Notes: generated by a model from the sequence alone, not told the origin. 64,000 bases of DNA from Flavobacteriales bacterium (GCA_028122735.1 JAOHSR010000003.1:1-64000), one strand, 5' to 3'; numbered from the stretch's first letter, positions 1 through 64,000 are shown. A program made the numbers and translations.

Positions 1-396
1 TTTAACCATAAAGAAAAAACAAAAGAGTATTTAGAAAGTTTAAATTATAATGTTGCTGATTTTGGATGTTATTCAGAAGATAGTGTAGATTACCCTGATT
101 ACGCTCATCAATTAGCTACTTCTATAAAACAAAATGATTCAAATTTAGGAATACAATTTTGTGGTACTGGAAATGGAATTAATATGTCAGCAAACAAACA
201 TCAAGAAATAAGAGCAGCACTTTGTTGGAACACTCATATTGCTGAACAGGCCCGATTACACAACAATGCTAATGTATTAACAATGCCAGCACGACATTTA
301 AATTGGATTGAAGTTAAAGAAATAATTGATATATTTTTAAAAACTGAATTTGAAGGAGGTAGACATCAAAAAAGAGTAAATAAAATACATTTATAA
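1..396 (+). CDS. rpiB: Ribose-5-phosphate isomerase B (RpiB/LacAB family), 5' truncated by window edge
   Basis: Frame 1 is open from base 1: FNHKEKTKEYLESLNYNVADFGCYSEDSVDYPDYAHQLATSI...GIQFCGTGNGINMSANKHQEIRAALCW; typical RpiB 'CGTGxGxxxxANKxxGIRAA' motif. The ORF track shows only the internal ATG at 184. Confidence 0.93.
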   Translation, partial: FNHKEKTKEYLESLNYNVADFGCYSEDSVDYPDYAHQLATSIKQNDSNLGIQFCGTGNGINMSANKHQEIRAALCWNTHIAEQARLHNNANVLTMPARHLNWIEVKEIIDIFLKTEFEGGRHQKRVNKIHL

Positions 397-402
397 ATAG
401 CT

Positions 403-1431
403 TTGAAAAAATATTTAATTTTAATACTATTAATACCTTTTTTTTCTAGTTCACAAGTAAATTTAAGTTATGCTGAATCCATAAATAATAAGGACCTATA
501 TAAACATATAGAAGTTTTATCATCGGATTCTTTAGAAGGGAGAGAAACTGGTAAGCCAGGCCAAAAAATGGCTGCTGGATATATTGCAAATCAATTTAGA
601 AAAATAGGTATACCCCCTTACAAAAGAAAATCATATTATCAAAAATTTAAAGTTAAATCTGAAAGACATATATGTAAATGTGATGATTGTGATTTAGCTT
701 TTTTTAAGAGAATATTTAAGAGCAATCAAACTATTAGAGGTGAAAATGTACTTGGTTATATTGAAGGAAGTGATTTAAAAGATGAATTGTTAATTATAAC
801 TGCTCACTATGATCATTTAGGAAAACACGACAGTTTAATATTTAACGGAGCAGATGATGATGCATCTGGAGTATCTGCTGCTCTTGAAATTGCAGAAGCC
901 TTTATGTTAGCTAAAAAAGCGGGTCATGGTCCTAGAAGGAGTATTTTAATTATGCCAGTATCTGGTGAAGAAAAGGGTTTATTAGGAAGTAGATATTACA
1001 CAGATAATCCAATATATCCTCTTGAAAATACTGTTGCAAATTTAAATATAGATATGATTGGAAGACTAGATGATTGGCATGACAACGGAAACTATGTTTA
1101 TTTAATAGGATCTGATAGATTAAGTTATGATTTACACAATCTTAATGAAAAAATTAATGATGACTATATAAGAATAGATCTTGACTATAGATTTAATGAC
1201 AAAGATGATCCAAATAGATATTACTACAGGTCAGACCATTATAATTTTGCAAAAAATAATATTCCAGTAATATTTTATTTTAATGGAGTACATGAGGATT
1301 ACCACAAGCCAAGTGATACTATTGAAAAAATAGACTTTGATAAAATAAATACTATAACAAGATTAATCTTTCTTACTGCTTGGGAAATAGCAAATAGAGA
1401 TGAGAGAATAAAATTACGTGATGATTTATAA
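403..1431 (+). CDS. M28 family zinc aminopeptidase-like, secreted
   Basis: TTG start, signal peptide; AHYDHLG...NGADDDASGV...SGEEKGLLGS...NIDMIGR...SDHYNF metal-binding motifs of M28 peptidases. Confidence 0.9.
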   Translation: MKKYLILILLIPFFSSSQVNLSYAESINNKDLYKHIEVLSSDSLEGRETGKPGQKMAAGYIANQFRKIGIPPYKRKSYYQKFKVKSERHICKCDDCDLAFFKRIFKSNQTIRGENVLGYIEGSDLKDELLIITAHYDHLGKHDSLIFNGADDDASGVSAALEIAEAFMLAKKAGHGPRRSILIMPVSGEEKGLLGSRYYTDNPIYPLENTVANLNIDMIGRLDDWHDNGNYVYLIGSDRLSYDLHNLNEKINDDYIRIDLDYRFNDKDDPNRYYYRSDHYNFAKNNIPVIFYFNGVHEDYHKPSDTIEKIDFDKINTITRLIFLTAWEIANRDERIKLRDDL

Positions 1432-2106
1432 CTTATCGTAAGTATATAAATAAGCAGGTTTGTGTGCGACGCCTTCTTGTTTTTCTTTGGTCTTTTTAAT
1501 TACCTTAATTTTTGATATATTTTTTCTAAAGTTTCTTTTATCTAATTTTTCATCCAGCAGTATTTCGTAAATATACTGTAGTTGAGATAAAGTAAATTTT
1601 GAAGGCAACAAGTTTGAAATTATTTTATGATCAAGTTGAGTTCTAAGATATCTTAAGCCACTTTTTATTATTTCATTATGATCAAAAGCAAGATTCTTAG
1701 GAACATCATCTAAACCCACCCATTCAGCATCTAGAGCAAAAGAAGATGCTTGAGGTAAATAATCTTCCATCTTTACTAAAGAAAGGTAGCCAACTGTTAC
1801 AACACGTTCATTAGGATTTTTTCTATATAATGTCAACCAGGATTGGTCTTTTTTATCTTTGGTTCTTAAAGGATCCCCAAATGCACGAAATTGTTTAAGA
1901 AAAAGATTATCTAAAGAAGTTAAGCTTTTTAGAATTCTTTTAGCTCCACAAAGTAAATCTTCTTCAACTCCAAGTAAATCACCTGGAACAGCATATTGTA
2001 CATCTCCTTTTTTATTAATTACTTTTTTAATAAGTAATATTTTTAGTTTTTGATCATCATCAAAACCAAGAATTACACAATCAACAGATAAATTTATTAT
2101 GGACAT
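1426..2106 (-). CDS. Nudix-fold transcriptional regulator (NrtR/AraR-like): N-terminal Nudix domain with degenerate Nudix box plus C-terminal winged helix
   Basis: MSIINLSVDCVILGFDDDQKLKILLIKK...; C-terminal FTLSQLQYIYEILLDEKLDKRNFRKNISK is typical of NrtR-like wHTH; the REXXEE catalytic core is absent. Confidence 0.82.
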   Translation of the reverse strand: MSIINLSVDCVILGFDDDQKLKILLIKKVINKKGDVQYAVPGDLLGVEEDLLCGAKRILKSLTSLDNLFLKQFRAFGDPLRTKDKKDQSWLTLYRKNPNERVVTVGYLSLVKMEDYLPQASSFALDAEWVGLDDVPKNLAFDHNEIIKSGLRYLRTQLDHKIISNLLPSKFTLSQLQYIYEILLDEKLDKRNFRKNISKIKVIKKTKEKQEGVAHKPAYLYTYDKL

Positions 2107-2122
2107 AATTTTTTATTTTTTA

Positions 2123-3396
2123 TTATTTAACATAGAAAGGAATGTTTGCTGTTGCAACATTATTATAATCATCATAGACATAAACATAAAATCTGTAGGC
2201 GCCAGATCTAGAAGGGGCTTTTATTTTTATTAATTCATCAGATTCTGAAACAATATCATAGGGCAATGCATCCATTTTTACTTCAAAATCTCCCCCTGCT
2301 TTTTATCGTTATTTTCTTTTTGAAGCTCATATTTAAAAGTAAGCTTATCATTTTCTGGATCACTAACATCAATAGTAAATAAGCACTCCTTTCTTTTATT
2401 AACTCTTATGCTTTGATATTTTGTTTGCTCATTTAACAAAAAGGAATTTAATAAAGGAGCTTTATTTTTATTTGGGTTTTTTGCCCAATATGAATTTAAA
2501 ACATCTACACTTTCTGTTCCTTTACCGTCTTCAGTAAAAATACCATACCAAGTTGGGGTTTGCTCTTGTTTATGCCCCCATAGAAAACAATAACTTCCCA
2601 GGCATTGTTTAGAATCTTTTTGAATGTGAACATAACTATCTTTTCTCATTTTAGCTTTTTGAGAACTATTTGCCTCTACAGAAACTCCCCAAGAAGTTAA
2701 GGGAGACTCCCAATGCCCATACGGCCCCCATTCTGTAACCATATATGGTTTTTTCCAACCAAACTTTCTAATTTGATCAGCTAAAGGCCCAATCCCCCCA
2801 TAGGTGTTTATTCCTAAAATATCAATGCTTGGACAGAATTCTTTAATCATATTAACTTCTGCAACATCAATTCCTGCTGTAACTGTCATGGTTGGGTGGT
2901 TTGGATCAAGTTTTTTTATCATTGCTGCAATATCTTCAACAGCCTGCCAAACTTTAAAATTTGTATAAAAAAGATCAACCTCATTACCAACAGCCCACAT
3001 TAAAAGAGCGGGATGGTCTTTAAGCTCTAAGATAGCATTTTCAAAACCTTTCAATTGTGCTTTAATAGCGTATTCATCATTGTAATCAAATCCATGTCTT
3101 TCATGATTTACCCAGAGACCCATACAGACAGTAATACCTAATTTGTGAGCGCTATCTAAAACAGCCAAGCCATTTCCCGTTGCCCAGGTTCTAATGGAGT
3201 TTCCACCAACATCAGCAAGCTCTTTTAAATGCGTATCTCCTCCAGCGCCAAGAACATAGTAAGGCTGTCCGTTTCTTAAAAGCTGAAACCCATCATTAGT
3301 TTTAACAACCTCGGTTTTTTCATAAATACCTTGAGAGTATAAGCCACAAAAAGTTAGCGTAAAAAGTATAAAAAGAAATGTTTTTAAATGATTCAT
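2123..3396 (-). CDS. Secreted clan GH-A (GH2/GH5-like TIM barrel) glycosidase; apparent -1 frameshift near 2299 separates the C-terminal end
   Basis: ORF 2278..3396 has WAVGNEVD (acid/base) and VTEWGPYG (nucleophile) motifs. Reading continues in another frame from about 2299 to 2123 as GGDFEVKMDALPYDIVSESDELIKIKAPSRSGAYRFYVYVYDDYNNVATANIPFYVK*. Confidence 0.75.
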
Positions 3397-4742
3397 TATT
3401 TTACAACTTCTATTTTTTCTGTGTGTATTACTCCGTTAACATTAGACTTTAGCAGATAGACTCCAGGAGCTAATTTTTTATTAAATGTATAAGAGTGCTT
3501 GCTAGCTCCAAGTGTTTCATCTACTAAAACAGCAATCACTTTTCCGTGCATGTCTATGACTTCAATATTAATCCTTGAGGCTTTATTTAAGCTAAAACTT
3601 ATAGTTGATTGATTTGAAATAGGATTAGGAAAAACTGTCAGATTAAAATTTGAAGAAAGGTCATTAATAGAAACAGGAGCGGCAGATAGTCCAATGTCAT
3701 CAATATAATAAGTATCCCAATTTACCATCCCCGGGTCAAAAAGAAATACAACCCTGTCTACATTACCAACAGAGCTTAAATCAAAGTTAAGTTGTTGCCA
3801 GCTGTTGTTTTGCCAAATATTTTGAGTGAAGCCAACAACCTCTGTGCCATTATTTTGAAAAGATGTATATAAAGAAGTAGGAGGTCCATAAACCTTCATG
3901 TTAAAAAACGGAAATTGGGCAAAATCAAAATCTCCACTTAAAGGGTATGCAATAAAAATATCCTCCCCATTAGCATCGGGATTTCTAGTATATTCTCCAC
4001 AATACTTACTGGTATTAATAGAGTTGGTTTCTGGATTATAAGCATGATTTAGCCAACCGCTCATATAGTCGTAATCGGCACATGCAGTAGCAGAAGGACA
4101 CATTCCTAGATTCCAACTACAGTCCCAATCCGCTAAATCGCTTTGAGGGTTGTTTGTTACACCATTACATTGATTACTAAGTTCTGGCCCGTATAAATTA
4201 TCAAAATAGTAAGTGTCGTCTGTATTTGTTCCTGAATTAAAAAGAAGGATAACAGAGGTAAGCCCAACACTAGACATTCCCGGATCTGGTTGAGAGTCAA
4301 AGGTTAGGTTTATTGTTTCCCACTCATTAGTTGTTGTAGTTTGACCCAAATAAATACTATGTCTTCCTGTTGGGTAGTTTGTTGGTCCTGCAAGTGAAGA
4401 ATCTTCCAGAGTAATCTGAATAGGTATTCCAGGAGCAGGACTATAAACATCCACACTCATTGTTTTTGCCTCACTTACATAATCACTCACATCTTCTATA
4501 GGTCCGTTTCCAACTATAACCAATACATCATATAGCTCACCGGGATTTCTTACATACTGAGCACAAGTAGGGGAATTGTTAATGGGGCTTGAAATATCAG
4601 GATTAGCATATCTTGTGGTCATACCCCCGTGCGTAAATTCATAATAGCCCAGTCTGTTTTGTTCAAAATCATCCCACAAAACCTGCGAAGACAAGAATAG
4701 TGGAGTAGTTATCAGAAAAAATAAAGTAAAAATGTTTTTCAT
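3396..4742 (-). CDS. T9SS type A sorted protein with tandem carbohydrate-binding-like beta-sandwich domains
   Basis: Signal peptide; two repeats ending in DDTYYFDNLYGPEL / WDTYYIDDIGLS; C-terminal FPNPISNQSTISF...GVYLLKSNVNGVIHTEKIEVVK. Confidence 0.75.
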   Translation of the reverse strand: MKNIFTLFFLITTPLFLSSQVLWDDFEQNRLGYYEFTHGGMTTRYANPDISSPINNSPTCAQYVRNPGELYDVLVIVGNGPIEDVSDYVSEAKTMSVDVYSPAPGIPIQITLEDSSLAGPTNYPTGRHSIYLGQTTTTNEWETINLTFDSQPDPGMSSVGLTSVILLFNSGTNTDDTYYFDNLYGPELSNQCNGVTNNPQSDLADWDCSWNLGMCPSATACADYDYMSGWLNHAYNPETNSINTSKYCGEYTRNPDANGEDIFIAYPLSGDFDFAQFPFFNMKVYGPPTSLYTSFQNNGTEVVGFTQNIWQNNSWQQLNFDLSSVGNVDRVVFLFDPGMVNWDTYYIDDIGLSAAPVSINDLSSNFNLTVFPNPISNQSTISFSLNKASRINIEVIDMHGKVIAVLVDETLGASKHSYTFNKKLAPGVYLLKSNVNGVIHTEKIEVVK

Positions 4743-4747
4743 GGTTT

Positions 4748-5989
4748 TTAGTTTTTAGTTAGTTGAATATTATCTATTGACAAATCGGTATCATAAGCAA
4801 ATTTAAAATGGATTTGTTTAATTTTTGTAAGATCTATTTTTGATTTTCTTATTGGAAATTTATAAAGCGGGATTGATACACTTTTCCATTCAGAATTGCT
4901 TGAAGAATTTTTGACATAAGTGTAAGAAAGTTTTTTACCGCTATAATCTTCCAATGAAATTACAAAAGGCTTAAAAATATTTTCTTTAATGTCAAACTGC
5001 AGGCTAAAATCTTTTACGGATTTGCTAATATCTGTATAAAGCCAATTGTTCCAGCTTATACCAAAATCTAGCCAATCGCATTTTGTAGAGTCGGTTTTGA
5101 CAGAAATAAAATTATTGTCTTTTTTTGTTTTTAAAGAAAAGTTATTGCAGTGCCCTGACTCAATTCCCCAAGTGCCGTCTAAAGAGTTTGAAAAAACAGG
5201 TATTGGAGAAATAGAATCATAGACAGTAAGGTTTTCTTCAAGGCGTTTGTAGGGGTGATTGTATTTGATAATTTGTATGTTGTCTAAATATACATCAGTT
5301 GCGTCGTAACACTGTAGCAAAAGTTGCTTAACATTTGTAAGATCAATTTTATTCTTAATATAAGAAAATGTTTGAAGGGGAACCACAACTCTTGTCCAGG
5401 ACTGATCAATTTTTCCTCCTTCAATACCTAAGTAGCTAGCAGTAGCATAGCACTGATTTTCTGAATAGTCTTCCAAAATAAAAACAATAGGAAGCCTAGT
5501 TATAGATCCTTTTTCAACCCTGACCATAAGCTCTATGGCTGATTTTTCCATTATGCCGCTCATATCTTTTCCTTGCCAGCCATCCCAGCCAATACCCATT
5601 CCAATCCACTCACATGCAGGATTCTTATCTGTTTTTAGGTGAATGGAGTTTTTTGGAGTTCTTTTTCTGCTTTTCACTTTAACAGTGGGTAAATTATATT
5701 TTCTATCTACCTTTTCAAATGAGGTGTCAGCTAAATTTTTTTGCTTTGGGTTTTTAACTAAAGAATAGTCAACACTTGCATCATATGCTGAGAAGCTAAA
5801 AGGGTTGCAGAACCCTTCCTTTCCTTTCATACCCCAAACCTCATCACTACCACCAGTGGTAAATATTTCAGTTGAAGTAAAGCCGTCAATACCCTCGGTG
5901 TTTTCTATCTCCATATCATAAAGAGTAAGTAAATCTAGGTTTTTACACGAGCTGAAAATTAAACAGAAAAGGATGAGAATTCTAAACAT
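4748..5989 (-). CDS. Lipoprotein with two tandem CBM-like/CIA30-like domains
   Basis: Lipobox FSSCKN; duplicated pattern CEWIGMGIGWDGW...DVYLDNIQIIKYN and CDWLDFGISWNNW...DLSIDNIQLTKN. Confidence 0.7.
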   Translation of the reverse strand: MFRILILFCLIFSSCKNLDLLTLYDMEIENTEGIDGFTSTEIFTTGGSDEVWGMKGKEGFCNPFSFSAYDASVDYSLVKNPKQKNLADTSFEKVDRKYNLPTVKVKSRKRTPKNSIHLKTDKNPACEWIGMGIGWDGWQGKDMSGIMEKSAIELMVRVEKGSITRLPIVFILEDYSENQCYATASYLGIEGGKIDQSWTRVVVPLQTFSYIKNKIDLTNVKQLLLQCYDATDVYLDNIQIIKYNHPYKRLEENLTVYDSISPIPVFSNSLDGTWGIESGHCNNFSLKTKKDNNFISVKTDSTKCDWLDFGISWNNWLYTDISKSVKDFSLQFDIKENIFKPFVISLEDYSGKKLSYTYVKNSSSNSEWKSVSIPLYKFPIRKSKIDLTKIKQIHFKFAYDTDLSIDNIQLTKN

Positions 5990-5992
5990 TTG

Positions 5993-6985
5993 TTATTGAT
6001 TTAGTATTGGACTGCCTTCGCTCCAAACAATATAATCTACATCTGCCTTGGCAAAGCCAGATGCTGGATTTGCTAACAATAAGGTTCTGAACTTCAAAAT
6101 TTTATTTGGTTCCCTTATAGCATTCCCCCCACTATTCCAAGCTAGAATTAGGTCGCTATATTTTACAGAATACATTTTCCATCCATTCCAGTTAACATCA
6201 AACTCAACCTCTAAACGATCTTCTGTGTTTTGGTCGTAATACCCATCTTGATTTTCATCTTCGTAAAACTCTAGCTTAAATAAGGAGTTAGCCTCATTTG
6301 TTGGTGAGAGCGTGCTATCTCCTTTAATCATCATGTTAAAGTATACATTATCAGGGTTAGCGTTAAGGGTTCCTTGTTGAAGCCAATGGCTGGCAGGATA
6401 ATCTATATATCCGATTAACCAATCCCAGTCACAAGTTCCTTCTTGAACAAGAAATCGATCGGACTGACCTGCATCTCCAGTCTCAATTTTTTTAAGACAA
6501 GTGGATTGAAAAAAGTTTGTGAAATTTGGATTAAACCCGTTTTCAAAATCACTTACAACAAGCTCGCTACCATTACCATAATTTTTGGCTCCATTAATTA
6601 CAAAAGAATTAGAGATTGTATCTGAATGCATAGGAAAAGTTAGTAGAACAGAGCAATTTTCTTCTTTGAAAAAAGGAAGCAGAGAAACCTCACCTCTCCA
6701 AAGACTATTGGTAGCGTTAATTTCATTTGATTTTCCAATGATAATTTTTTCAGCACCAGAAGAAAGTCCAGTTATTGAGATTTTCCAGTCTACAATTTTA
6801 GAAAACTTAGCTGTAAAATAAGCGGACTCACTTGTAAAGCTTGCCGAATCCCCAACAATCATAAAGTTTTCAATAATATTTAGCTCTCCAAAGAGGTCGT
6901 TTAAATTCGGCCCCTCTATCCCGTCTTTCTCACAGGAAATAAATAAGGCAGCTAGTAAAAGAAATAAATAGGTTAGTTTTTTCAT
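5993..6985 (-). CDS. Lipoprotein, putative surface glycan-binding protein
   Basis: Lipobox ALFISCEKDG; acidic DENQDGYYDQ motif; position within glycan operon. Confidence 0.6.
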   Translation of the reverse strand: MKKLTYLFLLLAALFISCEKDGIEGPNLNDLFGELNIIENFMIVGDSASFTSESAYFTAKFSKIVDWKISITGLSSGAEKIIIGKSNEINATNSLWRGEVSLLPFFKEENCSVLLTFPMHSDTISNSFVINGAKNYGNGSELVVSDFENGFNPNFTNFFQSTCLKKIETGDAGQSDRFLVQEGTCDWDWLIGYIDYPASHWLQQGTLNANPDNVYFNMMIKGDSTLSPTNEANSLFKLEFYEDENQDGYYDQNTEDRLEVEFDVNWNGWKMYSVKYSDLILAWNSGGNAIREPNKILKFRTLLLANPASGFAKADVDYIVWSEGSPILNQ

Positions 6986-6988
6986 TTT

Positions 6989-8701
6989 TTATAAATTCAT
7001 ATTAAACATAAAGTAAATTCTAGAAAGCGAAAGTTGGCTTATTTCGCTTGTTTTGTCGTCAATATCTATTTTGTTTGTTTGTAGGCTAAAATAAATATCA
7101 TTAGTAAAATTATACTGCAGGCCAAGCATCAAAATATCTTCTTTAGAATCAAAATCTAAAAGTTCATAACCAACAACCTGATCGTATTCATCTCTTTGTG
7201 ATCCAACCTCATTACCCTTACCGGTAAAAGATTTAAGCCCTCCAATAATTTTTAAGTTTTTAAACAGCTCATAGCTTAGGCCCGCGCTTAACATCATGGA
7301 ATTAAAAGAAATTGCTTCAAGATCAGAACCTCCTCTTTCAACATTTTCGTTGCTAACAGAAGCCTCAAATACTGTTTTGTTTTTTAGCGGACTTAGTTTG
7401 TCAAGATGAGCAGTTAGCATAAGCCCAGAAGAGAGCAGGGCTCTTTTTTCTGTCGTTCCCTGACCAATAAGCTCTTTGTAATAGGCTGCTTCAGTCGAAA
7501 CTAAAACAGAGTTGTCTTTATTTTTGTACTCAAAAGAAAAACTAGGACCTACTCTGTTTGGAGTGGCCTCTCCATATGGAGTTACAGCGGTATATAACGT
7601 GTTGTAGTGCATTAATGAGGTTGAAAGACGATTATTGTAAACGTTAGGGTCTGTTGTTATGTCCATCATGCTTACAGGTCTTAAGAGGGTGTTATTAGTA
7701 TAATAAGCATATGATGATGGCGCAGAGATGTAGTTGACTCTTCTGCTTTGCGCCCCGGCGCTTCTAAAGTCAGGATCTACATAGCTAAACCCAATAGAAG
7801 TCATTATTCTTTTGTTTGTGGCTTTTAAATGCCCCTTAAAAAATCCTCCACTGACCTCGTATATGGTCGACTCATTTTTTTCCTGCCATCCCCTTGTTGA
7901 CCCTCCCAGATCAAGGCTCAGCTTGTAGTTTAAATTGTTAATTTTTTTAACATACTCAAGTTGTAGATTAGTAACGGGATTGTAGTATGTTGCCGTGTCA
8001 AGACTTGAGCTTTGAACCTCAAAAGAATTTACATGGTTTATCGCCACAGAAAGATTGTTTTCAAGCTTAATCAATGATGTCCCCCCCAGCATTAACAATT
8101 CTGGCTCTCCAAGCCACTCCACACCCCTTACTCGGCTTGCAAAAAAGTCTGCTTCAACAGACTTAATGGCGTTATAAAAAGTATATGAAAAGTTAGACTG
8201 TAATCCCTGCATTCTCCAATAATCATCAAGATAGAAGTTTTCATACTCAATAAGGTCGCGGTACGCCTGAAACACACCAGGCTCATTTTTTGAAAGTTCC
8301 TGTTCAAAATTATTAAGCGTAAAGGCAGTTTGTTTTAAAAACATATCCCCAAGATTAAAGCTTATTCTGTCATTTAGAATTCCTTTAACAGAGAGTCTTC
8401 TTAAATCTACATATGCCCCTGAGCCCCACATATAGCCAAAATCATTTTTTATTCTAATTTCAGAGAAAATTTCTATTTGATTATTTGGTGTGAAGTGCAT
8501 TCCCAGGTCTATAGCAGTATACCCCTCTCCCTCGCTTCTTGTGGATGTGGTGTCAATATCTTTTAAATCTCCCGAAAGAGCATCTCTGTAAAACATTGCT
8601 CTTGAGTTTCCATCATACCAAACCTTTTGCGCAATTTGTCCAGAACTTAGTAGTGGTGTTAGAATTAAAAAGAAGATGAGGTTTTTTATAAATTTTATCA
8701 T
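6989..8701 (-). CDS. Outer-membrane beta-barrel protein
   Basis: Signal peptide ending SSGQ; alternating amphipathic strands throughout; C-terminal aromatic strand SLSRIYFMFNMNL. Confidence 0.65.
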   Translation of the reverse strand: MIKFIKNLIFFLILTPLLSSGQIAQKVWYDGNSRAMFYRDALSGDLKDIDTTSTRSEGEGYTAIDLGMHFTPNNQIEIFSEIRIKNDFGYMWGSGAYVDLRRLSVKGILNDRISFNLGDMFLKQTAFTLNNFEQELSKNEPGVFQAYRDLIEYENFYLDDYWRMQGLQSNFSYTFYNAIKSVEADFFASRVRGVEWLGEPELLMLGGTSLIKLENNLSVAINHVNSFEVQSSSLDTATYYNPVTNLQLEYVKKINNLNYKLSLDLGGSTRGWQEKNESTIYEVSGGFFKGHLKATNKRIMTSIGFSYVDPDFRSAGAQSRRVNYISAPSSYAYYTNNTLLRPVSMMDITTDPNVYNNRLSTSLMHYNTLYTAVTPYGEATPNRVGPSFSFEYKNKDNSVLVSTEAAYYKELIGQGTTEKRALLSSGLMLTAHLDKLSPLKNKTVFEASVSNENVERGGSDLEAISFNSMMLSAGLSYELFKNLKIIGGLKSFTGKGNEVGSQRDEYDQVVGYELLDFDSKEDILMLGLQYNFTNDIYFSLQTNKIDIDDKTSEISQLSLSRIYFMFNMNL

Positions 8702-10677
8702 TAGAAATTAATTTTTAGTTCTATTGTTGTTTCGCTTCCTTTAATATTAGTTTCAATAAAGTTCTTGTCTTTGAAGCTAAACCGGCTATGTCTTAAAAAT
8801 AAAAAAGCACCATCATTTAGCTGAACATCAACACCCAGCCCAAAAATTTGACCAGTTTGATCTCTCGGTTTATAAGAAGGGGTATACGCCTGTTCTCCAA
8901 GATCAACACCAAGAGCGCTTATGGGAAAAGGGTCATAAGTGTCTAGTTCTGTTTTATTGCTAGCAACAACCCTTTCAATAGCATGTTTAAAAACTAGAGA
9001 AACTCTTTGGCTTAATGAATAGCACACATCAAACTGATGGTTAAACTGGCGAATAAAAGCTTCCTCCGACATTGTAGGAAGCACGCTCAAAAAATCTTGA
9101 GCAGTATTGTAGTTTGTTAGAGAAAACAAATAAAGGTCTTTATTAAAAAGGCGGGTTTTATATTTTAAGTGTAAGTCAGATGCACAATAAAACTTATCAA
9201 ATAAAGGAGCGCCAAGAGAATCCACAAGCAGACTATCAGTAACAGGGACATTTTCATAAACGCCTCGATAATAGGAGTTAAGATGGCTATACGGGCCATA
9301 GCCTGTGCTAAAATATGAGATTCTAGAAAGGATAAGTCCAGTTGAAATGTGATTGTAAGATAAAATAGAGTTAATTCGTGTTAGCTCTGAGTAAAAACCA
9401 AAGCCGCCTGAAATGGTAAAGTCTCTTGCCTCAAACTCCGTGTTTATGCTAAAGCCTTGCCGATTGTTTGCTAAATACCCCAGGTTAGAAACAGGTCCGC
9501 CAAAACTGCTCATAATTGTTGGCTCTCCCCCTTCTTCAATAACGGTAGTTTGTACAAGATCTGACACGGAAGTGTTTGTAAATGAGGAGTTAACATTTGC
9601 AGCTTCAGCAGCAATCCTAGAGTATTGAAGCTGAATAGGAATCCCAGTATATTCTTTTGGAGAAGAAAGGTTAATAATTACCGCCTCACCACTTGATTTC
9701 TTAACATTTGCAGATTCATATGATCCAAGGCCAACCTCCCCAAAAAGATTAATTTTTTTGAAACTATAGTTAAACTCAAAGGTTGACATGTCATAGTTTC
9801 TTTTAGTGTATGAGGTAGAATCTGTTGCGGTTTTTGAGCTAAAATAGTTTAGAGAGTAGCTGTTTCCCTTTGATGTTGTTTTGTTAAAACGAAGTCCAAA
9901 ACAATAATCGTCTTTGCCGGGAGATACAATATTTGCAATGTTGTTTTGTGTTTTTCCCAAAACACCTTGAAAAGAGAATCCATCGGTAAACCACCAAGGA
10001 AAGCTATTTCCGCTAAAAGTAATTCCCTGAAAAGCAACATTACCAAAACGTAAATCTTGATCAATTGCTCCCTGGTCATAATATTTTTTATAGCGATCTA
10101 CAGCGTTTTTATTTAAAGGATCGTACGGTGCTCTTTCAAACAGGCTATATCTTAAATACCCCTCTTCCGCCCAAACGGTAAGCTTACTTTGTCTATACCA
10201 TGATATTCCTCCGGCATGTACTTTAAACTTTCCGTAATCCGAGACAAGTGTTGAATAAAAATTGGTTCCAAGATTTAATGAAATAGAGCTGTTTTCTATA
10301 TTTCCGTCAAAAGAGCTGTTGAGCATTAAATCTGTTCCAAAGGTTATGTTTTTTTTAGCGGTACCTCCTATTGATAGCAGCATCATAGGCTCTCGATAAC
10401 CAGTACCAACAGAAATAGTTGTTTGTTGTGGAAACACCCCGCTGTAATAGCTTGGAATATCCAAAGGATACATTGTTGGAAGGTCTCTTACAAATCCTAA
10501 AAACCTAAAATAACCCCCAAACTTAATGTTAGAAACCGGATCTTTTATTGAAAGAGTGGAGCTTTTAAATGCATTTTTAGGAACAAAAGTACTGTCTTTT
10601 GTTTGGGCTAAAGCGCTAAAGCTTGTAATGCTAAAAGCAAATACTATGCAAAAAATTAGTTTAAAGCCCCCGCTCAT
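8701..10677 (-). CDS. Large outer-membrane beta-barrel (porin-like) protein
   Basis: Signal peptide; KFGGYFRFLGFVRD start of barrel; many amphipathic strands; C-terminal TTIELKINF. Confidence 0.65.
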   Translation of the reverse strand: MSGGFKLIFCIVFAFSITSFSALAQTKDSTFVPKNAFKSSTLSIKDPVSNIKFGGYFRFLGFVRDLPTMYPLDIPSYYSGVFPQQTTISVGTGYREPMMLLSIGGTAKKNITFGTDLMLNSSFDGNIENSSISLNLGTNFYSTLVSDYGKFKVHAGGISWYRQSKLTVWAEEGYLRYSLFERAPYDPLNKNAVDRYKKYYDQGAIDQDLRFGNVAFQGITFSGNSFPWWFTDGFSFQGVLGKTQNNIANIVSPGKDDYCFGLRFNKTTSKGNSYSLNYFSSKTATDSTSYTKRNYDMSTFEFNYSFKKINLFGEVGLGSYESANVKKSSGEAVIINLSSPKEYTGIPIQLQYSRIAAEAANVNSSFTNTSVSDLVQTTVIEEGGEPTIMSSFGGPVSNLGYLANNRQGFSINTEFEARDFTISGGFGFYSELTRINSILSYNHISTGLILSRISYFSTGYGPYSHLNSYYRGVYENVPVTDSLLVDSLGAPLFDKFYCASDLHLKYKTRLFNKDLYLFSLTNYNTAQDFLSVLPTMSEEAFIRQFNHQFDVCYSLSQRVSLVFKHAIERVVASNKTELDTYDPFPISALGVDLGEQAYTPSYKPRDQTGQIFGLGVDVQLNDGAFLFLRHSRFSFKDKNFIETNIKGSETTIELKINF

Positions 10678-10680
10678 ATT

Positions 10681-12987
10681 TTATTTTAGATTAAAAGTGG
10701 CCTGAAGATTTTCTATATAAAAAGAGTGTTTGCCAGGCTCATTTATCCAAAGATTATCATAATTGTAGAATCCAAGCTCATCAAAAGTTACTTTAAAAGA
10801 AACTGTTTTTGTCTCCCCAGTTTCCAGCTCCACTTTGTTGTAGCGAACAAGTTTTCTTAGAGGAGGTGAAATCGATGCAAAGTGATCACGAGCATAAAGC
10901 TGGACAACCTCTTTTCCAGCTCTTTTTCCTGTGTTTTTAATATCTACACTAATAGTTATTTCCTTTTCTGAAAGTAGATAATCATTTTTTTCAATATTAA
11001 TATTGGAGTATTCAAAACTTGTATAGCTTAAGCCAAAACCAAAATTATACTGAGGGTTAAAAAAGTCATTTTTCCAAGTATTTGCGTTTATAAGCTCAGA
11101 TTGTTTGTGGTCATAGTGCATAATAACGCCGCTATGTCTTGGGTAGGTATAGGGTAGTTTTCCGCTAGGATTTGTTTTTCCAAACAAAATATCTGCAAAA
11201 GCCTGCCCCCCCTGATCTCCAGGTAGATAACACTGAACAACGGCATCAGCTAAAGGCTCAATAGCTGAAATAATTTTAGGTCTACCCTCAACAAGAGCAA
11301 GAACAATTTTAATTCCCGTTTTAGAGAGCTTCTTAATTATTTCTTGCTGCTCTTTTGCCATGTCAAGAGCATAGATATCCCCAGGTCTTTCAGTTGATGG
11401 CAGCTCTCCAAGACAAACAACAGCAACATCATAGTTGCTGGCATTTTTAACAGCTGTTGCAAGGTCAGAAGAATAAAAATCAGCCTCATCACCATTTACC
11501 ATTTTCATGGTAGACCCCTCAAAGTGATCACATGATTGAGCGTTGTTTTTTACTGCCTGGTAAATAGTTGGGTTTTTAGTGTTGTTATATTGCGGGTCAA
11601 CTCCTTGCCAGGTGTGTGTCCACGCTCCATTTAAACAATTTAGGCTGTTAGCTGTTGGACCAATAACCATGATTCTTGAGCTCGTACTTAGAGGTAGTAA
11701 TTGTTCTTTGTTTTTTAGTAGTGTAATTGATTCTGTGGCCGCCGCATATGCCTTTTTAGCATGAGATTCAGATCCGAAATCGGGATAATCATTTTTATTT
11801 GTATATGGGGTGTTAAATAAATTAAGCTTATGTTTTACTCGCAATATTCTTCTTACAGCATCGTCCAGCCTTTCTGTTTTTACCCTTCTATCATTAATAA
11901 GTTCTAGAAACAGTTTGCAGTAGTTTTTATATTCGGGGTTGTTAGGAACCATACTCATATCAACACCGGCATTTATTGCCGTGGCAATAGCATCTTTTAA
12001 AGTTGAGTCTGTTTGAGCTACCTTATAAAGGTTGATAAAATCTTCCCAATCTGAAACTGAGAACCCTGCAAAACCCCAATCCTCTTTTAAAACATCAGTT
12101 AACAGGTGTTTGTTTGCGTGTCCAGGAATTCCATTTACCTCACCACTATTTACCATTACAGTAAGGGCCCCACTTTTTATTGCGTTTTCAAAAGGAGGGA
12201 GGTGGTACTCTTTCATTGTTCTCTCAGGAATAAGAGCAGGCGTTCTATCTCTTCCTGTTCTTGGGAAGCCGTAACCAACATAATGTTTCAGACAAGCCGC
12301 AACATGATCTTTATCAACATTACCTTCTCCTTGATATCCCTGCACAATTTTTGTTCCTAAAGTTTTTGCCAAATAAGTGTCTTCGCCAAGTGTCTCAAAA
12401 AATCTAGACCAAATAGGAACCCTTCCTAAATCTAAAACCGGAGAGAAGTTCCAGGGCACCCCAGAAGCCCTTGTTTCATAAGCAGTAACCCTTCCCATTT
12501 CTCTTGCCATAGCCGTATCCCAGCTTGCAGCTAGTCCAATTTCTTGAGGAAAAAGCGTGCTGTTTTGAATGTATGTTGCCCCATGAATTGCATCTACGCC
12601 ATAAATAATAGGAATTTTTAGACCCGAATTTGTGGCCTTTTCCTGAATGGTTTTTATTATTAGATTCCAATTTTCAAGAGTGAAAGTGTGATTTGAAACA
12701 TTTAAAATAGAGCCAACTTTATAAATATCGATGGCCTCTTCAAGTTTTTTAAGATCAATTTGATGAGGCTCAATTAAAACATTTTCAGCATCTTTTTGTA
12801 GTATGGCATCTAAGGTTATTTGACATGTTTGACCAACCTTTTCTTCAACGGACATTTTTTTAATTAGAGCATCAATTTCTTTTTCAGCTACAGGATCAAG
12901 CTCAAATGAGCTTGTGCTTTTATTGTTATCACAAGAAAAGAGAAAAAGAACAAAAAGTAATAAAGTAAATACTGAATTTGTTTTCAT
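10681..12987 (-). CDS. GH3 beta-glucosidase-like lipoprotein (BglX-type)
   Basis: Lipobox LFSCDNN; IYGVDAIHG, KHYVGYG, GFSVSDWEDF nucleophile region; C-terminal Fn3-like domain. Confidence 0.93.
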   Translation of the reverse strand: MKTNSVFTLLLFVLFLFSCDNNKSTSSFELDPVAEKEIDALIKKMSVEEKVGQTCQITLDAILQKDAENVLIEPHQIDLKKLEEAIDIYKVGSILNVSNHTFTLENWNLIIKTIQEKATNSGLKIPIIYGVDAIHGATYIQNSTLFPQEIGLAASWDTAMAREMGRVTAYETRASGVPWNFSPVLDLGRVPIWSRFFETLGEDTYLAKTLGTKIVQGYQGEGNVDKDHVAACLKHYVGYGFPRTGRDRTPALIPERTMKEYHLPPFENAIKSGALTVMVNSGEVNGIPGHANKHLLTDVLKEDWGFAGFSVSDWEDFINLYKVAQTDSTLKDAIATAINAGVDMSMVPNNPEYKNYCKLFLELINDRRVKTERLDDAVRRILRVKHKLNLFNTPYTNKNDYPDFGSESHAKKAYAAATESITLLKNKEQLLPLSTSSRIMVIGPTANSLNCLNGAWTHTWQGVDPQYNNTKNPTIYQAVKNNAQSCDHFEGSTMKMVNGDEADFYSSDLATAVKNASNYDVAVVCLGELPSTERPGDIYALDMAKEQQEIIKKLSKTGIKIVLALVEGRPKIISAIEPLADAVVQCYLPGDQGGQAFADILFGKTNPSGKLPYTYPRHSGVIMHYDHKQSELINANTWKNDFFNPQYNFGFGLSYTSFEYSNINIEKNDYLLSEKEITISVDIKNTGKRAGKEVVQLYARDHFASISPPLRKLVRYNKVELETGETKTVSFKVTFDELGFYNYDNLWINEPGKHSFYIENLQATFNLK

Positions 12988-12991
12988 ATAA

Positions 12992-14461
12992 TTATTTTAT
13001 AAGTAAAAGTTTTTCTGAATAGAATTTGTTTTCTGAATAGTACGAGCAATTATAAATACCAGCAGGAAGGTGTAGAATGTTTATTGTTTTGCCTTCTAGT
13101 TTGTCTTTTTTAAAAACAACTTTTCCAAGTAGTGTTGTTATTTTGAGGTTTTTAGTATTATTTGCAGAAAGACTAATAAGCCCACTGCTCGGGTTTGGAT
13201 ACAAGCTATTCCCCAAGCTAGACAGCTCATTTACATCAGAGATGATAATAGAATTACATGTTGGGGTGCATTGCCCCCACTTTGGACAGATAACCTTGTT
13301 TTCGTCAATAACAATCGTTCTGTTTGTATATTGAGTGTTTCCGTTTGTACAAGCCCATGCTGGGTCTAATGACTCGGCAATAGACCAATTGTCAGCACTA
13401 AATTTTAGTTCGTAATAACCCTCTAGCATTGTAATTTGTTTTTCCCAAATACCATCCCCATCTAAATCTTCCATTGGCCAACAACTTCCACACCAGGTGT
13501 TAAAAGTTCCATTAACCTCAGGGGTAGTAAAAGATTGAGAGACATCATTCATGTCAACTCTAAAGGTTACAAGATACTCACAGCTTCCATTAGCAATTGT
13601 TGCAGAGGAGTTATAGTTTGTTGCTTGAGGATCTTTACACCCAAGAATTCCAGTATTTTCATATACCCTTACATAATCTACTTCAATTTGAGAGGGAAAA
13701 GATGTTAGTGAGTTTGGACCGTTATCAGTAACTGCAAGATTTAAGATTAAGTACCAATCATTAGAATTAAAAGGCCAAGAATGTTGGTTTGGAATTGTTG
13801 GATAGCTTGAGGGAGAGAGCTGATAAACCTTAACGCCATCAATAAACCAAGCAATATAGTTTTCGTCCCACTCTACTGCATAATTGTGAAAGCTAGAAGC
13901 AAAACTTCCTGTTTGTATTTGGTGTTGAAATGACTGATAAAAAGATTGTCCCGGACATGAGCCCACGTGGGCAGCACCTGTAGTTTCTACGGTAGGCCAG
14001 TCATTTGCCCACTGCTCCATAATATCAATCTCGCCATCACATGGCCAAGAACCACCAGAGGGCAGCATCCAAAATGCAGGCCAAAACCCTTCGCCATTTA
14101 CGGTTTTCATTCTTGCCTCAATCTTACCATACCTTACTTCAAACTTATTTTCAGTCTTGATTTTTGAAGAGCTATAGTACATGGTATTTCCCCAACTATC
14201 AACTATACCACCCGGCTCTTCTTTAACAATAATTTTTAGTGTTCCATTGCTCACTTCAGCATTACCAGCTTGATAAAATTGCAGCTCTCCATTTCCCCAG
14301 CCCCACAGACCGTATTGACTTCCTGTTCCAAGATCATGTGTCCATTTTGTTTGATCTAAAGTAGTTCCAGAAAAATCATCTTCCCAAACTAAAGACCAGC
14401 CTTGTGAGTAAGAGGTGTTACAAAAGCAAATTAAAAACGTAGCGATTAATAAATTTTTCAT
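12992..14461 (-). CDS. GH16 endo-beta-1,3-glucanase (laminarinase-like) with CBM-like module and T9SS type A CTD
   Basis: WPCDGEIDIMEQ matches the GH16 ExDxxE motif; then GCKDPQATNYNSSATIANGSC, VTFRVDMNDVSQSFTTPEVNGTFNTWCGSCWPMEDLDGDGIW module, and YPNPSSGLISL...LLLIK CTD. Confidence 0.93.
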   Translation of the reverse strand: MKNLLIATFLICFCNTSYSQGWSLVWEDDFSGTTLDQTKWTHDLGTGSQYGLWGWGNGELQFYQAGNAEVSNGTLKIIVKEEPGGIVDSWGNTMYYSSSKIKTENKFEVRYGKIEARMKTVNGEGFWPAFWMLPSGGSWPCDGEIDIMEQWANDWPTVETTGAAHVGSCPGQSFYQSFQHQIQTGSFASSFHNYAVEWDENYIAWFIDGVKVYQLSPSSYPTIPNQHSWPFNSNDWYLILNLAVTDNGPNSLTSFPSQIEVDYVRVYENTGILGCKDPQATNYNSSATIANGSCEYLVTFRVDMNDVSQSFTTPEVNGTFNTWCGSCWPMEDLDGDGIWEKQITMLEGYYELKFSADNWSIAESLDPAWACTNGNTQYTNRTIVIDENKVICPKWGQCTPTCNSIIISDVNELSSLGNSLYPNPSSGLISLSANNTKNLKITTLLGKVVFKKDKLEGKTINILHLPAGIYNCSYYSENKFYSEKLLLIK

Positions 14462-14465
14462 CTAT

Positions 14466-17351
14466 CTAGTTTTGAATGGTGATTTTTTTACTAACAACTT
14501 CATTTCCAATATATACTGAAATATAATAAAGACCATTTTCTTTAATATTTAAAGCGTGTTTGTTTTTGTTCGTTTTGTTCACTTTTGAATAAACAAGCTT
14601 TCCTAAAACACTGTAAACATCAATTCTAGAGGTTTCTTGTGGGGTATTTATGTTTATTAGTCCTGATGAAGGGTTTGGATAAACAAAAACACTATTTAAA
14701 TTGTTTTCTGAGACCCCTGTCTGTCCTTGACACTCCACACAGCTATTCCAACAAACAGCGTCTAGCTCAATCTCCGAATCAATAACTAAATATCGGTTAA
14801 CAAAACCCCATCCATTAGGAGCGCCTGGGTCAAATGCAACAGTAACACAGCTTGCTGTAGAGTCAAGATCTTCTTGAATATTCCAGCCATCAGCAGAGAA
14901 CTTATACTCTACCGTGTCTCCAGCAGAAAGAAGCGCTGTGAACTCCCAAACATTATCTCCATTGTCATCTGTCATTGCCCAACAACTTCCGCACCAGCTA
15001 TTAAAAGTTCCGTTTACCTCTGGAGTTGTAAAAGGAGGACCAACATACTCAGACATGTCTAACCTGAACGTCACATTATATGAAGAAGGTCCAGAGCTTG
15101 ACAAACAATCCTCACACGATTGCCAGCAAACAGGTTCTAAAATTGTATCTTGATTTACATGTAGTATTCTATTTGTAAAACCATTACTTGACACTGTACA
15201 GCTGTCTCCCGAAAAAAGATTCTCTTCAATTGTCCAGTTGTCTACAGAGTATTTATACTCATAAGAGCCGGAATCTATTAAGATAGTTATTTCCCATATG
15301 GAATCGTTGTTTAGGTCCTCAAGTTGCGTACAGTTTCCACACCAACCATTAAACATTCCGTTTAACTCGGGAGTAATATATGTAATATTTGTAACTCCTC
15401 TTAGATCTAGCTGAAAAGTAACGCTATAGCCATAGACACAAGTACTGTCATCGCAAGTTGCCAATGGGTCATAGTTATTTGCTAGAGTATCAGTGCATCC
15501 ATAACTAGTTAAACAGCTTCCGTCATCACAATTTGCAATAGGGTCAAAATTACACGCCATAGTGTCTGTACATCCGAAATTGTTTAAACAACTTCCGTCA
15601 TCACAAGTCGCTAAAGAATCATAATTACAAGCAAGAATGTCCGTACAACCATAAATTGTTAAACAGCTTCCGTCGTCACAAGTTGCAAAAGGATCAAAAT
15701 TACAGGCTAGAGAATCGGTACAGCCGTAGATCGTTAAGCAGCTTCCATCATCACAAGTTGCTAAAGCGTCATAATTACAAGCAAGAACATCCATACACCC
15801 ATAATAACAATATACACAGGAGCTGTCATCTATAGTTGCGAGGGGATTATAGTTTAGGGCAGTAGAGTCTGTACACCCATAGGTTACTTGAGGGAAGACA
15901 CAAGAGTCTGGGCAATTAGCCAAAGAGTCATAGTTAAGAGCTGCCGGATTCATACAGCCATAAATTGTTAAACAGTTTCCATCATCGCAGGTAGCTAGCG
16001 GATCAAAATTACAGGCTAAAGAATCTGTACAGCCATAAAGCGTTAAACAGCTTCCGTCATCACACGTAGCTAGCGGATCAAAATTACAGGCTAGTGAATC
16101 GGTACATCCATAAGATGTCAGGCAACTTCCATCATCAAAAGTTGCTAAAGTATCAAAATTACAAGCAAGAGAGTCTGTACACCCAAGAGTACAGTCGTTA
16201 CAAGAGCCGTAAGTGTCGCTACTTATATATTCAGGTACAATAGTGATTAATCTGTTAGCATATGTAGAATAGTCTGTAATAGGGGCGCAAGTACCGCCGG
16301 CTTGCATATCATCTACCAAATCTTCCTGATAAGTCCAGCTGTCTAAAGCGTATTTGTATTCAAAGTCACCAATGGGTAAATCAAGAGTTATGGAATATAT
16401 TCCATCCCCATCAGGGTCAGACAATATTACACAGCCACCACACCAGTTAAAATTAGGGCTTTCCAAATTAACTTCCGAAAAAGAGGTTGTATCGCAATTC
16501 ATATTAACATTAAATGTTGTGCTATATAGGCAGCTTCCATCATCAATTGTGGCAAGAGAATCATAATTTGCAGCAAGTGTATCCGTACATCCATTTACAC
16601 CAGTAATAACACAGTTATTCCATGAAGAGGAAAATGTTGTGTCACTATTTACAATAGCAGCTCGATTAACAAAGCCCCAACCATTAGGAGCCCCCGGGTC
16701 ATAGTTAATTGTGATGCAAGATAGAGAAGAATCAAGGTCTTCTTGAATAGTCCAGTTATCAGCAGAATATTTCCATTCTAAAGAATCTCCAGGACCAAAA
16801 GATGTTGAGAATTGCCAAACACTGTCTCCATCAGCATCAGTCATTGGCCAGCAATTACCACACCAACTGTTAAAACCTCCATTCACTTCTGGTGTTGTGT
16901 AAGGATCTGTAACTCCTCTCATATCAACCTCAAAAGTTACACTATAAGAAGAGGGCCCTGAACTACAGCTACTGCATGAGCCCCAACAAACAACAGGAAG
17001 AGTTGTATCTCCACTAATAGTTAAAACTCTGTTGGTGTATTGAGTGTTTCCGTTTGTACAGCTATCACCAGAATATAAAGATTCTTGTATAGTCCAGTTG
17101 TCAGCAGAGTATTTAAACTCGTAAGTTCCATTAGCTAAATCTATAGTAACATCCCAAATATTATCACCATCAAGGTCTGACATTGCAGCACAGTTTCCAC
17201 ACCAACCATTAAAAGTTCCGTTTACTTCAGGGGTGGTAAATGTTGTTGGGTCAACATCACTCATGTCAACTTGAAAGGTTACATTGTTTTGAGCTATTGT
17301 GCTAAAGCAAAAAAGAAACAACGTCAATAGATGTGCTAAAATATTTTTCAT
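14466..17351 (-). CDS. Modular T9SS surface protein: five VDM/EVNGTFNxWCGxC modules, about eleven GCTD...DDGSC repeats, type A CTD
   Basis: Read directly from translation; CTD YPNPSSGLININTPQETS...YISVYIGNEVVSKKITIQN. Confidence 0.8.
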   Translation of the reverse strand: MKNILAHLLTLFLFCFSTIAQNNVTFQVDMSDVDPTTFTTPEVNGTFNGWCGNCAAMSDLDGDNIWDVTIDLANGTYEFKYSADNWTIQESLYSGDSCTNGNTQYTNRVLTISGDTTLPVVCWGSCSSCSSGPSSYSVTFEVDMRGVTDPYTTPEVNGGFNSWCGNCWPMTDADGDSVWQFSTSFGPGDSLEWKYSADNWTIQEDLDSSLSCITINYDPGAPNGWGFVNRAAIVNSDTTFSSSWNNCVITGVNGCTDTLAANYDSLATIDDGSCLYSTTFNVNMNCDTTSFSEVNLESPNFNWCGGCVILSDPDGDGIYSITLDLPIGDFEYKYALDSWTYQEDLVDDMQAGGTCAPITDYSTYANRLITIVPEYISSDTYGSCNDCTLGCTDSLACNFDTLATFDDGSCLTSYGCTDSLACNFDPLATCDDGSCLTLYGCTDSLACNFDPLATCDDGNCLTIYGCMNPAALNYDSLANCPDSCVFPQVTYGCTDSTALNYNPLATIDDSSCVYCYYGCMDVLACNYDALATCDDGSCLTIYGCTDSLACNFDPFATCDDGSCLTIYGCTDILACNYDSLATCDDGSCLNNFGCTDTMACNFDPIANCDDGSCLTSYGCTDTLANNYDPLATCDDSTCVYGYSVTFQLDLRGVTNITYITPELNGMFNGWCGNCTQLEDLNNDSIWEITILIDSGSYEYKYSVDNWTIEENLFSGDSCTVSSNGFTNRILHVNQDTILEPVCWQSCEDCLSSSGPSSYNVTFRLDMSEYVGPPFTTPEVNGTFNSWCGSCWAMTDDNGDNVWEFTALLSAGDTVEYKFSADGWNIQEDLDSTASCVTVAFDPGAPNGWGFVNRYLVIDSEIELDAVCWNSCVECQGQTGVSENNLNSVFVYPNPSSGLININTPQETSRIDVYSVLGKLVYSKVNKTNKNKHALNIKENGLYYISVYIGNEVVSKKITIQN
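15465..16195 (-). repeat. Tandem in-frame 75-bp coding repeat (25 aa: YGCTDSLACNFDPLATCDDGSCLTI)
   Basis: Repeated units at 75-bp spacing, e.g. gttaaacagcttcc at 15658 and gttaagcagcttcc at 15733. Confidence 0.85.
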
Positions 17352-17368
17352 GTTTAGGGTGTTTTAGT

Positions 17369-17386
17369 TTTTGTAAAGATACAAAA
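17369..17386. promoter_or_regulatory. Inverted repeat over predicted -7 of the glycan operon (possible operator)
   Basis: ttttgta-aaga-tacaaaa, 7-bp arms; overlaps minus-strand TATCTTTA, a near match to TAnnTTTG. Confidence 0.4.
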
Positions 17387-17428
17387 TTTACTTAGTGTAT
17401 TTTAGCCCTTTATTACAAACACTTACAT

Positions 17429-17464
17429 AAAAAAAGGCCTTAAAGTTAATTAAGGCCTTTTTTT
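17429..17464 (-). terminator. Rho-independent terminator, perfect 15-bp stem with 6-nt loop, U-tract on both strands
   Basis: aaaaaaaggccttaa-agttaa-ttaaggccttttttt, 17 nt past the stop of the 2002-aa gene. Confidence 0.88.
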
Positions 17465-17480
17465 AATTATTTAAAAGATA

Positions 17481-20400
17481 CTATTGAAGAACTATCTTTT
17501 TGTTTACAACACCATTATTTGTTGTAATTTCTAAGAAGTAAACCCCTTTAGTGTATTTAGACATGTTTATCGATTTAGTGTACTCTCCAACAAACTGCTC
17601 AAGGCCTTCGGAGTAAACCAACTCTCCAACCATATTCAATACTCTTACTTCTAAGTTTTGAATATCTTCAGACACAAAAGAAACATTAAAGATGCCGTTA
17701 GAAGGGTTTGGATAAACCTCTAGATCATTAATTTGACTTCCCCCATCTAATCTAATTGGAACAACACCAGGTTGTGTCCAGGTAATTGGACTTGTCCAAT
17801 CTGATCGGTAAGATGTTACGTTTACATCACAGAACGTTCTTCCTTGAGCTCTATATTCAGTTCCAGATTGAAGTCCAAACTTATTTACAGAATATGTAGG
17901 GTAGAACACTCCAAATCCACCAGCAGTCTGCCAGTTAGAACCTACAGTATTTACTCTTAGGGCTACTCTAGCAAAAGTATAAGGGCCGGTTTCTGTCCAT
18001 GTGAATCTTGCCTTAGAATCATTAGAGCTAAACGTTTCAACCATTAGCGTATCCATCTCTGGACAAGCATCTTGAGTTGTGAATTGATCTGAATATGAAT
18101 ATCCTGATTCACCACCTCCACAATAAAAGGCTTTCATTTTGAATTCGTAAGTTGTTGAAGCCATAAGACCTCTTAGTACCTTAGAAGTGTTAGGCAGTCC
18201 AACATTGCATAGTCCAGACCCAATACCAGCAGCTTTAGTTGTCCACGTAAGAGTTCCTACCTCACGATATCTTACAAAGTATTTTTCAACTCTACAGCTT
18301 CCACTGTTAGCATCATTCCAGTGAATAGTTGCCATCTCAGCATAAACATCACTTGAGTTTAATCCAATTGGATATGGTGCCGAACAGTTGTATCCATATA
18401 AGCATGAACCATCGTCTACCATTGCAGAATCGTTGTAGTTAAATGCTAAAGAATCTGTACAACCTTGAACACATTCAGAGCAAGAGCTATAAGTATTATC
18501 AAATATAGGGCTTGAATTAACCACTTGTTCAACAACTGAAACATTATCTATTGAGCCTATTGCAGAGTCTAATGGTTGAATTCTAAATCTCTTATCATTT
18601 GCTGCCGTGATGTATTCCGAATAGACACCCGCAGCGCTTCTTTCAATACCAGTTACGCCTCCTATTTTTGCCCTATACGATCCTTTTGAAATATTCACAA
18701 CTTCGTAAGTAACTAAAAAAGTTGTATTAGCTATACCAATAACACTTGCTTGGCTTATAGTATTATCTGTTGTGCCAAGCGAAATTGCTACGCCATTTTG
18801 TATGGTCCAGTTAGCACCATTAGACCATCCAGTATTCCCATTAGAAAAACTTCCATTAGTAATAAGTTCACCTGAATTTGCAATAAGTCCATTAACATCA
18901 ACAAGTCTGTTGGCATATGTTGCGTAATCAGTTATTGGAGCACAAGAAGCGCCGCCAACCATATCGTCAATTAAGTCTTCTTGGCCAGCCCATCCATCAA
19001 CAGCATACTTGTATTCAAAGTTTCCAGCAGGCAGATCAACAGTTACAGAGTGAACCCCATCACCATCAGGATCAGTCATTGGAACACAGCCACCACACCA
19101 GCCAAATACAGGACTTTCTAAGTGAACATACCCAAATGAACCAGCAGGCTCACAATTCATATCTACATTAAATGTAGTTGAGAATAAACACGAACCGTCA
19201 TCATCTGTTGCAAGAGCATCATAGTTTATTGCGCCAGCATCAGTACATCCATTTACTTGGTCACAAATATCACAAGATCCATACGTATCATCCAATACAG
19301 TTCCAGCTGAAACATCCACTAATCTATTAGCATAAGAGAAGTAGTCAGTTACAGGAGCACAAGAAGCTCCGTTCTGCATATCATCAACTAGATCTTCTTG
19401 ACCAGCCCATGAATCTACAGCATACTTGTATTCAAAATTACCAAGTGGTAGGTCAACAGTTACAGAGTGAACCCCATCACCATCAGGATCAGTCATTGGC
19501 ACACAACCACCACACCAGCCAAATACTGGGCTTTCAAGATGAACATATCCAAATGAGCCAGCAGGCTCACAATTCATATCAACATTGAATGTGGTAGCGT
19601 AAACACAAGACCCATCATCTAAGTCTGCTAAAGGATCAAAATTAGAAGCAGCCGGATCAGTACATCCAGGAGGGCATACACTACATCTTCCATAAACATC
19701 AGAAGTAGTCGAGTTGGCAGCCGCTTGTCTGTATGCATATGATAAATTATCCGTATATGGAGCACACGTGTTAGTTCCATTTAACATTTCGTTAAATAGG
19801 CCAGCGAATTCAGAATCCGCCCAAACATCAACAACGTACATGTATACAAAGTTATCAGTAACACTGTGAGTTCCTTCCCACACTCCATCACCGTCAGCAT
19901 CAGTTAATAGGTATGTATTACCTGACCAGTTGTCTAAGAATCCTGTTGCAGCTAATGTTGTAGGAGTTAAGCCTGAACAAGTCATGTCTACTGTAAAGGT
20001 AACATCATACTCACAAGAACCATCATCTGTAGTCATTGTTGAGTCATAATTATTTGCTAGAGGATCTGTACAGCCAGCAATACATGCAATACACGATCCG
20101 TAAGTGTCAGAAGTATTGATTCCAGGAGTTGCTGTTACTAATCTATTTGCATATGAGAAGTAATCGGTTACTGGAGCACAAGTTTCTCCACTTACCATAT
20201 CATCAACCAAGTCTTCTCTTGAAGAATTGTTGTCAATTGAGTAGAAGTAAACAAAGTCTCCACCAGGAATATCAACAGTAACTGAATAAATACCATCCAT
20301 TTCTGGATCTGACATTTGAGTACAGCCTGTAAAGCATCCAAAATAAGCGCTTTCTAAATGTACTGTAGAGTAAGTTGTTGGGTCTTCACAATTCATATCT

Positions 20401-23400
20401 ACATTAAATGTAGCTGTAAATAGACAAGAACCATCATCTGTTGTTGCTGTTGCGTCATAATTATTTGCAAGCGGATCAGTACATCCCAATATACAAGCAT
20501 CACAAGAGCCGTAAGTATCAGTAATTGAAACTCCAGCAGCCACAGCTATTAGTCTATTTGCATAAGAGAAGTAATCTGTAACCGGGGCACAAGAAGCGCC
20601 GGCAACCATATCGTCAATCAGGTTTTCTTGACCAGCCCATGAATCAACAGCATACTTATATTCAAAATTACCAAGATCTAAATCAACAGTAACAGACCAA
20701 ACGCCATCTCCATCAGCATCAGTCATTGGAACGCATCCACCACACCATCCAAACTCTGGGCTTTCAAGGTGTACATATCCAAATGAACCAGCAGGCTCAC
20801 AGTTCATATCAACAGTAAATGTTGTAGCATATAAACAAGAGCCGTCATCAACTACAGCTGTTGAGTCGTAGTTTGAAGCTAAAGGATCAGTACAACCAGG
20901 AGGAAGACTATAAAATGAAGTTAAATCAATAGCCATATCAGATGTATAGCTAGTACCGGCTATCCCCTCAATTCTTAAGTCAATTTCACCAGTAAATGCA
21001 CCAAGATCTATAATTGATTGGTTCCATACATTTCCTAAGTCACCTGAGGCAGTCCAAACATTTGTCCATGTTGCTCCGTTATCTGATGAAACATCAACGT
21101 TTAAAGTCCCCATAGTAGCGCCATACATGTGGTAAGCAAAAGAGAACCCTGGATTAGCAAAAGCATCCATATCTACACAAGGAACAGTTATTCTTGCAGA
21201 AGCGCCCCATGTTGAGGATGGAGATGTTTCTGTATACAAATAAGTAGAGCTATCAAAGGCAGCAGTTGGCCCTGTATTAGAAGAGCCTGTAGGCCCAACT
21301 TTACTAGTCCAATTAAAATCATCATCAGTATCTTGAAACCACATTTCTAAACCTGTTTCAAAACTTGAAGTCGAGTCAGTGTCTATACAAGGATATGTAC
21401 AACTTCCATCATCAGCTTGTGCCAATGGGTTGTAATCAATAGAGAGTATGTCTGTACAACCTGTTATTACAGGAAGACATAATGTGTCGCTATAAGGAGC
21501 TCCTCCTGAAAGAATGGTCACACCAGCAGAATTTGCTAGAGTCCAACTTACCTCACCTAACCAAGTTCCACCACTACAAGTTACTGGGTAGCAGAGATCT
21601 TGTAAACAAACTGTTACACTGGAAGAAGAACCAGAAGATAGAGAATAAGAATTTCCCGCAATTGTAAAGTTAGTTCCACTCCAACCATCACCATAAGAGT
21701 CCATCATTGTAAGAGTGTATGAATTAGAGCAAGAGCCATCATCTATAGTGGCTAGAGCATCGTAATTACACGCAGTAGGATCCATGCATCCAACGATTAC
21801 AGGAAGGCATAAAGAGCCAGTGTAAGGTGCACCTCCAGAAAGGATAACAACTCCATTAGCGTTTGCTAAAGTCCAGCTTACTTCGTATCCATAAGAACCT
21901 CCCCCACAAGTTACCGTATAGCAAGAGATGTCATCAGCTAAGCAAAGTATATCAGTACCTAAAGCACCAGAAGAAAGAGTTGATGAAGAGATTAGTGTTC
22001 CATTAGCATCAGTAACATCAAAAGTATTTCCATTCCAACTATCTCCATATGAATCTATCATAGTTAAAGTATATGAAGGGTCACCGCATGAACCGTCGTC
22101 AACAGTTGCTGAAGGGTCGTATCCACATAACATTGGGTCTGTACATCCAAAAATAACAGGAACACAGTGATTACCTGTATATGTGCCAGCTCCAGAAACA
22201 ATAACTGTGCCAACAGCATCCACTAAACTCCAACTAATTTCACTAGCCCATGTACCCCCTCCAACTACAATGTCGTAACATGCATCAGGAAGGCAAAGTA
22301 CTTCTGTTCCACTTGATCCGCTTGGTAACGTAGATGAAGAAATTACGGTTCCATTAACATCAACAACATCAAAAGTATTTCCACTCCAACCATCTCCATA
22401 AGAATCATTCATTGTTAATGTGTATGCAGCGTCACCACACGAGCCGTCATCAACAGTTGCTAGTGGGTCATATCCGCATAACATTGGGTCTGTACACCCA
22501 TAAACCTCAGGAACACAGTGATTACCCGTATATGTGCCGCCTCCAGAGACAATAACAGTTCCAAGCCCATCCACTAAACTCCAACTAATTTCACTAGCCC
22601 ATGTACCCCCTCCAACTACAATGTCGTAACATGCATCAGGAAGGCAAAGTACTTCTGTTCCACTTGATCCGCTTGGTAACGTAGATGAAGAAATTACAGT
22701 TCCATTAACATCAACAACATCAAAAGTATTTCCACTCCAACCATCTCCATAAGAATCGTTCATTGTTAGCGTGTATATTCCATCAGCACTACATGTTCCG
22801 TCGTCGTATATTGCAAGAGGATCGTAATTGCAGGCTAAAGGATTCACACATCCACAACCATAATCATGAGTACCAACATAGGTCCACGTGTCTTTAGCGT
22901 AAACAAGCCATTCTGAGCTTAAAGAATCTGTACCAGCTGATGCTGTCCAGTCGTCATTACCACTGTGTACTGAACATTTTCTGACTAAAGTGTGGTCCTT
23001 TGTAGCACTTGTTACTCCAGCAACATCCCATCCAGCACCAGGATCACCATCCCAATTCCCATACCAATCTAAGACGGTATAACCTCCTGTTACGGGGTCC
23101 GTAGGGCTTGTTGGTTCTGAACCATATACTAGTGCAAAACCATCATCACCGTTACTTAAATAAGTAAATGTTTCATCTGCTTCTGCTAAAATTGAAGCGT
23201 CTGAAGAAGGATGAGCTACAACATATACATCATAAGGCAAGATTACCGCTCCAGCATCAAAATCGTTCCAATATTCATAAACACCAACAGTTGTTGGGTC
23301 ATTAGATACATTAGGATAAGCATACATAGAAAGGTCAACAGTATCTGCTGTTGGGTTATAGATCTCAAAATACTTGTGATTTGAGCTTCCCTCAGCCCAT

Positions 23401-23489
23401 TCTGAGAAAAATATATTTGTCTGAGCGTTCGCAAAACTGAACACAAAAGACAATAAGTTTATAACTAAAATATTAGTAAAATTTTTCAT
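17481..23489 (-). CDS. Giant modular T9SS surface protein: N-terminal lamin-tail-like domain, YTLTMNDSYGDGW modules, VDMNCE modules, GCTD repeats, Fn3-like domains, type A CTD
   Basis: 2002 aa; NIFFSEWAEGSSNHKYFEIYNPTADTVDLS at N-terminus; CTD VYPNPSNGIFNVSF...VVNKKIVLQ. Confidence 0.8.
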   Translation of the reverse strand: MKNFTNILVINLLSFVFSFANAQTNIFFSEWAEGSSNHKYFEIYNPTADTVDLSMYAYPNVSNDPTTVGVYEYWNDFDAGAVILPYDVYVVAHPSSDASILAEADETFTYLSNGDDGFALVYGSEPTSPTDPVTGGYTVLDWYGNWDGDPGAGWDVAGVTSATKDHTLVRKCSVHSGNDDWTASAGTDSLSSEWLVYAKDTWTYVGTHDYGCGCVNPLACNYDPLAIYDDGTCSADGIYTLTMNDSYGDGWSGNTFDVVDVNGTVISSSTLPSGSSGTEVLCLPDACYDIVVGGGTWASEISWSLVDGLGTVIVSGGGTYTGNHCVPEVYGCTDPMLCGYDPLATVDDGSCGDAAYTLTMNDSYGDGWSGNTFDVVDVNGTVISSSTLPSGSSGTEVLCLPDACYDIVVGGGTWASEISWSLVDAVGTVIVSGAGTYTGNHCVPVIFGCTDPMLCGYDPSATVDDGSCGDPSYTLTMIDSYGDSWNGNTFDVTDANGTLISSSTLSSGALGTDILCLADDISCYTVTCGGGSYGYEVSWTLANANGVVILSGGAPYTGSLCLPVIVGCMDPTACNYDALATIDDGSCSNSYTLTMMDSYGDGWSGTNFTIAGNSYSLSSGSSSSVTVCLQDLCYPVTCSGGTWLGEVSWTLANSAGVTILSGGAPYSDTLCLPVITGCTDILSIDYNPLAQADDGSCTYPCIDTDSTSSFETGLEMWFQDTDDDFNWTSKVGPTGSSNTGPTAAFDSSTYLYTETSPSSTWGASARITVPCVDMDAFANPGFSFAYHMYGATMGTLNVDVSSDNGATWTNVWTASGDLGNVWNQSIIDLGAFTGEIDLRIEGIAGTSYTSDMAIDLTSFYSLPPGCTDPLASNYDSTAVVDDGSCLYATTFTVDMNCEPAGSFGYVHLESPEFGWCGGCVPMTDADGDGVWSVTVDLDLGNFEYKYAVDSWAGQENLIDDMVAGASCAPVTDYFSYANRLIAVAAGVSITDTYGSCDACILGCTDPLANNYDATATTDDGSCLFTATFNVDMNCEDPTTYSTVHLESAYFGCFTGCTQMSDPEMDGIYSVTVDIPGGDFVYFYSIDNNSSREDLVDDMVSGETCAPVTDYFSYANRLVTATPGINTSDTYGSCIACIAGCTDPLANNYDSTMTTDDGSCEYDVTFTVDMTCSGLTPTTLAATGFLDNWSGNTYLLTDADGDGVWEGTHSVTDNFVYMYVVDVWADSEFAGLFNEMLNGTNTCAPYTDNLSYAYRQAAANSTTSDVYGRCSVCPPGCTDPAASNFDPLADLDDGSCVYATTFNVDMNCEPAGSFGYVHLESPVFGWCGGCVPMTDPDGDGVHSVTVDLPLGNFEYKYAVDSWAGQEDLVDDMQNGASCAPVTDYFSYANRLVDVSAGTVLDDTYGSCDICDQVNGCTDAGAINYDALATDDDGSCLFSTTFNVDMNCEPAGSFGYVHLESPVFGWCGGCVPMTDPDGDGVHSVTVDLPAGNFEYKYAVDGWAGQEDLIDDMVGGASCAPITDYATYANRLVDVNGLIANSGELITNGSFSNGNTGWSNGANWTIQNGVAISLGTTDNTISQASVIGIANTTFLVTYEVVNISKGSYRAKIGGVTGIERSAAGVYSEYITAANDKRFRIQPLDSAIGSIDNVSVVEQVVNSSPIFDNTYSSCSECVQGCTDSLAFNYNDSAMVDDGSCLYGYNCSAPYPIGLNSSDVYAEMATIHWNDANSGSCRVEKYFVRYREVGTLTWTTKAAGIGSGLCNVGLPNTSKVLRGLMASTTYEFKMKAFYCGGGESGYSYSDQFTTQDACPEMDTLMVETFSSNDSKARFTWTETGPYTFARVALRVNTVGSNWQTAGGFGVFYPTYSVNKFGLQSGTEYRAQGRTFCDVNVTSYRSDWTSPITWTQPGVVPIRLDGGSQINDLEVYPNPSNGIFNVSFVSEDIQNLEVRVLNMVGELVYSEGLEQFVGEYTKSINMSKYTKGVYFLEITTNNGVVNKKIVLQ
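18895..19600 (-). repeat. Tandem repeat of a coding module, period 417 bp (139 aa)
   Basis: acatcaacaagtctgttggcata at 18895 and acatccactaatctattagcata at 19312, followed by closely matching sequence through caggctcacaattcatat. Confidence 0.8.
22161..22775 (-). repeat. Tandem near-identical direct repeat, period 351 bp (117 aa)
   Basis: aacacagtgattacc...tatgtgcc at 22161 recurs at 22512; the central part (ctaaactccaactaatttcactagcccatgtacccc...tccataagaatc) is almost identical in both. Confidence 0.9.
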
Positions 23490-23514
23490 AATAATTTGTT
23501 TTTTGTTTTTGAAG

Positions 23515-23545
23515 CACTAAATGTAGTAAAAAATCTTACTTAGTG
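23515..23545. promoter_or_regulatory. Inverted repeat over predicted -7 of the 2002-aa gene (possible operator)
   Basis: CACTAA-atgt-AGTAA-aaaatc-TTACT-TAGTG; overlaps minus-strand TACATTTA. Confidence 0.4.
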
Positions 23546-23708
23546 AACAATATACACTTGCCAATTTTACTAGAGTAGTTGATTTGTAAATAGATTTTTA
23601 TTAAATTTTGTAAACAAAAACTCATCAAATTCTATTTGAAAAACTAAAAGAGATAAAAGCTTAAATGGTTTTGTATAATTATAAATAAAAAATTGTTATA
23701 TTTTAACT

Positions 23709-23735
23709 AAAAAAGGGCTGCCAAGAGCCCTTTTT
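23709..23735 (-). terminator. Rho-independent terminator downstream of gap
   Basis: aaaaagggct-gccaag-agcccttttt. Confidence 0.85.
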
Positions 23736-23791
23736 GTGCCATCTCTAGCACATAAACTAAAACACAATTACTACTTGGCTAGTAAGCTTTT

Positions 23792-24832
23792 TTAACCATT
23801 TAAAAAATTGACTGTTTTTTGTTTTTCATTTAATTTAAGAGTGTCCATATGAACAATTAGATCTAATATTTTGTTTGAATACCCCCATTCATTATCATAC
23901 CAGCTTACAACTTTGAAAAATTTAGAATTTAATTCAATACCTGCTTTTGAGTCAAAAATAGATGTTCTACTATCAGACATAAAATCTGTTGAAACAAGAT
24001 CTTCGTCTGTATATCCTAATATTCCATTGTATCTTTCAGATTTTGAGGCCTCATGCATAACGCGACAAATTTCTGCATACGATGTTTCAGATTTAAGATT
24101 TACCGTTAGATCAACCACTGAAACATTTGCAGTAGGAACTCTATAGGCCATTCCGGTCAATTTACCCTCCATTGATGGAAGAACTTTCCCAACAGCTTTG
24201 GCAGCACCAGTTGAGGCAGGGATAATATTTTGATAAGCCCCTCTACCTGCGCGCCAATCTTTTAAGGATGGACTATCTACTGTTTTTTGTGTTGCTGTTG
24301 CCGCGTGAACCGTTGACATAATACCGCTTTCAACTCCAAATTTTCTGTCTAGTATTTCAACAATAGGAGCTAAACAATTTGTCGTGCAAGAAGCGTTTGA
24401 TACGATATTCATTTCTTTAGTATATTTTTCGTGATTAACACCCATAACAAACATTGGGGTTTCATCTTTTGAAGGAGCAGAAAGGATAACCTTTTTAGCA
24501 CCGGCATCTAAGTGTTTTTGTGCCAAATCAGAGGTTAAAAATAAACCAGTAGCTTCGATTACATATTCTGCGTTTACTTCACTCCATTTTAATTTTGAAG
24601 GGGCTTTTTCACTTGATATTCTGATTTTATGTCCCCCAACATATAAATGTTCTTTGTCGTGTGAAATCTCTAAATCTAATCTGCCATGGCTCGAATCGTA
24701 TTTTAGCATGTACGCCAAATAATCTACAGGATATAAATCATTAATAGCAACAACATTCATATCAGCTCTTTTTAAGATGTTTCTGAAAGCAAGCCTTCCA
24801 ATTCTACCAAAACCGTTTATAGCGATGTTCAT
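23792..24832 (-). CDS. gap: Glyceraldehyde-3-phosphate dehydrogenase, type I
   Basis: [17 protein letters not shown]; active site [28 protein letters not shown]. Confidence 0.97.
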
Positions 24833-24852
24833 AATTTAAAAATTTAATACCA

Positions 24853-24860
24853 CAAAGTTA
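24853..24860 (-). promoter_or_regulatory. Bacteroidota-type -7 element TAACTTTG upstream of gap
   Basis: Exact TAnnTTTG match about 20 bp upstream of ATG. Confidence 0.5.
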
Positions 24861-24948
24861 GTGTAATTTAAACACTTACAGCTTATTTCTTATTTTTTTT
24901 ACTTAAGGTGTACAAAATACACTATGTTTGTTATTAAATTTTTTTAAA

Positions 24949-25788
24949 ATGATATTAATTGCAGATAGTGGATCGACAAAGTGTAGCTGGGCAATATGTG
25001 TTAATGGCCAGATAATTGATAGGTGTAGTACAATTGGATTCAACCCTTATTTTATTTCCTCTAAACAGGTTGCTATCAATCTTCAAAAATCTGATCTTGA
25101 CGATATAAGAGATCAAATTTCAAAGGTATATTTTTATGGGGCAGGATGTTCTTCTTCTAAAATGAATAAGATAATTGAAACTCCATTTTGTGATTTTTTT
25201 AAAAATGCTGAGATAAACATACATCATGACTTAGACGCTGCTTGCTATTCAATGTATGATGGAGAGCCAGCAATTACTGGTATATTAGGAACGGGATCTA
25301 ACTCATGTCTCTTTGATGGCACAACAATTTACGAGAGTGCCCCTTCTTTAGGCTTTATGCTTGGAGATGAGGCTTCCGGAAACTATTTTGGAAAGAAATT
25401 ACTGAACCTCTATTTTAATAATATACTATCAAAGGATCTTAAGAAAAAGTATGAGAATAATTATGAAACCGATATAGCAAATATTAATTCTAACGTATAT
25501 AATAATTCAAGAGCAAATGTCTATTTAGCTAAATTTTTTCCATTTGTTTCAGAAAATAAGAATCACGAGCAAATGCAAGAGTTGATAAAAACATCTCTAG
25601 ATGAATTTTTTAGACTTCACATATGTTGTTTTCCAAATCATAAAGAAGTGAAAATTAATTTTATCGGTTCAGTTGCGTTTTTTCTTCAAGAAGAGATTAA
25701 AGCGGTTGCTTTATCTTACAATTGCAAAATAGGAGAGATTGTTAAAAACCCTATAGATAAGTTAATAGAATATCACTTCAAAAAATAA
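24949..25788 (+). CDS. BadF/BadG/BcrA/BcrD-type ATPase, N-acetylglucosamine kinase-like
   Basis: MILIADSGSTKCSWAI phosphate-binding motif; ITGILGTGSNSCLFDG; GFMLGDEASGNYFGKKLL. Start moved to second Met of the 24928 ORF. Confidence 0.85.
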   Translation: MILIADSGSTKCSWAICVNGQIIDRCSTIGFNPYFISSKQVAINLQKSDLDDIRDQISKVYFYGAGCSSSKMNKIIETPFCDFFKNAEINIHHDLDAACYSMYDGEPAITGILGTGSNSCLFDGTTIYESAPSLGFMLGDEASGNYFGKKLLNLYFNNILSKDLKKKYENNYETDIANINSNVYNNSRANVYLAKFFPFVSENKNHEQMQELIKTSLDEFFRLHICCFPNHKEVKINFIGSVAFFLQEEIKAVALSYNCKIGEIVKNPIDKLIEYHFKK

Positions 25789-25789
25789 T

Positions 25790-27337
25790 TTATAAGTCAA
25801 ACTTTATTCCCTGAGCAAGTGGTAGTTTATCTGTGTAGTTAATAGTGTTTGTTTGCCTTCTCATATAAATTTTCCAGGCGTCACTGCCGCTCTCTCTTCC
25901 ACCACCTGTTTCTTTTTCACCACCAAAAGCTCCGCCAATCTCTGCTCCACTTGTGCCGATATTGACATTAGCAATACCACAATCACTTCCCGATACAGAA
26001 AGGAAGCTCTCAGCTTCTCTTAAATCAGTGGTCATTATTGCTGATGAAAGACCTTGTTTTACATTGTTCTGCATTTTTACAGCATCTTCGAGCTTAGTAT
26101 ACTTCATTACATATAATATTGGAGCAAAAGTTTCTTCTTGAACAATTTTAAAAGTATTTTCCGCTTCAATAATTACTGGTTTTACATAACAACCACTTTC
26201 ATAGCCTTCTCCACTAAGAACCCCTCCATCAACAAGTACTTTACCCCCCTCTACTTTTGCTTTTTCAATAGCGCTTAAATACATTTCAACAGCTTGTTTG
26301 TCAATAAGAGGCCCCACATGATTTGTCTCATCAAGAGGATCACCGATTTTTAATTGTGTATATGCATTTGATAGTTTTGAAGTAACCTCCTCATATATTG
26401 AGTCGTGAATAATTAATCTTCTTGTAGATGTGCATCTTTGCCCACAAGTACCAACAGCACCAAATAAGGCGCCAATAATTGTAATTTTTAGGTCAGCTTT
26501 ATCAGAAACAATAATGGCATTATTACCCCCAAGCTCTAAAAGAGATTTTCCAAAACGAGAAGCTACTTTTTGACCAACAATTCTCCCCATTCGAGTAGAG
26601 CCTGTTGCAGATACTAATGGGATTCTTTCATCTTCAGTTAAAAACTCACCAACATTATAATCCCCATTCACTAAGCATGATATGCCTTCAGGCAAATCAT
26701 TTTCTTTAGCTACCTCAGCCCAAATATTTTGACAAGCAACTCCGCATAAAGGAGTTTTTTCTGATGGCTTCCATATACAAACATCACCACAGATCCAAGC
26801 TAATGCTGTGTTCCAACACCAAACAGCAACAGGAAAGTTAAATGCAGAAATAATTCCTACAACTCCAAGTGGGTGATACTGCTCATACATCCTATGGCCT
26901 GGTCTCTCTGAATGCATGGTTAAACCGTGTAACTGTCTTGAAAGCCCAACGGCAAAATCACAGATGTCAATCATTTCCTGAACCTCACCTAAACCTTCTT
27001 GAAGAGATTTCCCCATTTCGTATGAAACAAGTTGCCCAAGAGGCTCCTTGTAATTTCTTAGTTTTTCTCCATATTGTCTAACTATCTCTCCTCTTTGAGG
27101 TGCAGGTAGGCTTTTCCAATAGTTAAATGCAGATATAGCAGAACCCATTGCTTTTTCATAATCTTTTTTAGAGCTTGAGCTTATACTACCTATTAATAAG
27201 CCGTCAACCGGTGAGTATGAGTTAACTAAATCTCCTTCCCCAAAGTTTTGCTGACCAGTAGAGGTTCCTTGGTTGTTGTTTTTTACTCCTAGAATGCTTA
27301 ATGCTTTTGAAATATTGTCATTTGAAAATTCTGCCAT
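25790..27337 (-). CDS. Aldehyde dehydrogenase, ALDH7/antiquitin-like (AmaB-type)
   Basis: LELGGNNAIIVSDKADL; GAVGTCGQRCTSTRRLI catalytic Cys motif; QEETFAPILYV. Likely start MAEFSNDN. Confidence 0.88.
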   Translation of the reverse strand: MAEFSNDNISKALSILGVKNNNQGTSTGQQNFGEGDLVNSYSPVDGLLIGSISSSSKKDYEKAMGSAISAFNYWKSLPAPQRGEIVRQYGEKLRNYKEPLGQLVSYEMGKSLQEGLGEVQEMIDICDFAVGLSRQLHGLTMHSERPGHRMYEQYHPLGVVGIISAFNFPVAVWCWNTALAWICGDVCIWKPSEKTPLCGVACQNIWAEVAKENDLPEGISCLVNGDYNVGEFLTEDERIPLVSATGSTRMGRIVGQKVASRFGKSLLELGGNNAIIVSDKADLKITIIGALFGAVGTCGQRCTSTRRLIIHDSIYEEVTSKLSNAYTQLKIGDPLDETNHVGPLIDKQAVEMYLSAIEKAKVEGGKVLVDGGVLSGEGYESGCYVKPVIIEAENTFKIVQEETFAPILYVMKYTKLEDAVKMQNNVKQGLSSAIMTTDLREAESFLSVSGSDCGIANVNIGTSGAEIGGAFGGEKETGGGRESGSDAWKIYMRRQTNTINYTDKLPLAQGIKFDL

Positions 27338-27411
27338 TTTGGTTGATTTTTTATGCTTCAAATCTAATAAAATCTACTAAAGGAAATACTAAAAAATAAA
27401 ATAATTATTGA

Positions 27412-28680
27412 CTATAATTCTTCTTCAAAATTATCAAGTTCTAAATCTTGATCTTCTGAAGAAACAAGTAAATCATCCGTCTCAGCGGGGTTTTCAGAAT
27501 TTTTTTTATGCTTCATTAAAGACCATGTCATAATTAAACATGAGGTTAAAATTATAAATAATAAGACGCCATTAAAATCATGTTTTTCAGTTAGTTCTTT
27601 TGGGATAGCAAAAAATAATAAGATTGTAATTAAACCCCTTGGCGCCAAGAAAATTTGGGGAAAAATATTTTTGCCATTAAAAACAAACAAGCTAATTGCA
27701 CGAACAACATAAATTATAATTAATAACACTATGCCAACAGCTATTGTTTTTAGATTGAACATAGAACCAACAGAAACAGACCAACCAAAAATAATAAAGA
27801 AAAAAGTCCTTACAACAAAAGCAGACTCTCCTGTGACGACTTTAAAATCAGCTAGAATACTTTCGACCTTATTTTCTTCAATTAGTTTTGAGAGACCACT
27901 TGCAAAAAACAATCTATAATTATTTAAGATCATTCCAAAGATTAAAATAATAATAAGAGAAGATAGATGAAACAGTTTTCCAACAGCATAGAGAAGCAAT
28001 AAAATCGATATTAAAAGAAAAAGTTTATCATGTCCTTTTATGTTTTGGAAAAGATAAATTAAAATGTAGGACACGATTATTGAAAATAGAATTGTAAAAA
28101 ATAGATTGCCAAATACCTCGCCATAAATTTCTGACTTACTATCGGGGCCCAAAAAGCTCAACAAGCTATAAAACAAGACAATTCCTAAAATATCAGAAAA
28201 AGTGCTTTCATAAATCATAAATTCTTTTTTGTAATCATCCAAAGAGCCCAAACTTGGCAGAATAATAGCAGAACTTAGAATTGAGAGGGGCACGGTAAAT
28301 AACAGTGCTTCAATCATATTCATCTCAAAAACATTTGTCAAAACTAATGCGCCGATATATGAAGTTGCGAACAAGCCAAGAACTGCAGTCGCTAAAGATT
28401 TAAATATTAAACCTGCTTTTTCTTTCACTAATTTTAGATCTAGAGCGGCCTCCAAAACTATTAAGGCTAAACCGACAACTCCTAATATTTTTAAAACAGA
28501 AAATAGATTTGGACTTTCCATTTCTGAAATAAAAAAACCAAAATTAATTAGCATTCCAGTAAAAATTAACATTAAAACAGATGGAACACCAGATTTTTTA
28601 GAATACAGATTAAAAAAGTATGAAATAATAATTGTTGAAGAAAAAATAATTATTAAGACTACAGGATCAAGACTATTCAT
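27412..28680 (-). CDS. Cation:proton antiporter (CPA family)
   Basis: Multiple TM helices; VVLIIIFSSTIIISYFFNLYSKKSGVPSVLMLIFTGMLINF; IVLEAALDL; FLAPRGLITILLFFAIP. Confidence 0.82.
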   Translation of the reverse strand: MNSLDPVVLIIIFSSTIIISYFFNLYSKKSGVPSVLMLIFTGMLINFGFFISEMESPNLFSVLKILGVVGLALIVLEAALDLKLVKEKAGLIFKSLATAVLGLFATSYIGALVLTNVFEMNMIEALLFTVPLSILSSAIILPSLGSLDDYKKEFMIYESTFSDILGIVLFYSLLSFLGPDSKSEIYGEVFGNLFFTILFSIIVSYILIYLFQNIKGHDKLFLLISILLLLYAVGKLFHLSSLIIILIFGMILNNYRLFFASGLSKLIEENKVESILADFKVVTGESAFVVRTFFFIIFGWSVSVGSMFNLKTIAVGIVLLIIIYVVRAISLFVFNGKNIFPQIFLAPRGLITILLFFAIPKELTEKHDFNGVLLFIILTSCLIMTWSLMKHKKNSENPAETDDLLVSSEDQDLELDNFEEEL

Positions 28681-28682
28681 GA

Positions 28683-30020
28683 TTAAAATAATTTCATTAT
28701 GTCATTACCGTTTGCATACACAACCAATGCAAGTAGAATTAACATCCCTATAACTTGGGCAGACTCCATAAATTTTTCAGGAGCAGGCTTACCCGCCACA
28801 ATTTCGTATAACAGAAAAACAACATGACCACCATCTAAAGCTGGTATAGGAAGAATATTTAAAAATGCAAGCATTAAAGAAAGAAAAGCCGTAAGGTTCC
28901 AAAATCTTTCCCAATCCCACTGAGCGGGAAACAGACTTCCAATAGCACCAAACCCACCAACTCCTTTATACGCCCCTGAATCAGGGTTTAATATGAGTTT
29001 AAACTGATCAATGTAACCCCCAAGTTTGTTGACAGCCTTATTTAGCCCAGCAGGAAAAGAGCCAAAAAAACTATAGGTCGCAGAGGTCATTTTGTAAACT
29101 CCGTAATCCTCAAGCTGATTCAGGCTTAAAAGCGCGGGGTAATATCCAATCGTTCCATCGGAACTAACTTTAGTAGCTAATGAAATTTCTTTCCCCTCTC
29201 GCAAAATAGTAACATTAACAACAGAATCGCAGTATCTTGATAACACGCCAGCCATTTCATCGTTATATTTTATTTCCACACTATTAATATATATGATTTG
29301 ATCTTTTATTTTAAGACCAGCCTGCTGAGCATTTGAATTTTCTATAAAAGAACTTGTGATAGCAGGAATTCTAGGGTAAAAAAGCATTGACTTTTCATTT
29401 TCAATTAACCTTTCAATGAAATTATCAGGAATGTCAATAGTAATGACTTCGCCCTGCCTATCTAAAGTTACTTGTTTAGCACCAAGCATTTTTTCCAGTA
29501 TTGAGCTAAATCTCTCTACATTTTCACCATCTACAGACAATATTTTGTCTCCAGAAAGAAAACCTAAATCACCAGATAGTTTGTCAACACACCAAATACC
29601 ATCATTTAAATCATTGTTTGCAAGGTATTTATCCCCATAAGTATATAAAGTCATAGAATAGATAAAAACACCAAGTAATAAATTTACTACTACGCCTCCA
29701 ACCATAATTATCAACCTTTGCCATGCTGGTTTAGCTCTAAACTCCCAGGACTCAGCAGGTTTTTTCATTTGCTCTTTGTCCATAGATTCATCAATCATTC
29801 CAGAAATTTTTACATATCCTCCAAGCGGAAGCCAACCAATTCCATATTCGGTATCTCCAATTTTTTTCTTAACTAAAGAAAACCACGGGTCAAAAAAAAG
29901 ATAAAATTTTTCAACCTTTGTTTTAAAAAACTTGGCAGGTAAAAAATGACCAAGCTCATGAAGTACAACTAGAATAGAAAGACTAAGTATTAATTGAAGG
30001 GCTTTTATAAGTATTTCCAT
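28683..30020 (-). CDS. rseP: RIP metalloprotease RseP (site-2 protease)
   Basis: VVLHELGHFLPAK HExxH motif; PDZ domains; LNILPIPALDGGHVVF. Confidence 0.95.
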   Translation of the reverse strand: MEILIKALQLILSLSILVVLHELGHFLPAKFFKTKVEKFYLFFDPWFSLVKKKIGDTEYGIGWLPLGGYVKISGMIDESMDKEQMKKPAESWEFRAKPAWQRLIIMVGGVVVNLLLGVFIYSMTLYTYGDKYLANNDLNDGIWCVDKLSGDLGFLSGDKILSVDGENVERFSSILEKMLGAKQVTLDRQGEVITIDIPDNFIERLIENEKSMLFYPRIPAITSSFIENSNAQQAGLKIKDQIIYINSVEIKYNDEMAGVLSRYCDSVVNVTILREGKEISLATKVSSDGTIGYYPALLSLNQLEDYGVYKMTSATYSFFGSFPAGLNKAVNKLGGYIDQFKLILNPDSGAYKGVGGFGAIGSLFPAQWDWERFWNLTAFLSLMLAFLNILPIPALDGGHVVFLLYEIVAGKPAPEKFMESAQVIGMLILLALVVYANGNDIMKLF

Positions 30021-31169
30021 TTACAATAGTTTGTTTGCGAGCAATCTTGTTTGTTGATCAGTTTCTATATAATCTTCTATAGTTGGACTTTTTACAAAAG
30101 TAATTTTTTCAAGACAATTATCAATTAAATCAGACATATTTAAAAACCCAATTTTATCATTTAGAAAAGCTTCAACAGCAATTTCATTTGCAGCATTTAA
30201 TATACATGCAGAATTACCACCTTTTTCCATAGCCCTGTATGCTAAGTATAAATTTCTAAAAGTTTTTTCATCAGCTTTTTCAAAAGTTAAGTTGGGATAA
30301 TCAAAAAAACTAAATCGTCTAAATTTATTTTTTAATCTAAATGGAAATCCAAGAGCATATTGAATTGGAAGCTTCATATCTGGAACTCCCAACTGAGCCT
30401 TAATAGAGCCATCTTCAAATTGAACAGCTGAATGTATTATTGATTGAGGGTGTACAACAACATCTATCTGCTCTTTATTGAGATTAAAAAGCCATTTTGC
30501 TTCAATAACTTCTAATCCTTTATTCATCAATGTGGCTGAATCAATTGTAATTTTCGCCCCCATTGACCAGTTGGGGTGTTTTAAAGCTTGTTTTTTTGAA
30601 ATTGTTTTTAATTCTGCAGCTTTTTTACCTCTGAAAGGCCCTCCTGAAGCGGTTAGATAAATCTTTTCAATAGCATTATTATTTTCCCCAACAAGACATT
30701 GAAAGATAGCAGAGTGTTCCGAGTCAACAGGATATATTGGAGCGCCATATTTTTTTGATAGCTTAGTGATAAGATCTCCAGCAACCACTAAGGTTTCTTT
30801 ATTTGCTAAAGCAATTTTTTTTCCATGCTTTATTGCATTTATTGTCGGAATTAAACCACTGTAGCCAACTAGCGCAGTTAAAACAATATTTATATTTTCA
30901 GATTCTACGATTTGCTCTAGTGATTTTTGCCCTGAATAAACTTTGATTCCAAGCTTAGAAAGTTCAGAATTTACTTTGTTATATTTAGCTTGATTAACAA
31001 TTACTACTGTATTAGGTTTGTGTTTTTTTGCTTGTTCAATTAATAAATCACAGTTGTTATTTGCAGTTAAAACCTCAACAGAAAAAAGATTTTTGTGTTC
31101 AATAATGACCTCTAAAGCTTGTGTTCCAATTGAACCCGTAGATCCTAAAATTGCAATTCCTCTTTTCAT
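30021..31169 (-). CDS. dxr: 1-deoxy-D-xylulose-5-phosphate reductoisomerase
   Basis: GIAILGSTGSIGTQALEVI; ALANKETLVVAGDLI; PVDSEHSAIFQCL; MNKGLEVIEA; HPQSIIHSAVQFEDGS. Confidence 0.97.
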   Translation of the reverse strand: MKRGIAILGSTGSIGTQALEVIIEHKNLFSVEVLTANNNCDLLIEQAKKHKPNTVVIVNQAKYNKVNSELSKLGIKVYSGQKSLEQIVESENINIVLTALVGYSGLIPTINAIKHGKKIALANKETLVVAGDLITKLSKKYGAPIYPVDSEHSAIFQCLVGENNNAIEKIYLTASGGPFRGKKAAELKTISKKQALKHPNWSMGAKITIDSATLMNKGLEVIEAKWLFNLNKEQIDVVVHPQSIIHSAVQFEDGSIKAQLGVPDMKLPIQYALGFPFRLKNKFRRFSFFDYPNLTFEKADEKTFRNLYLAYRAMEKGGNSACILNAANEIAVEAFLNDKIGFLNMSDLIDNCLEKITFVKSPTIEDYIETDQQTRLLANKLL

Positions 31170-32666
31170 TTATTTTTTATATAAAATTAATTTATCGGCT
31201 ATTGACCTGTCATTTGATAGGCGTGGAGTTTTGTTTTGCCCTCCCAGCTTGCCAATACTCGACATGTAGTTGTTAAACCCATGTTTTTTTATTTTTATAA
31301 TCTCTAACTGTTTTAGTATCGATCCTTTTATCAAATCTTTATAGTAACTATTTTTTTCTTGAATTTCGTGGTCTAAAGTTTTTTCAAATAGACTCATGTC
31401 TTCAGGTTCTTTAGAAAACTCAATAAACCACTGATGAGAAGGAAGTCCATTTTTTGGGTTAATATTAGGAGCCACATGAAACTCTTTTATTTCTGCTGAG
31501 AGCACAGAAATTGTGTTATTTAATCCTTCTTCAACCTCTTGTGAAATAACATGTTCTCCAAAGGCAGAAGTAAAATGTTTGATTCTACCACTTACAATTA
31601 TTCTGTATGGGTTAATTGAAACAAACTTTACGGTATCTCCGAGATTATAGCCCCACAAACCAGCGTTTGTATTTAAAATAATAACATAGTCAACCCCAAT
31701 AGTTACATTAGAAAGATTAATCCTTTTAGGGTTTTCTTTAAAGAAATCTTCTCTTTTAATAAATTCATAAAATATTCCGTTGTTAACACACAGGATCATC
31801 CCCTTTTCTTTTTGCGAATCCTGATAAGCAATAAAACCCTCTGATGCGGGGTAGACCTCTACGCCATCAACCATCCCTCCAACGAGTCTGTTGAATGTTT
31901 TTCTATATGGCTCGAAATTAACCCCACCATAAATAAATAATTTAAAATTTGGAAAGAGTTCTTTGATTGACTTACTACTTTTTAAACTTAATTTTTCAAA
32001 ATACATCTGCACCCAAGGAGGAATACCGCTAATTAAGGACATGTCTTTTTCAATGGTTTCATCAACAATTGCATCAACCTTATCCTCCCACTTTTCAATA
32101 CAATTATTTTTAAAACTAGGCAATCTATTTTTCTTTAGATAAAAAGGGATATGATGAGCTACTATTCCAGATAATCTTCCTGTTAGTATGCCTGAAGTTT
32201 TATCTAACTTAGGAGATCCTTGCAAAAAAATCATTTTACCATCAACAATAGAAGTGTTTTTTGTTTCGTTTATATAAGATAAAATTGCATCTCTAGCTGG
32301 ATTTAAATGGCATGAGATAGATTCTTTTGTTAATGGAATAAATTTAGTTCCGGATGTTGTGCCAGAGGTTTTGCAAAAGTATATTGGCTTTCCTGGCCAA
32401 AGAATATTTTTTTTACCATCTTTTAATAGTGATATATAGTTTTTAAGCCCTTCATAATCTCTAATAGGAATGTTTTTTTTAAAAGTATCATAACTATCTA
32501 TTTTTTGAAAAAAATGATCTTTTCCAAAAAGAGTGCTTTTTGCGTTTTTTATAAGTGAATGCATTATTTTTTCTTGATATATAATAGCATCTTTTTTCCA
32601 AAGATTGTTTTTTCTGACAACGTATCTAGCAAAAACTAAGCTTAATATAGATTTAAGACCTCTCAT
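31170..32666 (-). CDS. GH3 auxin-responsive-promoter family protein (acyl-adenylating enzyme fold)
   Basis: FCKTSGTTSGTKFIPLT P-loop-like motif; VEVYPASEGFIAYQ; GYNLGDTVKFVS; length and architecture of the GH3 (plant hormone conjugase-like) family. Confidence 0.88.
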   Translation of the reverse strand: MRGLKSILSLVFARYVVRKNNLWKKDAIIYQEKIMHSLIKNAKSTLFGKDHFFQKIDSYDTFKKNIPIRDYEGLKNYISLLKDGKKNILWPGKPIYFCKTSGTTSGTKFIPLTKESISCHLNPARDAILSYINETKNTSIVDGKMIFLQGSPKLDKTSGILTGRLSGIVAHHIPFYLKKNRLPSFKNNCIEKWEDKVDAIVDETIEKDMSLISGIPPWVQMYFEKLSLKSSKSIKELFPNFKLFIYGGVNFEPYRKTFNRLVGGMVDGVEVYPASEGFIAYQDSQKEKGMILCVNNGIFYEFIKREDFFKENPKRINLSNVTIGVDYVIILNTNAGLWGYNLGDTVKFVSINPYRIIVSGRIKHFTSAFGEHVISQEVEEGLNNTISVLSAEIKEFHVAPNINPKNGLPSHQWFIEFSKEPEDMSLFEKTLDHEIQEKNSYYKDLIKGSILKQLEIIKIKKHGFNNYMSSIGKLGGQNKTPRLSNDRSIADKLILYKK

Positions 32667-33524
32667 CTAAAAAGAAATATAAAGTGAGGGGTCAAGAGGT
32701 GTTCCACTTTTCCATAATTCAAAGTGCAGGTGTGGCCCTGTAGAAAGTTCTCCAGAGTTTCCAATAATTGCAATGTGTTCTCCGGTTGTTGTTACATCTC
32801 CTACATTTTTCAATAGTACAGAGCAATGTTTATAAAAAGAGATAAAGTTTTCTGAATGTTGTATACCTATTACATATCCTGTTTGTGGATTCCAATCGCT
32901 AACTACAACGGTCCCCTCGCCAATACTCTTTATTCTAGAACCTGTTTTTGCAACAAGATCTATTCCATAATGATTTGTTTCAAGATTAAAAGAATCACTA
33001 ACAATCCCTTCCATTGGGGGAAAAAATAAAAACTGCTTGGTTCTTCTTGGAGAATTTAAGTTTATTGAGCTTTGGTCTTCCTTTTCAACCCTTAGGCGTA
33101 AGAGAGAATCTTCTTTTGATTTAATAAAATTAAAGTCACTATTGTCAATTTTATTAAGACTATCATCTAAATACTCAAAAGAGATAGAATCTCCTTTAAT
33201 AATTGACTCAATATTTGAAAGGTAGAGCGAGCTAATTGATAGAGCGGAAGCTAGAGAGTCGCTTTTTAAAGTAAGCTTAACAAGCTCTTTTTGAACAAGT
33301 TCGGAAGATTTGCCAGGAAGATGTTTGTTTAATGGTGAGTACACTATAATACAAAAAGAAATAACAAAAGCAGAGATTAATAAGACTGAAGCTAAGATTA
33401 TAATATTTGATCTGTTTAATTTTAAAAAACCCTCTTCTTCAAGGGTTTCATCATTAATCACGACAAGCCGAAAATTTTTATTAAAGAAATTAACGATTTT
33501 ATTTTTAAAGCTTTTCTGTTCCAT
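32667..33524 (-). CDS. M23 family metallopeptidase, membrane-anchored
   Basis: TM helix; NHYGIDLVAKTGSRIKSIGEGTVV...GPHLHFELWKSGTPLDP. Start chosen at MEQKSF to avoid overlapping the divergent intergenic region. Confidence 0.9.
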   Translation of the reverse strand: MEQKSFKNKIVNFFNKNFRLVVINDETLEEEGFLKLNRSNIIILASVLLISAFVISFCIIVYSPLNKHLPGKSSELVQKELVKLTLKSDSLASALSISSLYLSNIESIIKGDSISFEYLDDSLNKIDNSDFNFIKSKEDSLLRLRVEKEDQSSINLNSPRRTKQFLFFPPMEGIVSDSFNLETNHYGIDLVAKTGSRIKSIGEGTVVVSDWNPQTGYVIGIQHSENFISFYKHCSVLLKNVGDVTTTGEHIAIIGNSGELSTGPHLHFELWKSGTPLDPSLYISF

Positions 33525-33617
33525 AATATTTTGCAAATATCTGAAAATTATAAGCATATTTGCATGTATAACTATTTTCAACAAAATAATAGGTCTAAAA
33601 AGGAGTTAACTATTCAT

Positions 33618-36194
33618 ATGAAATTAAATAAACTACTAAAAAAAGCTTTTTTATTGCTGTTCTTATTAGTATTTTTTTCCGGATGCTCTACCAAAAAGAA
33701 AACATGGTTTTCTCGTCAATATCATAACACTACAGCTAAGTATAATGGGTTTTTTAATGGTAATGAAAGTATTAAATACGGTGTCAAGAAAATTTCAGAC
33801 TCTTTTGAAGATGACTACTCTACAGTATTACCAGTTTTTAGAACGGGAGATTTAAAAAAATCAAAATCTACCTTGCCCTATATGGATAAGGCAATTCAAA
33901 AAGGCTCAATAGTTATACAGAAACATTCTATTAAAATAAGAGGAAAAGAATATTGTAGATGGATTGATGACAACTATTTTATGATTGGAAAAGCATATTT
34001 CTACAAAGGAGAGTTTGATGAGGCTGCTAAGACATTTAGTTTTATAATTGAAGAGTATAAAAAAACTCCAATTGTTTATGAAGCTTCAATGTGGCTTTCA
34101 AGATGTTTTATTGAAAAGAAAGATTTTGTTGCTGCAGAATCGATACTTATTGAATTAACAAATAACAGAAAATTTCCTGAAAAACTTGAAAAAGATTTTG
34201 AGAAAATTAATGCAGACTTTTACGTCCGTCAAAAAAATTATCCGCTAGCAAAAGAATCTTTACTTAACTGTATCAATAAATATAAATTAAAAAAAGACAA
34301 GGCTAGGCTAAACTATATTCTTGCTCAGATTTTTCAAATTGAAGAGAATTTTAAACAAGCCTCTAAATATTATAATCAAGTTTTAAAAAGCAACTCTGAC
34401 TATTCTATGGTGTTTAATACAAAAATGAATCTTGCTCTTTGTGCTGATAAAAGTTCTAAAAACTCAGAAAAAATGAGGAAAGATCTTGTAAAAATGACAA
34501 AGGACGATAAAAACAAAGAGTACCTGGATCAGATTTATTACACAATAGCAAAGATGGATGTTTCGGCCGAAGACACTTTGTTAGCTAAAGAAAATTATTT
34601 AAAATCTACTCTATATAGTATATCAAACGACCCTCAAAAAGCGCTCTCTTTTTTAGCACTAGCCGAAATAGAATTCTATAGTTCAAACTTTGTTTCATCT
34701 GAGCTTTTCTATGACAGCACAATCTATTTTATGCCAGAAGAGTATAGGCTGTACAAGCCAACGCTTGAAAAGTATTTAGTATTAAAAGATTTAGTTAACA
34801 ATCTAAACATAATTAATTTACAAGACAGTTTAATTCAATTAGCATTAATGCCTCGCGCTGAAGTAAATGCTATTATAAAATCAATAATTGATAAAGAGCT
34901 TGAAAAAGAACGTCTTGAGAAGGAACAAGAAATGTTAAAACAACAAAATTTATTTGAGAATAATCGAAATACAAATAGAAACGAACAATTTGGAAATAAT
35001 ACTTCTGGAGGAAAGTGGTATTTTTATAATCCTGCAACCTTGAGTTTTGGGTTGTCTGAGTTTAGAAAAAAATGGGGAAAAAGAAAGTTAGAAGACGATT
35101 GGAGAAGAAAAAACAGAAAATCAATCTCAATTTCCACAGAAGACTCCTCCACAACAAGTTTGGAGGCAACAAACTTTAAAGACCCTCAATTTTATCTTCA
35201 GCAGATCCCATCAACACCAAAAGATTTTACTCAAGCAAGAGAAAAGATAGCAAACTCCTGCTATCAGGCTGCTATAATCTACAGGCACGACTTAAATAAG
35301 ATTGAAAAAAGTAATGAAATGTTAAAAAAAATCTTGAGTATTGTTGATGTTGACACGGGGTTTTTGCCAATGACACACTATAATTTATACTTAAATTATT
35401 TAGCCCTAGAAAAAGAAGTGCAAACAAAGTCTACAAGACAATACATTTTAAGTAACTACCCTGCAAGTGTATATGCTAATATAATTTTAGACCCCGACTA
35501 CCTTTTGAGTGTTCAAAGTGTAAATGATATAGAAGATCTTAATTATGAAAAAGACTATCAATCATATATTGGCGGTGACTTTGCAGAGGTTTTAAATCTT
35601 ACCGGCATAACTAAAAAGAGTGAGCTTGAGGAAAAGTATCTTTTTTTAAGAGCTATTAGTTACTTAAAAAAAGGAGATAGCATAGTTGCAATAAACACAC
35701 TTGATCAGATAAAAAGTGCAGAAGACAAAGCCCTTAGTAAATATGTGTCTAACCTTTTAGATATTCTTGATGATCAGACAGATTTAATTGAAGCAAATAG
35801 AGTTGCAATTGAAAAGACTCCCTACATCTTAAGCCGTGAAGATAACCACATGTTAATGTTAATACTTCCAAAAGAAGGCGTAGATGTTAGTTTTTTAAAA
35901 ACCTTATTATCGGATTATAATTCAGAAAATCATTCTACAGAAATATTTGAGATTAGCGCAATGATGATGGGCTTAGACTTTCATTTATTAACGATTAAGT
36001 TGTTTTCTAATTCTAAGGATGTTATGTCTTATTATGATGGGCTAAAACAGAATAATAAAATTATTAACGAAATCCGCGCGAATGAATATTATTTACTGCC
36101 CATTTCACTAGAAAATTTTCAAGATTTTTATGTAAATAAAGACCTTAAGGGCTATTCTAAATTTTTTGAGCTGAAATATTTGTATAAAAACTAA
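33618..36194 (+). CDS. T9SS accessory TPR lipoprotein PorW/SprE-like
   Basis: Lipobox FFSGCSTKKKTWFSRQYHNTTAKYNGFFNGNESIKYG, characteristic of PorW/SprE; TPR-like helices. Confidence 0.88.
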   Translation: MKLNKLLKKAFLLLFLLVFFSGCSTKKKTWFSRQYHNTTAKYNGFFNGNESIKYGVKKISDSFEDDYSTVLPVFRTGDLKKSKSTLPYMDKAIQKGSIVIQKHSIKIRGKEYCRWIDDNYFMIGKAYFYKGEFDEAAKTFSFIIEEYKKTPIVYEASMWLSRCFIEKKDFVAAESILIELTNNRKFPEKLEKDFEKINADFYVRQKNYPLAKESLLNCINKYKLKKDKARLNYILAQIFQIEENFKQASKYYNQVLKSNSDYSMVFNTKMNLALCADKSSKNSEKMRKDLVKMTKDDKNKEYLDQIYYTIAKMDVSAEDTLLAKENYLKSTLYSISNDPQKALSFLALAEIEFYSSNFVSSELFYDSTIYFMPEEYRLYKPTLEKYLVLKDLVNNLNIINLQDSLIQLALMPRAEVNAIIKSIIDKELEKERLEKEQEMLKQQNLFENNRNTNRNEQFGNNTSGGKWYFYNPATLSFGLSEFRKKWGKRKLEDDWRRKNRKSISISTEDSSTTSLEATNFKDPQFYLQQIPSTPKDFTQAREKIANSCYQAAIIYRHDLNKIEKSNEMLKKILSIVDVDTGFLPMTHYNLYLNYLALEKEVQTKSTRQYILSNYPASVYANIILDPDYLLSVQSVNDIEDLNYEKDYQSYIGGDFAEVLNLTGITKKSELEEKYLFLRAISYLKKGDSIVAINTLDQIKSAEDKALSKYVSNLLDILDDQTDLIEANRVAIEKTPYILSREDNHMLMLILPKEGVDVSFLKTLLSDYNSENHSTEIFEISAMMMGLDFHLLTIKLFSNSKDVMSYYDGLKQNNKIINEIRANEYYLLPISLENFQDFYVNKDLKGYSKFFELKYLYKN

Positions 36195-36240
36195 GAAAAA
36201 ACTTTATTATTTATAAATTTACATTTCTAAATAAATAAAC

Positions 36241-36657
36241 ATGTTTACAAATAATAACGACTCAGTAAAAAAAAGCATTGCATCTTCTGCAGCAATTAAT
36301 ATGATTGGTGATGGAACTACAATAACGGGTGATATAAAATCTAAGGGAGATATTCGGGTAGATGGCTCATTAAAAGGCTCAATTGAAACCCAAGGAAAAG
36401 TTGTTGTAGGTCAAGGCGGTGTTGTTGAGGGCGATGTTGTTTGTAAGGATGCAGATGTGGCGGGTGTTTTAAAAGCAAAAATTACTGTTTCTCAGCTATT
36501 GTCACTAAAATCCTCTGCAAAGCTTAACGGAGATATTGTGACTAACAAACTATCGATTGAGCCTGGGGCAACGTTTACGGGATCTTGCAGTATGGGGGCT
36601 GTAATTAAAGATATCAAAGATCTTGGGCAATCTGAAAAAAGAGAAAAAACAGCATAA
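36241..36657 (+). CDS. Bactofilin family (polymer-forming cytoskeletal) protein
   Basis: INMIGDGTTITGDIKSKGDIRVDGSLKGSIETQGKVVVGQGGVVEGDVVCKDADVAGVLKAKI. Confidence 0.93.
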   Translation: MFTNNNDSVKKSIASSAAINMIGDGTTITGDIKSKGDIRVDGSLKGSIETQGKVVVGQGGVVEGDVVCKDADVAGVLKAKITVSQLLSLKSSAKLNGDIVTNKLSIEPGATFTGSCSMGAVIKDIKDLGQSEKREKTA

Positions 36658-36832
36658 GGGTTTTTATTTTTTATCATCCGTTTCTATTCAGATGATTATC
36701 ATAATTCTTTTGGGATTTTATCTTGGGGCTTTTACGGATAATTTATTTGGGCTAAAACCTTCTCTAACCATATTTTTTTCCTGTCTTTCAATCGTCTTTT
36801 CTATTTATTTTTTTTATAAAAAAATCAACTAA
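36623..36832 (+). CDS. AtpI/AtpZ-like small membrane protein preceding the F0F1 operon (start uncertain)
   Basis: Two TM helices, SIQMIIIILLGFYLGAFTDNLFGLKPSLTIFFSCLSIVFSIYFFYKKIN; located between bactofilin and atpB; TTG start overlaps bactofilin end. Confidence 0.7.
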   Translation: MGNLKKEKKQHKGFYFLSSVSIQMIIIILLGFYLGAFTDNLFGLKPSLTIFFSCLSIVFSIYFFYKKIN

Positions 36833-36885
36833 AAAAAAGTTGCAATTTTTTTAAAAAACAGACATATTTAAAGTTAAATAATATT

Positions 36886-36893
36886 TACATTTG
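36886..36893 (+). promoter_or_regulatory. Bacteroidota-type -7 element TACATTTG upstream of atpB
   Basis: Exact TAnnTTTG match 25 nt before ATG. Confidence 0.5.
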
Positions 36894-36918
36894 CCTGCAA
36901 TTATTATTAATAGATATA

Positions 36919-37950
36919 ATGCAGAAAAAAGTAAGTCTTTTAATTGTTTTATTTTTCACAATATTTTCATGCTTTTCGTTTGCCGGAGGCGAGGCTACTC
37001 AAGAAAAGGGAGGTGTTTACAATCCAGTTCCTACAATTATGCATCATATTGCTGACGCTCATGAGTGGCACTTATGGGGAGAAGGAGACAATTCCTATTC
37101 TATACCATTGCCCGTAATACTATATTCTGAAAAAGGGGTTGACATTTTTATGGCTAATGATTTTAATCACGGCCATTCAAAAGTAATTAAAGAGGATAGG
37201 GTTTATTCTATTGATAATCATAGTCATATTATTGAAGAAGGAGGTCTAGAAATTATAGACTTATCAATAACCAAAAATGTTGCATCAATGCTTATATCTG
37301 TTTTCTTATTGTTTTTAATAATGGGGACTGTGTCTAGATCTTATTCTAGAAAAAATGTTGAACCAAGTGGATTACAGGCGTTTATTGAACCCTTAATTTT
37401 ATTTGTTAGAGATGATATTATAAAGGACAATATTGGAAAAAAACACGAAAAATTCACGCCATTATTACTCACATTTTTCTTCTTTATTTTAATAAATAAT
37501 TTAATGGGTTTACTTCCAGGAGCAGCTAATGTTACTGGTAATATTGCAGTAACATTTGTACTATCTCTAATCACTTTTCTTGTAACCACACTTTTTGGAA
37601 ATAAAAATTACTGGGGGCATATATTCAAACCTCCAGGAGTGCCAATGGCTCTAATGCCAATTATGGTACCAATTGAAATAATTGGAATGTTTACTAAGCC
37701 GTTTGCTTTAATGATCAGGCTTTTTGCAAATATTTCTGCCGGACACATTATAATACTAAGCCTTATATCTTTGATATTTATTGCGCAAAGCGCTATGGGA
37801 ACTGGCGGAGCTTGGGGTGTAGCCCCTGTTTCTGCATTATTTGTGCTTTTTATTTACTGTATTGAGGTGCTTGTGGCTTTTTTACAAGCATATATATTTA
37901 CATTGCTATCTTCAGTTTTTATTGGGTTAGCAGTGCAAGATGGTCATTAA
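36919..37950 (+). CDS. atpB: F0F1 ATP synthase subunit a, with N-terminal signal-like peptide and extra exported segment
   Basis: NNLMGLLPG; PIEIIGMFTKPFALMIRLFANISAGHIIILSL; AFLQAYIFTLLSSVFIGLA. Confidence 0.95.
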   Translation: MQKKVSLLIVLFFTIFSCFSFAGGEATQEKGGVYNPVPTIMHHIADAHEWHLWGEGDNSYSIPLPVILYSEKGVDIFMANDFNHGHSKVIKEDRVYSIDNHSHIIEEGGLEIIDLSITKNVASMLISVFLLFLIMGTVSRSYSRKNVEPSGLQAFIEPLILFVRDDIIKDNIGKKHEKFTPLLLTFFFFILINNLMGLLPGAANVTGNIAVTFVLSLITFLVTTLFGNKNYWGHIFKPPGVPMALMPIMVPIEIIGMFTKPFALMIRLFANISAGHIIILSLISLIFIAQSAMGTGGAWGVAPVSALFVLFIYCIEVLVAFLQAYIFTLLSSVFIGLAVQDGH

Positions 37951-37962
37951 TTAAATTATTAA

Positions 37963-38205
<243 letters not shown>

Positions 38206-38215
38206 TTAGTAATTA

Positions 38216-38248
38216 AAATACTCTGCAACGGTTGGTTGCAGAGTATTT
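38216..38248 (+). promoter_or_regulatory. Intercistronic perfect hairpin between atpE and atpF
   Basis: aaatactctgcaac-ggttg-gttgcagagtattt, 14-bp stem, 5-nt loop. Confidence 0.85.
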
Positions 38249-38262
38249 AATAAAATTTAAAT

Positions 38263-38754
38263 ATGGAATTAGTTACACCAGCAATAGGATTAATCTTTTG
38301 GACTACAGTAGTTTTCTCTTTATTGGTTCTTTTATTAAAGAAGTTTGCATGGAAACCAATTTTATCTGCTGTTGACGAAAGAAATCAATCAATAAAAGAT
38401 TCTTTAGCACAAGCTGAAAAAGCCAGAAGTGAAATGTCAGAGCTTACAGCTAATAACGAAAAAATAATTGCACAAGCAAAAGTAGACAGAGATTTAATTT
38501 TAAAAGAAGCTCGAGATATGAAGAATGAAATAATATCAGAAGCAAAAGATAAGGCCAGTAATGAAGCTGAAAAACTTGTTACAACAGCTAAGGAACAAAT
38601 ATTAAATGAAAAAATGAAGGCATTAACAGAACTTAAAAATCATGTTGCCGATTTATCTGTTGAAATGGCTGAAAAAATCTTAAGATCTGAACTTTCTGAT
38701 GTTGCCAAGCAAAAAGAATTAGTAACAAAAGTTTTAAAAGAAAGCAAGAATTAG
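38263..38754 (+). CDS. atpF: F0F1 ATP synthase subunit b
   Basis: GLIFWTTVVFSLLVLLLKKFAWKPILSAVDERNQSIKDSLAQAEKAR. Confidence 0.96.
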   Translation: MELVTPAIGLIFWTTVVFSLLVLLLKKFAWKPILSAVDERNQSIKDSLAQAEKARSEMSELTANNEKIIAQAKVDRDLILKEARDMKNEIISEAKDKASNEAEKLVTTAKEQILNEKMKALTELKNHVADLSVEMAEKILRSELSDVAKQKELVTKVLKESKN

Positions 38755-38757
38755 AAC

Positions 38758-39315
38758 ATGAAACAATCTAGAGCAACTATTAGATACGCTAAATCTTTAA
38801 TTGATATCTCAGAAGAAAATGAAGTTGTTGACTCTTCTTATGATGATATGGTTTTAATTAATTCGCTTTGTTTATCAAACAAGGATTTAGTAAACCTCTT
38901 AAAAACACCTATTGTAAAAACAGATCTAAAAGTTAAAATTTTAAAAGAGCTCTTTTCAAATTCTATTAGCAGCCTAACTCTTTCATTTATAATTTTAATC
39001 ACTAATAAAAAAAGAGAAAGTCTTCTTCCGGAAATTTCTTCATGTTTTATATCTCTATACAAAAAAACAAAAAATATTAAAGAAGTAACAGTTACAACAG
39101 CCCTTCCTCTTGATGATTCAATGAGAAAAGAATTAATGAATTATGTCAGTGCTCAGAATAATAGTAACATTGAATTAATTGAAAAAGTTGATGAATCACT
39201 AATAGGTGGAGCTATAATTAGAATGGATGATACTCAGCTAGACGCTAGTGTTTCATCTAAGCTTAAAGTGCTAAGGCAAAAATTTAGCGAAAACTTATAT
39301 ATAGAAAATTATTAA
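38758..39315 (+). CDS. atpH: F0F1 ATP synthase subunit delta
   Basis: [13 protein letters not shown]...; [30 protein letters not shown]. Confidence 0.95.
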
Positions 39316-39326
39316 ATAATAATATT

Positions 39327-40904
39327 ATGACACAAGTAAAACCTGCTGAGGTTTCAGCAATATTAAGACAACAATTATCCGGTTTTAAATCTGAAGCAGA
39401 GCTAGAAGAAGTAGGCACAGTTCTTCAGGTTGGAGATGGAATTGCCCGTATTTACGGTTTAAACAACGCTCAGTCTGGAGAATTAGTGGAGTTTGAAAAT
39501 GGTTTGCAAGCAATTGTTCTAAATTTAGAAGAAGATAATGTCGGAGCTGTATTGTTGGGGCCATCCAAAGGAATTAAGGAGGGCGATATTGTAAAGAGAA
39601 CAAATAAGATTGCATCCGTAAATGTTGGAGAAGGTATGTTGGGTAGGGTGTTAGATGGAGTGGGTGTCCCAATTGATGGTAAGGGGCCAATTTCGGGGGA
39701 TACTTATGAAATGCCTGTTGAGAGAAAAGCGCCAGGAGTTATTTACAGACAGCCTGTAAATGAGCCGCTTCAAACTGGTTTAAAATCAGTTGATGCGATG
39801 ATTCCAATTGGTAGAGGACAAAGAGAGTTAATTATTGGTGATAGACAAACCGGTAAAACTGCAGTTGCAGTTGATACAATTATTAACCAAAAAGAGTTTT
39901 ATGATAAGGGAGAACCAGTTTTTTGTATTTATGTAGCTGTAGGTCAAAAAGCATCAACAGTTGCTGCTTTAGCAAAAACACTAGATGATGCTGGAGCTTT
40001 AGATTATACTGTTATTGTTTCTGCAAACGCTGCTGACCCAGCACCGTTACAGTTTTACGCTCCTTTAGTAGGCGCTGCAATTGGCGAGTTTTTTAGAGAT
40101 ACAGGTAGGCCAGCCTTAATTATTTTTGATGATTTATCTAAACAAGCTGTTGCGTACAGAGAAGTTTCTTTATTACTAAGAAGGCCACCAGGAAGAGAGG
40201 CTTATCCTGGAGATGTTTTTTACCTACATTCAAGGTTACTCGAAAGAGCAGCTAAAATTATCAATGACGATAAGATTGCTGCGCAAATGAATGATTTACC
40301 TGAATCACTCAAAGATAAAGTTAAAGGTGGAGGGTCATTAACAGCACTACCTATCATTGAAACACAGGCGGGAGATGTATCTGCATATATACCTACCAAT
40401 GTGATTTCAATTACAGATGGACAAATATTCTTAGAGTCCAACCTGTTTCTATCAGGTGTTAGGCCTGCAATTAACGTCGGAATATCTGTTTCAAGAGTTG
40501 GGGGTTCTGCTCAAATAAAGTCTATGAAAAAAATATCAGGGACTCTTAAGCTAGATCAAGCGCAATATAGAGAGTTAGAGGCATTTGCAAAATTTGGATC
40601 TGACTTAGATGCCGCTACAAAAGCTGTGATTGAAAAAGGAAAACGTAATGTTGAGATTTTAAAGCAAGGTCAGTATTCTCCACTAAGGGTTGAAGAGCAA
40701 GCTGCTATAATTTATTGTGGTACTAATGGATTGTTAATGGATGTTCCTGTAAATAGAATAAAGGAATTTGAAACGGAGTTTTTATCCTTTTTACATCAAA
40801 AACATCAAAGTGTACTTGACGATTTAGCGTCAGGAAAATTAAATGATAATATAACTGACACATTAAATTCTGTTGTTAAGGAGTTAACTCCTAAGTACGC
40901 ATAA
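39327..40904 (+). CDS. atpA: F0F1 ATP synthase subunit alpha
   Basis: [18 protein letters not shown] Walker [30 protein letters not shown]. Confidence 0.99.
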
Positions 40905-40914
40905 TAATTAAGAC

Positions 40915-41778
40915 ATGGCTAATCTAAAAGAGATAAGAAATAGAATAACCTCTGTCGGATCAACAATGCAGATTACATCTGCAATGAAAATGGTTTCTGC
41001 AGCAAAGCTAAAAAGAGCGCAAGATGCAATTACACAAATGCGTCCATATGCCAATAAGCTTACTGAGCTTCTTGTTAATTTATCATCTAGTTTAGAGACT
41101 TCTGAGGGGGGAGAGTTTTCTTCAGACAGACCACAAAGTAAGATACTTTTAGTTGCAATAACCTCAAATAGAGGCTTGTGCGGGGGGTTCAATGCAAATA
41201 TTATTAAAAAAATAAATTTACTTCTTCAAGAAGATTATAAAGAATCTCAGGTCAGTATTCTTTCTATTGGTAAAAAATCTTCAGAATATTTTAACAATAA
41301 CAATTTTTCTGTTGTTAGTACTCATGATGATGTTTTTTCTGATCTCACATACGATAGTATTGCTTCTATTGCTAATAGTATTATGCAGGATTATATCAAT
41401 CAGAAATTTGATAAGGTAGTACTTGTATATAATCAATTTAAAAATGCTGCTACTCAAAATGTAATGAACGAAGCTTATTTGCCAGTTGAATCTATTAATG
41501 AAAATGAATCTAGTATAGGTGACTATATTTTTGAGCCTGAGAAAAAGGAAATTATAGAAGAGTTAATACCTAAATCATTAAAAACACAACTTTATAAAGC
41601 AGTTTTAGATTCACATGCCTCTGAGCATGGTGCAAGAATGACTGCAATGCACAAAGCCACAGATAACGCATCCGAACTTAAGAAAGACCTCACTCTTACA
41701 TATAACAAAGCTCGTCAGGCAGCAATTACTGCAGAAATTCTTGAAATTGTTGGTGGAGCAGAGGCTCTAAATAGTTAA
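40915..41778 (+). CDS. atpG: F0F1 ATP synthase subunit gamma
   Basis: MANLKEIRNRITSVGSTMQITSAMKMVSAAKLKRA; TSNRGLCGGFNANI; ARQAAITAEILEIVGGAEAL. Confidence 0.98.
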   Translation: MANLKEIRNRITSVGSTMQITSAMKMVSAAKLKRAQDAITQMRPYANKLTELLVNLSSSLETSEGGEFSSDRPQSKILLVAITSNRGLCGGFNANIIKKINLLLQEDYKESQVSILSIGKKSSEYFNNNNFSVVSTHDDVFSDLTYDSIASIANSIMQDYINQKFDKVVLVYNQFKNAATQNVMNEAYLPVESINENESSIGDYIFEPEKKEIIEELIPKSLKTQLYKAVLDSHASEHGARMTAMHKATDNASELKKDLTLTYNKARQAAITAEILEIVGGAEALNS

Positions 41779-41824
41779 AATACTCTTTTAAAATATTGGT
41801 ATTTCAATTAGTGTAGTATTCTAT

Positions 41825-41832
41825 TATATTTG
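41825..41832 (+). promoter_or_regulatory. Bacteroidota-type -7 element TATATTTG
   Basis: Exact TAnnTTTG match 17 nt before the enoyl-CoA hydratase ATG. Confidence 0.45.
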
Positions 41833-41849
41833 TATAAAAACTAATATAA

Positions 41850-42626
41850 ATGCACTTCAAAAATATACTTGTTCAAAATTCAGATCAAATATGTTATCTC
41901 ACTGTCAACAGACCAAAATATTTAAACTCTTTAAATAACGAGACAATTAATGAGCTTTCCTCTTGTATTAAAGAAATAATTCAGAATAAAGAAATTAAGT
42001 GTGTGATTCTTACGGGAGCAGAAAAAAAAGCTTTTGTAGCAGGAGCTGACATAAAAGAATTTTCAGATTTCAATAAAATTCAAGGTAAAGAGTTATCTAA
42101 AAATGGTCATAAAAAATTATTTAACTTAATTGAAAATTCTACGATTCCATTTATTGCAGCTATAAATGGTTTCGCCCTAGGAGGTGGACTCGAATTAGCA
42201 ATGTCTTGTCATATTAGGGTTGCTTCTGATAATGCAAAAATGGGCCTGCCAGAGGTCTCTTTAGGTGTTATTCCAGGTTATGGTGGAACCCAACGTTTGC
42301 CTCAGATTGTGGGAAAAGGAATTGCATTTGAAATGATTACTACAGCAAAGATTATTAGTGCTGAAAAGGCGTTAAGCATTGGTCTAGTTAATCGGGTGTG
42401 TAATCAAGAAGATTTAATAGCAAACTGTGTTGAAATGGCAAATAAGATTAAACGTAACTCATCGATAGCTATCACTAATGCAATAAAATCTATAAACGCA
42501 TGTTATCAAGATGGTATAGATGGAATGGAATCTGAAATTAATTTTTTTTCAGATTGTTTTGAGACTAAAGATTTTGTTGAAGGAACAAAAGCATTTATGG
42601 AAAAAAGAAAACCGAACTTTAATTGA
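41850..42626 (+). CDS. Enoyl-CoA hydratase/isomerase family protein
   Basis: AFVAGADIKEF; AINGFALGGGLELAMSCHIRVAS; GLPEVSLGVIPGYGGTQRLPQIVG. Confidence 0.95.
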   Translation: MHFKNILVQNSDQICYLTVNRPKYLNSLNNETINELSSCIKEIIQNKEIKCVILTGAEKKAFVAGADIKEFSDFNKIQGKELSKNGHKKLFNLIENSTIPFIAAINGFALGGGLELAMSCHIRVASDNAKMGLPEVSLGVIPGYGGTQRLPQIVGKGIAFEMITTAKIISAEKALSIGLVNRVCNQEDLIANCVEMANKIKRNSSIAITNAIKSINACYQDGIDGMESEINFFSDCFETKDFVEGTKAFMEKRKPNFN

Positions 42627-44101
42627 ACCCTTTAAAAAAGTTAGCTAGCCAAACCGCTATTTACGGTTTAAGTAGTGTCGTTGGTAGATTGCTTAATTAC
42701 CTTCTTGTTCCACTTTATACAAGATATTTTTTGCCCGAAGAATATGGTGTGGTAACAGAGCTATATGCATATGTTGCGTTTTTAGTTATCATTTTGACTT
42801 ATGGAATAGAGACGGCTTTTTTTAGGTTTTCACAAAAAGAAAAAAATAATCGTATTGTATATAGCACCTCATTAATTTCTTTACTTTTTTCCTCATTACT
42901 TTTTATAATACTAATGTTTGTGTTTAGTGAAAACATTTCATCAAGTATTGGTTACCCAAATAATCAAGAGTATATAAAATGGTTTGCTCTAATAATAGGT
43001 CTTGACGCTATATCATCTATATCTTTTGCTAAGCTTAGAGCTTTGAACAAAGCAACTAGATTTGCTTTGATTAGATTGGTAAATATTTTTGTAAATATTG
43101 GTTTAAACCTATTTTTTATTATTTACTGTCCCTACGCAATTGAAAATAATTTACAGTCTTTAAATTTTGTTAACTCTGTATACTCTCCTTCTGTTGGTGT
43201 TGGCTATATCTTTATCGCTAATTTATTTGCTTCTGTAATAACAATCTTAATGCTTTTACCCGAAATGATAAACTCTGTATGGGTTTTTGAAAAAAAATTA
43301 TGGAACAAAATGATGATTTACGCATCCCCTTTGTTAATTGCGGGATTAGCAGGAATGACTAATGAAACTATTGATAGAATATTACTTAAATATTTATTAC
43401 CAGAATCATCTAATATTTCTCGAGAGATAGGTCTTTATGGAGCTTTTTATAAGCTTTCTATAATTATGATCTTATTTATTCAAACATTTAGATTTGCCGC
43501 TGAACCCTTCTATTTTTCTCAAGAAAGAGAGCATAACTCAAGGAAAATTTATGCTGATGTTATGAAATACTTTATAATTGTTACGTCATTTATTTTCCTT
43601 ATTGTCACAACTTTTTATGATTTTTTTATAAACTTTCTTGGCTCAAAATATCATGACGAAAGAGGATTTTTAGTAGTTTCAATACTACTTTTTGCAAACT
43701 TTTTTTTAGGAATTTATTATAATTTATCCATCTGGTATAAGCTTACTGAAAAAACAAAATACGGAGCATATATTGCAATTTTTGGCGCATCAATAACAAT
43801 TATTTTAAACTTCTTACTAATACCTGTTTTCGGATTTGTTGGTTCTGCATTAGCCACTTTAGCCTGCTACTTTTCTATGGTAATGATTTCATTTTATTTT
43901 TCTAATAAGCACTTTCCTATTGCTTATAATTATTACAGAATACTTATGTATTTTTTCTTAATGATATTTATTTATCTTATAATTTATTATACTAATTTTA
44001 GCCTAATATTAGACGTGTCTTTTTTAGTTGGATATTGTATTTTAGTTTATGCTTTAGAAAAGCCAAAAATGATAGAAAATAAAACACCTAAACTTTTTTA
44101 A
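42623..44101 (+). CDS. Oligosaccharide flippase (MATE/Wzx-like) family protein
   Basis: KKLASQTAIYGLSSVVGRLLNYLLVPLYTRYFLPEEYGVVTELYAYVAFLVIILTYGIETAFFRF; about 12-14 TM helices; TTG start. Confidence 0.88.
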   Translation: MNPLKKLASQTAIYGLSSVVGRLLNYLLVPLYTRYFLPEEYGVVTELYAYVAFLVIILTYGIETAFFRFSQKEKNNRIVYSTSLISLLFSSLLFIILMFVFSENISSSIGYPNNQEYIKWFALIIGLDAISSISFAKLRALNKATRFALIRLVNIFVNIGLNLFFIIYCPYAIENNLQSLNFVNSVYSPSVGVGYIFIANLFASVITILMLLPEMINSVWVFEKKLWNKMMIYASPLLIAGLAGMTNETIDRILLKYLLPESSNISREIGLYGAFYKLSIIMILFIQTFRFAAEPFYFSQEREHNSRKIYADVMKYFIIVTSFIFLIVTTFYDFFINFLGSKYHDERGFLVVSILLFANFFLGIYYNLSIWYKLTEKTKYGAYIAIFGASITIILNFLLIPVFGFVGSALATLACYFSMVMISFYFSNKHFPIAYNYYRILMYFFLMIFIYLIIYYTNFSLILDVSFLVGYCILVYALEKPKMIENKTPKLF

Positions 44102-44112
44102 CTAATAAAATT

Positions 44113-45120
44113 ATGAACATAATTATACCAATGGCCGGCAGAGGTTCTAGACTACGACCACACACACTAACAACTCCAAAACCTTTGATTTCCTTTGCAG
44201 GAAAAACAATTGTTGAACGTCTTGTTCAAGACATTGTTAAGGTTTGTGATGAAACAATTGACGAAATAGCTTTTATCATTGGTGATTTTGGCCCGGATGT
44301 AGAAAAAGATTTAATTAATATAGCGTTTAATCTAAATGCAAAGGGCGTTATAGTACACCAAGAAGAGCCACTTGGCACAGCACACGCTATTTTGTGTGCA
44401 AAACAATCCTTAAGAGGCAATGTAGTTGTTGCTTTTGCAGACACCTTATTTAAGGCGGATTTTAAATTAAATAAAAATAATGATGGGATAATATGGGTTA
44501 ATAAGATTGAAGATCCTTCGGCGTTTGGAGTTGTAAAAATTAATTCAGATAACCATATTACTGATTTTGTTGAAAAGCCTACTGAATTTGTTTCTGATTT
44601 AGCAATTATCGGAATATATTATTTTAATAATGGTGAAAACCTTATGAACGAACTCCAATTTTTAATCGACAATAACATTAAAGATAAAGGAGAATATCAG
44701 CTAACAAATGCTCTTGAAAATATGAAAAAGAAAGGAAAAATATTTTCTATTGGTACTGTTGATGAATGGTTAGATTGTGGAAATAAAGACGCTACAGTTT
44801 ATACAAGTCAACGTATACTAGAGCACAATAAAAAATCAAGTATAGTTGATAAAAAGAGTGAGCTTATTAATTCTGAAATTATTCAGCCATGCTATATTGC
44901 AGCCGGAACTTTAGTAAAAAATTCTAAAATTGGCCCTCATGTATCAATTGGCTCAAATTCAAACATTGAAGATAGTGAGATTTCAAACTCAATTATTCAA
45001 AACCAATCTAATATAAAGAATGCTAAGTTAAAGAACTCTATGATTGGTAATCACACCTTTTTTGATGGGCATAAAATAGATCAAGAAATTAGTATCGGTG
45101 ATTTTTGTGAAATTAAATAG
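44113..45120 (+). CDS. Sugar-phosphate nucleotidyltransferase with left-handed beta-helix C-terminus
   Basis: MNIIIPMAGRGSRLRPHTLTTPKPLISFAGKTIVERLVQDI; hexapeptide-like C-terminus SIGSNSNIEDSEISNSIIQNQSNIKNAKLKNSMIG. Confidence 0.92.
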   Translation: MNIIIPMAGRGSRLRPHTLTTPKPLISFAGKTIVERLVQDIVKVCDETIDEIAFIIGDFGPDVEKDLINIAFNLNAKGVIVHQEEPLGTAHAILCAKQSLRGNVVVAFADTLFKADFKLNKNNDGIIWVNKIEDPSAFGVVKINSDNHITDFVEKPTEFVSDLAIIGIYYFNNGENLMNELQFLIDNNIKDKGEYQLTNALENMKKKGKIFSIGTVDEWLDCGNKDATVYTSQRILEHNKKSSIVDKKSELINSEIIQPCYIAAGTLVKNSKIGPHVSIGSNSNIEDSEISNSIIQNQSNIKNAKLKNSMIGNHTFFDGHKIDQEISIGDFCEIK

Positions 45121-46869
45121 ATGTTAAAAAAAAGTATAATACTATTTTTTGTTTTTGTTCATTTAACAACCTATGGACAGTGGAAAAGTCATTATCCTGA
45201 AAATAAAAAAAATAAGAAAACAGTATTATCAAAAGAAAAAAAACAGGATAATAACATTCACTTCAATAATCTTTTTTTTAATGGTATAAAACAAAAATCA
45301 TTAGAAAACTATGATGTAGCAATTGATTTATTTCAGAAATGCATAGAGATTAAGCCCGATAAAATCGAGCCTTACTATCAAATTTCTTTAATAAAAAAGG
45401 GCTTAAATAATTTTAGTGATGCAAAGTTATACTCTTCAAAAACACTTGAGCTTAAAACCACTAATTTATGGCATCAAAGAAATCATGCAGAAATTTTATT
45501 TCTTAATCAAGATTTTGATAATGCTGCTAATCAATACTCTGAGATAGTAAAAAGAGAACCTAAAAATGAGTTTAATTATTACAAGCTAGCTGACACATAT
45601 ATCTATAATCAAAAATATTTAAAAGCTATTTCAGTATATGATGATTTAGAAAAAAAGAAGGGCATTGATAAGATGATTTCTATGCAAAAACATAAATTAT
45701 ATCTTCAGCTTAAAGATTTTAATAAAGCAACAAAATGCTTAGAAGTCCTGTCAAATAGTTTTCCTAACGATCTTGAGGTTTTACAAATTCTTGCAGAGGC
45801 TTATTTACTAACTAATGATAAAGAAAAAGCAATTATTGTTTTTAAATCAATTTCAGAAAAAGACCCAAAAAACGGTCAGGTTCATTTAACGCTTGCAAAT
45901 TTTTATAGAGATAATGGGGATCTTGATAAATCTTTTTCAGAACTTAAATTAGCTTTTAGATCTGATAAAATTTCTATTGAAACCAAATTAGCAATTCTCT
46001 CATCATACCTTCCCATCATTAACACCAATGACACAATAAAAAATCAAGCTTTTGAGTTATCAGAAATTCTTAAAAAATCTGATTTTAATAATTCAGGAAT
46101 GCATGCGATCTTTGGTGATCTATATTATGCTACGGGTAATAAAATATTAGCTAAAAAAAACTATAAAAAATCATTGTCAATCGCTCAAAATTTACAAGCC
46201 GTATGGACACAAGTTTTATTTTTAGAGGTAGAGGATGCTAATTACGACTCACTTTTATTATATAGTAAAAATGCTCTTTCTTATTTCCCTAGCGAGCCAC
46301 TATATTATTATTTTTATGGTGTATCGTGTTCGTTTTTTAAACAATTTGATAAATCAAAAGAGGCTTTAGAATCTGGTATTGGATTTGTTTTTGATAATCC
46401 ATCCTTATATTCCGAGTTTCAATCATCATTAGCCGACACCTATCACTCTCTAGAATTGTTTTCAAAATCAGATTCTTTATACGAAAAAATACTGCAGCAA
46501 AACCCAAATAATATAATTGTTTTAAATAATTATAGTTATTATTTATCGTTAAGAAAACATAAGCTTGAAAGAGCAAAAGAAATGTCTAGAAGGTGTAATG
46601 ATTTAGAGCCAAATAATGGAACATATCAAGACACATATGCATGGATTTTGTATTGCCTGGATGATTATAAGTTGGCATTAGAATGGATTAAAAAATCAAT
46701 AAAAAACGGAAGCGATAAGAGCCCTGTTGTTCTTGAGCATTACGGAGATATTTTATTTAGACTTGGCTTTAAAGAAGAAGCTTTAGAAAAATGGCTTCTA
46801 TCAAAATCTCTTGGTTCAGAATCATTTATTTTAGAAAATAAAATTAAGAATGAAAAATTATTGGAATAA
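45121..46869 (+). CDS. Tetratricopeptide repeat protein, secreted
   Basis: Signal peptide; multiple TPR units (A..DL..PN pattern). Confidence 0.85.
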   Translation: MLKKSIILFFVFVHLTTYGQWKSHYPENKKNKKTVLSKEKKQDNNIHFNNLFFNGIKQKSLENYDVAIDLFQKCIEIKPDKIEPYYQISLIKKGLNNFSDAKLYSSKTLELKTTNLWHQRNHAEILFLNQDFDNAANQYSEIVKREPKNEFNYYKLADTYIYNQKYLKAISVYDDLEKKKGIDKMISMQKHKLYLQLKDFNKATKCLEVLSNSFPNDLEVLQILAEAYLLTNDKEKAIIVFKSISEKDPKNGQVHLTLANFYRDNGDLDKSFSELKLAFRSDKISIETKLAILSSYLPIINTNDTIKNQAFELSEILKKSDFNNSGMHAIFGDLYYATGNKILAKKNYKKSLSIAQNLQAVWTQVLFLEVEDANYDSLLLYSKNALSYFPSEPLYYYFYGVSCSFFKQFDKSKEALESGIGFVFDNPSLYSEFQSSLADTYHSLELFSKSDSLYEKILQQNPNNIIVLNNYSYYLSLRKHKLERAKEMSRRCNDLEPNNGTYQDTYAWILYCLDDYKLALEWIKKSIKNGSDKSPVVLEHYGDILFRLGFKEEALEKWLLSKSLGSESFILENKIKNEKLLE

Positions 46870-47599
46870 GGCGTTAATCCTTTTTTTCTCTTTAATGGTT
46901 ATGTCTTGTAACATTAAAAAGGAGCTGACTGTTAATGATTATAGTACAATTAGCGTTGAAGATGTAATTACAAAAGTTAATTCTACCACTCCTTCATATA
47001 AATGGCTAAGCATAAGGGGAAAATTAAAAGTTAATACACAAGACGGGGGTGTTCCATTAGGATTTAACCTTAAAATTGCAAAGGACAGTTTGATATGGAT
47101 TTCAATAACTGCACCTATTATTGGCGAGGTAAATCGCCTAATGATTACTAGAGATACTGTTTATTCAATTAACAGAACAAACTCAAGCTGGTTTATTAAA
47201 AACGTATCAGTTTTTAAAGATGAATATAATATTAAATTATCTTTAAGTTTGATTGAAAGCATTATAACAAGCTCTATATCAATTTCTCAAAATAATTATT
47301 TAAGCACACAAGATCTTAACACGATTACTTTAGATAGTCAAAATGACTCATCAACCTATGTTATTAATTTAAATACTTATAGCATAGAATTATTTGTTAG
47401 AAAATTTTCTGCAAATGAAGAACTTACTGTTAAATATGTCGATTTTCAAATAATTGACAATTTCTTATACCCCAAAAAGCTAAATGTTAATACAGGAAGC
47501 GAGAAGCTTTCATTTGAACTAACTTTAAATAAGATTAAGGTTTTAGATATAGATAAAACACCATTTAAAATACCTAAAAACTATAATGAAAAAAAGTAG
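46850..47599 (+). CDS. DUF4292 family lipoprotein (LolB-like fold likely)
   Basis: Lipobox VMSCNIKK; WLSIRGKLKVNTQDGGVPLGFNLKIAKDSLIWISITAPIIGEVNRLMITRDTVYSINR. Confidence 0.8.
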   Translation: MKNYWNKALILFFSLMVMSCNIKKELTVNDYSTISVEDVITKVNSTTPSYKWLSIRGKLKVNTQDGGVPLGFNLKIAKDSLIWISITAPIIGEVNRLMITRDTVYSINRTNSSWFIKNVSVFKDEYNIKLSLSLIESIITSSISISQNNYLSTQDLNTITLDSQNDSSTYVINLNTYSIELFVRKFSANEELTVKYVDFQIIDNFLYPKKLNVNTGSEKLSFELTLNKIKVLDIDKTPFKIPKNYNEKK

Positions 47600-48833
47600 T
47601 TTTTTATTTAGTTTATTATTTATTTCTTATCTGTCTATTGGTCAGAACAAAGATGTTCTGAAGCAACAAAAAATTGTACTAGAAAAAGAAATTAATTACA
47701 CAACATCTTTACTGAATAAGACAAAGGAAAATAAAAAATCTTCACTTGTTTATATAGATTATCTTGATAAAAAGATATCTAGCCAAGAAAGATTATTGCA
47801 GCTATTAAATATTGAACAAAATCTACTAAAGAAGCAAATTTTTAAGTTAGAGAACAAAATACTTGAAAATGAAAAATCAATAAATAACTCTGAAAAAGAA
47901 ATTGTTGAATTAAAAAAAGAGTATGGTGAAATCATATATTCTTTACAAAGAAACAAAAACGAAAGGAACGATTTGATGTTTATTATTTCATCTGAAACGT
48001 TTAATCAAGCCTATAAAAGAATTCTTTTTCTTCGAGAGTACTCAAGAGCAAGGAAAGCACAAGCATTACAGATTGCTAAAAATCAAGATAGCTTAGCGAT
48101 TAACAAAGATCGGCTATTTTCCCAACAACAATTAATAAAATCGAAGAAGGAGCAGAACCAAGAACTTATTTCAAATAAAAAAAAGAGTTTAAATAAGGTT
48201 TTAATATCTAAAGATGAAAAAAAGATTGCCGTATCTAAGCTTAAAAAATCTGAGCAAATATTTTTACAGAAAATAAAAGATCAGCAAAAAAAATCAAGAA
48301 AACTTGAACAAAAAATCAAGAAAATAATTGAAGAGGAAATAAGGTTAGCTAGAGAAAAGATTAAACGAGACAAAGACAATAAAATCACTTTAACTCCTGA
48401 AGCCCAGCTCTTATCTGATAAATTTAGTGCTAATAAAGGTAAACTTCCATGGCCACTTGAGCAAGGCGTAATTATTCAGAAATATGGAAAACAAAAACAC
48501 AAAGTATTTGGAAATATTGAAACCTTTAATAACGGAATAAATATTGCAACAAATAAAAATGCAGTCATCCGTTCTGTTTTTGATGGTAAGATTTCTAGAA
48601 TATTTTTCATTAAAGGTGAGGGGAAGGCCGTTTTGATAAATCATGGAGAATTCTTTACTGTATACTCAGGTTTAGAAGAAGTTAAGGTTAAGCTTGGCGA
48701 TAATATTCTTTCTAAAGAAGAAATAGGAAAGGTTCTTACACGAGAAAATGATAATAGAACTGAATTGCATTTTGAAATCTGGCAGGGATACGACAAACAA
48801 GACCCTTCGTTATGGCTTTTTGAAGCTTTTTAA
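47586..48833 (+). CDS. Murein hydrolase activator EnvC-like: coiled coil plus M23 domain
   Basis: Long Lys/Glu coiled coil; KLPWPLEQGVIIQKYGKQKH...INHGEFFTVYSGLEEVKVKLGDNILSKEEIG...LHFEIWQG. Confidence 0.9.
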   Translation: MKKSSFLFSLLFISYLSIGQNKDVLKQQKIVLEKEINYTTSLLNKTKENKKSSLVYIDYLDKKISSQERLLQLLNIEQNLLKKQIFKLENKILENEKSINNSEKEIVELKKEYGEIIYSLQRNKNERNDLMFIISSETFNQAYKRILFLREYSRARKAQALQIAKNQDSLAINKDRLFSQQQLIKSKKEQNQELISNKKKSLNKVLISKDEKKIAVSKLKKSEQIFLQKIKDQQKKSRKLEQKIKKIIEEEIRLAREKIKRDKDNKITLTPEAQLLSDKFSANKGKLPWPLEQGVIIQKYGKQKHKVFGNIETFNNGINIATNKNAVIRSVFDGKISRIFFIKGEGKAVLINHGEFFTVYSGLEEVKVKLGDNILSKEEIGKVLTRENDNRTELHFEIWQGYDKQDPSLWLFEAF

Positions 48834-48844
48834 AACAATTTAGC

Positions 48845-48852
48845 TACTTTTG
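48845..48852 (+). promoter_or_regulatory. Bacteroidota-type -7 element TACTTTTG upstream of tatA
   Basis: Exact TAnnTTTG match 24 nt before tatA ATG. Confidence 0.45.
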
Positions 48853-48876
48853 TTATAACATTAAACTGACTTACTT

Positions 48877-49053
48877 ATGAATACTGTTTTATTATTTACA
48901 ATGGGAGGAACAGAATGGCTATTAATTGCGCTTGTTGTGTTATTACTTTTTGGTGGAAAAAAAATTCCAGAATTAATGAAGGGCTTAGGTAAAGGAATAA
49001 ATGAATTTAAGAAAGGCAAAAATGAATCTGAAAATAAATCTGAAGAAAATTAA
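48877..49053 (+). CDS. tatA: Sec-independent translocase TatA/TatE family, 58 aa (missed by ORF track length cut-off)
   Basis: [63 protein letters not shown]...[11 protein letters not shown]...GKG is the TatA motif. Confidence 0.95.
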
Positions 49054-49062
49054 TTTTTAGAT

Positions 49063-50475
49063 TTGAAGCTATTTCGGTCATTTAAAAGCCTGCAAAATGA
49101 GCTGTATAGCTCTAATTTTAGTTGTGAGGAACTGGTTGATTTTTATCTAAAAAAAATTAATCAAAGTAAGAATAATTCTTTTGTTGAAACTTTTAATGAT
49201 TCTGCTTTATCTCAAGCACGAGCAATTGATCAAGAAATTTCTGTTAAAAAGCATAGAAAGCTTTCTGGATTGATTGTTGCAATTAAAGACAATATATGTT
49301 ATGAAGGTCATGGCGTCACTGCATCATCTTCAATATTAAAAGGTTTTAAATCTGTCTATAGTGCTACAGTTGTCAGACGTTTAATAGAGCATGGAGCTAT
49401 AATAATTGGTCGCTTAAATTGTGATGAATTTGCTATGGGAAGCTCTAATGAAAAATCTACTTACGGTCCCGTCAAGAATCCTATTGACCCAAATAAGGTT
49501 CCAGGTGGTTCCTCTGGCGGTTCTGCAGCTGCGGTTTCTGAAGGGCTTTGTTTAGTTTCTTTAGGAAGCGATACTGGCGGCTCTATTAGACAGCCTGCTG
49601 CTTTTTGCGGGGTTATAGGTTTAAAACCTACTTATTCACGTGTTTCTAGGTATGGGTTAATTGCCTATGCATCCTCTTTTGATCAAATCGGACCCATAGC
49701 TAATAATATTGAAGACATTGCATTAGTTTTAGAGGTGATTTCAGGAAAGGATAGAAATGACTCCACATCATCATCTTTAGATGTTCCTAATTACACTAAA
49801 TTAAACCCTAAAAGATCAAATAAAAAAATAGCTTATCTCTCAGAATGTATAAATCACACTGGACTCGACCCTGAGATTAGACAGAATTTTCTTTTGAAAA
49901 TTGATGAATTAAAGCATCAAGGCTTTGTAGTTGAGCCAATTTCGTTTCCACTTCTTGATTATTTAGTCGCTACTTATTATGTTTTATCTACTGCTGAAGC
50001 ATCCTCTAATCTTGCTAGATTTGACGGAATAAATTATGCCAATAGAGTTTCAAATGTTAAAGACTTAAACGAAGCTTACGTGTTTAGTAGAAATGCGGGA
50101 TTTGGCGAAGAAGTTAAGAGAAGAATTATGCTAGGTACATTTGTTTTAAGCTCAGGATATCATGATGCTTATTTTACAAAAGCACAAAAAATTAGAAGAA
50201 AAATACGAAATACGATTGAAGAAGTTTTTAAAACATATGATTACGTTTTAACACCAACAACCCCTCATGTCGCCTTTAATATTGGAGATGTCAATACAGA
50301 TCCAACCCAAATGTATTTAGAAGATATCTTTACTGTTTTGGCTAATCTTTCTGGAAATCCAGCTATTTCTATGCCAATTAATAATCATTCAACAGGATTA
50401 CCATATGGATTTCAAATTATGGGTAGAAATTTTGATGAAGAAGGGATTCTTTCATTTTCAAAGAATTATTTTTAA
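49063..50475 (+). CDS. gatA: Asp-tRNA(Asn)/Glu-tRNA(Gln) amidotransferase subunit A
   Basis: VAIKDNICYEGHGVTASSSILKGF; PGGSSGGSAAAVSEGLCLVSLGSDTGGSIRQPAAFCGVIGLKPTY amidase signature. Confidence 0.96.
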   Translation: MKLFRSFKSLQNELYSSNFSCEELVDFYLKKINQSKNNSFVETFNDSALSQARAIDQEISVKKHRKLSGLIVAIKDNICYEGHGVTASSSILKGFKSVYSATVVRRLIEHGAIIIGRLNCDEFAMGSSNEKSTYGPVKNPIDPNKVPGGSSGGSAAAVSEGLCLVSLGSDTGGSIRQPAAFCGVIGLKPTYSRVSRYGLIAYASSFDQIGPIANNIEDIALVLEVISGKDRNDSTSSSLDVPNYTKLNPKRSNKKIAYLSECINHTGLDPEIRQNFLLKIDELKHQGFVVEPISFPLLDYLVATYYVLSTAEASSNLARFDGINYANRVSNVKDLNEAYVFSRNAGFGEEVKRRIMLGTFVLSSGYHDAYFTKAQKIRRKIRNTIEEVFKTYDYVLTPTTPHVAFNIGDVNTDPTQMYLEDIFTVLANLSGNPAISMPINNHSTGLPYGFQIMGRNFDEEGILSFSKNYF

Positions 50476-50547
50476 CACTTAAAATCTATTGTCAATAAGT
50501 CCTGAAACTGATTTTTATCTCAAAAAATAAAATGATAAATTGCACTA

Positions 50548-51774
50548 ATGAAAAATTATTTTAAAGTATTTATAATCTTATGTGTTTTTGTTTTTGCTAT
50601 TTATAGTCTTCTCAAAAAGAATCATGAAAGTATAGACGCTAACTACGTCGAAGAGACTAACGATCCTATATATAAATATGGGATTTTAGTCGATACATTT
50701 AATATTTCAGAAGAAAGAGTAAATGAAGGTCAAACTTTAGGTGAGATATTATATTTTAACCATATTGATCATCCACAAATTGCTGAAATTGTAAATAAAT
50801 CTAAAGGAATTTTTGATGTTAGAAGGGTTAATTCAGGTCAAAAATATACGCTTATCAACTCAAATGATTCTTTATCTAAATTGTGTTATTTTATTTATGA
50901 AGAAAACGCAACAGACTACATCGTTTTTGATTTTATTGATGGAATTAATATTTTTAAGGGTAAGAAAAAAGTTACAACAAAACTTAAGATTTCACAAGGA
51001 ATAATTAATTCATCACTTTCAGAGACTATTGATAAACTTGGGATTAGTCCAAGAGTGTCTATTAAATTATCAGAAATATATGCATGGACAATTGATTTTT
51101 TTAAGATACAAGAAGGTGATGCATTTAAAGTTTATTATGAAAACAATTATATTGATGGGGAATATATAGGAATTGGTAGAATATTAGCAGCAGAATTTAC
51201 TCATAAGAATCAAAAATTTTACTCTTTTTATTATAAAGAAAACGAAAATTATGGAGAATATTTTGATGAATCAGGACGAACTTTAAGAAAGGCTTTTCTA
51301 AAGGCTCCACTCGATTTTTATCGTATTAGTTCTCGATACAGTCGCAACAGAAAACATCCGGTTACTGGTCAGTGGAAGGGGCATTTTGGAACCGATTATG
51401 CAGCCCCTAAAGGAACTCCTATTATGACAACTGCAAATGGAACTATTGTCACTGCAAGCTTTACACGTAATAATGGAAACTATGTCAAGGTAAGACATAA
51501 TGGTACATATAGCACTCAGTATTTACACATGTCTAAGATAAAAAGGGGAATTAAAAAAGGTGTTTATGTTAAACAAGGAGATATCATAGGATATGTTGGA
51601 AGTACTGGATTAGCTACCGGACCACATGTTTGCTATAGATTCTGGAAGAATGGAAAACAAGTTGATCCATACAAACAAAAACTTCCTCCAGGAGATCCTA
51701 TCAGTAAGGATAATAAAAATGAATACATATTTGTTAAGGATAGCTTAATGAATATTCTTAATAGTAATATATAG
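50548..51774 (+). CDS. M23 family peptidase with LysM/OapA-like N-terminal domain
   Basis: N-terminal TM; GHFGTDYAAPKGTPIMTTANGTIV...GLATGPHVCYRFWKNGKQVDPYKQKLPPGDP. Confidence 0.92.
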   Translation: MKNYFKVFIILCVFVFAIYSLLKKNHESIDANYVEETNDPIYKYGILVDTFNISEERVNEGQTLGEILYFNHIDHPQIAEIVNKSKGIFDVRRVNSGQKYTLINSNDSLSKLCYFIYEENATDYIVFDFIDGINIFKGKKKVTTKLKISQGIINSSLSETIDKLGISPRVSIKLSEIYAWTIDFFKIQEGDAFKVYYENNYIDGEYIGIGRILAAEFTHKNQKFYSFYYKENENYGEYFDESGRTLRKAFLKAPLDFYRISSRYSRNRKHPVTGQWKGHFGTDYAAPKGTPIMTTANGTIVTASFTRNNGNYVKVRHNGTYSTQYLHMSKIKRGIKKGVYVKQGDIIGYVGSTGLATGPHVCYRFWKNGKQVDPYKQKLPPGDPISKDNKNEYIFVKDSLMNILNSNI

Positions 51775-51781
51775 TTGCTAT

Positions 51782-54700
51782 ATGAAAAATATAATTTTTC
51801 ATAAATTATATTTAACATTAGGTTTTTTTTTAATTATAAATAACGCATTTGCTTTTGATGGGTTTATAAAAAACAAAGGCCAGTTTCCAAATCAAGTCCT
51901 CGCAAAAAAGAAAATAAATGGTGGCGCACTTTTTGTTGAGCAAGGGAAGATGGTTTTTTCATTTTACAATCAAAAACAACTTAAAAAATTTCACGATAAT
52001 AAAAATAGAGATAGTAAAATAAACTTTCATTCATATAGTATGACATTTAGAAATATTTCTAAGAATATTTCTATAAGTTATAATAATAAATATGATTATG
52101 TAGAAAATTATTATTTAGGAGAAAAACAAAACTGGGCTAGTAACGTACCAATATTTAATGAACTTTTACAAGAAAACATTTATAAAGGAATAGACTTAAG
52201 AATATATAATCAACATGAAAATTTAAAATATGATTTGATTCTTAGTAAGAGCGCTGATGTTAATGAAGTTATAATGAAATATCAGCAAGTCGAGTCACTA
52301 ACTTTAGTAAATGGTAGCCTGCTAATTCAAACTTCGGTTAATACTATAAATGAAATGCGCCCCTATGCTTATCAAATTATAAACAACGATACAGTTGAAG
52401 TAAAATGTGATTATGTTGTAAAAAAGCATACTGTAGGTTTTAAGTTTCCAAAGGGATTTAATCCAAATTATTCGGTTGTAATTGATCCAACTTTAATTTT
52501 TTCAACATACTCGGGATCTATTTCTGATAATTTTGGATACACTGCAACTTATGATAACAAAGGTTACTTGTATTCTGGAAGCACAGCCTTTGGAGTTGAT
52601 TACCCTGTTACTTTTGGCGCATATCAACAATCTTTTAAAGGGGGTATTACTGATGTTGCAATTACAAAATATGATACCTTAGGAACCTCAAGAATATACT
52701 CTACTTATTTAGGTGGTTCTTTAGACGAATTACCTCATAGTTTAGTTGTGAACTCCAATGACGAACTTTTTATACTTGGAACAACAGGTTCCTCTGACTT
52801 TCCTGTTACTCAATTTGCATTTAATAGTGTTTTTTTAGGTGGAAACAGTTTTTTCCCAACAGGATTAGGCGTAAGTTTTGCTAATGGATCTGATATTTTT
52901 ATTTCAAGATTAAGTTCTAATGGTGGCTCACTATTATCCTCTACATTTTTAGGTGGAAGTGATAATGATGGCCTTAATACTTCTTCTAAATTAAGCTTTA
53001 ATTATGCTGATGAAATTCGTGGTGAAATAGATGTTGATAATGACAACAACGTTTATATTGCTAGCTCAACTCTATCCCCTGATTTCCCTACATCATCAAA
53101 TTCATTTCAATCTTCATTGCAAGGCTCGCAAGACGGCTGTATTGTTAAGATGGATAATCAACTATCTACTATTATTTGGTCTTCTTTTATTGGAGGTGAT
53201 AATGATGATGCCCTTTATTCTTTAGCAATTGATAATTCTAATAATATTTACCTTACAGGGGGAACTGTATCTATAAACTTTCCCACCACATCCTTATCAT
53301 ACAATCCTACATATAATGATTCTATTGATCCAGATGCATTTATATCAAAAATTAATCCCTCTGGCTCGCAAATCTTGAGCTCATCATATTTTGGTTCGGA
53401 AAACTACGATCAATCTTATTTTATTGAGCTTAATAATGATAATATGGTTTATATTTTTGGACAAACTCAAGCAGATTCTTTATCTCTTGTCAAAAACTCT
53501 AATTATTATACTATAGGTGGGGGACAATTTATATCAATCTTTAATAACGATATAAGTCAGCTCATACAATCTACTATGATTGGAACAGGTAATGGAAGTC
53601 CTGATATTTCTCCTACTGCATTTTTAGTTGATAAATGTAATAATATTTATATTTCAGGATGGGGCTCAAACTTAGGGGGTTCCTTATCCACTCTTAATCT
53701 TCCAATTACATTTGACGCACATCAAAACACTACAGATGGAAATGATTTTTATTTAGCCGTAATAAATGAAAATTTAGACAGTCTTGAGTATGCTACATAT
53801 TTTGGAGGAAGCCTAAGCACAGAGCATGTTGATGGAGGAACAAGTAGATTTGATAAGAATGGAGTTGTTTATCAGTCTGTATGTGCTGGTTGTGGAAATA
53901 ATAATGACTTTCCAATTTATCCTAATCCTGGAGCTGTTTCTGCAACCAATAACAGTACTAATTGCAATAATGCTGTTTTCAAATTTGACTTTAAAAGACC
54001 TATTGTTGTTGCAAATTTTTCATCTCCCATATTAAACTGTACATCATATGTAGATTTTGTAAATACTTCATCAACAAATCAACTAAATAATGTTGTATAT
54101 TATTGGGACTTTGGGGATGGGAATTTTTCAAATTCCATTAATCCAATTCATCAGTACCAAAGCACAGGTGTTTATGATGTCAAGTTAATTGTCGCTTCAC
54201 CACAAGCTTGTAATATTTCTGATACTATATCTAAATCTATATATGTCTTATCAGGAACCAATGATTCATTGCCAACTATAACTAAATGCCCATATTCGTT
54301 GACTCAAATTGGCTTACCATCTATTAATGATTCAAATCTTATATTTAGTTGGACACCTTTAGTTGGTTTAAATAATAGTAATACTTCAAATCCATTTTCA
54401 TCATCAGACACAAATATTATTTATCAATTAATTATTTCAGGAAATCAATGCAATGATACTTTGACTCAGCAAATTATTGTTAACAATATTATTACAGACT
54501 TTCCAGAAGATACTTCATATTGTAATACACCAATACTTTTAAATATTAATCCTATAGATAATCTCACCAGTATATTATGGTCATCAGATAATTTGTTTTC
54601 TGATACTCTTTCTGATCAATTAAGTTTTACCGCATCATACCCCCAAAAAGTTTATATAAAAGCAAATGATAGCCTTTGTTCAGTAATTGACAGTGTTTCG

Positions 54701-55471
54701 GTACTTGCCGATCTGATTGATGTTGAAATTGATTCAGACTCACTTGTTTGTTTTGCTGATACTGCAATTCTTTCTGTAATCAATAACACACCAATTAATC
54801 CAATTATTTCATATAATTGGCAACCATCTGATTTTGATGTTTATAATTTAGACTCATCTGTTGTTAAAAAAAAGCTCTTATCATCTATATGGTATTCTTT
54901 GGAAGTAGTTAATAGCGCAGGTTGTAGTATAAAAGATTCTGTTTTTATTACATCATTTCCACTACCTATTTTAGATTCTTTATGGGCAAATCAAGATAGC
55001 CTCATTGTCGGCTCAACAGCTATAGTAAATGCTATCTCAAGTGATTCTTTAATTTGGTTTGATAATAGCTCTTTGTCACAAATCTCATTCCAAGCTAATT
55101 TTTCAAATTGGCACGATATTTCTATTTTTAATTCTTATTGTCTTATTAAAGATTCCATTTATATTTATGTAAGGGATTTGTTCTGTAATGAAGATAGTAT
55201 AATTATTCCAACTGGTTTCACACCAAATGATGATGACATAAATGATGTTTATAAAATACAGAATAATGGAGTGGATATCATCAATTTTGAACTAATGATA
55301 TTCAATAGACTTGGTCAGCTTGTTTACAGTTCGAACAATATAAATAATTCATGGGACGGAATGTTTAAGGGAAATAAACTGTTACCCCAAGTACTTGATT
55401 TTTATTTAGAGATGACTTGTTATGGAGGAAAAGTTTTTTTTAGAAAGGGAAATATAACACTAATAAAATGA
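51782..55471 (+). CDS. T9SS type B CTD protein (gliding-motility-associated C-terminal domain) with SBBP-type propeller repeats and PKD domain
   Basis: DGFIKNKGQFPNQV start; repeated STYLGGS/FLGGS motifs; YWDFGDGNFSNSINPIHQY PKD; C-terminal IIIPTGFTPNDDDINDVYKI...FNRLGQLVYSSNNINNSWDGMFKGN. Confidence 0.9.
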   Translation: MKNIIFHKLYLTLGFFLIINNAFAFDGFIKNKGQFPNQVLAKKKINGGALFVEQGKMVFSFYNQKQLKKFHDNKNRDSKINFHSYSMTFRNISKNISISYNNKYDYVENYYLGEKQNWASNVPIFNELLQENIYKGIDLRIYNQHENLKYDLILSKSADVNEVIMKYQQVESLTLVNGSLLIQTSVNTINEMRPYAYQIINNDTVEVKCDYVVKKHTVGFKFPKGFNPNYSVVIDPTLIFSTYSGSISDNFGYTATYDNKGYLYSGSTAFGVDYPVTFGAYQQSFKGGITDVAITKYDTLGTSRIYSTYLGGSLDELPHSLVVNSNDELFILGTTGSSDFPVTQFAFNSVFLGGNSFFPTGLGVSFANGSDIFISRLSSNGGSLLSSTFLGGSDNDGLNTSSKLSFNYADEIRGEIDVDNDNNVYIASSTLSPDFPTSSNSFQSSLQGSQDGCIVKMDNQLSTIIWSSFIGGDNDDALYSLAIDNSNNIYLTGGTVSINFPTTSLSYNPTYNDSIDPDAFISKINPSGSQILSSSYFGSENYDQSYFIELNNDNMVYIFGQTQADSLSLVKNSNYYTIGGGQFISIFNNDISQLIQSTMIGTGNGSPDISPTAFLVDKCNNIYISGWGSNLGGSLSTLNLPITFDAHQNTTDGNDFYLAVINENLDSLEYATYFGGSLSTEHVDGGTSRFDKNGVVYQSVCAGCGNNNDFPIYPNPGAVSATNNSTNCNNAVFKFDFKRPIVVANFSSPILNCTSYVDFVNTSSTNQLNNVVYYWDFGDGNFSNSINPIHQYQSTGVYDVKLIVASPQACNISDTISKSIYVLSGTNDSLPTITKCPYSLTQIGLPSINDSNLIFSWTPLVGLNNSNTSNPFSSSDTNIIYQLIISGNQCNDTLTQQIIVNNIITDFPEDTSYCNTPILLNINPIDNLTSILWSSDNLFSDTLSDQLSFTASYPQKVYIKANDSLCSVIDSVSVLADLIDVEIDSDSLVCFADTAILSVINNTPINPIISYNWQPSDFDVYNLDSSVVKKKLLSSIWYSLEVVNSAGCSIKDSVFITSFPLPILDSLWANQDSLIVGSTAIVNAISSDSLIWFDNSSLSQISFQANFSNWHDISIFNSYCLIKDSIYIYVRDLFCNEDSIIIPTGFTPNDDDINDVYKIQNNGVDIINFELMIFNRLGQLVYSSNNINNSWDGMFKGNKLLPQVLDFYLEMTCYGGKVFFRKGNITLIK

Positions 55472-56412
55472 GACGAATAATTATAATATTTGTTGTGTGT
55501 CTCTCTCAATTACATGCACAAGATCCCCATTTCTCTCAATTTAATACGGCTAAGCTGAATCTTAATCCCGCATTATTTTCATTTATATCTAGTGATTATC
55601 AAACTCTTTTACATAGAAAATCTCAATGGAGTTCGGTTGCTGATCCATTTAAAACATTAGCAATTTCTTTTTATGCAAAAGAGTATTATAAGCAGCTATC
55701 GTTTGGTTTTAATTTTATTCATGATGAATCTGGACCTTCAAGTTTTAATACTACGGGAATAAATACATCTATTTCAAAAATTATTATTAATAAATCTAAT
55801 TCACTTATATCGGTTGGCACATTAATTGGAGCCTATCAAAGATCTATTGATTACTCCTCAATTATTTTTTTAGAGGAAGAGCAATTATTTAATGATAATT
55901 TGTTTTTTTTAGATTTTGCCGTAGGAAGTGTTCTTTCACAAAAAATTAATAATAAAACTATGCTTGAATGTGGACTCTCATCCTATCACTTAAATCAATC
56001 ACAACAGTCTTTCAACAGTAATGTAGAATCTAAGATGCCAGTTAAGTTTAATACATATTTAATAAGTTCACATAAACTAAGCTCGGATTTTTTATTAAAT
56101 ACTCTTATTTTTTATTCTGTTCAGCAAAATATAAGCGAGTTACTATATGGAATAGATTTATTGTCACCAATTGACAATAAGTTTTTAGACGAAATTTTGG
56201 TTGGGCTTGTAATTAGAGATAATGATGCTGTTATACCAAAAATTGGATTTGTTTTTGAAAAATTTAATATGCTTTTAAGTTATGATATTAATATTTCAAA
56301 ATTATCTAAAGCATCAAATAACTTTGGTGGTTTAGAATTTTCATTAATATATTCTTGGAATAAGAATAAATCTGTTTTAGAAAAAAAATATTTATGTCCA
56401 AAATACTTATAG
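55468..56412 (+). CDS. PorP/SprF family outer-membrane protein
   Basis: AQDPHFSQFNTAKLNLNPALFSF signature followed by beta-barrel strands. Confidence 0.88.
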   Translation: MRRIIIIFVVCLSQLHAQDPHFSQFNTAKLNLNPALFSFISSDYQTLLHRKSQWSSVADPFKTLAISFYAKEYYKQLSFGFNFIHDESGPSSFNTTGINTSISKIIINKSNSLISVGTLIGAYQRSIDYSSIIFLEEEQLFNDNLFFLDFAVGSVLSQKINNKTMLECGLSSYHLNQSQQSFNSNVESKMPVKFNTYLISSHKLSSDFLLNTLIFYSVQQNISELLYGIDLLSPIDNKFLDEILVGLVIRDNDAVIPKIGFVFEKFNMLLSYDINISKLSKASNNFGGLEFSLIYSWNKNKSVLEKKYLCPKYL

Positions 56413-57800
56413 CACTTTTTCTTTTTGTTACATTTTCTTTAAAATCCCAAATAGACATATCTATTCTTAAAGGATCAGTTAATTCTATAAATTCAGAATT
56501 AGATTTTTATCAAATTGATGATACTACAGCTTTTTTTACATCGTCATTCTTTAACGGAAATAAGCAGGTGTCAGAGATTTTTGTCTCAAAAAAGAATGGT
56601 GAAAACTGGGATAGAGAGATATTCAAAAGCTTAAATTTTGAAAACTATGCCTCTGGAAATATAACTTATAATAAAAGAAAAAACCATATTTATTTTACTT
56701 TATGTGATGACTTTAATAGTTGTGATATTTATTTATATAAAGACGGTAGAGCCGAAAATTTATCTAAAAAATATCCAGATGTTTTTATTTCTAATTATAA
56801 CTCTCAACCTAATTTTTTTTCAATAAATCAGCAAGATTATCTGTCTTTTACATCTAACAGAAACGATGGATTTGGCGGTTTAGATATCTGGTTTTTATTA
56901 ATTAATAAAGATGATGGCTTAGGGATGCCTTTAAATGCTGGGAAAAATATAAACTCCTCTGCTGATGAAATTACACCATTCTTTGATGTAGAAAAAAACA
57001 CACTATTCTTCAGCTCTAATGATAGCAATTTTTCAATCGGTGGATTTGATATTTTTCACTCTAAAGGCATTCCAAATAACTGGTCGCTTAAAAAATCTTT
57101 GTCTGATTTTAATTCTAAAAACGATGAGATTTATTTTGAGTATTATGATAATTATTCAGGTTATTTTTCCTCTAATCGACCAAATGAAACTAATAATTAT
57201 TGTGATAGCTGCTGTACTAATATTTTTACCTTTAAGATTCCCAAAATTATACAGCCAATTGATTCACCCTCATTATATTCAGAATTCCTTCCTTTAAATT
57301 TATATTTTGATAATGATTCTCCTGATATTGATAGTTTCAATTTTTCACCTGTAAACTATAAAGAATCTTATATTAATTATTTTAAGAAGGCAGATGAATA
57401 CTCTAATTATAGTTCTAAAAACAGTTTGTTTTTCGAGGACTCATTAAAAGGAAATTTTAATCAGCTAAATAAGCTACTTCACCAATTACATCATGATCTT
57501 GAGAGTGGTTATTTTATCGATATAAAAATAAAAGGGTATTCCAGTCAGCTTGCAGACAGCACTTACAATATCGAACTTTCATCTGTAAGAATAAAATCAT
57601 TAATATCTTATTTTTTGTTATTTCAAAATGGATTTTTAGCTCAATTTTATTACGACAATCAGCTTAAAATTAACGAGGTTCCTCTTGGTGAGTCGCAAAT
57701 AAAATCACAGCCTACCCAGAACATTAAAAAAAGTATTTATGGTATTGATGCGATTCTTAATAGAAAAGTTTCTGTTTTAAAGATCGATCGTTATAAATAA
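56394..57800 (+). CDS. PD40-repeat/OmpA-like protein (PorE-like), adjacent to PorP/SprF
   Basis: YLSFTSNRNDGFGGLDIWFLLIN and FFSSNDSNFSIGGFDIFHS PD40-like motifs; degenerate OmpA C-terminus IKIKGYSSQLADSTYNIELSSVRIKSLISYF. Confidence 0.7.
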   Translation: MSKILIALFLFVTFSLKSQIDISILKGSVNSINSELDFYQIDDTTAFFTSSFFNGNKQVSEIFVSKKNGENWDREIFKSLNFENYASGNITYNKRKNHIYFTLCDDFNSCDIYLYKDGRAENLSKKYPDVFISNYNSQPNFFSINQQDYLSFTSNRNDGFGGLDIWFLLINKDDGLGMPLNAGKNINSSADEITPFFDVEKNTLFFSSNDSNFSIGGFDIFHSKGIPNNWSLKKSLSDFNSKNDEIYFEYYDNYSGYFSSNRPNETNNYCDSCCTNIFTFKIPKIIQPIDSPSLYSEFLPLNLYFDNDSPDIDSFNFSPVNYKESYINYFKKADEYSNYSSKNSLFFEDSLKGNFNQLNKLLHQLHHDLESGYFIDIKIKGYSSQLADSTYNIELSSVRIKSLISYFLLFQNGFLAQFYYDNQLKINEVPLGESQIKSQPTQNIKKSIYGIDAILNRKVSVLKIDRYK

Positions 57801-58390
57801 GAGATAAAACTCACTAACATAAATACCCCTAGCAAAAATCCAGAATAGATTTGTCGCATATTGTGTGCTTTTAAAATAGCTCTTGAGTATCCTAAGAAAC
57901 CAGAAAGTATTAGTATTAGAATTACATAATTTATCAACCCACCGTATATATATTGTAAGTTAAGAAAAACACCCCAACACCCTCCTATTGCCGCCATGTG
58001 TAAACTAATTTTCCAATATTTTGTTATAAATAGTGTTATAACAAGCGTAGTAATCATACCCAAATAAATAGACTTTACAATAGGAGCATACTCAAGTATG
58101 CTATTAAGAAAATAATATCCAATAAGCATCCATATTATTGTAATTAGAATTGGTAGAATTCTTTCTTCTTTTTCTTCTATTTGTAAGCTTTTAATTCTTT
58201 TAGTAAACAACAAATAAAGGATGCTTAATAGTGGAAACAAGAGTGTAAAAATCACAGTGCCTATTATTATAATGTTTAATTGATTTGACAGAATAATAAC
58301 ATTCAGAAACTTTGTAGATATTATTGCAAGTGTAAGTGTAGGTATAAAAACAGGGTGTAGTAGTCTTGAAAGTAATTTCGCTAGAAGCAT
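57791..58390 (-). CDS. PAP2-like integral membrane protein
   Basis: Multiple TM helices; KISLHMAAIGG and GYSRAILKAHNMRQIYSGFLLG resemble PAP2 H-containing motifs. Confidence 0.6.
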   Translation of the reverse strand: MLLAKLLSRLLHPVFIPTLTLAIISTKFLNVIILSNQLNIIIIGTVIFTLLFPLLSILYLLFTKRIKSLQIEEKEERILPILITIIWMLIGYYFLNSILEYAPIVKSIYLGMITTLVITLFITKYWKISLHMAAIGGCWGVFLNLQYIYGGLINYVILILILSGFLGYSRAILKAHNMRQIYSGFLLGVFMLVSFISYL

Positions 58391-59727
58391 TACAGTTTTC
58401 TTCTAAATTTAGAAATTGGAATTTTAAGTTCTTCTCTATATTTTGCAACTGTTCTTCTAGCAATATGATAATCTTCTTTTCCTAGTAGCTCACAAATAAC
58501 TTCATCTGTGTACGGTTTTGTTTTATCCTCACCTTCAATAATATCTATTAATTTCTTTTTAATTTCTTTTGTTGATATTATATCACCATTATCCTTTTTA
58601 TACGCCTCAGAAAAAAAATCTTTTAGCAAGAATGAACCAAAATTTGTCTCTACATATTTACTGTTTGTGACTCGCGATATGGTTGATATATCCATCTTTA
58701 TAATTTCGGCTATATCTGCTAGTTTCATAGGCTTTATATCATTCTCCTTTCCACTTGTAAAATAATTTTTTTGAATTTTAACGATAGTCTCCATAACATC
58801 TTTTAGAGTTTTATTTCTCTTTTTCAATGCATCTACAAACCATTTTGCCTTTTCTATTTTCGTTTGTAAAAAATCTTTAGTTTCTGCATCTGAGGTTTCT
58901 TTTAAAAGTTTTTCATAATATTTATTAACAGCAATATTTCTTTTGTTTGGATTATTTAGATTAACGCTAATACCATCTTCACTATTTTTTAAAGAAAAAT
59001 CAGGAACTACATACTCTGTATTTTCCTTATTTATAGAAAAGCTACCTCCTGGAATAGGATTTAGAGTTTCAATTTCTTTATATACACCTGCTAATTCTTT
59101 TTCTGAAATTTTTAATTCTTTAATAATTTTTTCAAAATTTTTATTTGAAAATTCATGATAGTAATTTCTAAGGATTTCTATACTAATAGATTTATAGACA
59201 TTATCTTTTCTTTCTAGCTGAATAATTAAACACTCTTGCAAATCTTTCGCACCAACGCCTGCTGGGTCAAAGGATTTTAAAATATTTAATGTGTCATTTA
59301 GTTCTTGCTCTGAAATTAATATGTCATTTGCAATAAAGTAGTCATCAATAATAGCATTATGTCTTTGCATTAGAAATCCATTATTATCTAGGCTATCAAT
59401 TAGATACTCTAACAGTTCAACCTCTTTATCACTATTGTTAATTCCAACAACTTGTTTATGAAGAAAGTTAGATAGTGAGTCAACATTACCTGTTATATTA
59501 TCTACTACAAAATCAAGTTTACTGTTTTTGCTTTTGTAATGAAAATTTTCTTCTTTATTATCTATGCTTTCTGTATCATCAGACTCTTCTAGCGTTGGGT
59601 TTTCTTCTAGCTCCTCCTCAATTCTTTTTTCTAAATCTACCACAGGAATTGCTAGCAAGCCTAAAAATTGTATTTGTTGAGGGCTTAGCTTAAATTTTTG
59701 CCTTAATATTTGATGTTGTCTTTGCAT
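58390..59727 (-). CDS. rpoN: RNA polymerase sigma-54 factor
   Basis: RQKFKLSPQQIQFLGLLAIPVVDLEKRIEEELEENPTLEE; FDPAGVGAKDLQECLIIQL; RpoN box region HIARRTVAKYREELKIP. Confidence 0.97.
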   Translation of the reverse strand: MQRQHQILRQKFKLSPQQIQFLGLLAIPVVDLEKRIEEELEENPTLEESDDTESIDNKEENFHYKSKNSKLDFVVDNITGNVDSLSNFLHKQVVGINNSDKEVELLEYLIDSLDNNGFLMQRHNAIIDDYFIANDILISEQELNDTLNILKSFDPAGVGAKDLQECLIIQLERKDNVYKSISIEILRNYYHEFSNKNFEKIIKELKISEKELAGVYKEIETLNPIPGGSFSINKENTEYVVPDFSLKNSEDGISVNLNNPNKRNIAVNKYYEKLLKETSDAETKDFLQTKIEKAKWFVDALKKRNKTLKDVMETIVKIQKNYFTSGKENDIKPMKLADIAEIIKMDISTISRVTNSKYVETNFGSFLLKDFFSEAYKKDNGDIISTKEIKKKLIDIIEGEDKTKPYTDEVICELLGKEDYHIARRTVAKYREELKIPISKFRRKL

Positions 59728-59729
59728 TT

Positions 59730-61172
59730 TTAGAACTCTGCATTCTGCGGTGTTCTTGGAAAAGGAATGACATCCCTTATGTTTTTCATACCTGTTATAA
59801 ACATCATTAGCCTTTCAAACCCAAGGCCAAATCCACTATGAACACATGTTCCAAACTTTCTTGTTTCTAGATACCACCAAAGTTCTTTTTTATCAATATT
59901 CATTTCCTCCATACGAGAAACTAATTTCTCATAATCTTCTTCTCTTTGAGATCCACCAACCATTTCCCCGATCATTGGAAATAGAATATCCATTGCTTTT
60001 ACAGTTTGATCATCATCATTAGACTTCATGTAAAAGGCTTTGATTTTTTTTGGATAGTCCGTTATTATAACAGGTTTTCTAAACTTCTTTTCTACTAAAT
60101 ATCTTTCATGTTCTGATTGAAGATCATCGCCAAAACCACTTATTAAAAACTGAAATCTTTTTTTCTTATTCGGCTTTGAATTTCTTAAGATATTTATTGC
60201 CTCAGTATATGTTATTCTTTCAAACTTATTGTTGATTACAAAATTTAAGCGATCTATTAGACTCATTTCTGATCGCTCTTCTTTTTTTAAGTTTTTTTCT
60301 TCATTTTGTAGTCTTTCGTTTAAGAATTCAATATCATTCTTATAATTCTCCGCGCAATAATTAATACAATATTTAAGAAAATCTTCTGCCAAATCCATAT
60401 TGTCATCCAAGTCTGCAAAAGCTGTTTCTGGCTCAATCATCCAGAATTCAGATAGGTGTCTTGATGTATTTGAGTTTTCTGCTCTAAATGTTGGCCCAAA
60501 CGTATATACTTTTCCTAAAGCAAGCGCCCCAAGTTCTGCTTCCAGTTGTCCGGAGACAGTTAGGTTTGTTTGTTTTCCAAAAAAATCTTTAGAAAAATCA
60601 ATATTCCCCTCTTCATTTTTTGGCATTTTATTTAAATCAAGATTTGTTACCTGAAACATTTCCCCAGCCCCTTCAGCATCTGCTCCAGTAATAATTGGAG
60701 TATGAATATTTAGATAACCCTTAGAATTAAAATAATTATGTATTGCAAATGTAAGAGCATGTCTAATTCTAAATACCGCTGAAAATGTATTTGTCCTGAA
60801 TCTTAGATGTGCCTTTTCTCTTAAAAACTCCAAACTATGTTTTTTTGGTTGTAGTGGGTATTCTTCAGGATCTGCTTTGCCCAAAAGCACTATTTCATTA
60901 GCAATTATTTCAATGTTTTGTTCTTTTCCTTCAGATTTTTTAATTTCTCCAAAAACCTTTATACATGCCCCTGTATTAATTTTTTTTAACTCATTTTCTT
61001 TAAATTTAGAAGCCTCAGCAACTATTTGAAGATTTTTAATTGTTGAACCATCATTTATTGAAATGAAAGAGACATTTTTGCTTCCTCTTTTGGTTCTTAC
61101 CCAGCCATTAATTTCAGTATTTTTATTAATCTCAAGGCCCTTAATTATATCTTGTATGCTTAAATATTTCAT
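59730..61172 (-). CDS. asnS: Asparaginyl-tRNA synthetase
   Basis: [89 protein letters not shown]. Confidence 0.97.
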
Positions 61173-61186
61173 TTGAATCTTACTTA

Positions 61187-63130
61187 TTAACCTGCTTGAG
61201 AAATCTGATACTTTTTCATTAGAACTTCAACCTTTTTAATTATTGCATTTGTATTTATATTACAATCATTCCAAAGTTCATTTTGTGTGCCATGATGTAT
61301 AAATTCATCAGGAATTCCCAAACGATGAACATTGTTTTTATATTCATTATCACTAATAAATTCTAAAATTGAACTTCCAAACCCACCCTGTAGGCAACCA
61401 TCTTCTATTGTAATAATTTCTGTATAATTTTCACAAACTTCTTGCAAAATATTTACATCTAGCGGTTTAACAAATATCATGTTGTAATGCCCTATATCAA
61501 TATCTTTTTTATATAATTCCTTACAAGCTTCTTTAACAAAATTACCTGGATGTCCAATTGATAATATAACAATATTTTCTCCAGATTTAATTTTCTCCCC
61601 CTCCCCAATTTTTAATTCTTTTGGTTTATTTTCCCATTCTAACCTCACTCCTTTACCACGAGGATATCTAATTGCAAATGGACCTCTTGTTTTTTTCTGT
61701 GCAGTATACATAAGGTTTCTTAAACCATGCTCGTCAATAGGAGCGCTTACGATCATGTTAGGGATGCATCTTAAATATGCTAGATCAAAAACACCATGAT
61801 GTGTTGCGCCGTCTGCTCCAACTAGCCCTCCACGATCAAGACAAAAAATAACACTTAAATTTTGTATTGCAACATCATGAATTACCTGATCATACGCTCT
61901 TTGTAAAAACGTAGAATATATATTGCAAAACGGAATTAGTCCCTGCGTAGCCATTCCGGCAGAAAAAGTGACAGCATGTTGTTCTGCTATTCCAACATCA
62001 AAGGTTCTCTCAGGCATTACTTCAAGCATCTTATTTAATGAGCTTCCACTTAACATAGCAGGTGTAACCCCAACTATTTTTTCGTTTTTTTGAGCTAGTT
62101 CTATTATTGTTTCACCAAAAACGTCTTGGTATTTTTGTGGAGACACTCTTTTACCAACAGAAATAGATTTACCTGTTTTTTTATCAAAAATTCCTGGAGC
62201 ATGCCATTTTGTAGCGTTTCCTTTTTCAGCAAATGAGTAGCCTTTCCCTTTTTCTGTAATACAATGTAGTATTTTTGGTCCAGGTATTTCTTTTAGATCT
62301 TTTAATATTCGAGTAAGGTGTTTAGTGTTATGACCGTCTATTGGACCGAAATACCTGAAGTTTAGAGACTCAAAATAGTTGCTTTCACCCAATACAGTTG
62401 ACTTAATTCCGCTTTCGACTTTCTTAGCAATTTTTTGAGCATTTGGACCAAATTTACTGATTTTACCTAAAATTTTCCAGGCCTTATTTCTTGCTTTATT
62501 ATAAGCTTTTGATGTTGAAATATCAGTTAGATACTCTTTTAGTGCCCCTACAGCTGGGTCAATAGACATGCAGTTATCATTCAATATTACAAGTAAATTA
62601 GTTTTTTCAGCTCCAGCATGGTTTAGTCCCTCGAAGGCTAACCCTGCTGTCATAGCACCATCCCCTATAACAGCAACATGTTGTTTATTATTTTCTTTTT
62701 TGTGTTTTGATGCAATTGACATTCCTAAAGCTGCTGAGATAGATGTTGAGGAGTGTCCAACCCCAAAAGTGTCATAAACACTTTCTGTTCTTTTTGGAAA
62801 ACCACTTAAACCATTATAGATTCTATTTGTCGGAAATTGCTTTTTTCTACCAGTTAGTATTTTATGGCCATATGCTTGGTGACCAACATCCCAAACGAGT
62901 TGGTCATAAGGAGTATTAAAAATGTAGTGAATTGCTATAGTTAGCTCAACAACACCTAGGCTGGCCCCAAAATGCCCCCCCTTTTCAGAAACAATATCTA
63001 CTATATATTGTCTTAATTCCTCTGCTAGCTGAGGAAGTTCAGATCTTTTTAGTTTTCTAAGATCTTCTGGGTTATTGATTTTACTCAATAAAGGGCCTTG
63101 GTAATATTTGTTTTCTGTGTTATTCGACAT
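61187..63130 (-). CDS. dxs: 1-deoxy-D-xylulose-5-phosphate synthase
   Basis: [103 protein letters not shown]. Confidence 0.98.
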
Positions 63131-63137
63131 TATTTTT

Positions 63138-63145
63138 CAAAGATA
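63138..63145 (-). promoter_or_regulatory. Bacteroidota-type -7 element TATCTTTG directly upstream of dxs
   Basis: Exact TAnnTTTG match only 7 nt from the annotated ATG. Confidence 0.45.
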
Positions 63146-63282
63146 CATCTTCTTAGATTTTTACACACAGCTAATTTAAAGATTATTATTCTGAATTTAT
63201 CATGATTTTAATAAACAGTCGAAAGTTAATAATTGATTATCTTTTTTATTAATTGTCTTGTCTGTTTTATCAGCTTTGTAAA

Positions 63283-64000
63283 ATGAAAAAATTTTCGATA
63301 TTTTTTTTGTTATGTAGTTTTAATCTTCACTCTTTTAATGATCAATTAAATGAAAAGCAAAGTCAAAACTCTATCAATTTAGGGATTGACAGTTTAAACA
63401 GTATCTCTACAATAAATTTTGAGTATAATAGCTTTGTTAAGCTCTACATTGACGCGTATTTACTCAAGGATAAGAAGCTAATATCCAAAATGCTAGCACG
63501 ATCAAAACATTACTTTCCAATTTTTGAGCAAAAACTTGATAAGTATAATTTACCATTAGAGTTAAAATATTTGTCTGTAGTAGAATCCTCTTTAAATACC
63601 AGAGCTAAATCTCCCTCTGGAGCATTAGGATTATGGCAATTTATGTATCCTACAGCAAAAGAGTATGGCTTAAGAGTTACCTCTTATATTGATGAACGCC
63701 TCGACCCATTTAAATCTACCGAAGCAGCGTGTAAATACTTTATCAAGCTTTATGATTTATTTGGTGATTGGAACTTAGTTTTAGCCGCATATAATGGTGG
63801 TCCTGGATATATACAGAGAAAAATGATTGCAACAGGCCATGATAATTATTGGGACTTACGCCCACATCTCAGAACCGAAACACGTAATTATGTTCCAAAA
63901 TTTATAGCAACTACTTATTTGATGGAATTTCATACAAACTATGAATTTCCAATTGACACTTTAGACATTATCTTATTAAATTCAGACACTATTAAAATTG
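63283..64000 (+). CDS. Lytic transglycosylase (MltD-like SLT domain), 3' truncated by window edge
   Basis: ATG at 63283, open to window end: ...LPLELKYLSVVESSLNTRAKSPSGALGLWQFMYPTAKEYGLRV...WNLVLAAYNGGPGYIQRKM; not in ORF track. Confidence 0.93.
   Translation, partial: MKKFSIFFLLCSFNLHSFNDQLNEKQSQNSINLGIDSLNSISTINFEYNSFVKLYIDAYLLKDKKLISKMLARSKHYFPIFEQKLDKYNLPLELKYLSVVESSLNTRAKSPSGALGLWQFMYPTAKEYGLRVTSYIDERLDPFKSTEAACKYFIKLYDLFGDWNLVLAAYNGGPGYIQRKMIATGHDNYWDLRPHLRTETRNYVPKFIATTYLMEFHTNYEFPIDTLDIILLNSDTIKI

Follow-up and report, generated by a model that had tools for sequence, protein, structure and literature searches.

The window is the whole 64-kb stretch of Flavobacteriales DNA that was analysed, which is part of a 79-kb contig in a genome of 1.03 Mb (59% complete). 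Two adjacent genes, here named A and B, are held in a same-strand gene run that extends from 23489 down to 1426 on the minus strand. The genes of this run are as follows:

17481..23489, minus strand: 2002-aa T9SS-tailed multimodular protein (MAM, CBM48, X25, fn3; sequence analysis), the probable cluster start
14466..17351, minus strand: 961-aa T9SS-tailed protein with CBM48/X25/AMPK1_CBM modules (profile match)
12992..14461, minus strand: GH16 protein with a T9SS sorting tail, a predicted surface endo-glucanase (profile match)
10681..12987, minus strand: GH3 beta-glucosidase-type lipoprotein with a lipoprotein-like start, directly upstream of A (profile match)
8701..10677, minus strand: A, a protein of 658 aa and outer-membrane beta-barrel type, encoded by the leading gene of the pair (strand-rich model, without a Pfam family)
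6989..8701, minus strand: B, the 570-aa partner of A and likewise of the outer-membrane beta-barrel type (the next gene after A in 97/97 loci)
5993..6985, minus strand: c6, 330-aa lipoprotein with a FISC lipobox, a probable surface glycan-binding or accessory protein (after B in 90/93 loci)
4748..5989, minus strand: c5, 413-aa lipoprotein with tandem CBM30-like modules (CBM30 at 4.2e-17 in two stretches, alignment)
3396..4742, minus strand: c7, 448-aa protein with a T9SS sorting tail and a weak CBM4_9 match (profile match)
2278..3396, minus strand: c4, GH158 protein of the endo-beta-1,3-glucanase family (family profile against structures 9oro, E = 1.8e-131, and 6pal, 7.2e-99)
1426..2106, minus strand: c9, NrtR/AraR-type winged-helix regulator, the last cluster gene (profile match)

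The run combines glycoside hydrolases, glycan-binding proteins and a regulator in an operon for one glycan. No Pfam family above the cut-off was found for c6, and c7 was present in the beta-glucan loci of the host's GTDB family. The GH158 protein has a plain signal peptide and no T9SS tail. Its copy in the window is broken near the 3′-end (2100–2500, minus strand), and the missing C-terminal part can be read downstream in another frame. GH158 is intact in relatives, and the interruption is either an assembly error or a real mutation. The starch-type CBM matches in the 2002-aa protein (17481–23489, minus strand) were unexpected beside a beta-glucan cluster.

The initial annotation had described two adjacent ORFs of 570 and 658 aa with the common base 8701 and a signal peptide on each, and this description was confirmed. 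Both ORFs start with ATG. Their junction is TTCTAATGATA, in which the TAA stop of A overlaps the ATG start of B (TAATG). The N-terminus of each protein has a hydrophobic signal-like stretch. The C-terminus of A is IELKINF, with F658 nearly invariant among the A homologues, and that of B is FMFNMNL. Both proteins have the features of outer-membrane beta-barrels, namely a signal peptide, a strand-rich sequence and a C-terminal aromatic/hydrophobic strand. Profile comparison of the window proteins and their homologues assigned neither A nor B to a Pfam or NCBIfam family, and sequence search found no PDB relative, in agreement with the earlier view of the pair as uncharacterised. A monalysin-like NCBIfam match of A was rejected as chance (E = 0.029, 13.9 bits against a cut-off of 120). 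Mutual homology of A and B was not supported by hhalign (probability 6.7). The pair is not a chance occurrence, because dozens of full-length homologues were found for each protein and B follows A in every locus of the 97.

AlphaFold2 models were built from 38 and 37 sequences for A and B, respectively. The model of A contained approximately 25 strands (pLDDT 63, pTM 0.65) and that of B approximately 22 strands (pLDDT 76, pTM 0.75), which bears out the initial claim of strand-rich proteins ending in an aromatic or hydrophobic strand. Neither model had a separate N-terminal plug domain, and the predicted strands start shortly after the signal peptide. The absence of a recognisable plug had also been noted before, and it held across the homologues: Plug, TonB-receptor and CarboxypepD_reg-like domains were detected in none of 32 A and 30 B homologues. 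All 50 PDB matches listed by Foldseek for each protein were outer-membrane barrels, including AlgE, Occ/OprD, MOMP, chitoporin, ushers and others. These matches were generic, with TM-scores to the target of at most about 0.48, identities of 6–12% and models of modest confidence. The models thus describe A and B as probable barrel-type proteins, larger than usual porins and plug-less, and their outer-membrane location is predicted from sequence and model. The OprD/Occ porins, chitoporin and AlgE, to which A and B are related by predicted barrel type, are outer-membrane beta-barrels that pass sugars, uronates or polysaccharide. However, they are smaller (approximately 320–470 residues in the matched chains), share 6–12% identity and a low TM-score with A and B, and act as single proteins, whereas A and B form an obligate pair.

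It is very improbable that either protein is a TonB-dependent receptor of the SusC type that has diverged so far that its plug is beyond recognition. The approximately 22 strands of B equal the TonB-receptor number, and some Foldseek matches of A were TonB receptors, including the levan SusC 6zlt. The structure prediction of CHU_1276, an outer-membrane protein of Cytophaga hutchinsonii considered below, reportedly matches TonB receptors as well (PMC12016534). However, the 62 homologues contained no Plug or TonB-receptor match, the proteins are too short for a 22-strand barrel with a plug of normal size, and their predicted strands begin soon after the signal peptide. Another reading takes A and B as secretion or presentation proteins that move the lipoproteins or enzymes of the cassette to the surface and do not import sugars. 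The FimD/PapC usher barrel is one Foldseek match type of B, and lipoproteins always adjoin B in the cassette. Against this, no usher accessory domains were found, the surface enzymes in the window bear T9SS tails of their own, and surface lipoprotein display normally needs no dedicated pair for each substrate. We regard this secretion role as improbable.

The longest predicted loops of A and B were at least as conserved as the strands. Aromatic-rich loops were predicted at A 158–216, A 442–474 and B 119–164, and also at B 309–332 and B 341–382, with several at approximately 20% aromatic residues. The long loops of ordinary porins are not conserved in that way. In the models, the conserved aromatic loops of A and B suit a binding or interface role. 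They could also be docking surfaces or interfaces of an outer-membrane scaffold, on which surface lipoproteins and hydrolases would dock while oligosaccharides enter through other porins or TonB receptors. Two large barrels would be an expensive scaffold, and we consider this explanation unlikely.

The A/B pair is one instance of a widespread cassette and not a lone curiosity. Conservation of the neighbourhood had been proposed as a check on the pair, and it was found to be strong. B was directly after A in all 97 non-identical A loci with room downstream, the order A-B-c6 was seen in 90/93 loci, the order A-B-c6-c5 in 76/90 loci, and GH158 was in the cluster in 75/90 loci. The commonest spacings between A and B were −1 (35 cases) and gaps of a few bases. 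Across 69 loci, the pairwise distances of the two proteins were correlated with r = 0.974, compared with 0.77 (A) and 0.72 (B) against GH3. In the host's GTDB family, A was present in 26 and B in 24 of 52 genomes, covering 11/15 genera. A profile search for A found it in 55/298 genomes of the host's order, in 48/395 of the class (sampled Bacteroidia), in 108/329 genomes of another order, and in four genomes outside the class. Relatives with names are MAGs and single-cell genomes of marine Flavobacteriales and other Bacteroidetes. No plasmid-borne relatives were found.

GH16, GH158, GH3 or a sulfatase was present within approximately 8 kb of A in 97 of 106 non-identical A loci. The pair had been considered unusual and tied to a glycan operon, an idea that would have failed if homologues were widely found away from glycan genes. 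They were not, and the tie was borne out. Six of the nine A loci without these enzymes are explained or likely glycan loci: four with GH18 (L230, L238, L239, L240), one with GH9 (L234) and one at a contig end (L212). Two others (L185, L186) have a high GC content and poorly called ORFs. L231 is the one clear exception: no glycan enzyme is visible there, and A and B, together with two c6-type lipoproteins, lie beside genes for a histidine kinase and an adhesin-like protein with a CHU_C tail.

The enzymes around the cassette were divided into four main contexts. The first, as in the window, comprises GH16, GH158 and GH3, frequently accompanied by an SSF or MFS carrier. The second comprises FGE, several sulfatases, GH16 and GH158. 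In L106–L144, which are of this second type, an additional A/B locus, paralogous to the first, contains GH158 homologues along with 2–4 sulfatases, FGE and GH16, and this composition suggests a sulfated beta-1,3-linked glycan as the substrate. The third context is GH9 with GH3 (L232, L234). The fourth is GH18, found in L220, L230, L238, L239 and L240; L230 also encodes an SSF sodium symporter and a glucosamine-6-phosphate isomerase. The GH18-type loci L220, L230 and L239 are predicted to be chitin loci free of SusC/D. In addition, the cassette adjoins GH97 at L229:7016-18499, which is perhaps an alpha-glucan version. The A/B cassette stays constant while the enzymes change among beta-1,3-glucan, sulfatase, GH9, GH18 and GH97 sets.

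A tree of A and B with strict context labels required 8 context changes, compared with a mean of 28 and a minimum of 21 in 500 shuffles, although context is inherited among related loci, so that the shuffle makes independent events look more numerous than they are. The split by context is not a species split, because GH9, GH18 and beta-glucan types come from one small family and yet are separate. That A and B sequences divide by predicted substrate also speaks against a scaffold, which need not do so.

SusC and SusD were nearly absent from the setting of the pair. SusD (PF07980) was found in 2/52 genomes of the host's marine GTDB family and was not found in the host genome (59% complete). No SusD-family lipoprotein lies beside A and B in the window cluster, and neither protein has a recognisable plug of a TonB-dependent receptor, so the locus lacks both marks of a SusC/SusD-type PUL. 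The near absence of SusD is a further point against the scaffold. Among 142 related loci, SusC or SusD homologues were near the cassette in two (L172, L173). Both have a SusC-type receptor a few kb from the cassette, with SusD also in L173, and the two systems can coexist in one region. The beta-1,3-glucan PUL of Bacteroides uniformis (1,3GUL) comprises SusC, SusD, SGBP-B, GH16_3, GH158 and GH3 (PMC7157763). It has in common with the window GH16, GH158, GH3 and a surface glycan-binding protein in one locus. The outer-membrane core differs, being SusC (a TonB receptor) with SusD in B. uniformis and the plug-less A/B pair without SusD here. A laminarin PUL without susCD has been reported from a marine MAG, and the passages of that report concerned with it propose no replacement (PMC10108472).

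The closest known arrangement is chu_1276-1280 of C. hutchinsonii, an 'atypical PUL' with the order outer-membrane protein, outer-membrane protein, SGBP-like protein, bimodular SGBP-B-like protein and GH9 endoglucanase (PMC12016534, PMC6247017). The A/B cassette has the same gene order of two outer-membrane proteins, a beta-sandwich SGBP, a bimodular CBM/SGBP and an endo-glucanase. The two outer-membrane proteins are adjacent in fixed order (97/97 loci). Two predicted SGBP-like proteins, c6 and c5, follow them, the second with two CBM-like modules (76/90), and c5 is the positional counterpart of the SGBP-B-like CHU_1279. The endo-glucanase is GH158 in 75/90 loci and GH9 in the cellulose-type loci. 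The GH9-type loci L232 and L234 reproduce chu_1276-1280 gene for gene. The protein at the CHU_1279 position in the GH9-type loci has 381 aa and two modules (CHU_1279 has 375 aa), with Y..F at 256/259 or 257/260 and F at 350 or 351, close to Y253, F256 and F343, the binding residues published for CHU_1279. The enzymes differ, with GH16/GH158/GH3 for beta-1,3-glucan in the window and GH9 for cellulose in chu_1276-1280. The range differs as well: the 'atypical PUL' has so far been reported in three cellulose-degrading species (PMC12016534, PMC6247017), whereas the A/B cassette extends over several orders, with four or more enzyme contexts. The two share their gene layout and are very probably the same kind of system. 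L232 and L234 lend indirect support to a possible sequence homology between A/B and CHU_1276/CHU_1277.

For cellulose use by C. hutchinsonii, the genes chu_1276 and chu_1277 (for outer-membrane proteins), 1279 (for an SGBP-B-like protein) and 1280 (for GH9) are important, whereas its SusC/D pair is dispensable (PMC12016534, PMC5553014, PMC6247017). The chu_1276 mutant grew poorly on 0.1% glucose (PMC12016534), which points to uptake and not to a scaffold, and CHU_1277 has been tied to cello-oligosaccharide assimilation (PMC5553014). On the other hand, loss of CHU_1277 or CHU_1276 lowers the cell-associated (surface) beta-glucosidase activity (PMC5553014), and the CHU_1279 protein is required even in a form with crippled binding (PMC12016534). 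Both observations fit a scaffold.

We propose, with a probability of roughly 0.6, that the outer-membrane core of a SusC/SusD-independent cassette for oligosaccharide capture and uptake consists of A and B; the cassette would be a widespread variant of the atypical PUL. At the surface, T9SS-secreted GH16 and CBM proteins would cut and hold laminarin-type beta-1,3-glucan. The lipoproteins c6 and c5 would act as surface glycan-binding proteins that present oligosaccharides to A and B. The latter, translationally coupled and co-evolving, may pair into a complex of two barrels through which long oligosaccharides enter; we infer that A and B bind each other, form a pore and carry the oligosaccharides. 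GH158 and the GH3 lipoprotein would finish digestion in the periplasm, and inner-membrane sodium:solute or MFS carriers, as seen in related loci, would take up the sugars. Passage of long oligosaccharides is proposed because an endo-acting enzyme inside makes most sense that way.

The initial annotation had left the choice between a passive or novel transporter and a scaffold for the surface hydrolases. Its glycan-gene tie stands (97/106 loci), and its alternatives are now weighted towards the novel transporter, because the pair apparently occupies the position that SusC/SusD have in PULs for beta-1,3-glucan, and because uptake-like defects have been published for mutants in the corresponding Cytophaga genes. 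Against uptake independent of SusC/D, L172 and L173 carry both systems, and the reduced surface beta-glucosidase after CHU_1277 loss fits a scaffold too.

A broader proposal is that A and B give Bacteroidota one more general route for glycans across the outer membrane. The machine would consist of two plug-less barrels in obligate partnership, served by dedicated surface binding proteins. It would have diverged into forms for different substrates (beta-1,3-glucan, sulfated glycan, cellulose, chitin and possibly alpha-glucan), spread over several orders and beyond the class, and would be used in place of SusC/SusD, possibly without TonB. We advance this tentatively and give it somewhat less than even odds.

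The susC/susD pair usually serves both to define PULs in Bacteroidota and to search for them, so A/B clusters would be missed or filed as CAZyme clusters without susCD, a convention followed in PMC10108472. If A and B are a true uptake core, the use of laminarin by marine Bacteroidota with small genomes has been undercounted, and cellulose use without SusC/D in Cytophaga, a puzzle so far, becomes one case of a widespread system. The pair apparently points to a widespread, little-studied way in which bacteria take up algal and plant sugars, and it raises the question of whether two plug-less barrels can import long oligosaccharides. A and B also provide a simple marker gene pair for searches. 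A decaying cassette was seen at L165 (G114:C2:153000-170000), in which A has an internal stop and B, c6 and c5 are fragmentary.
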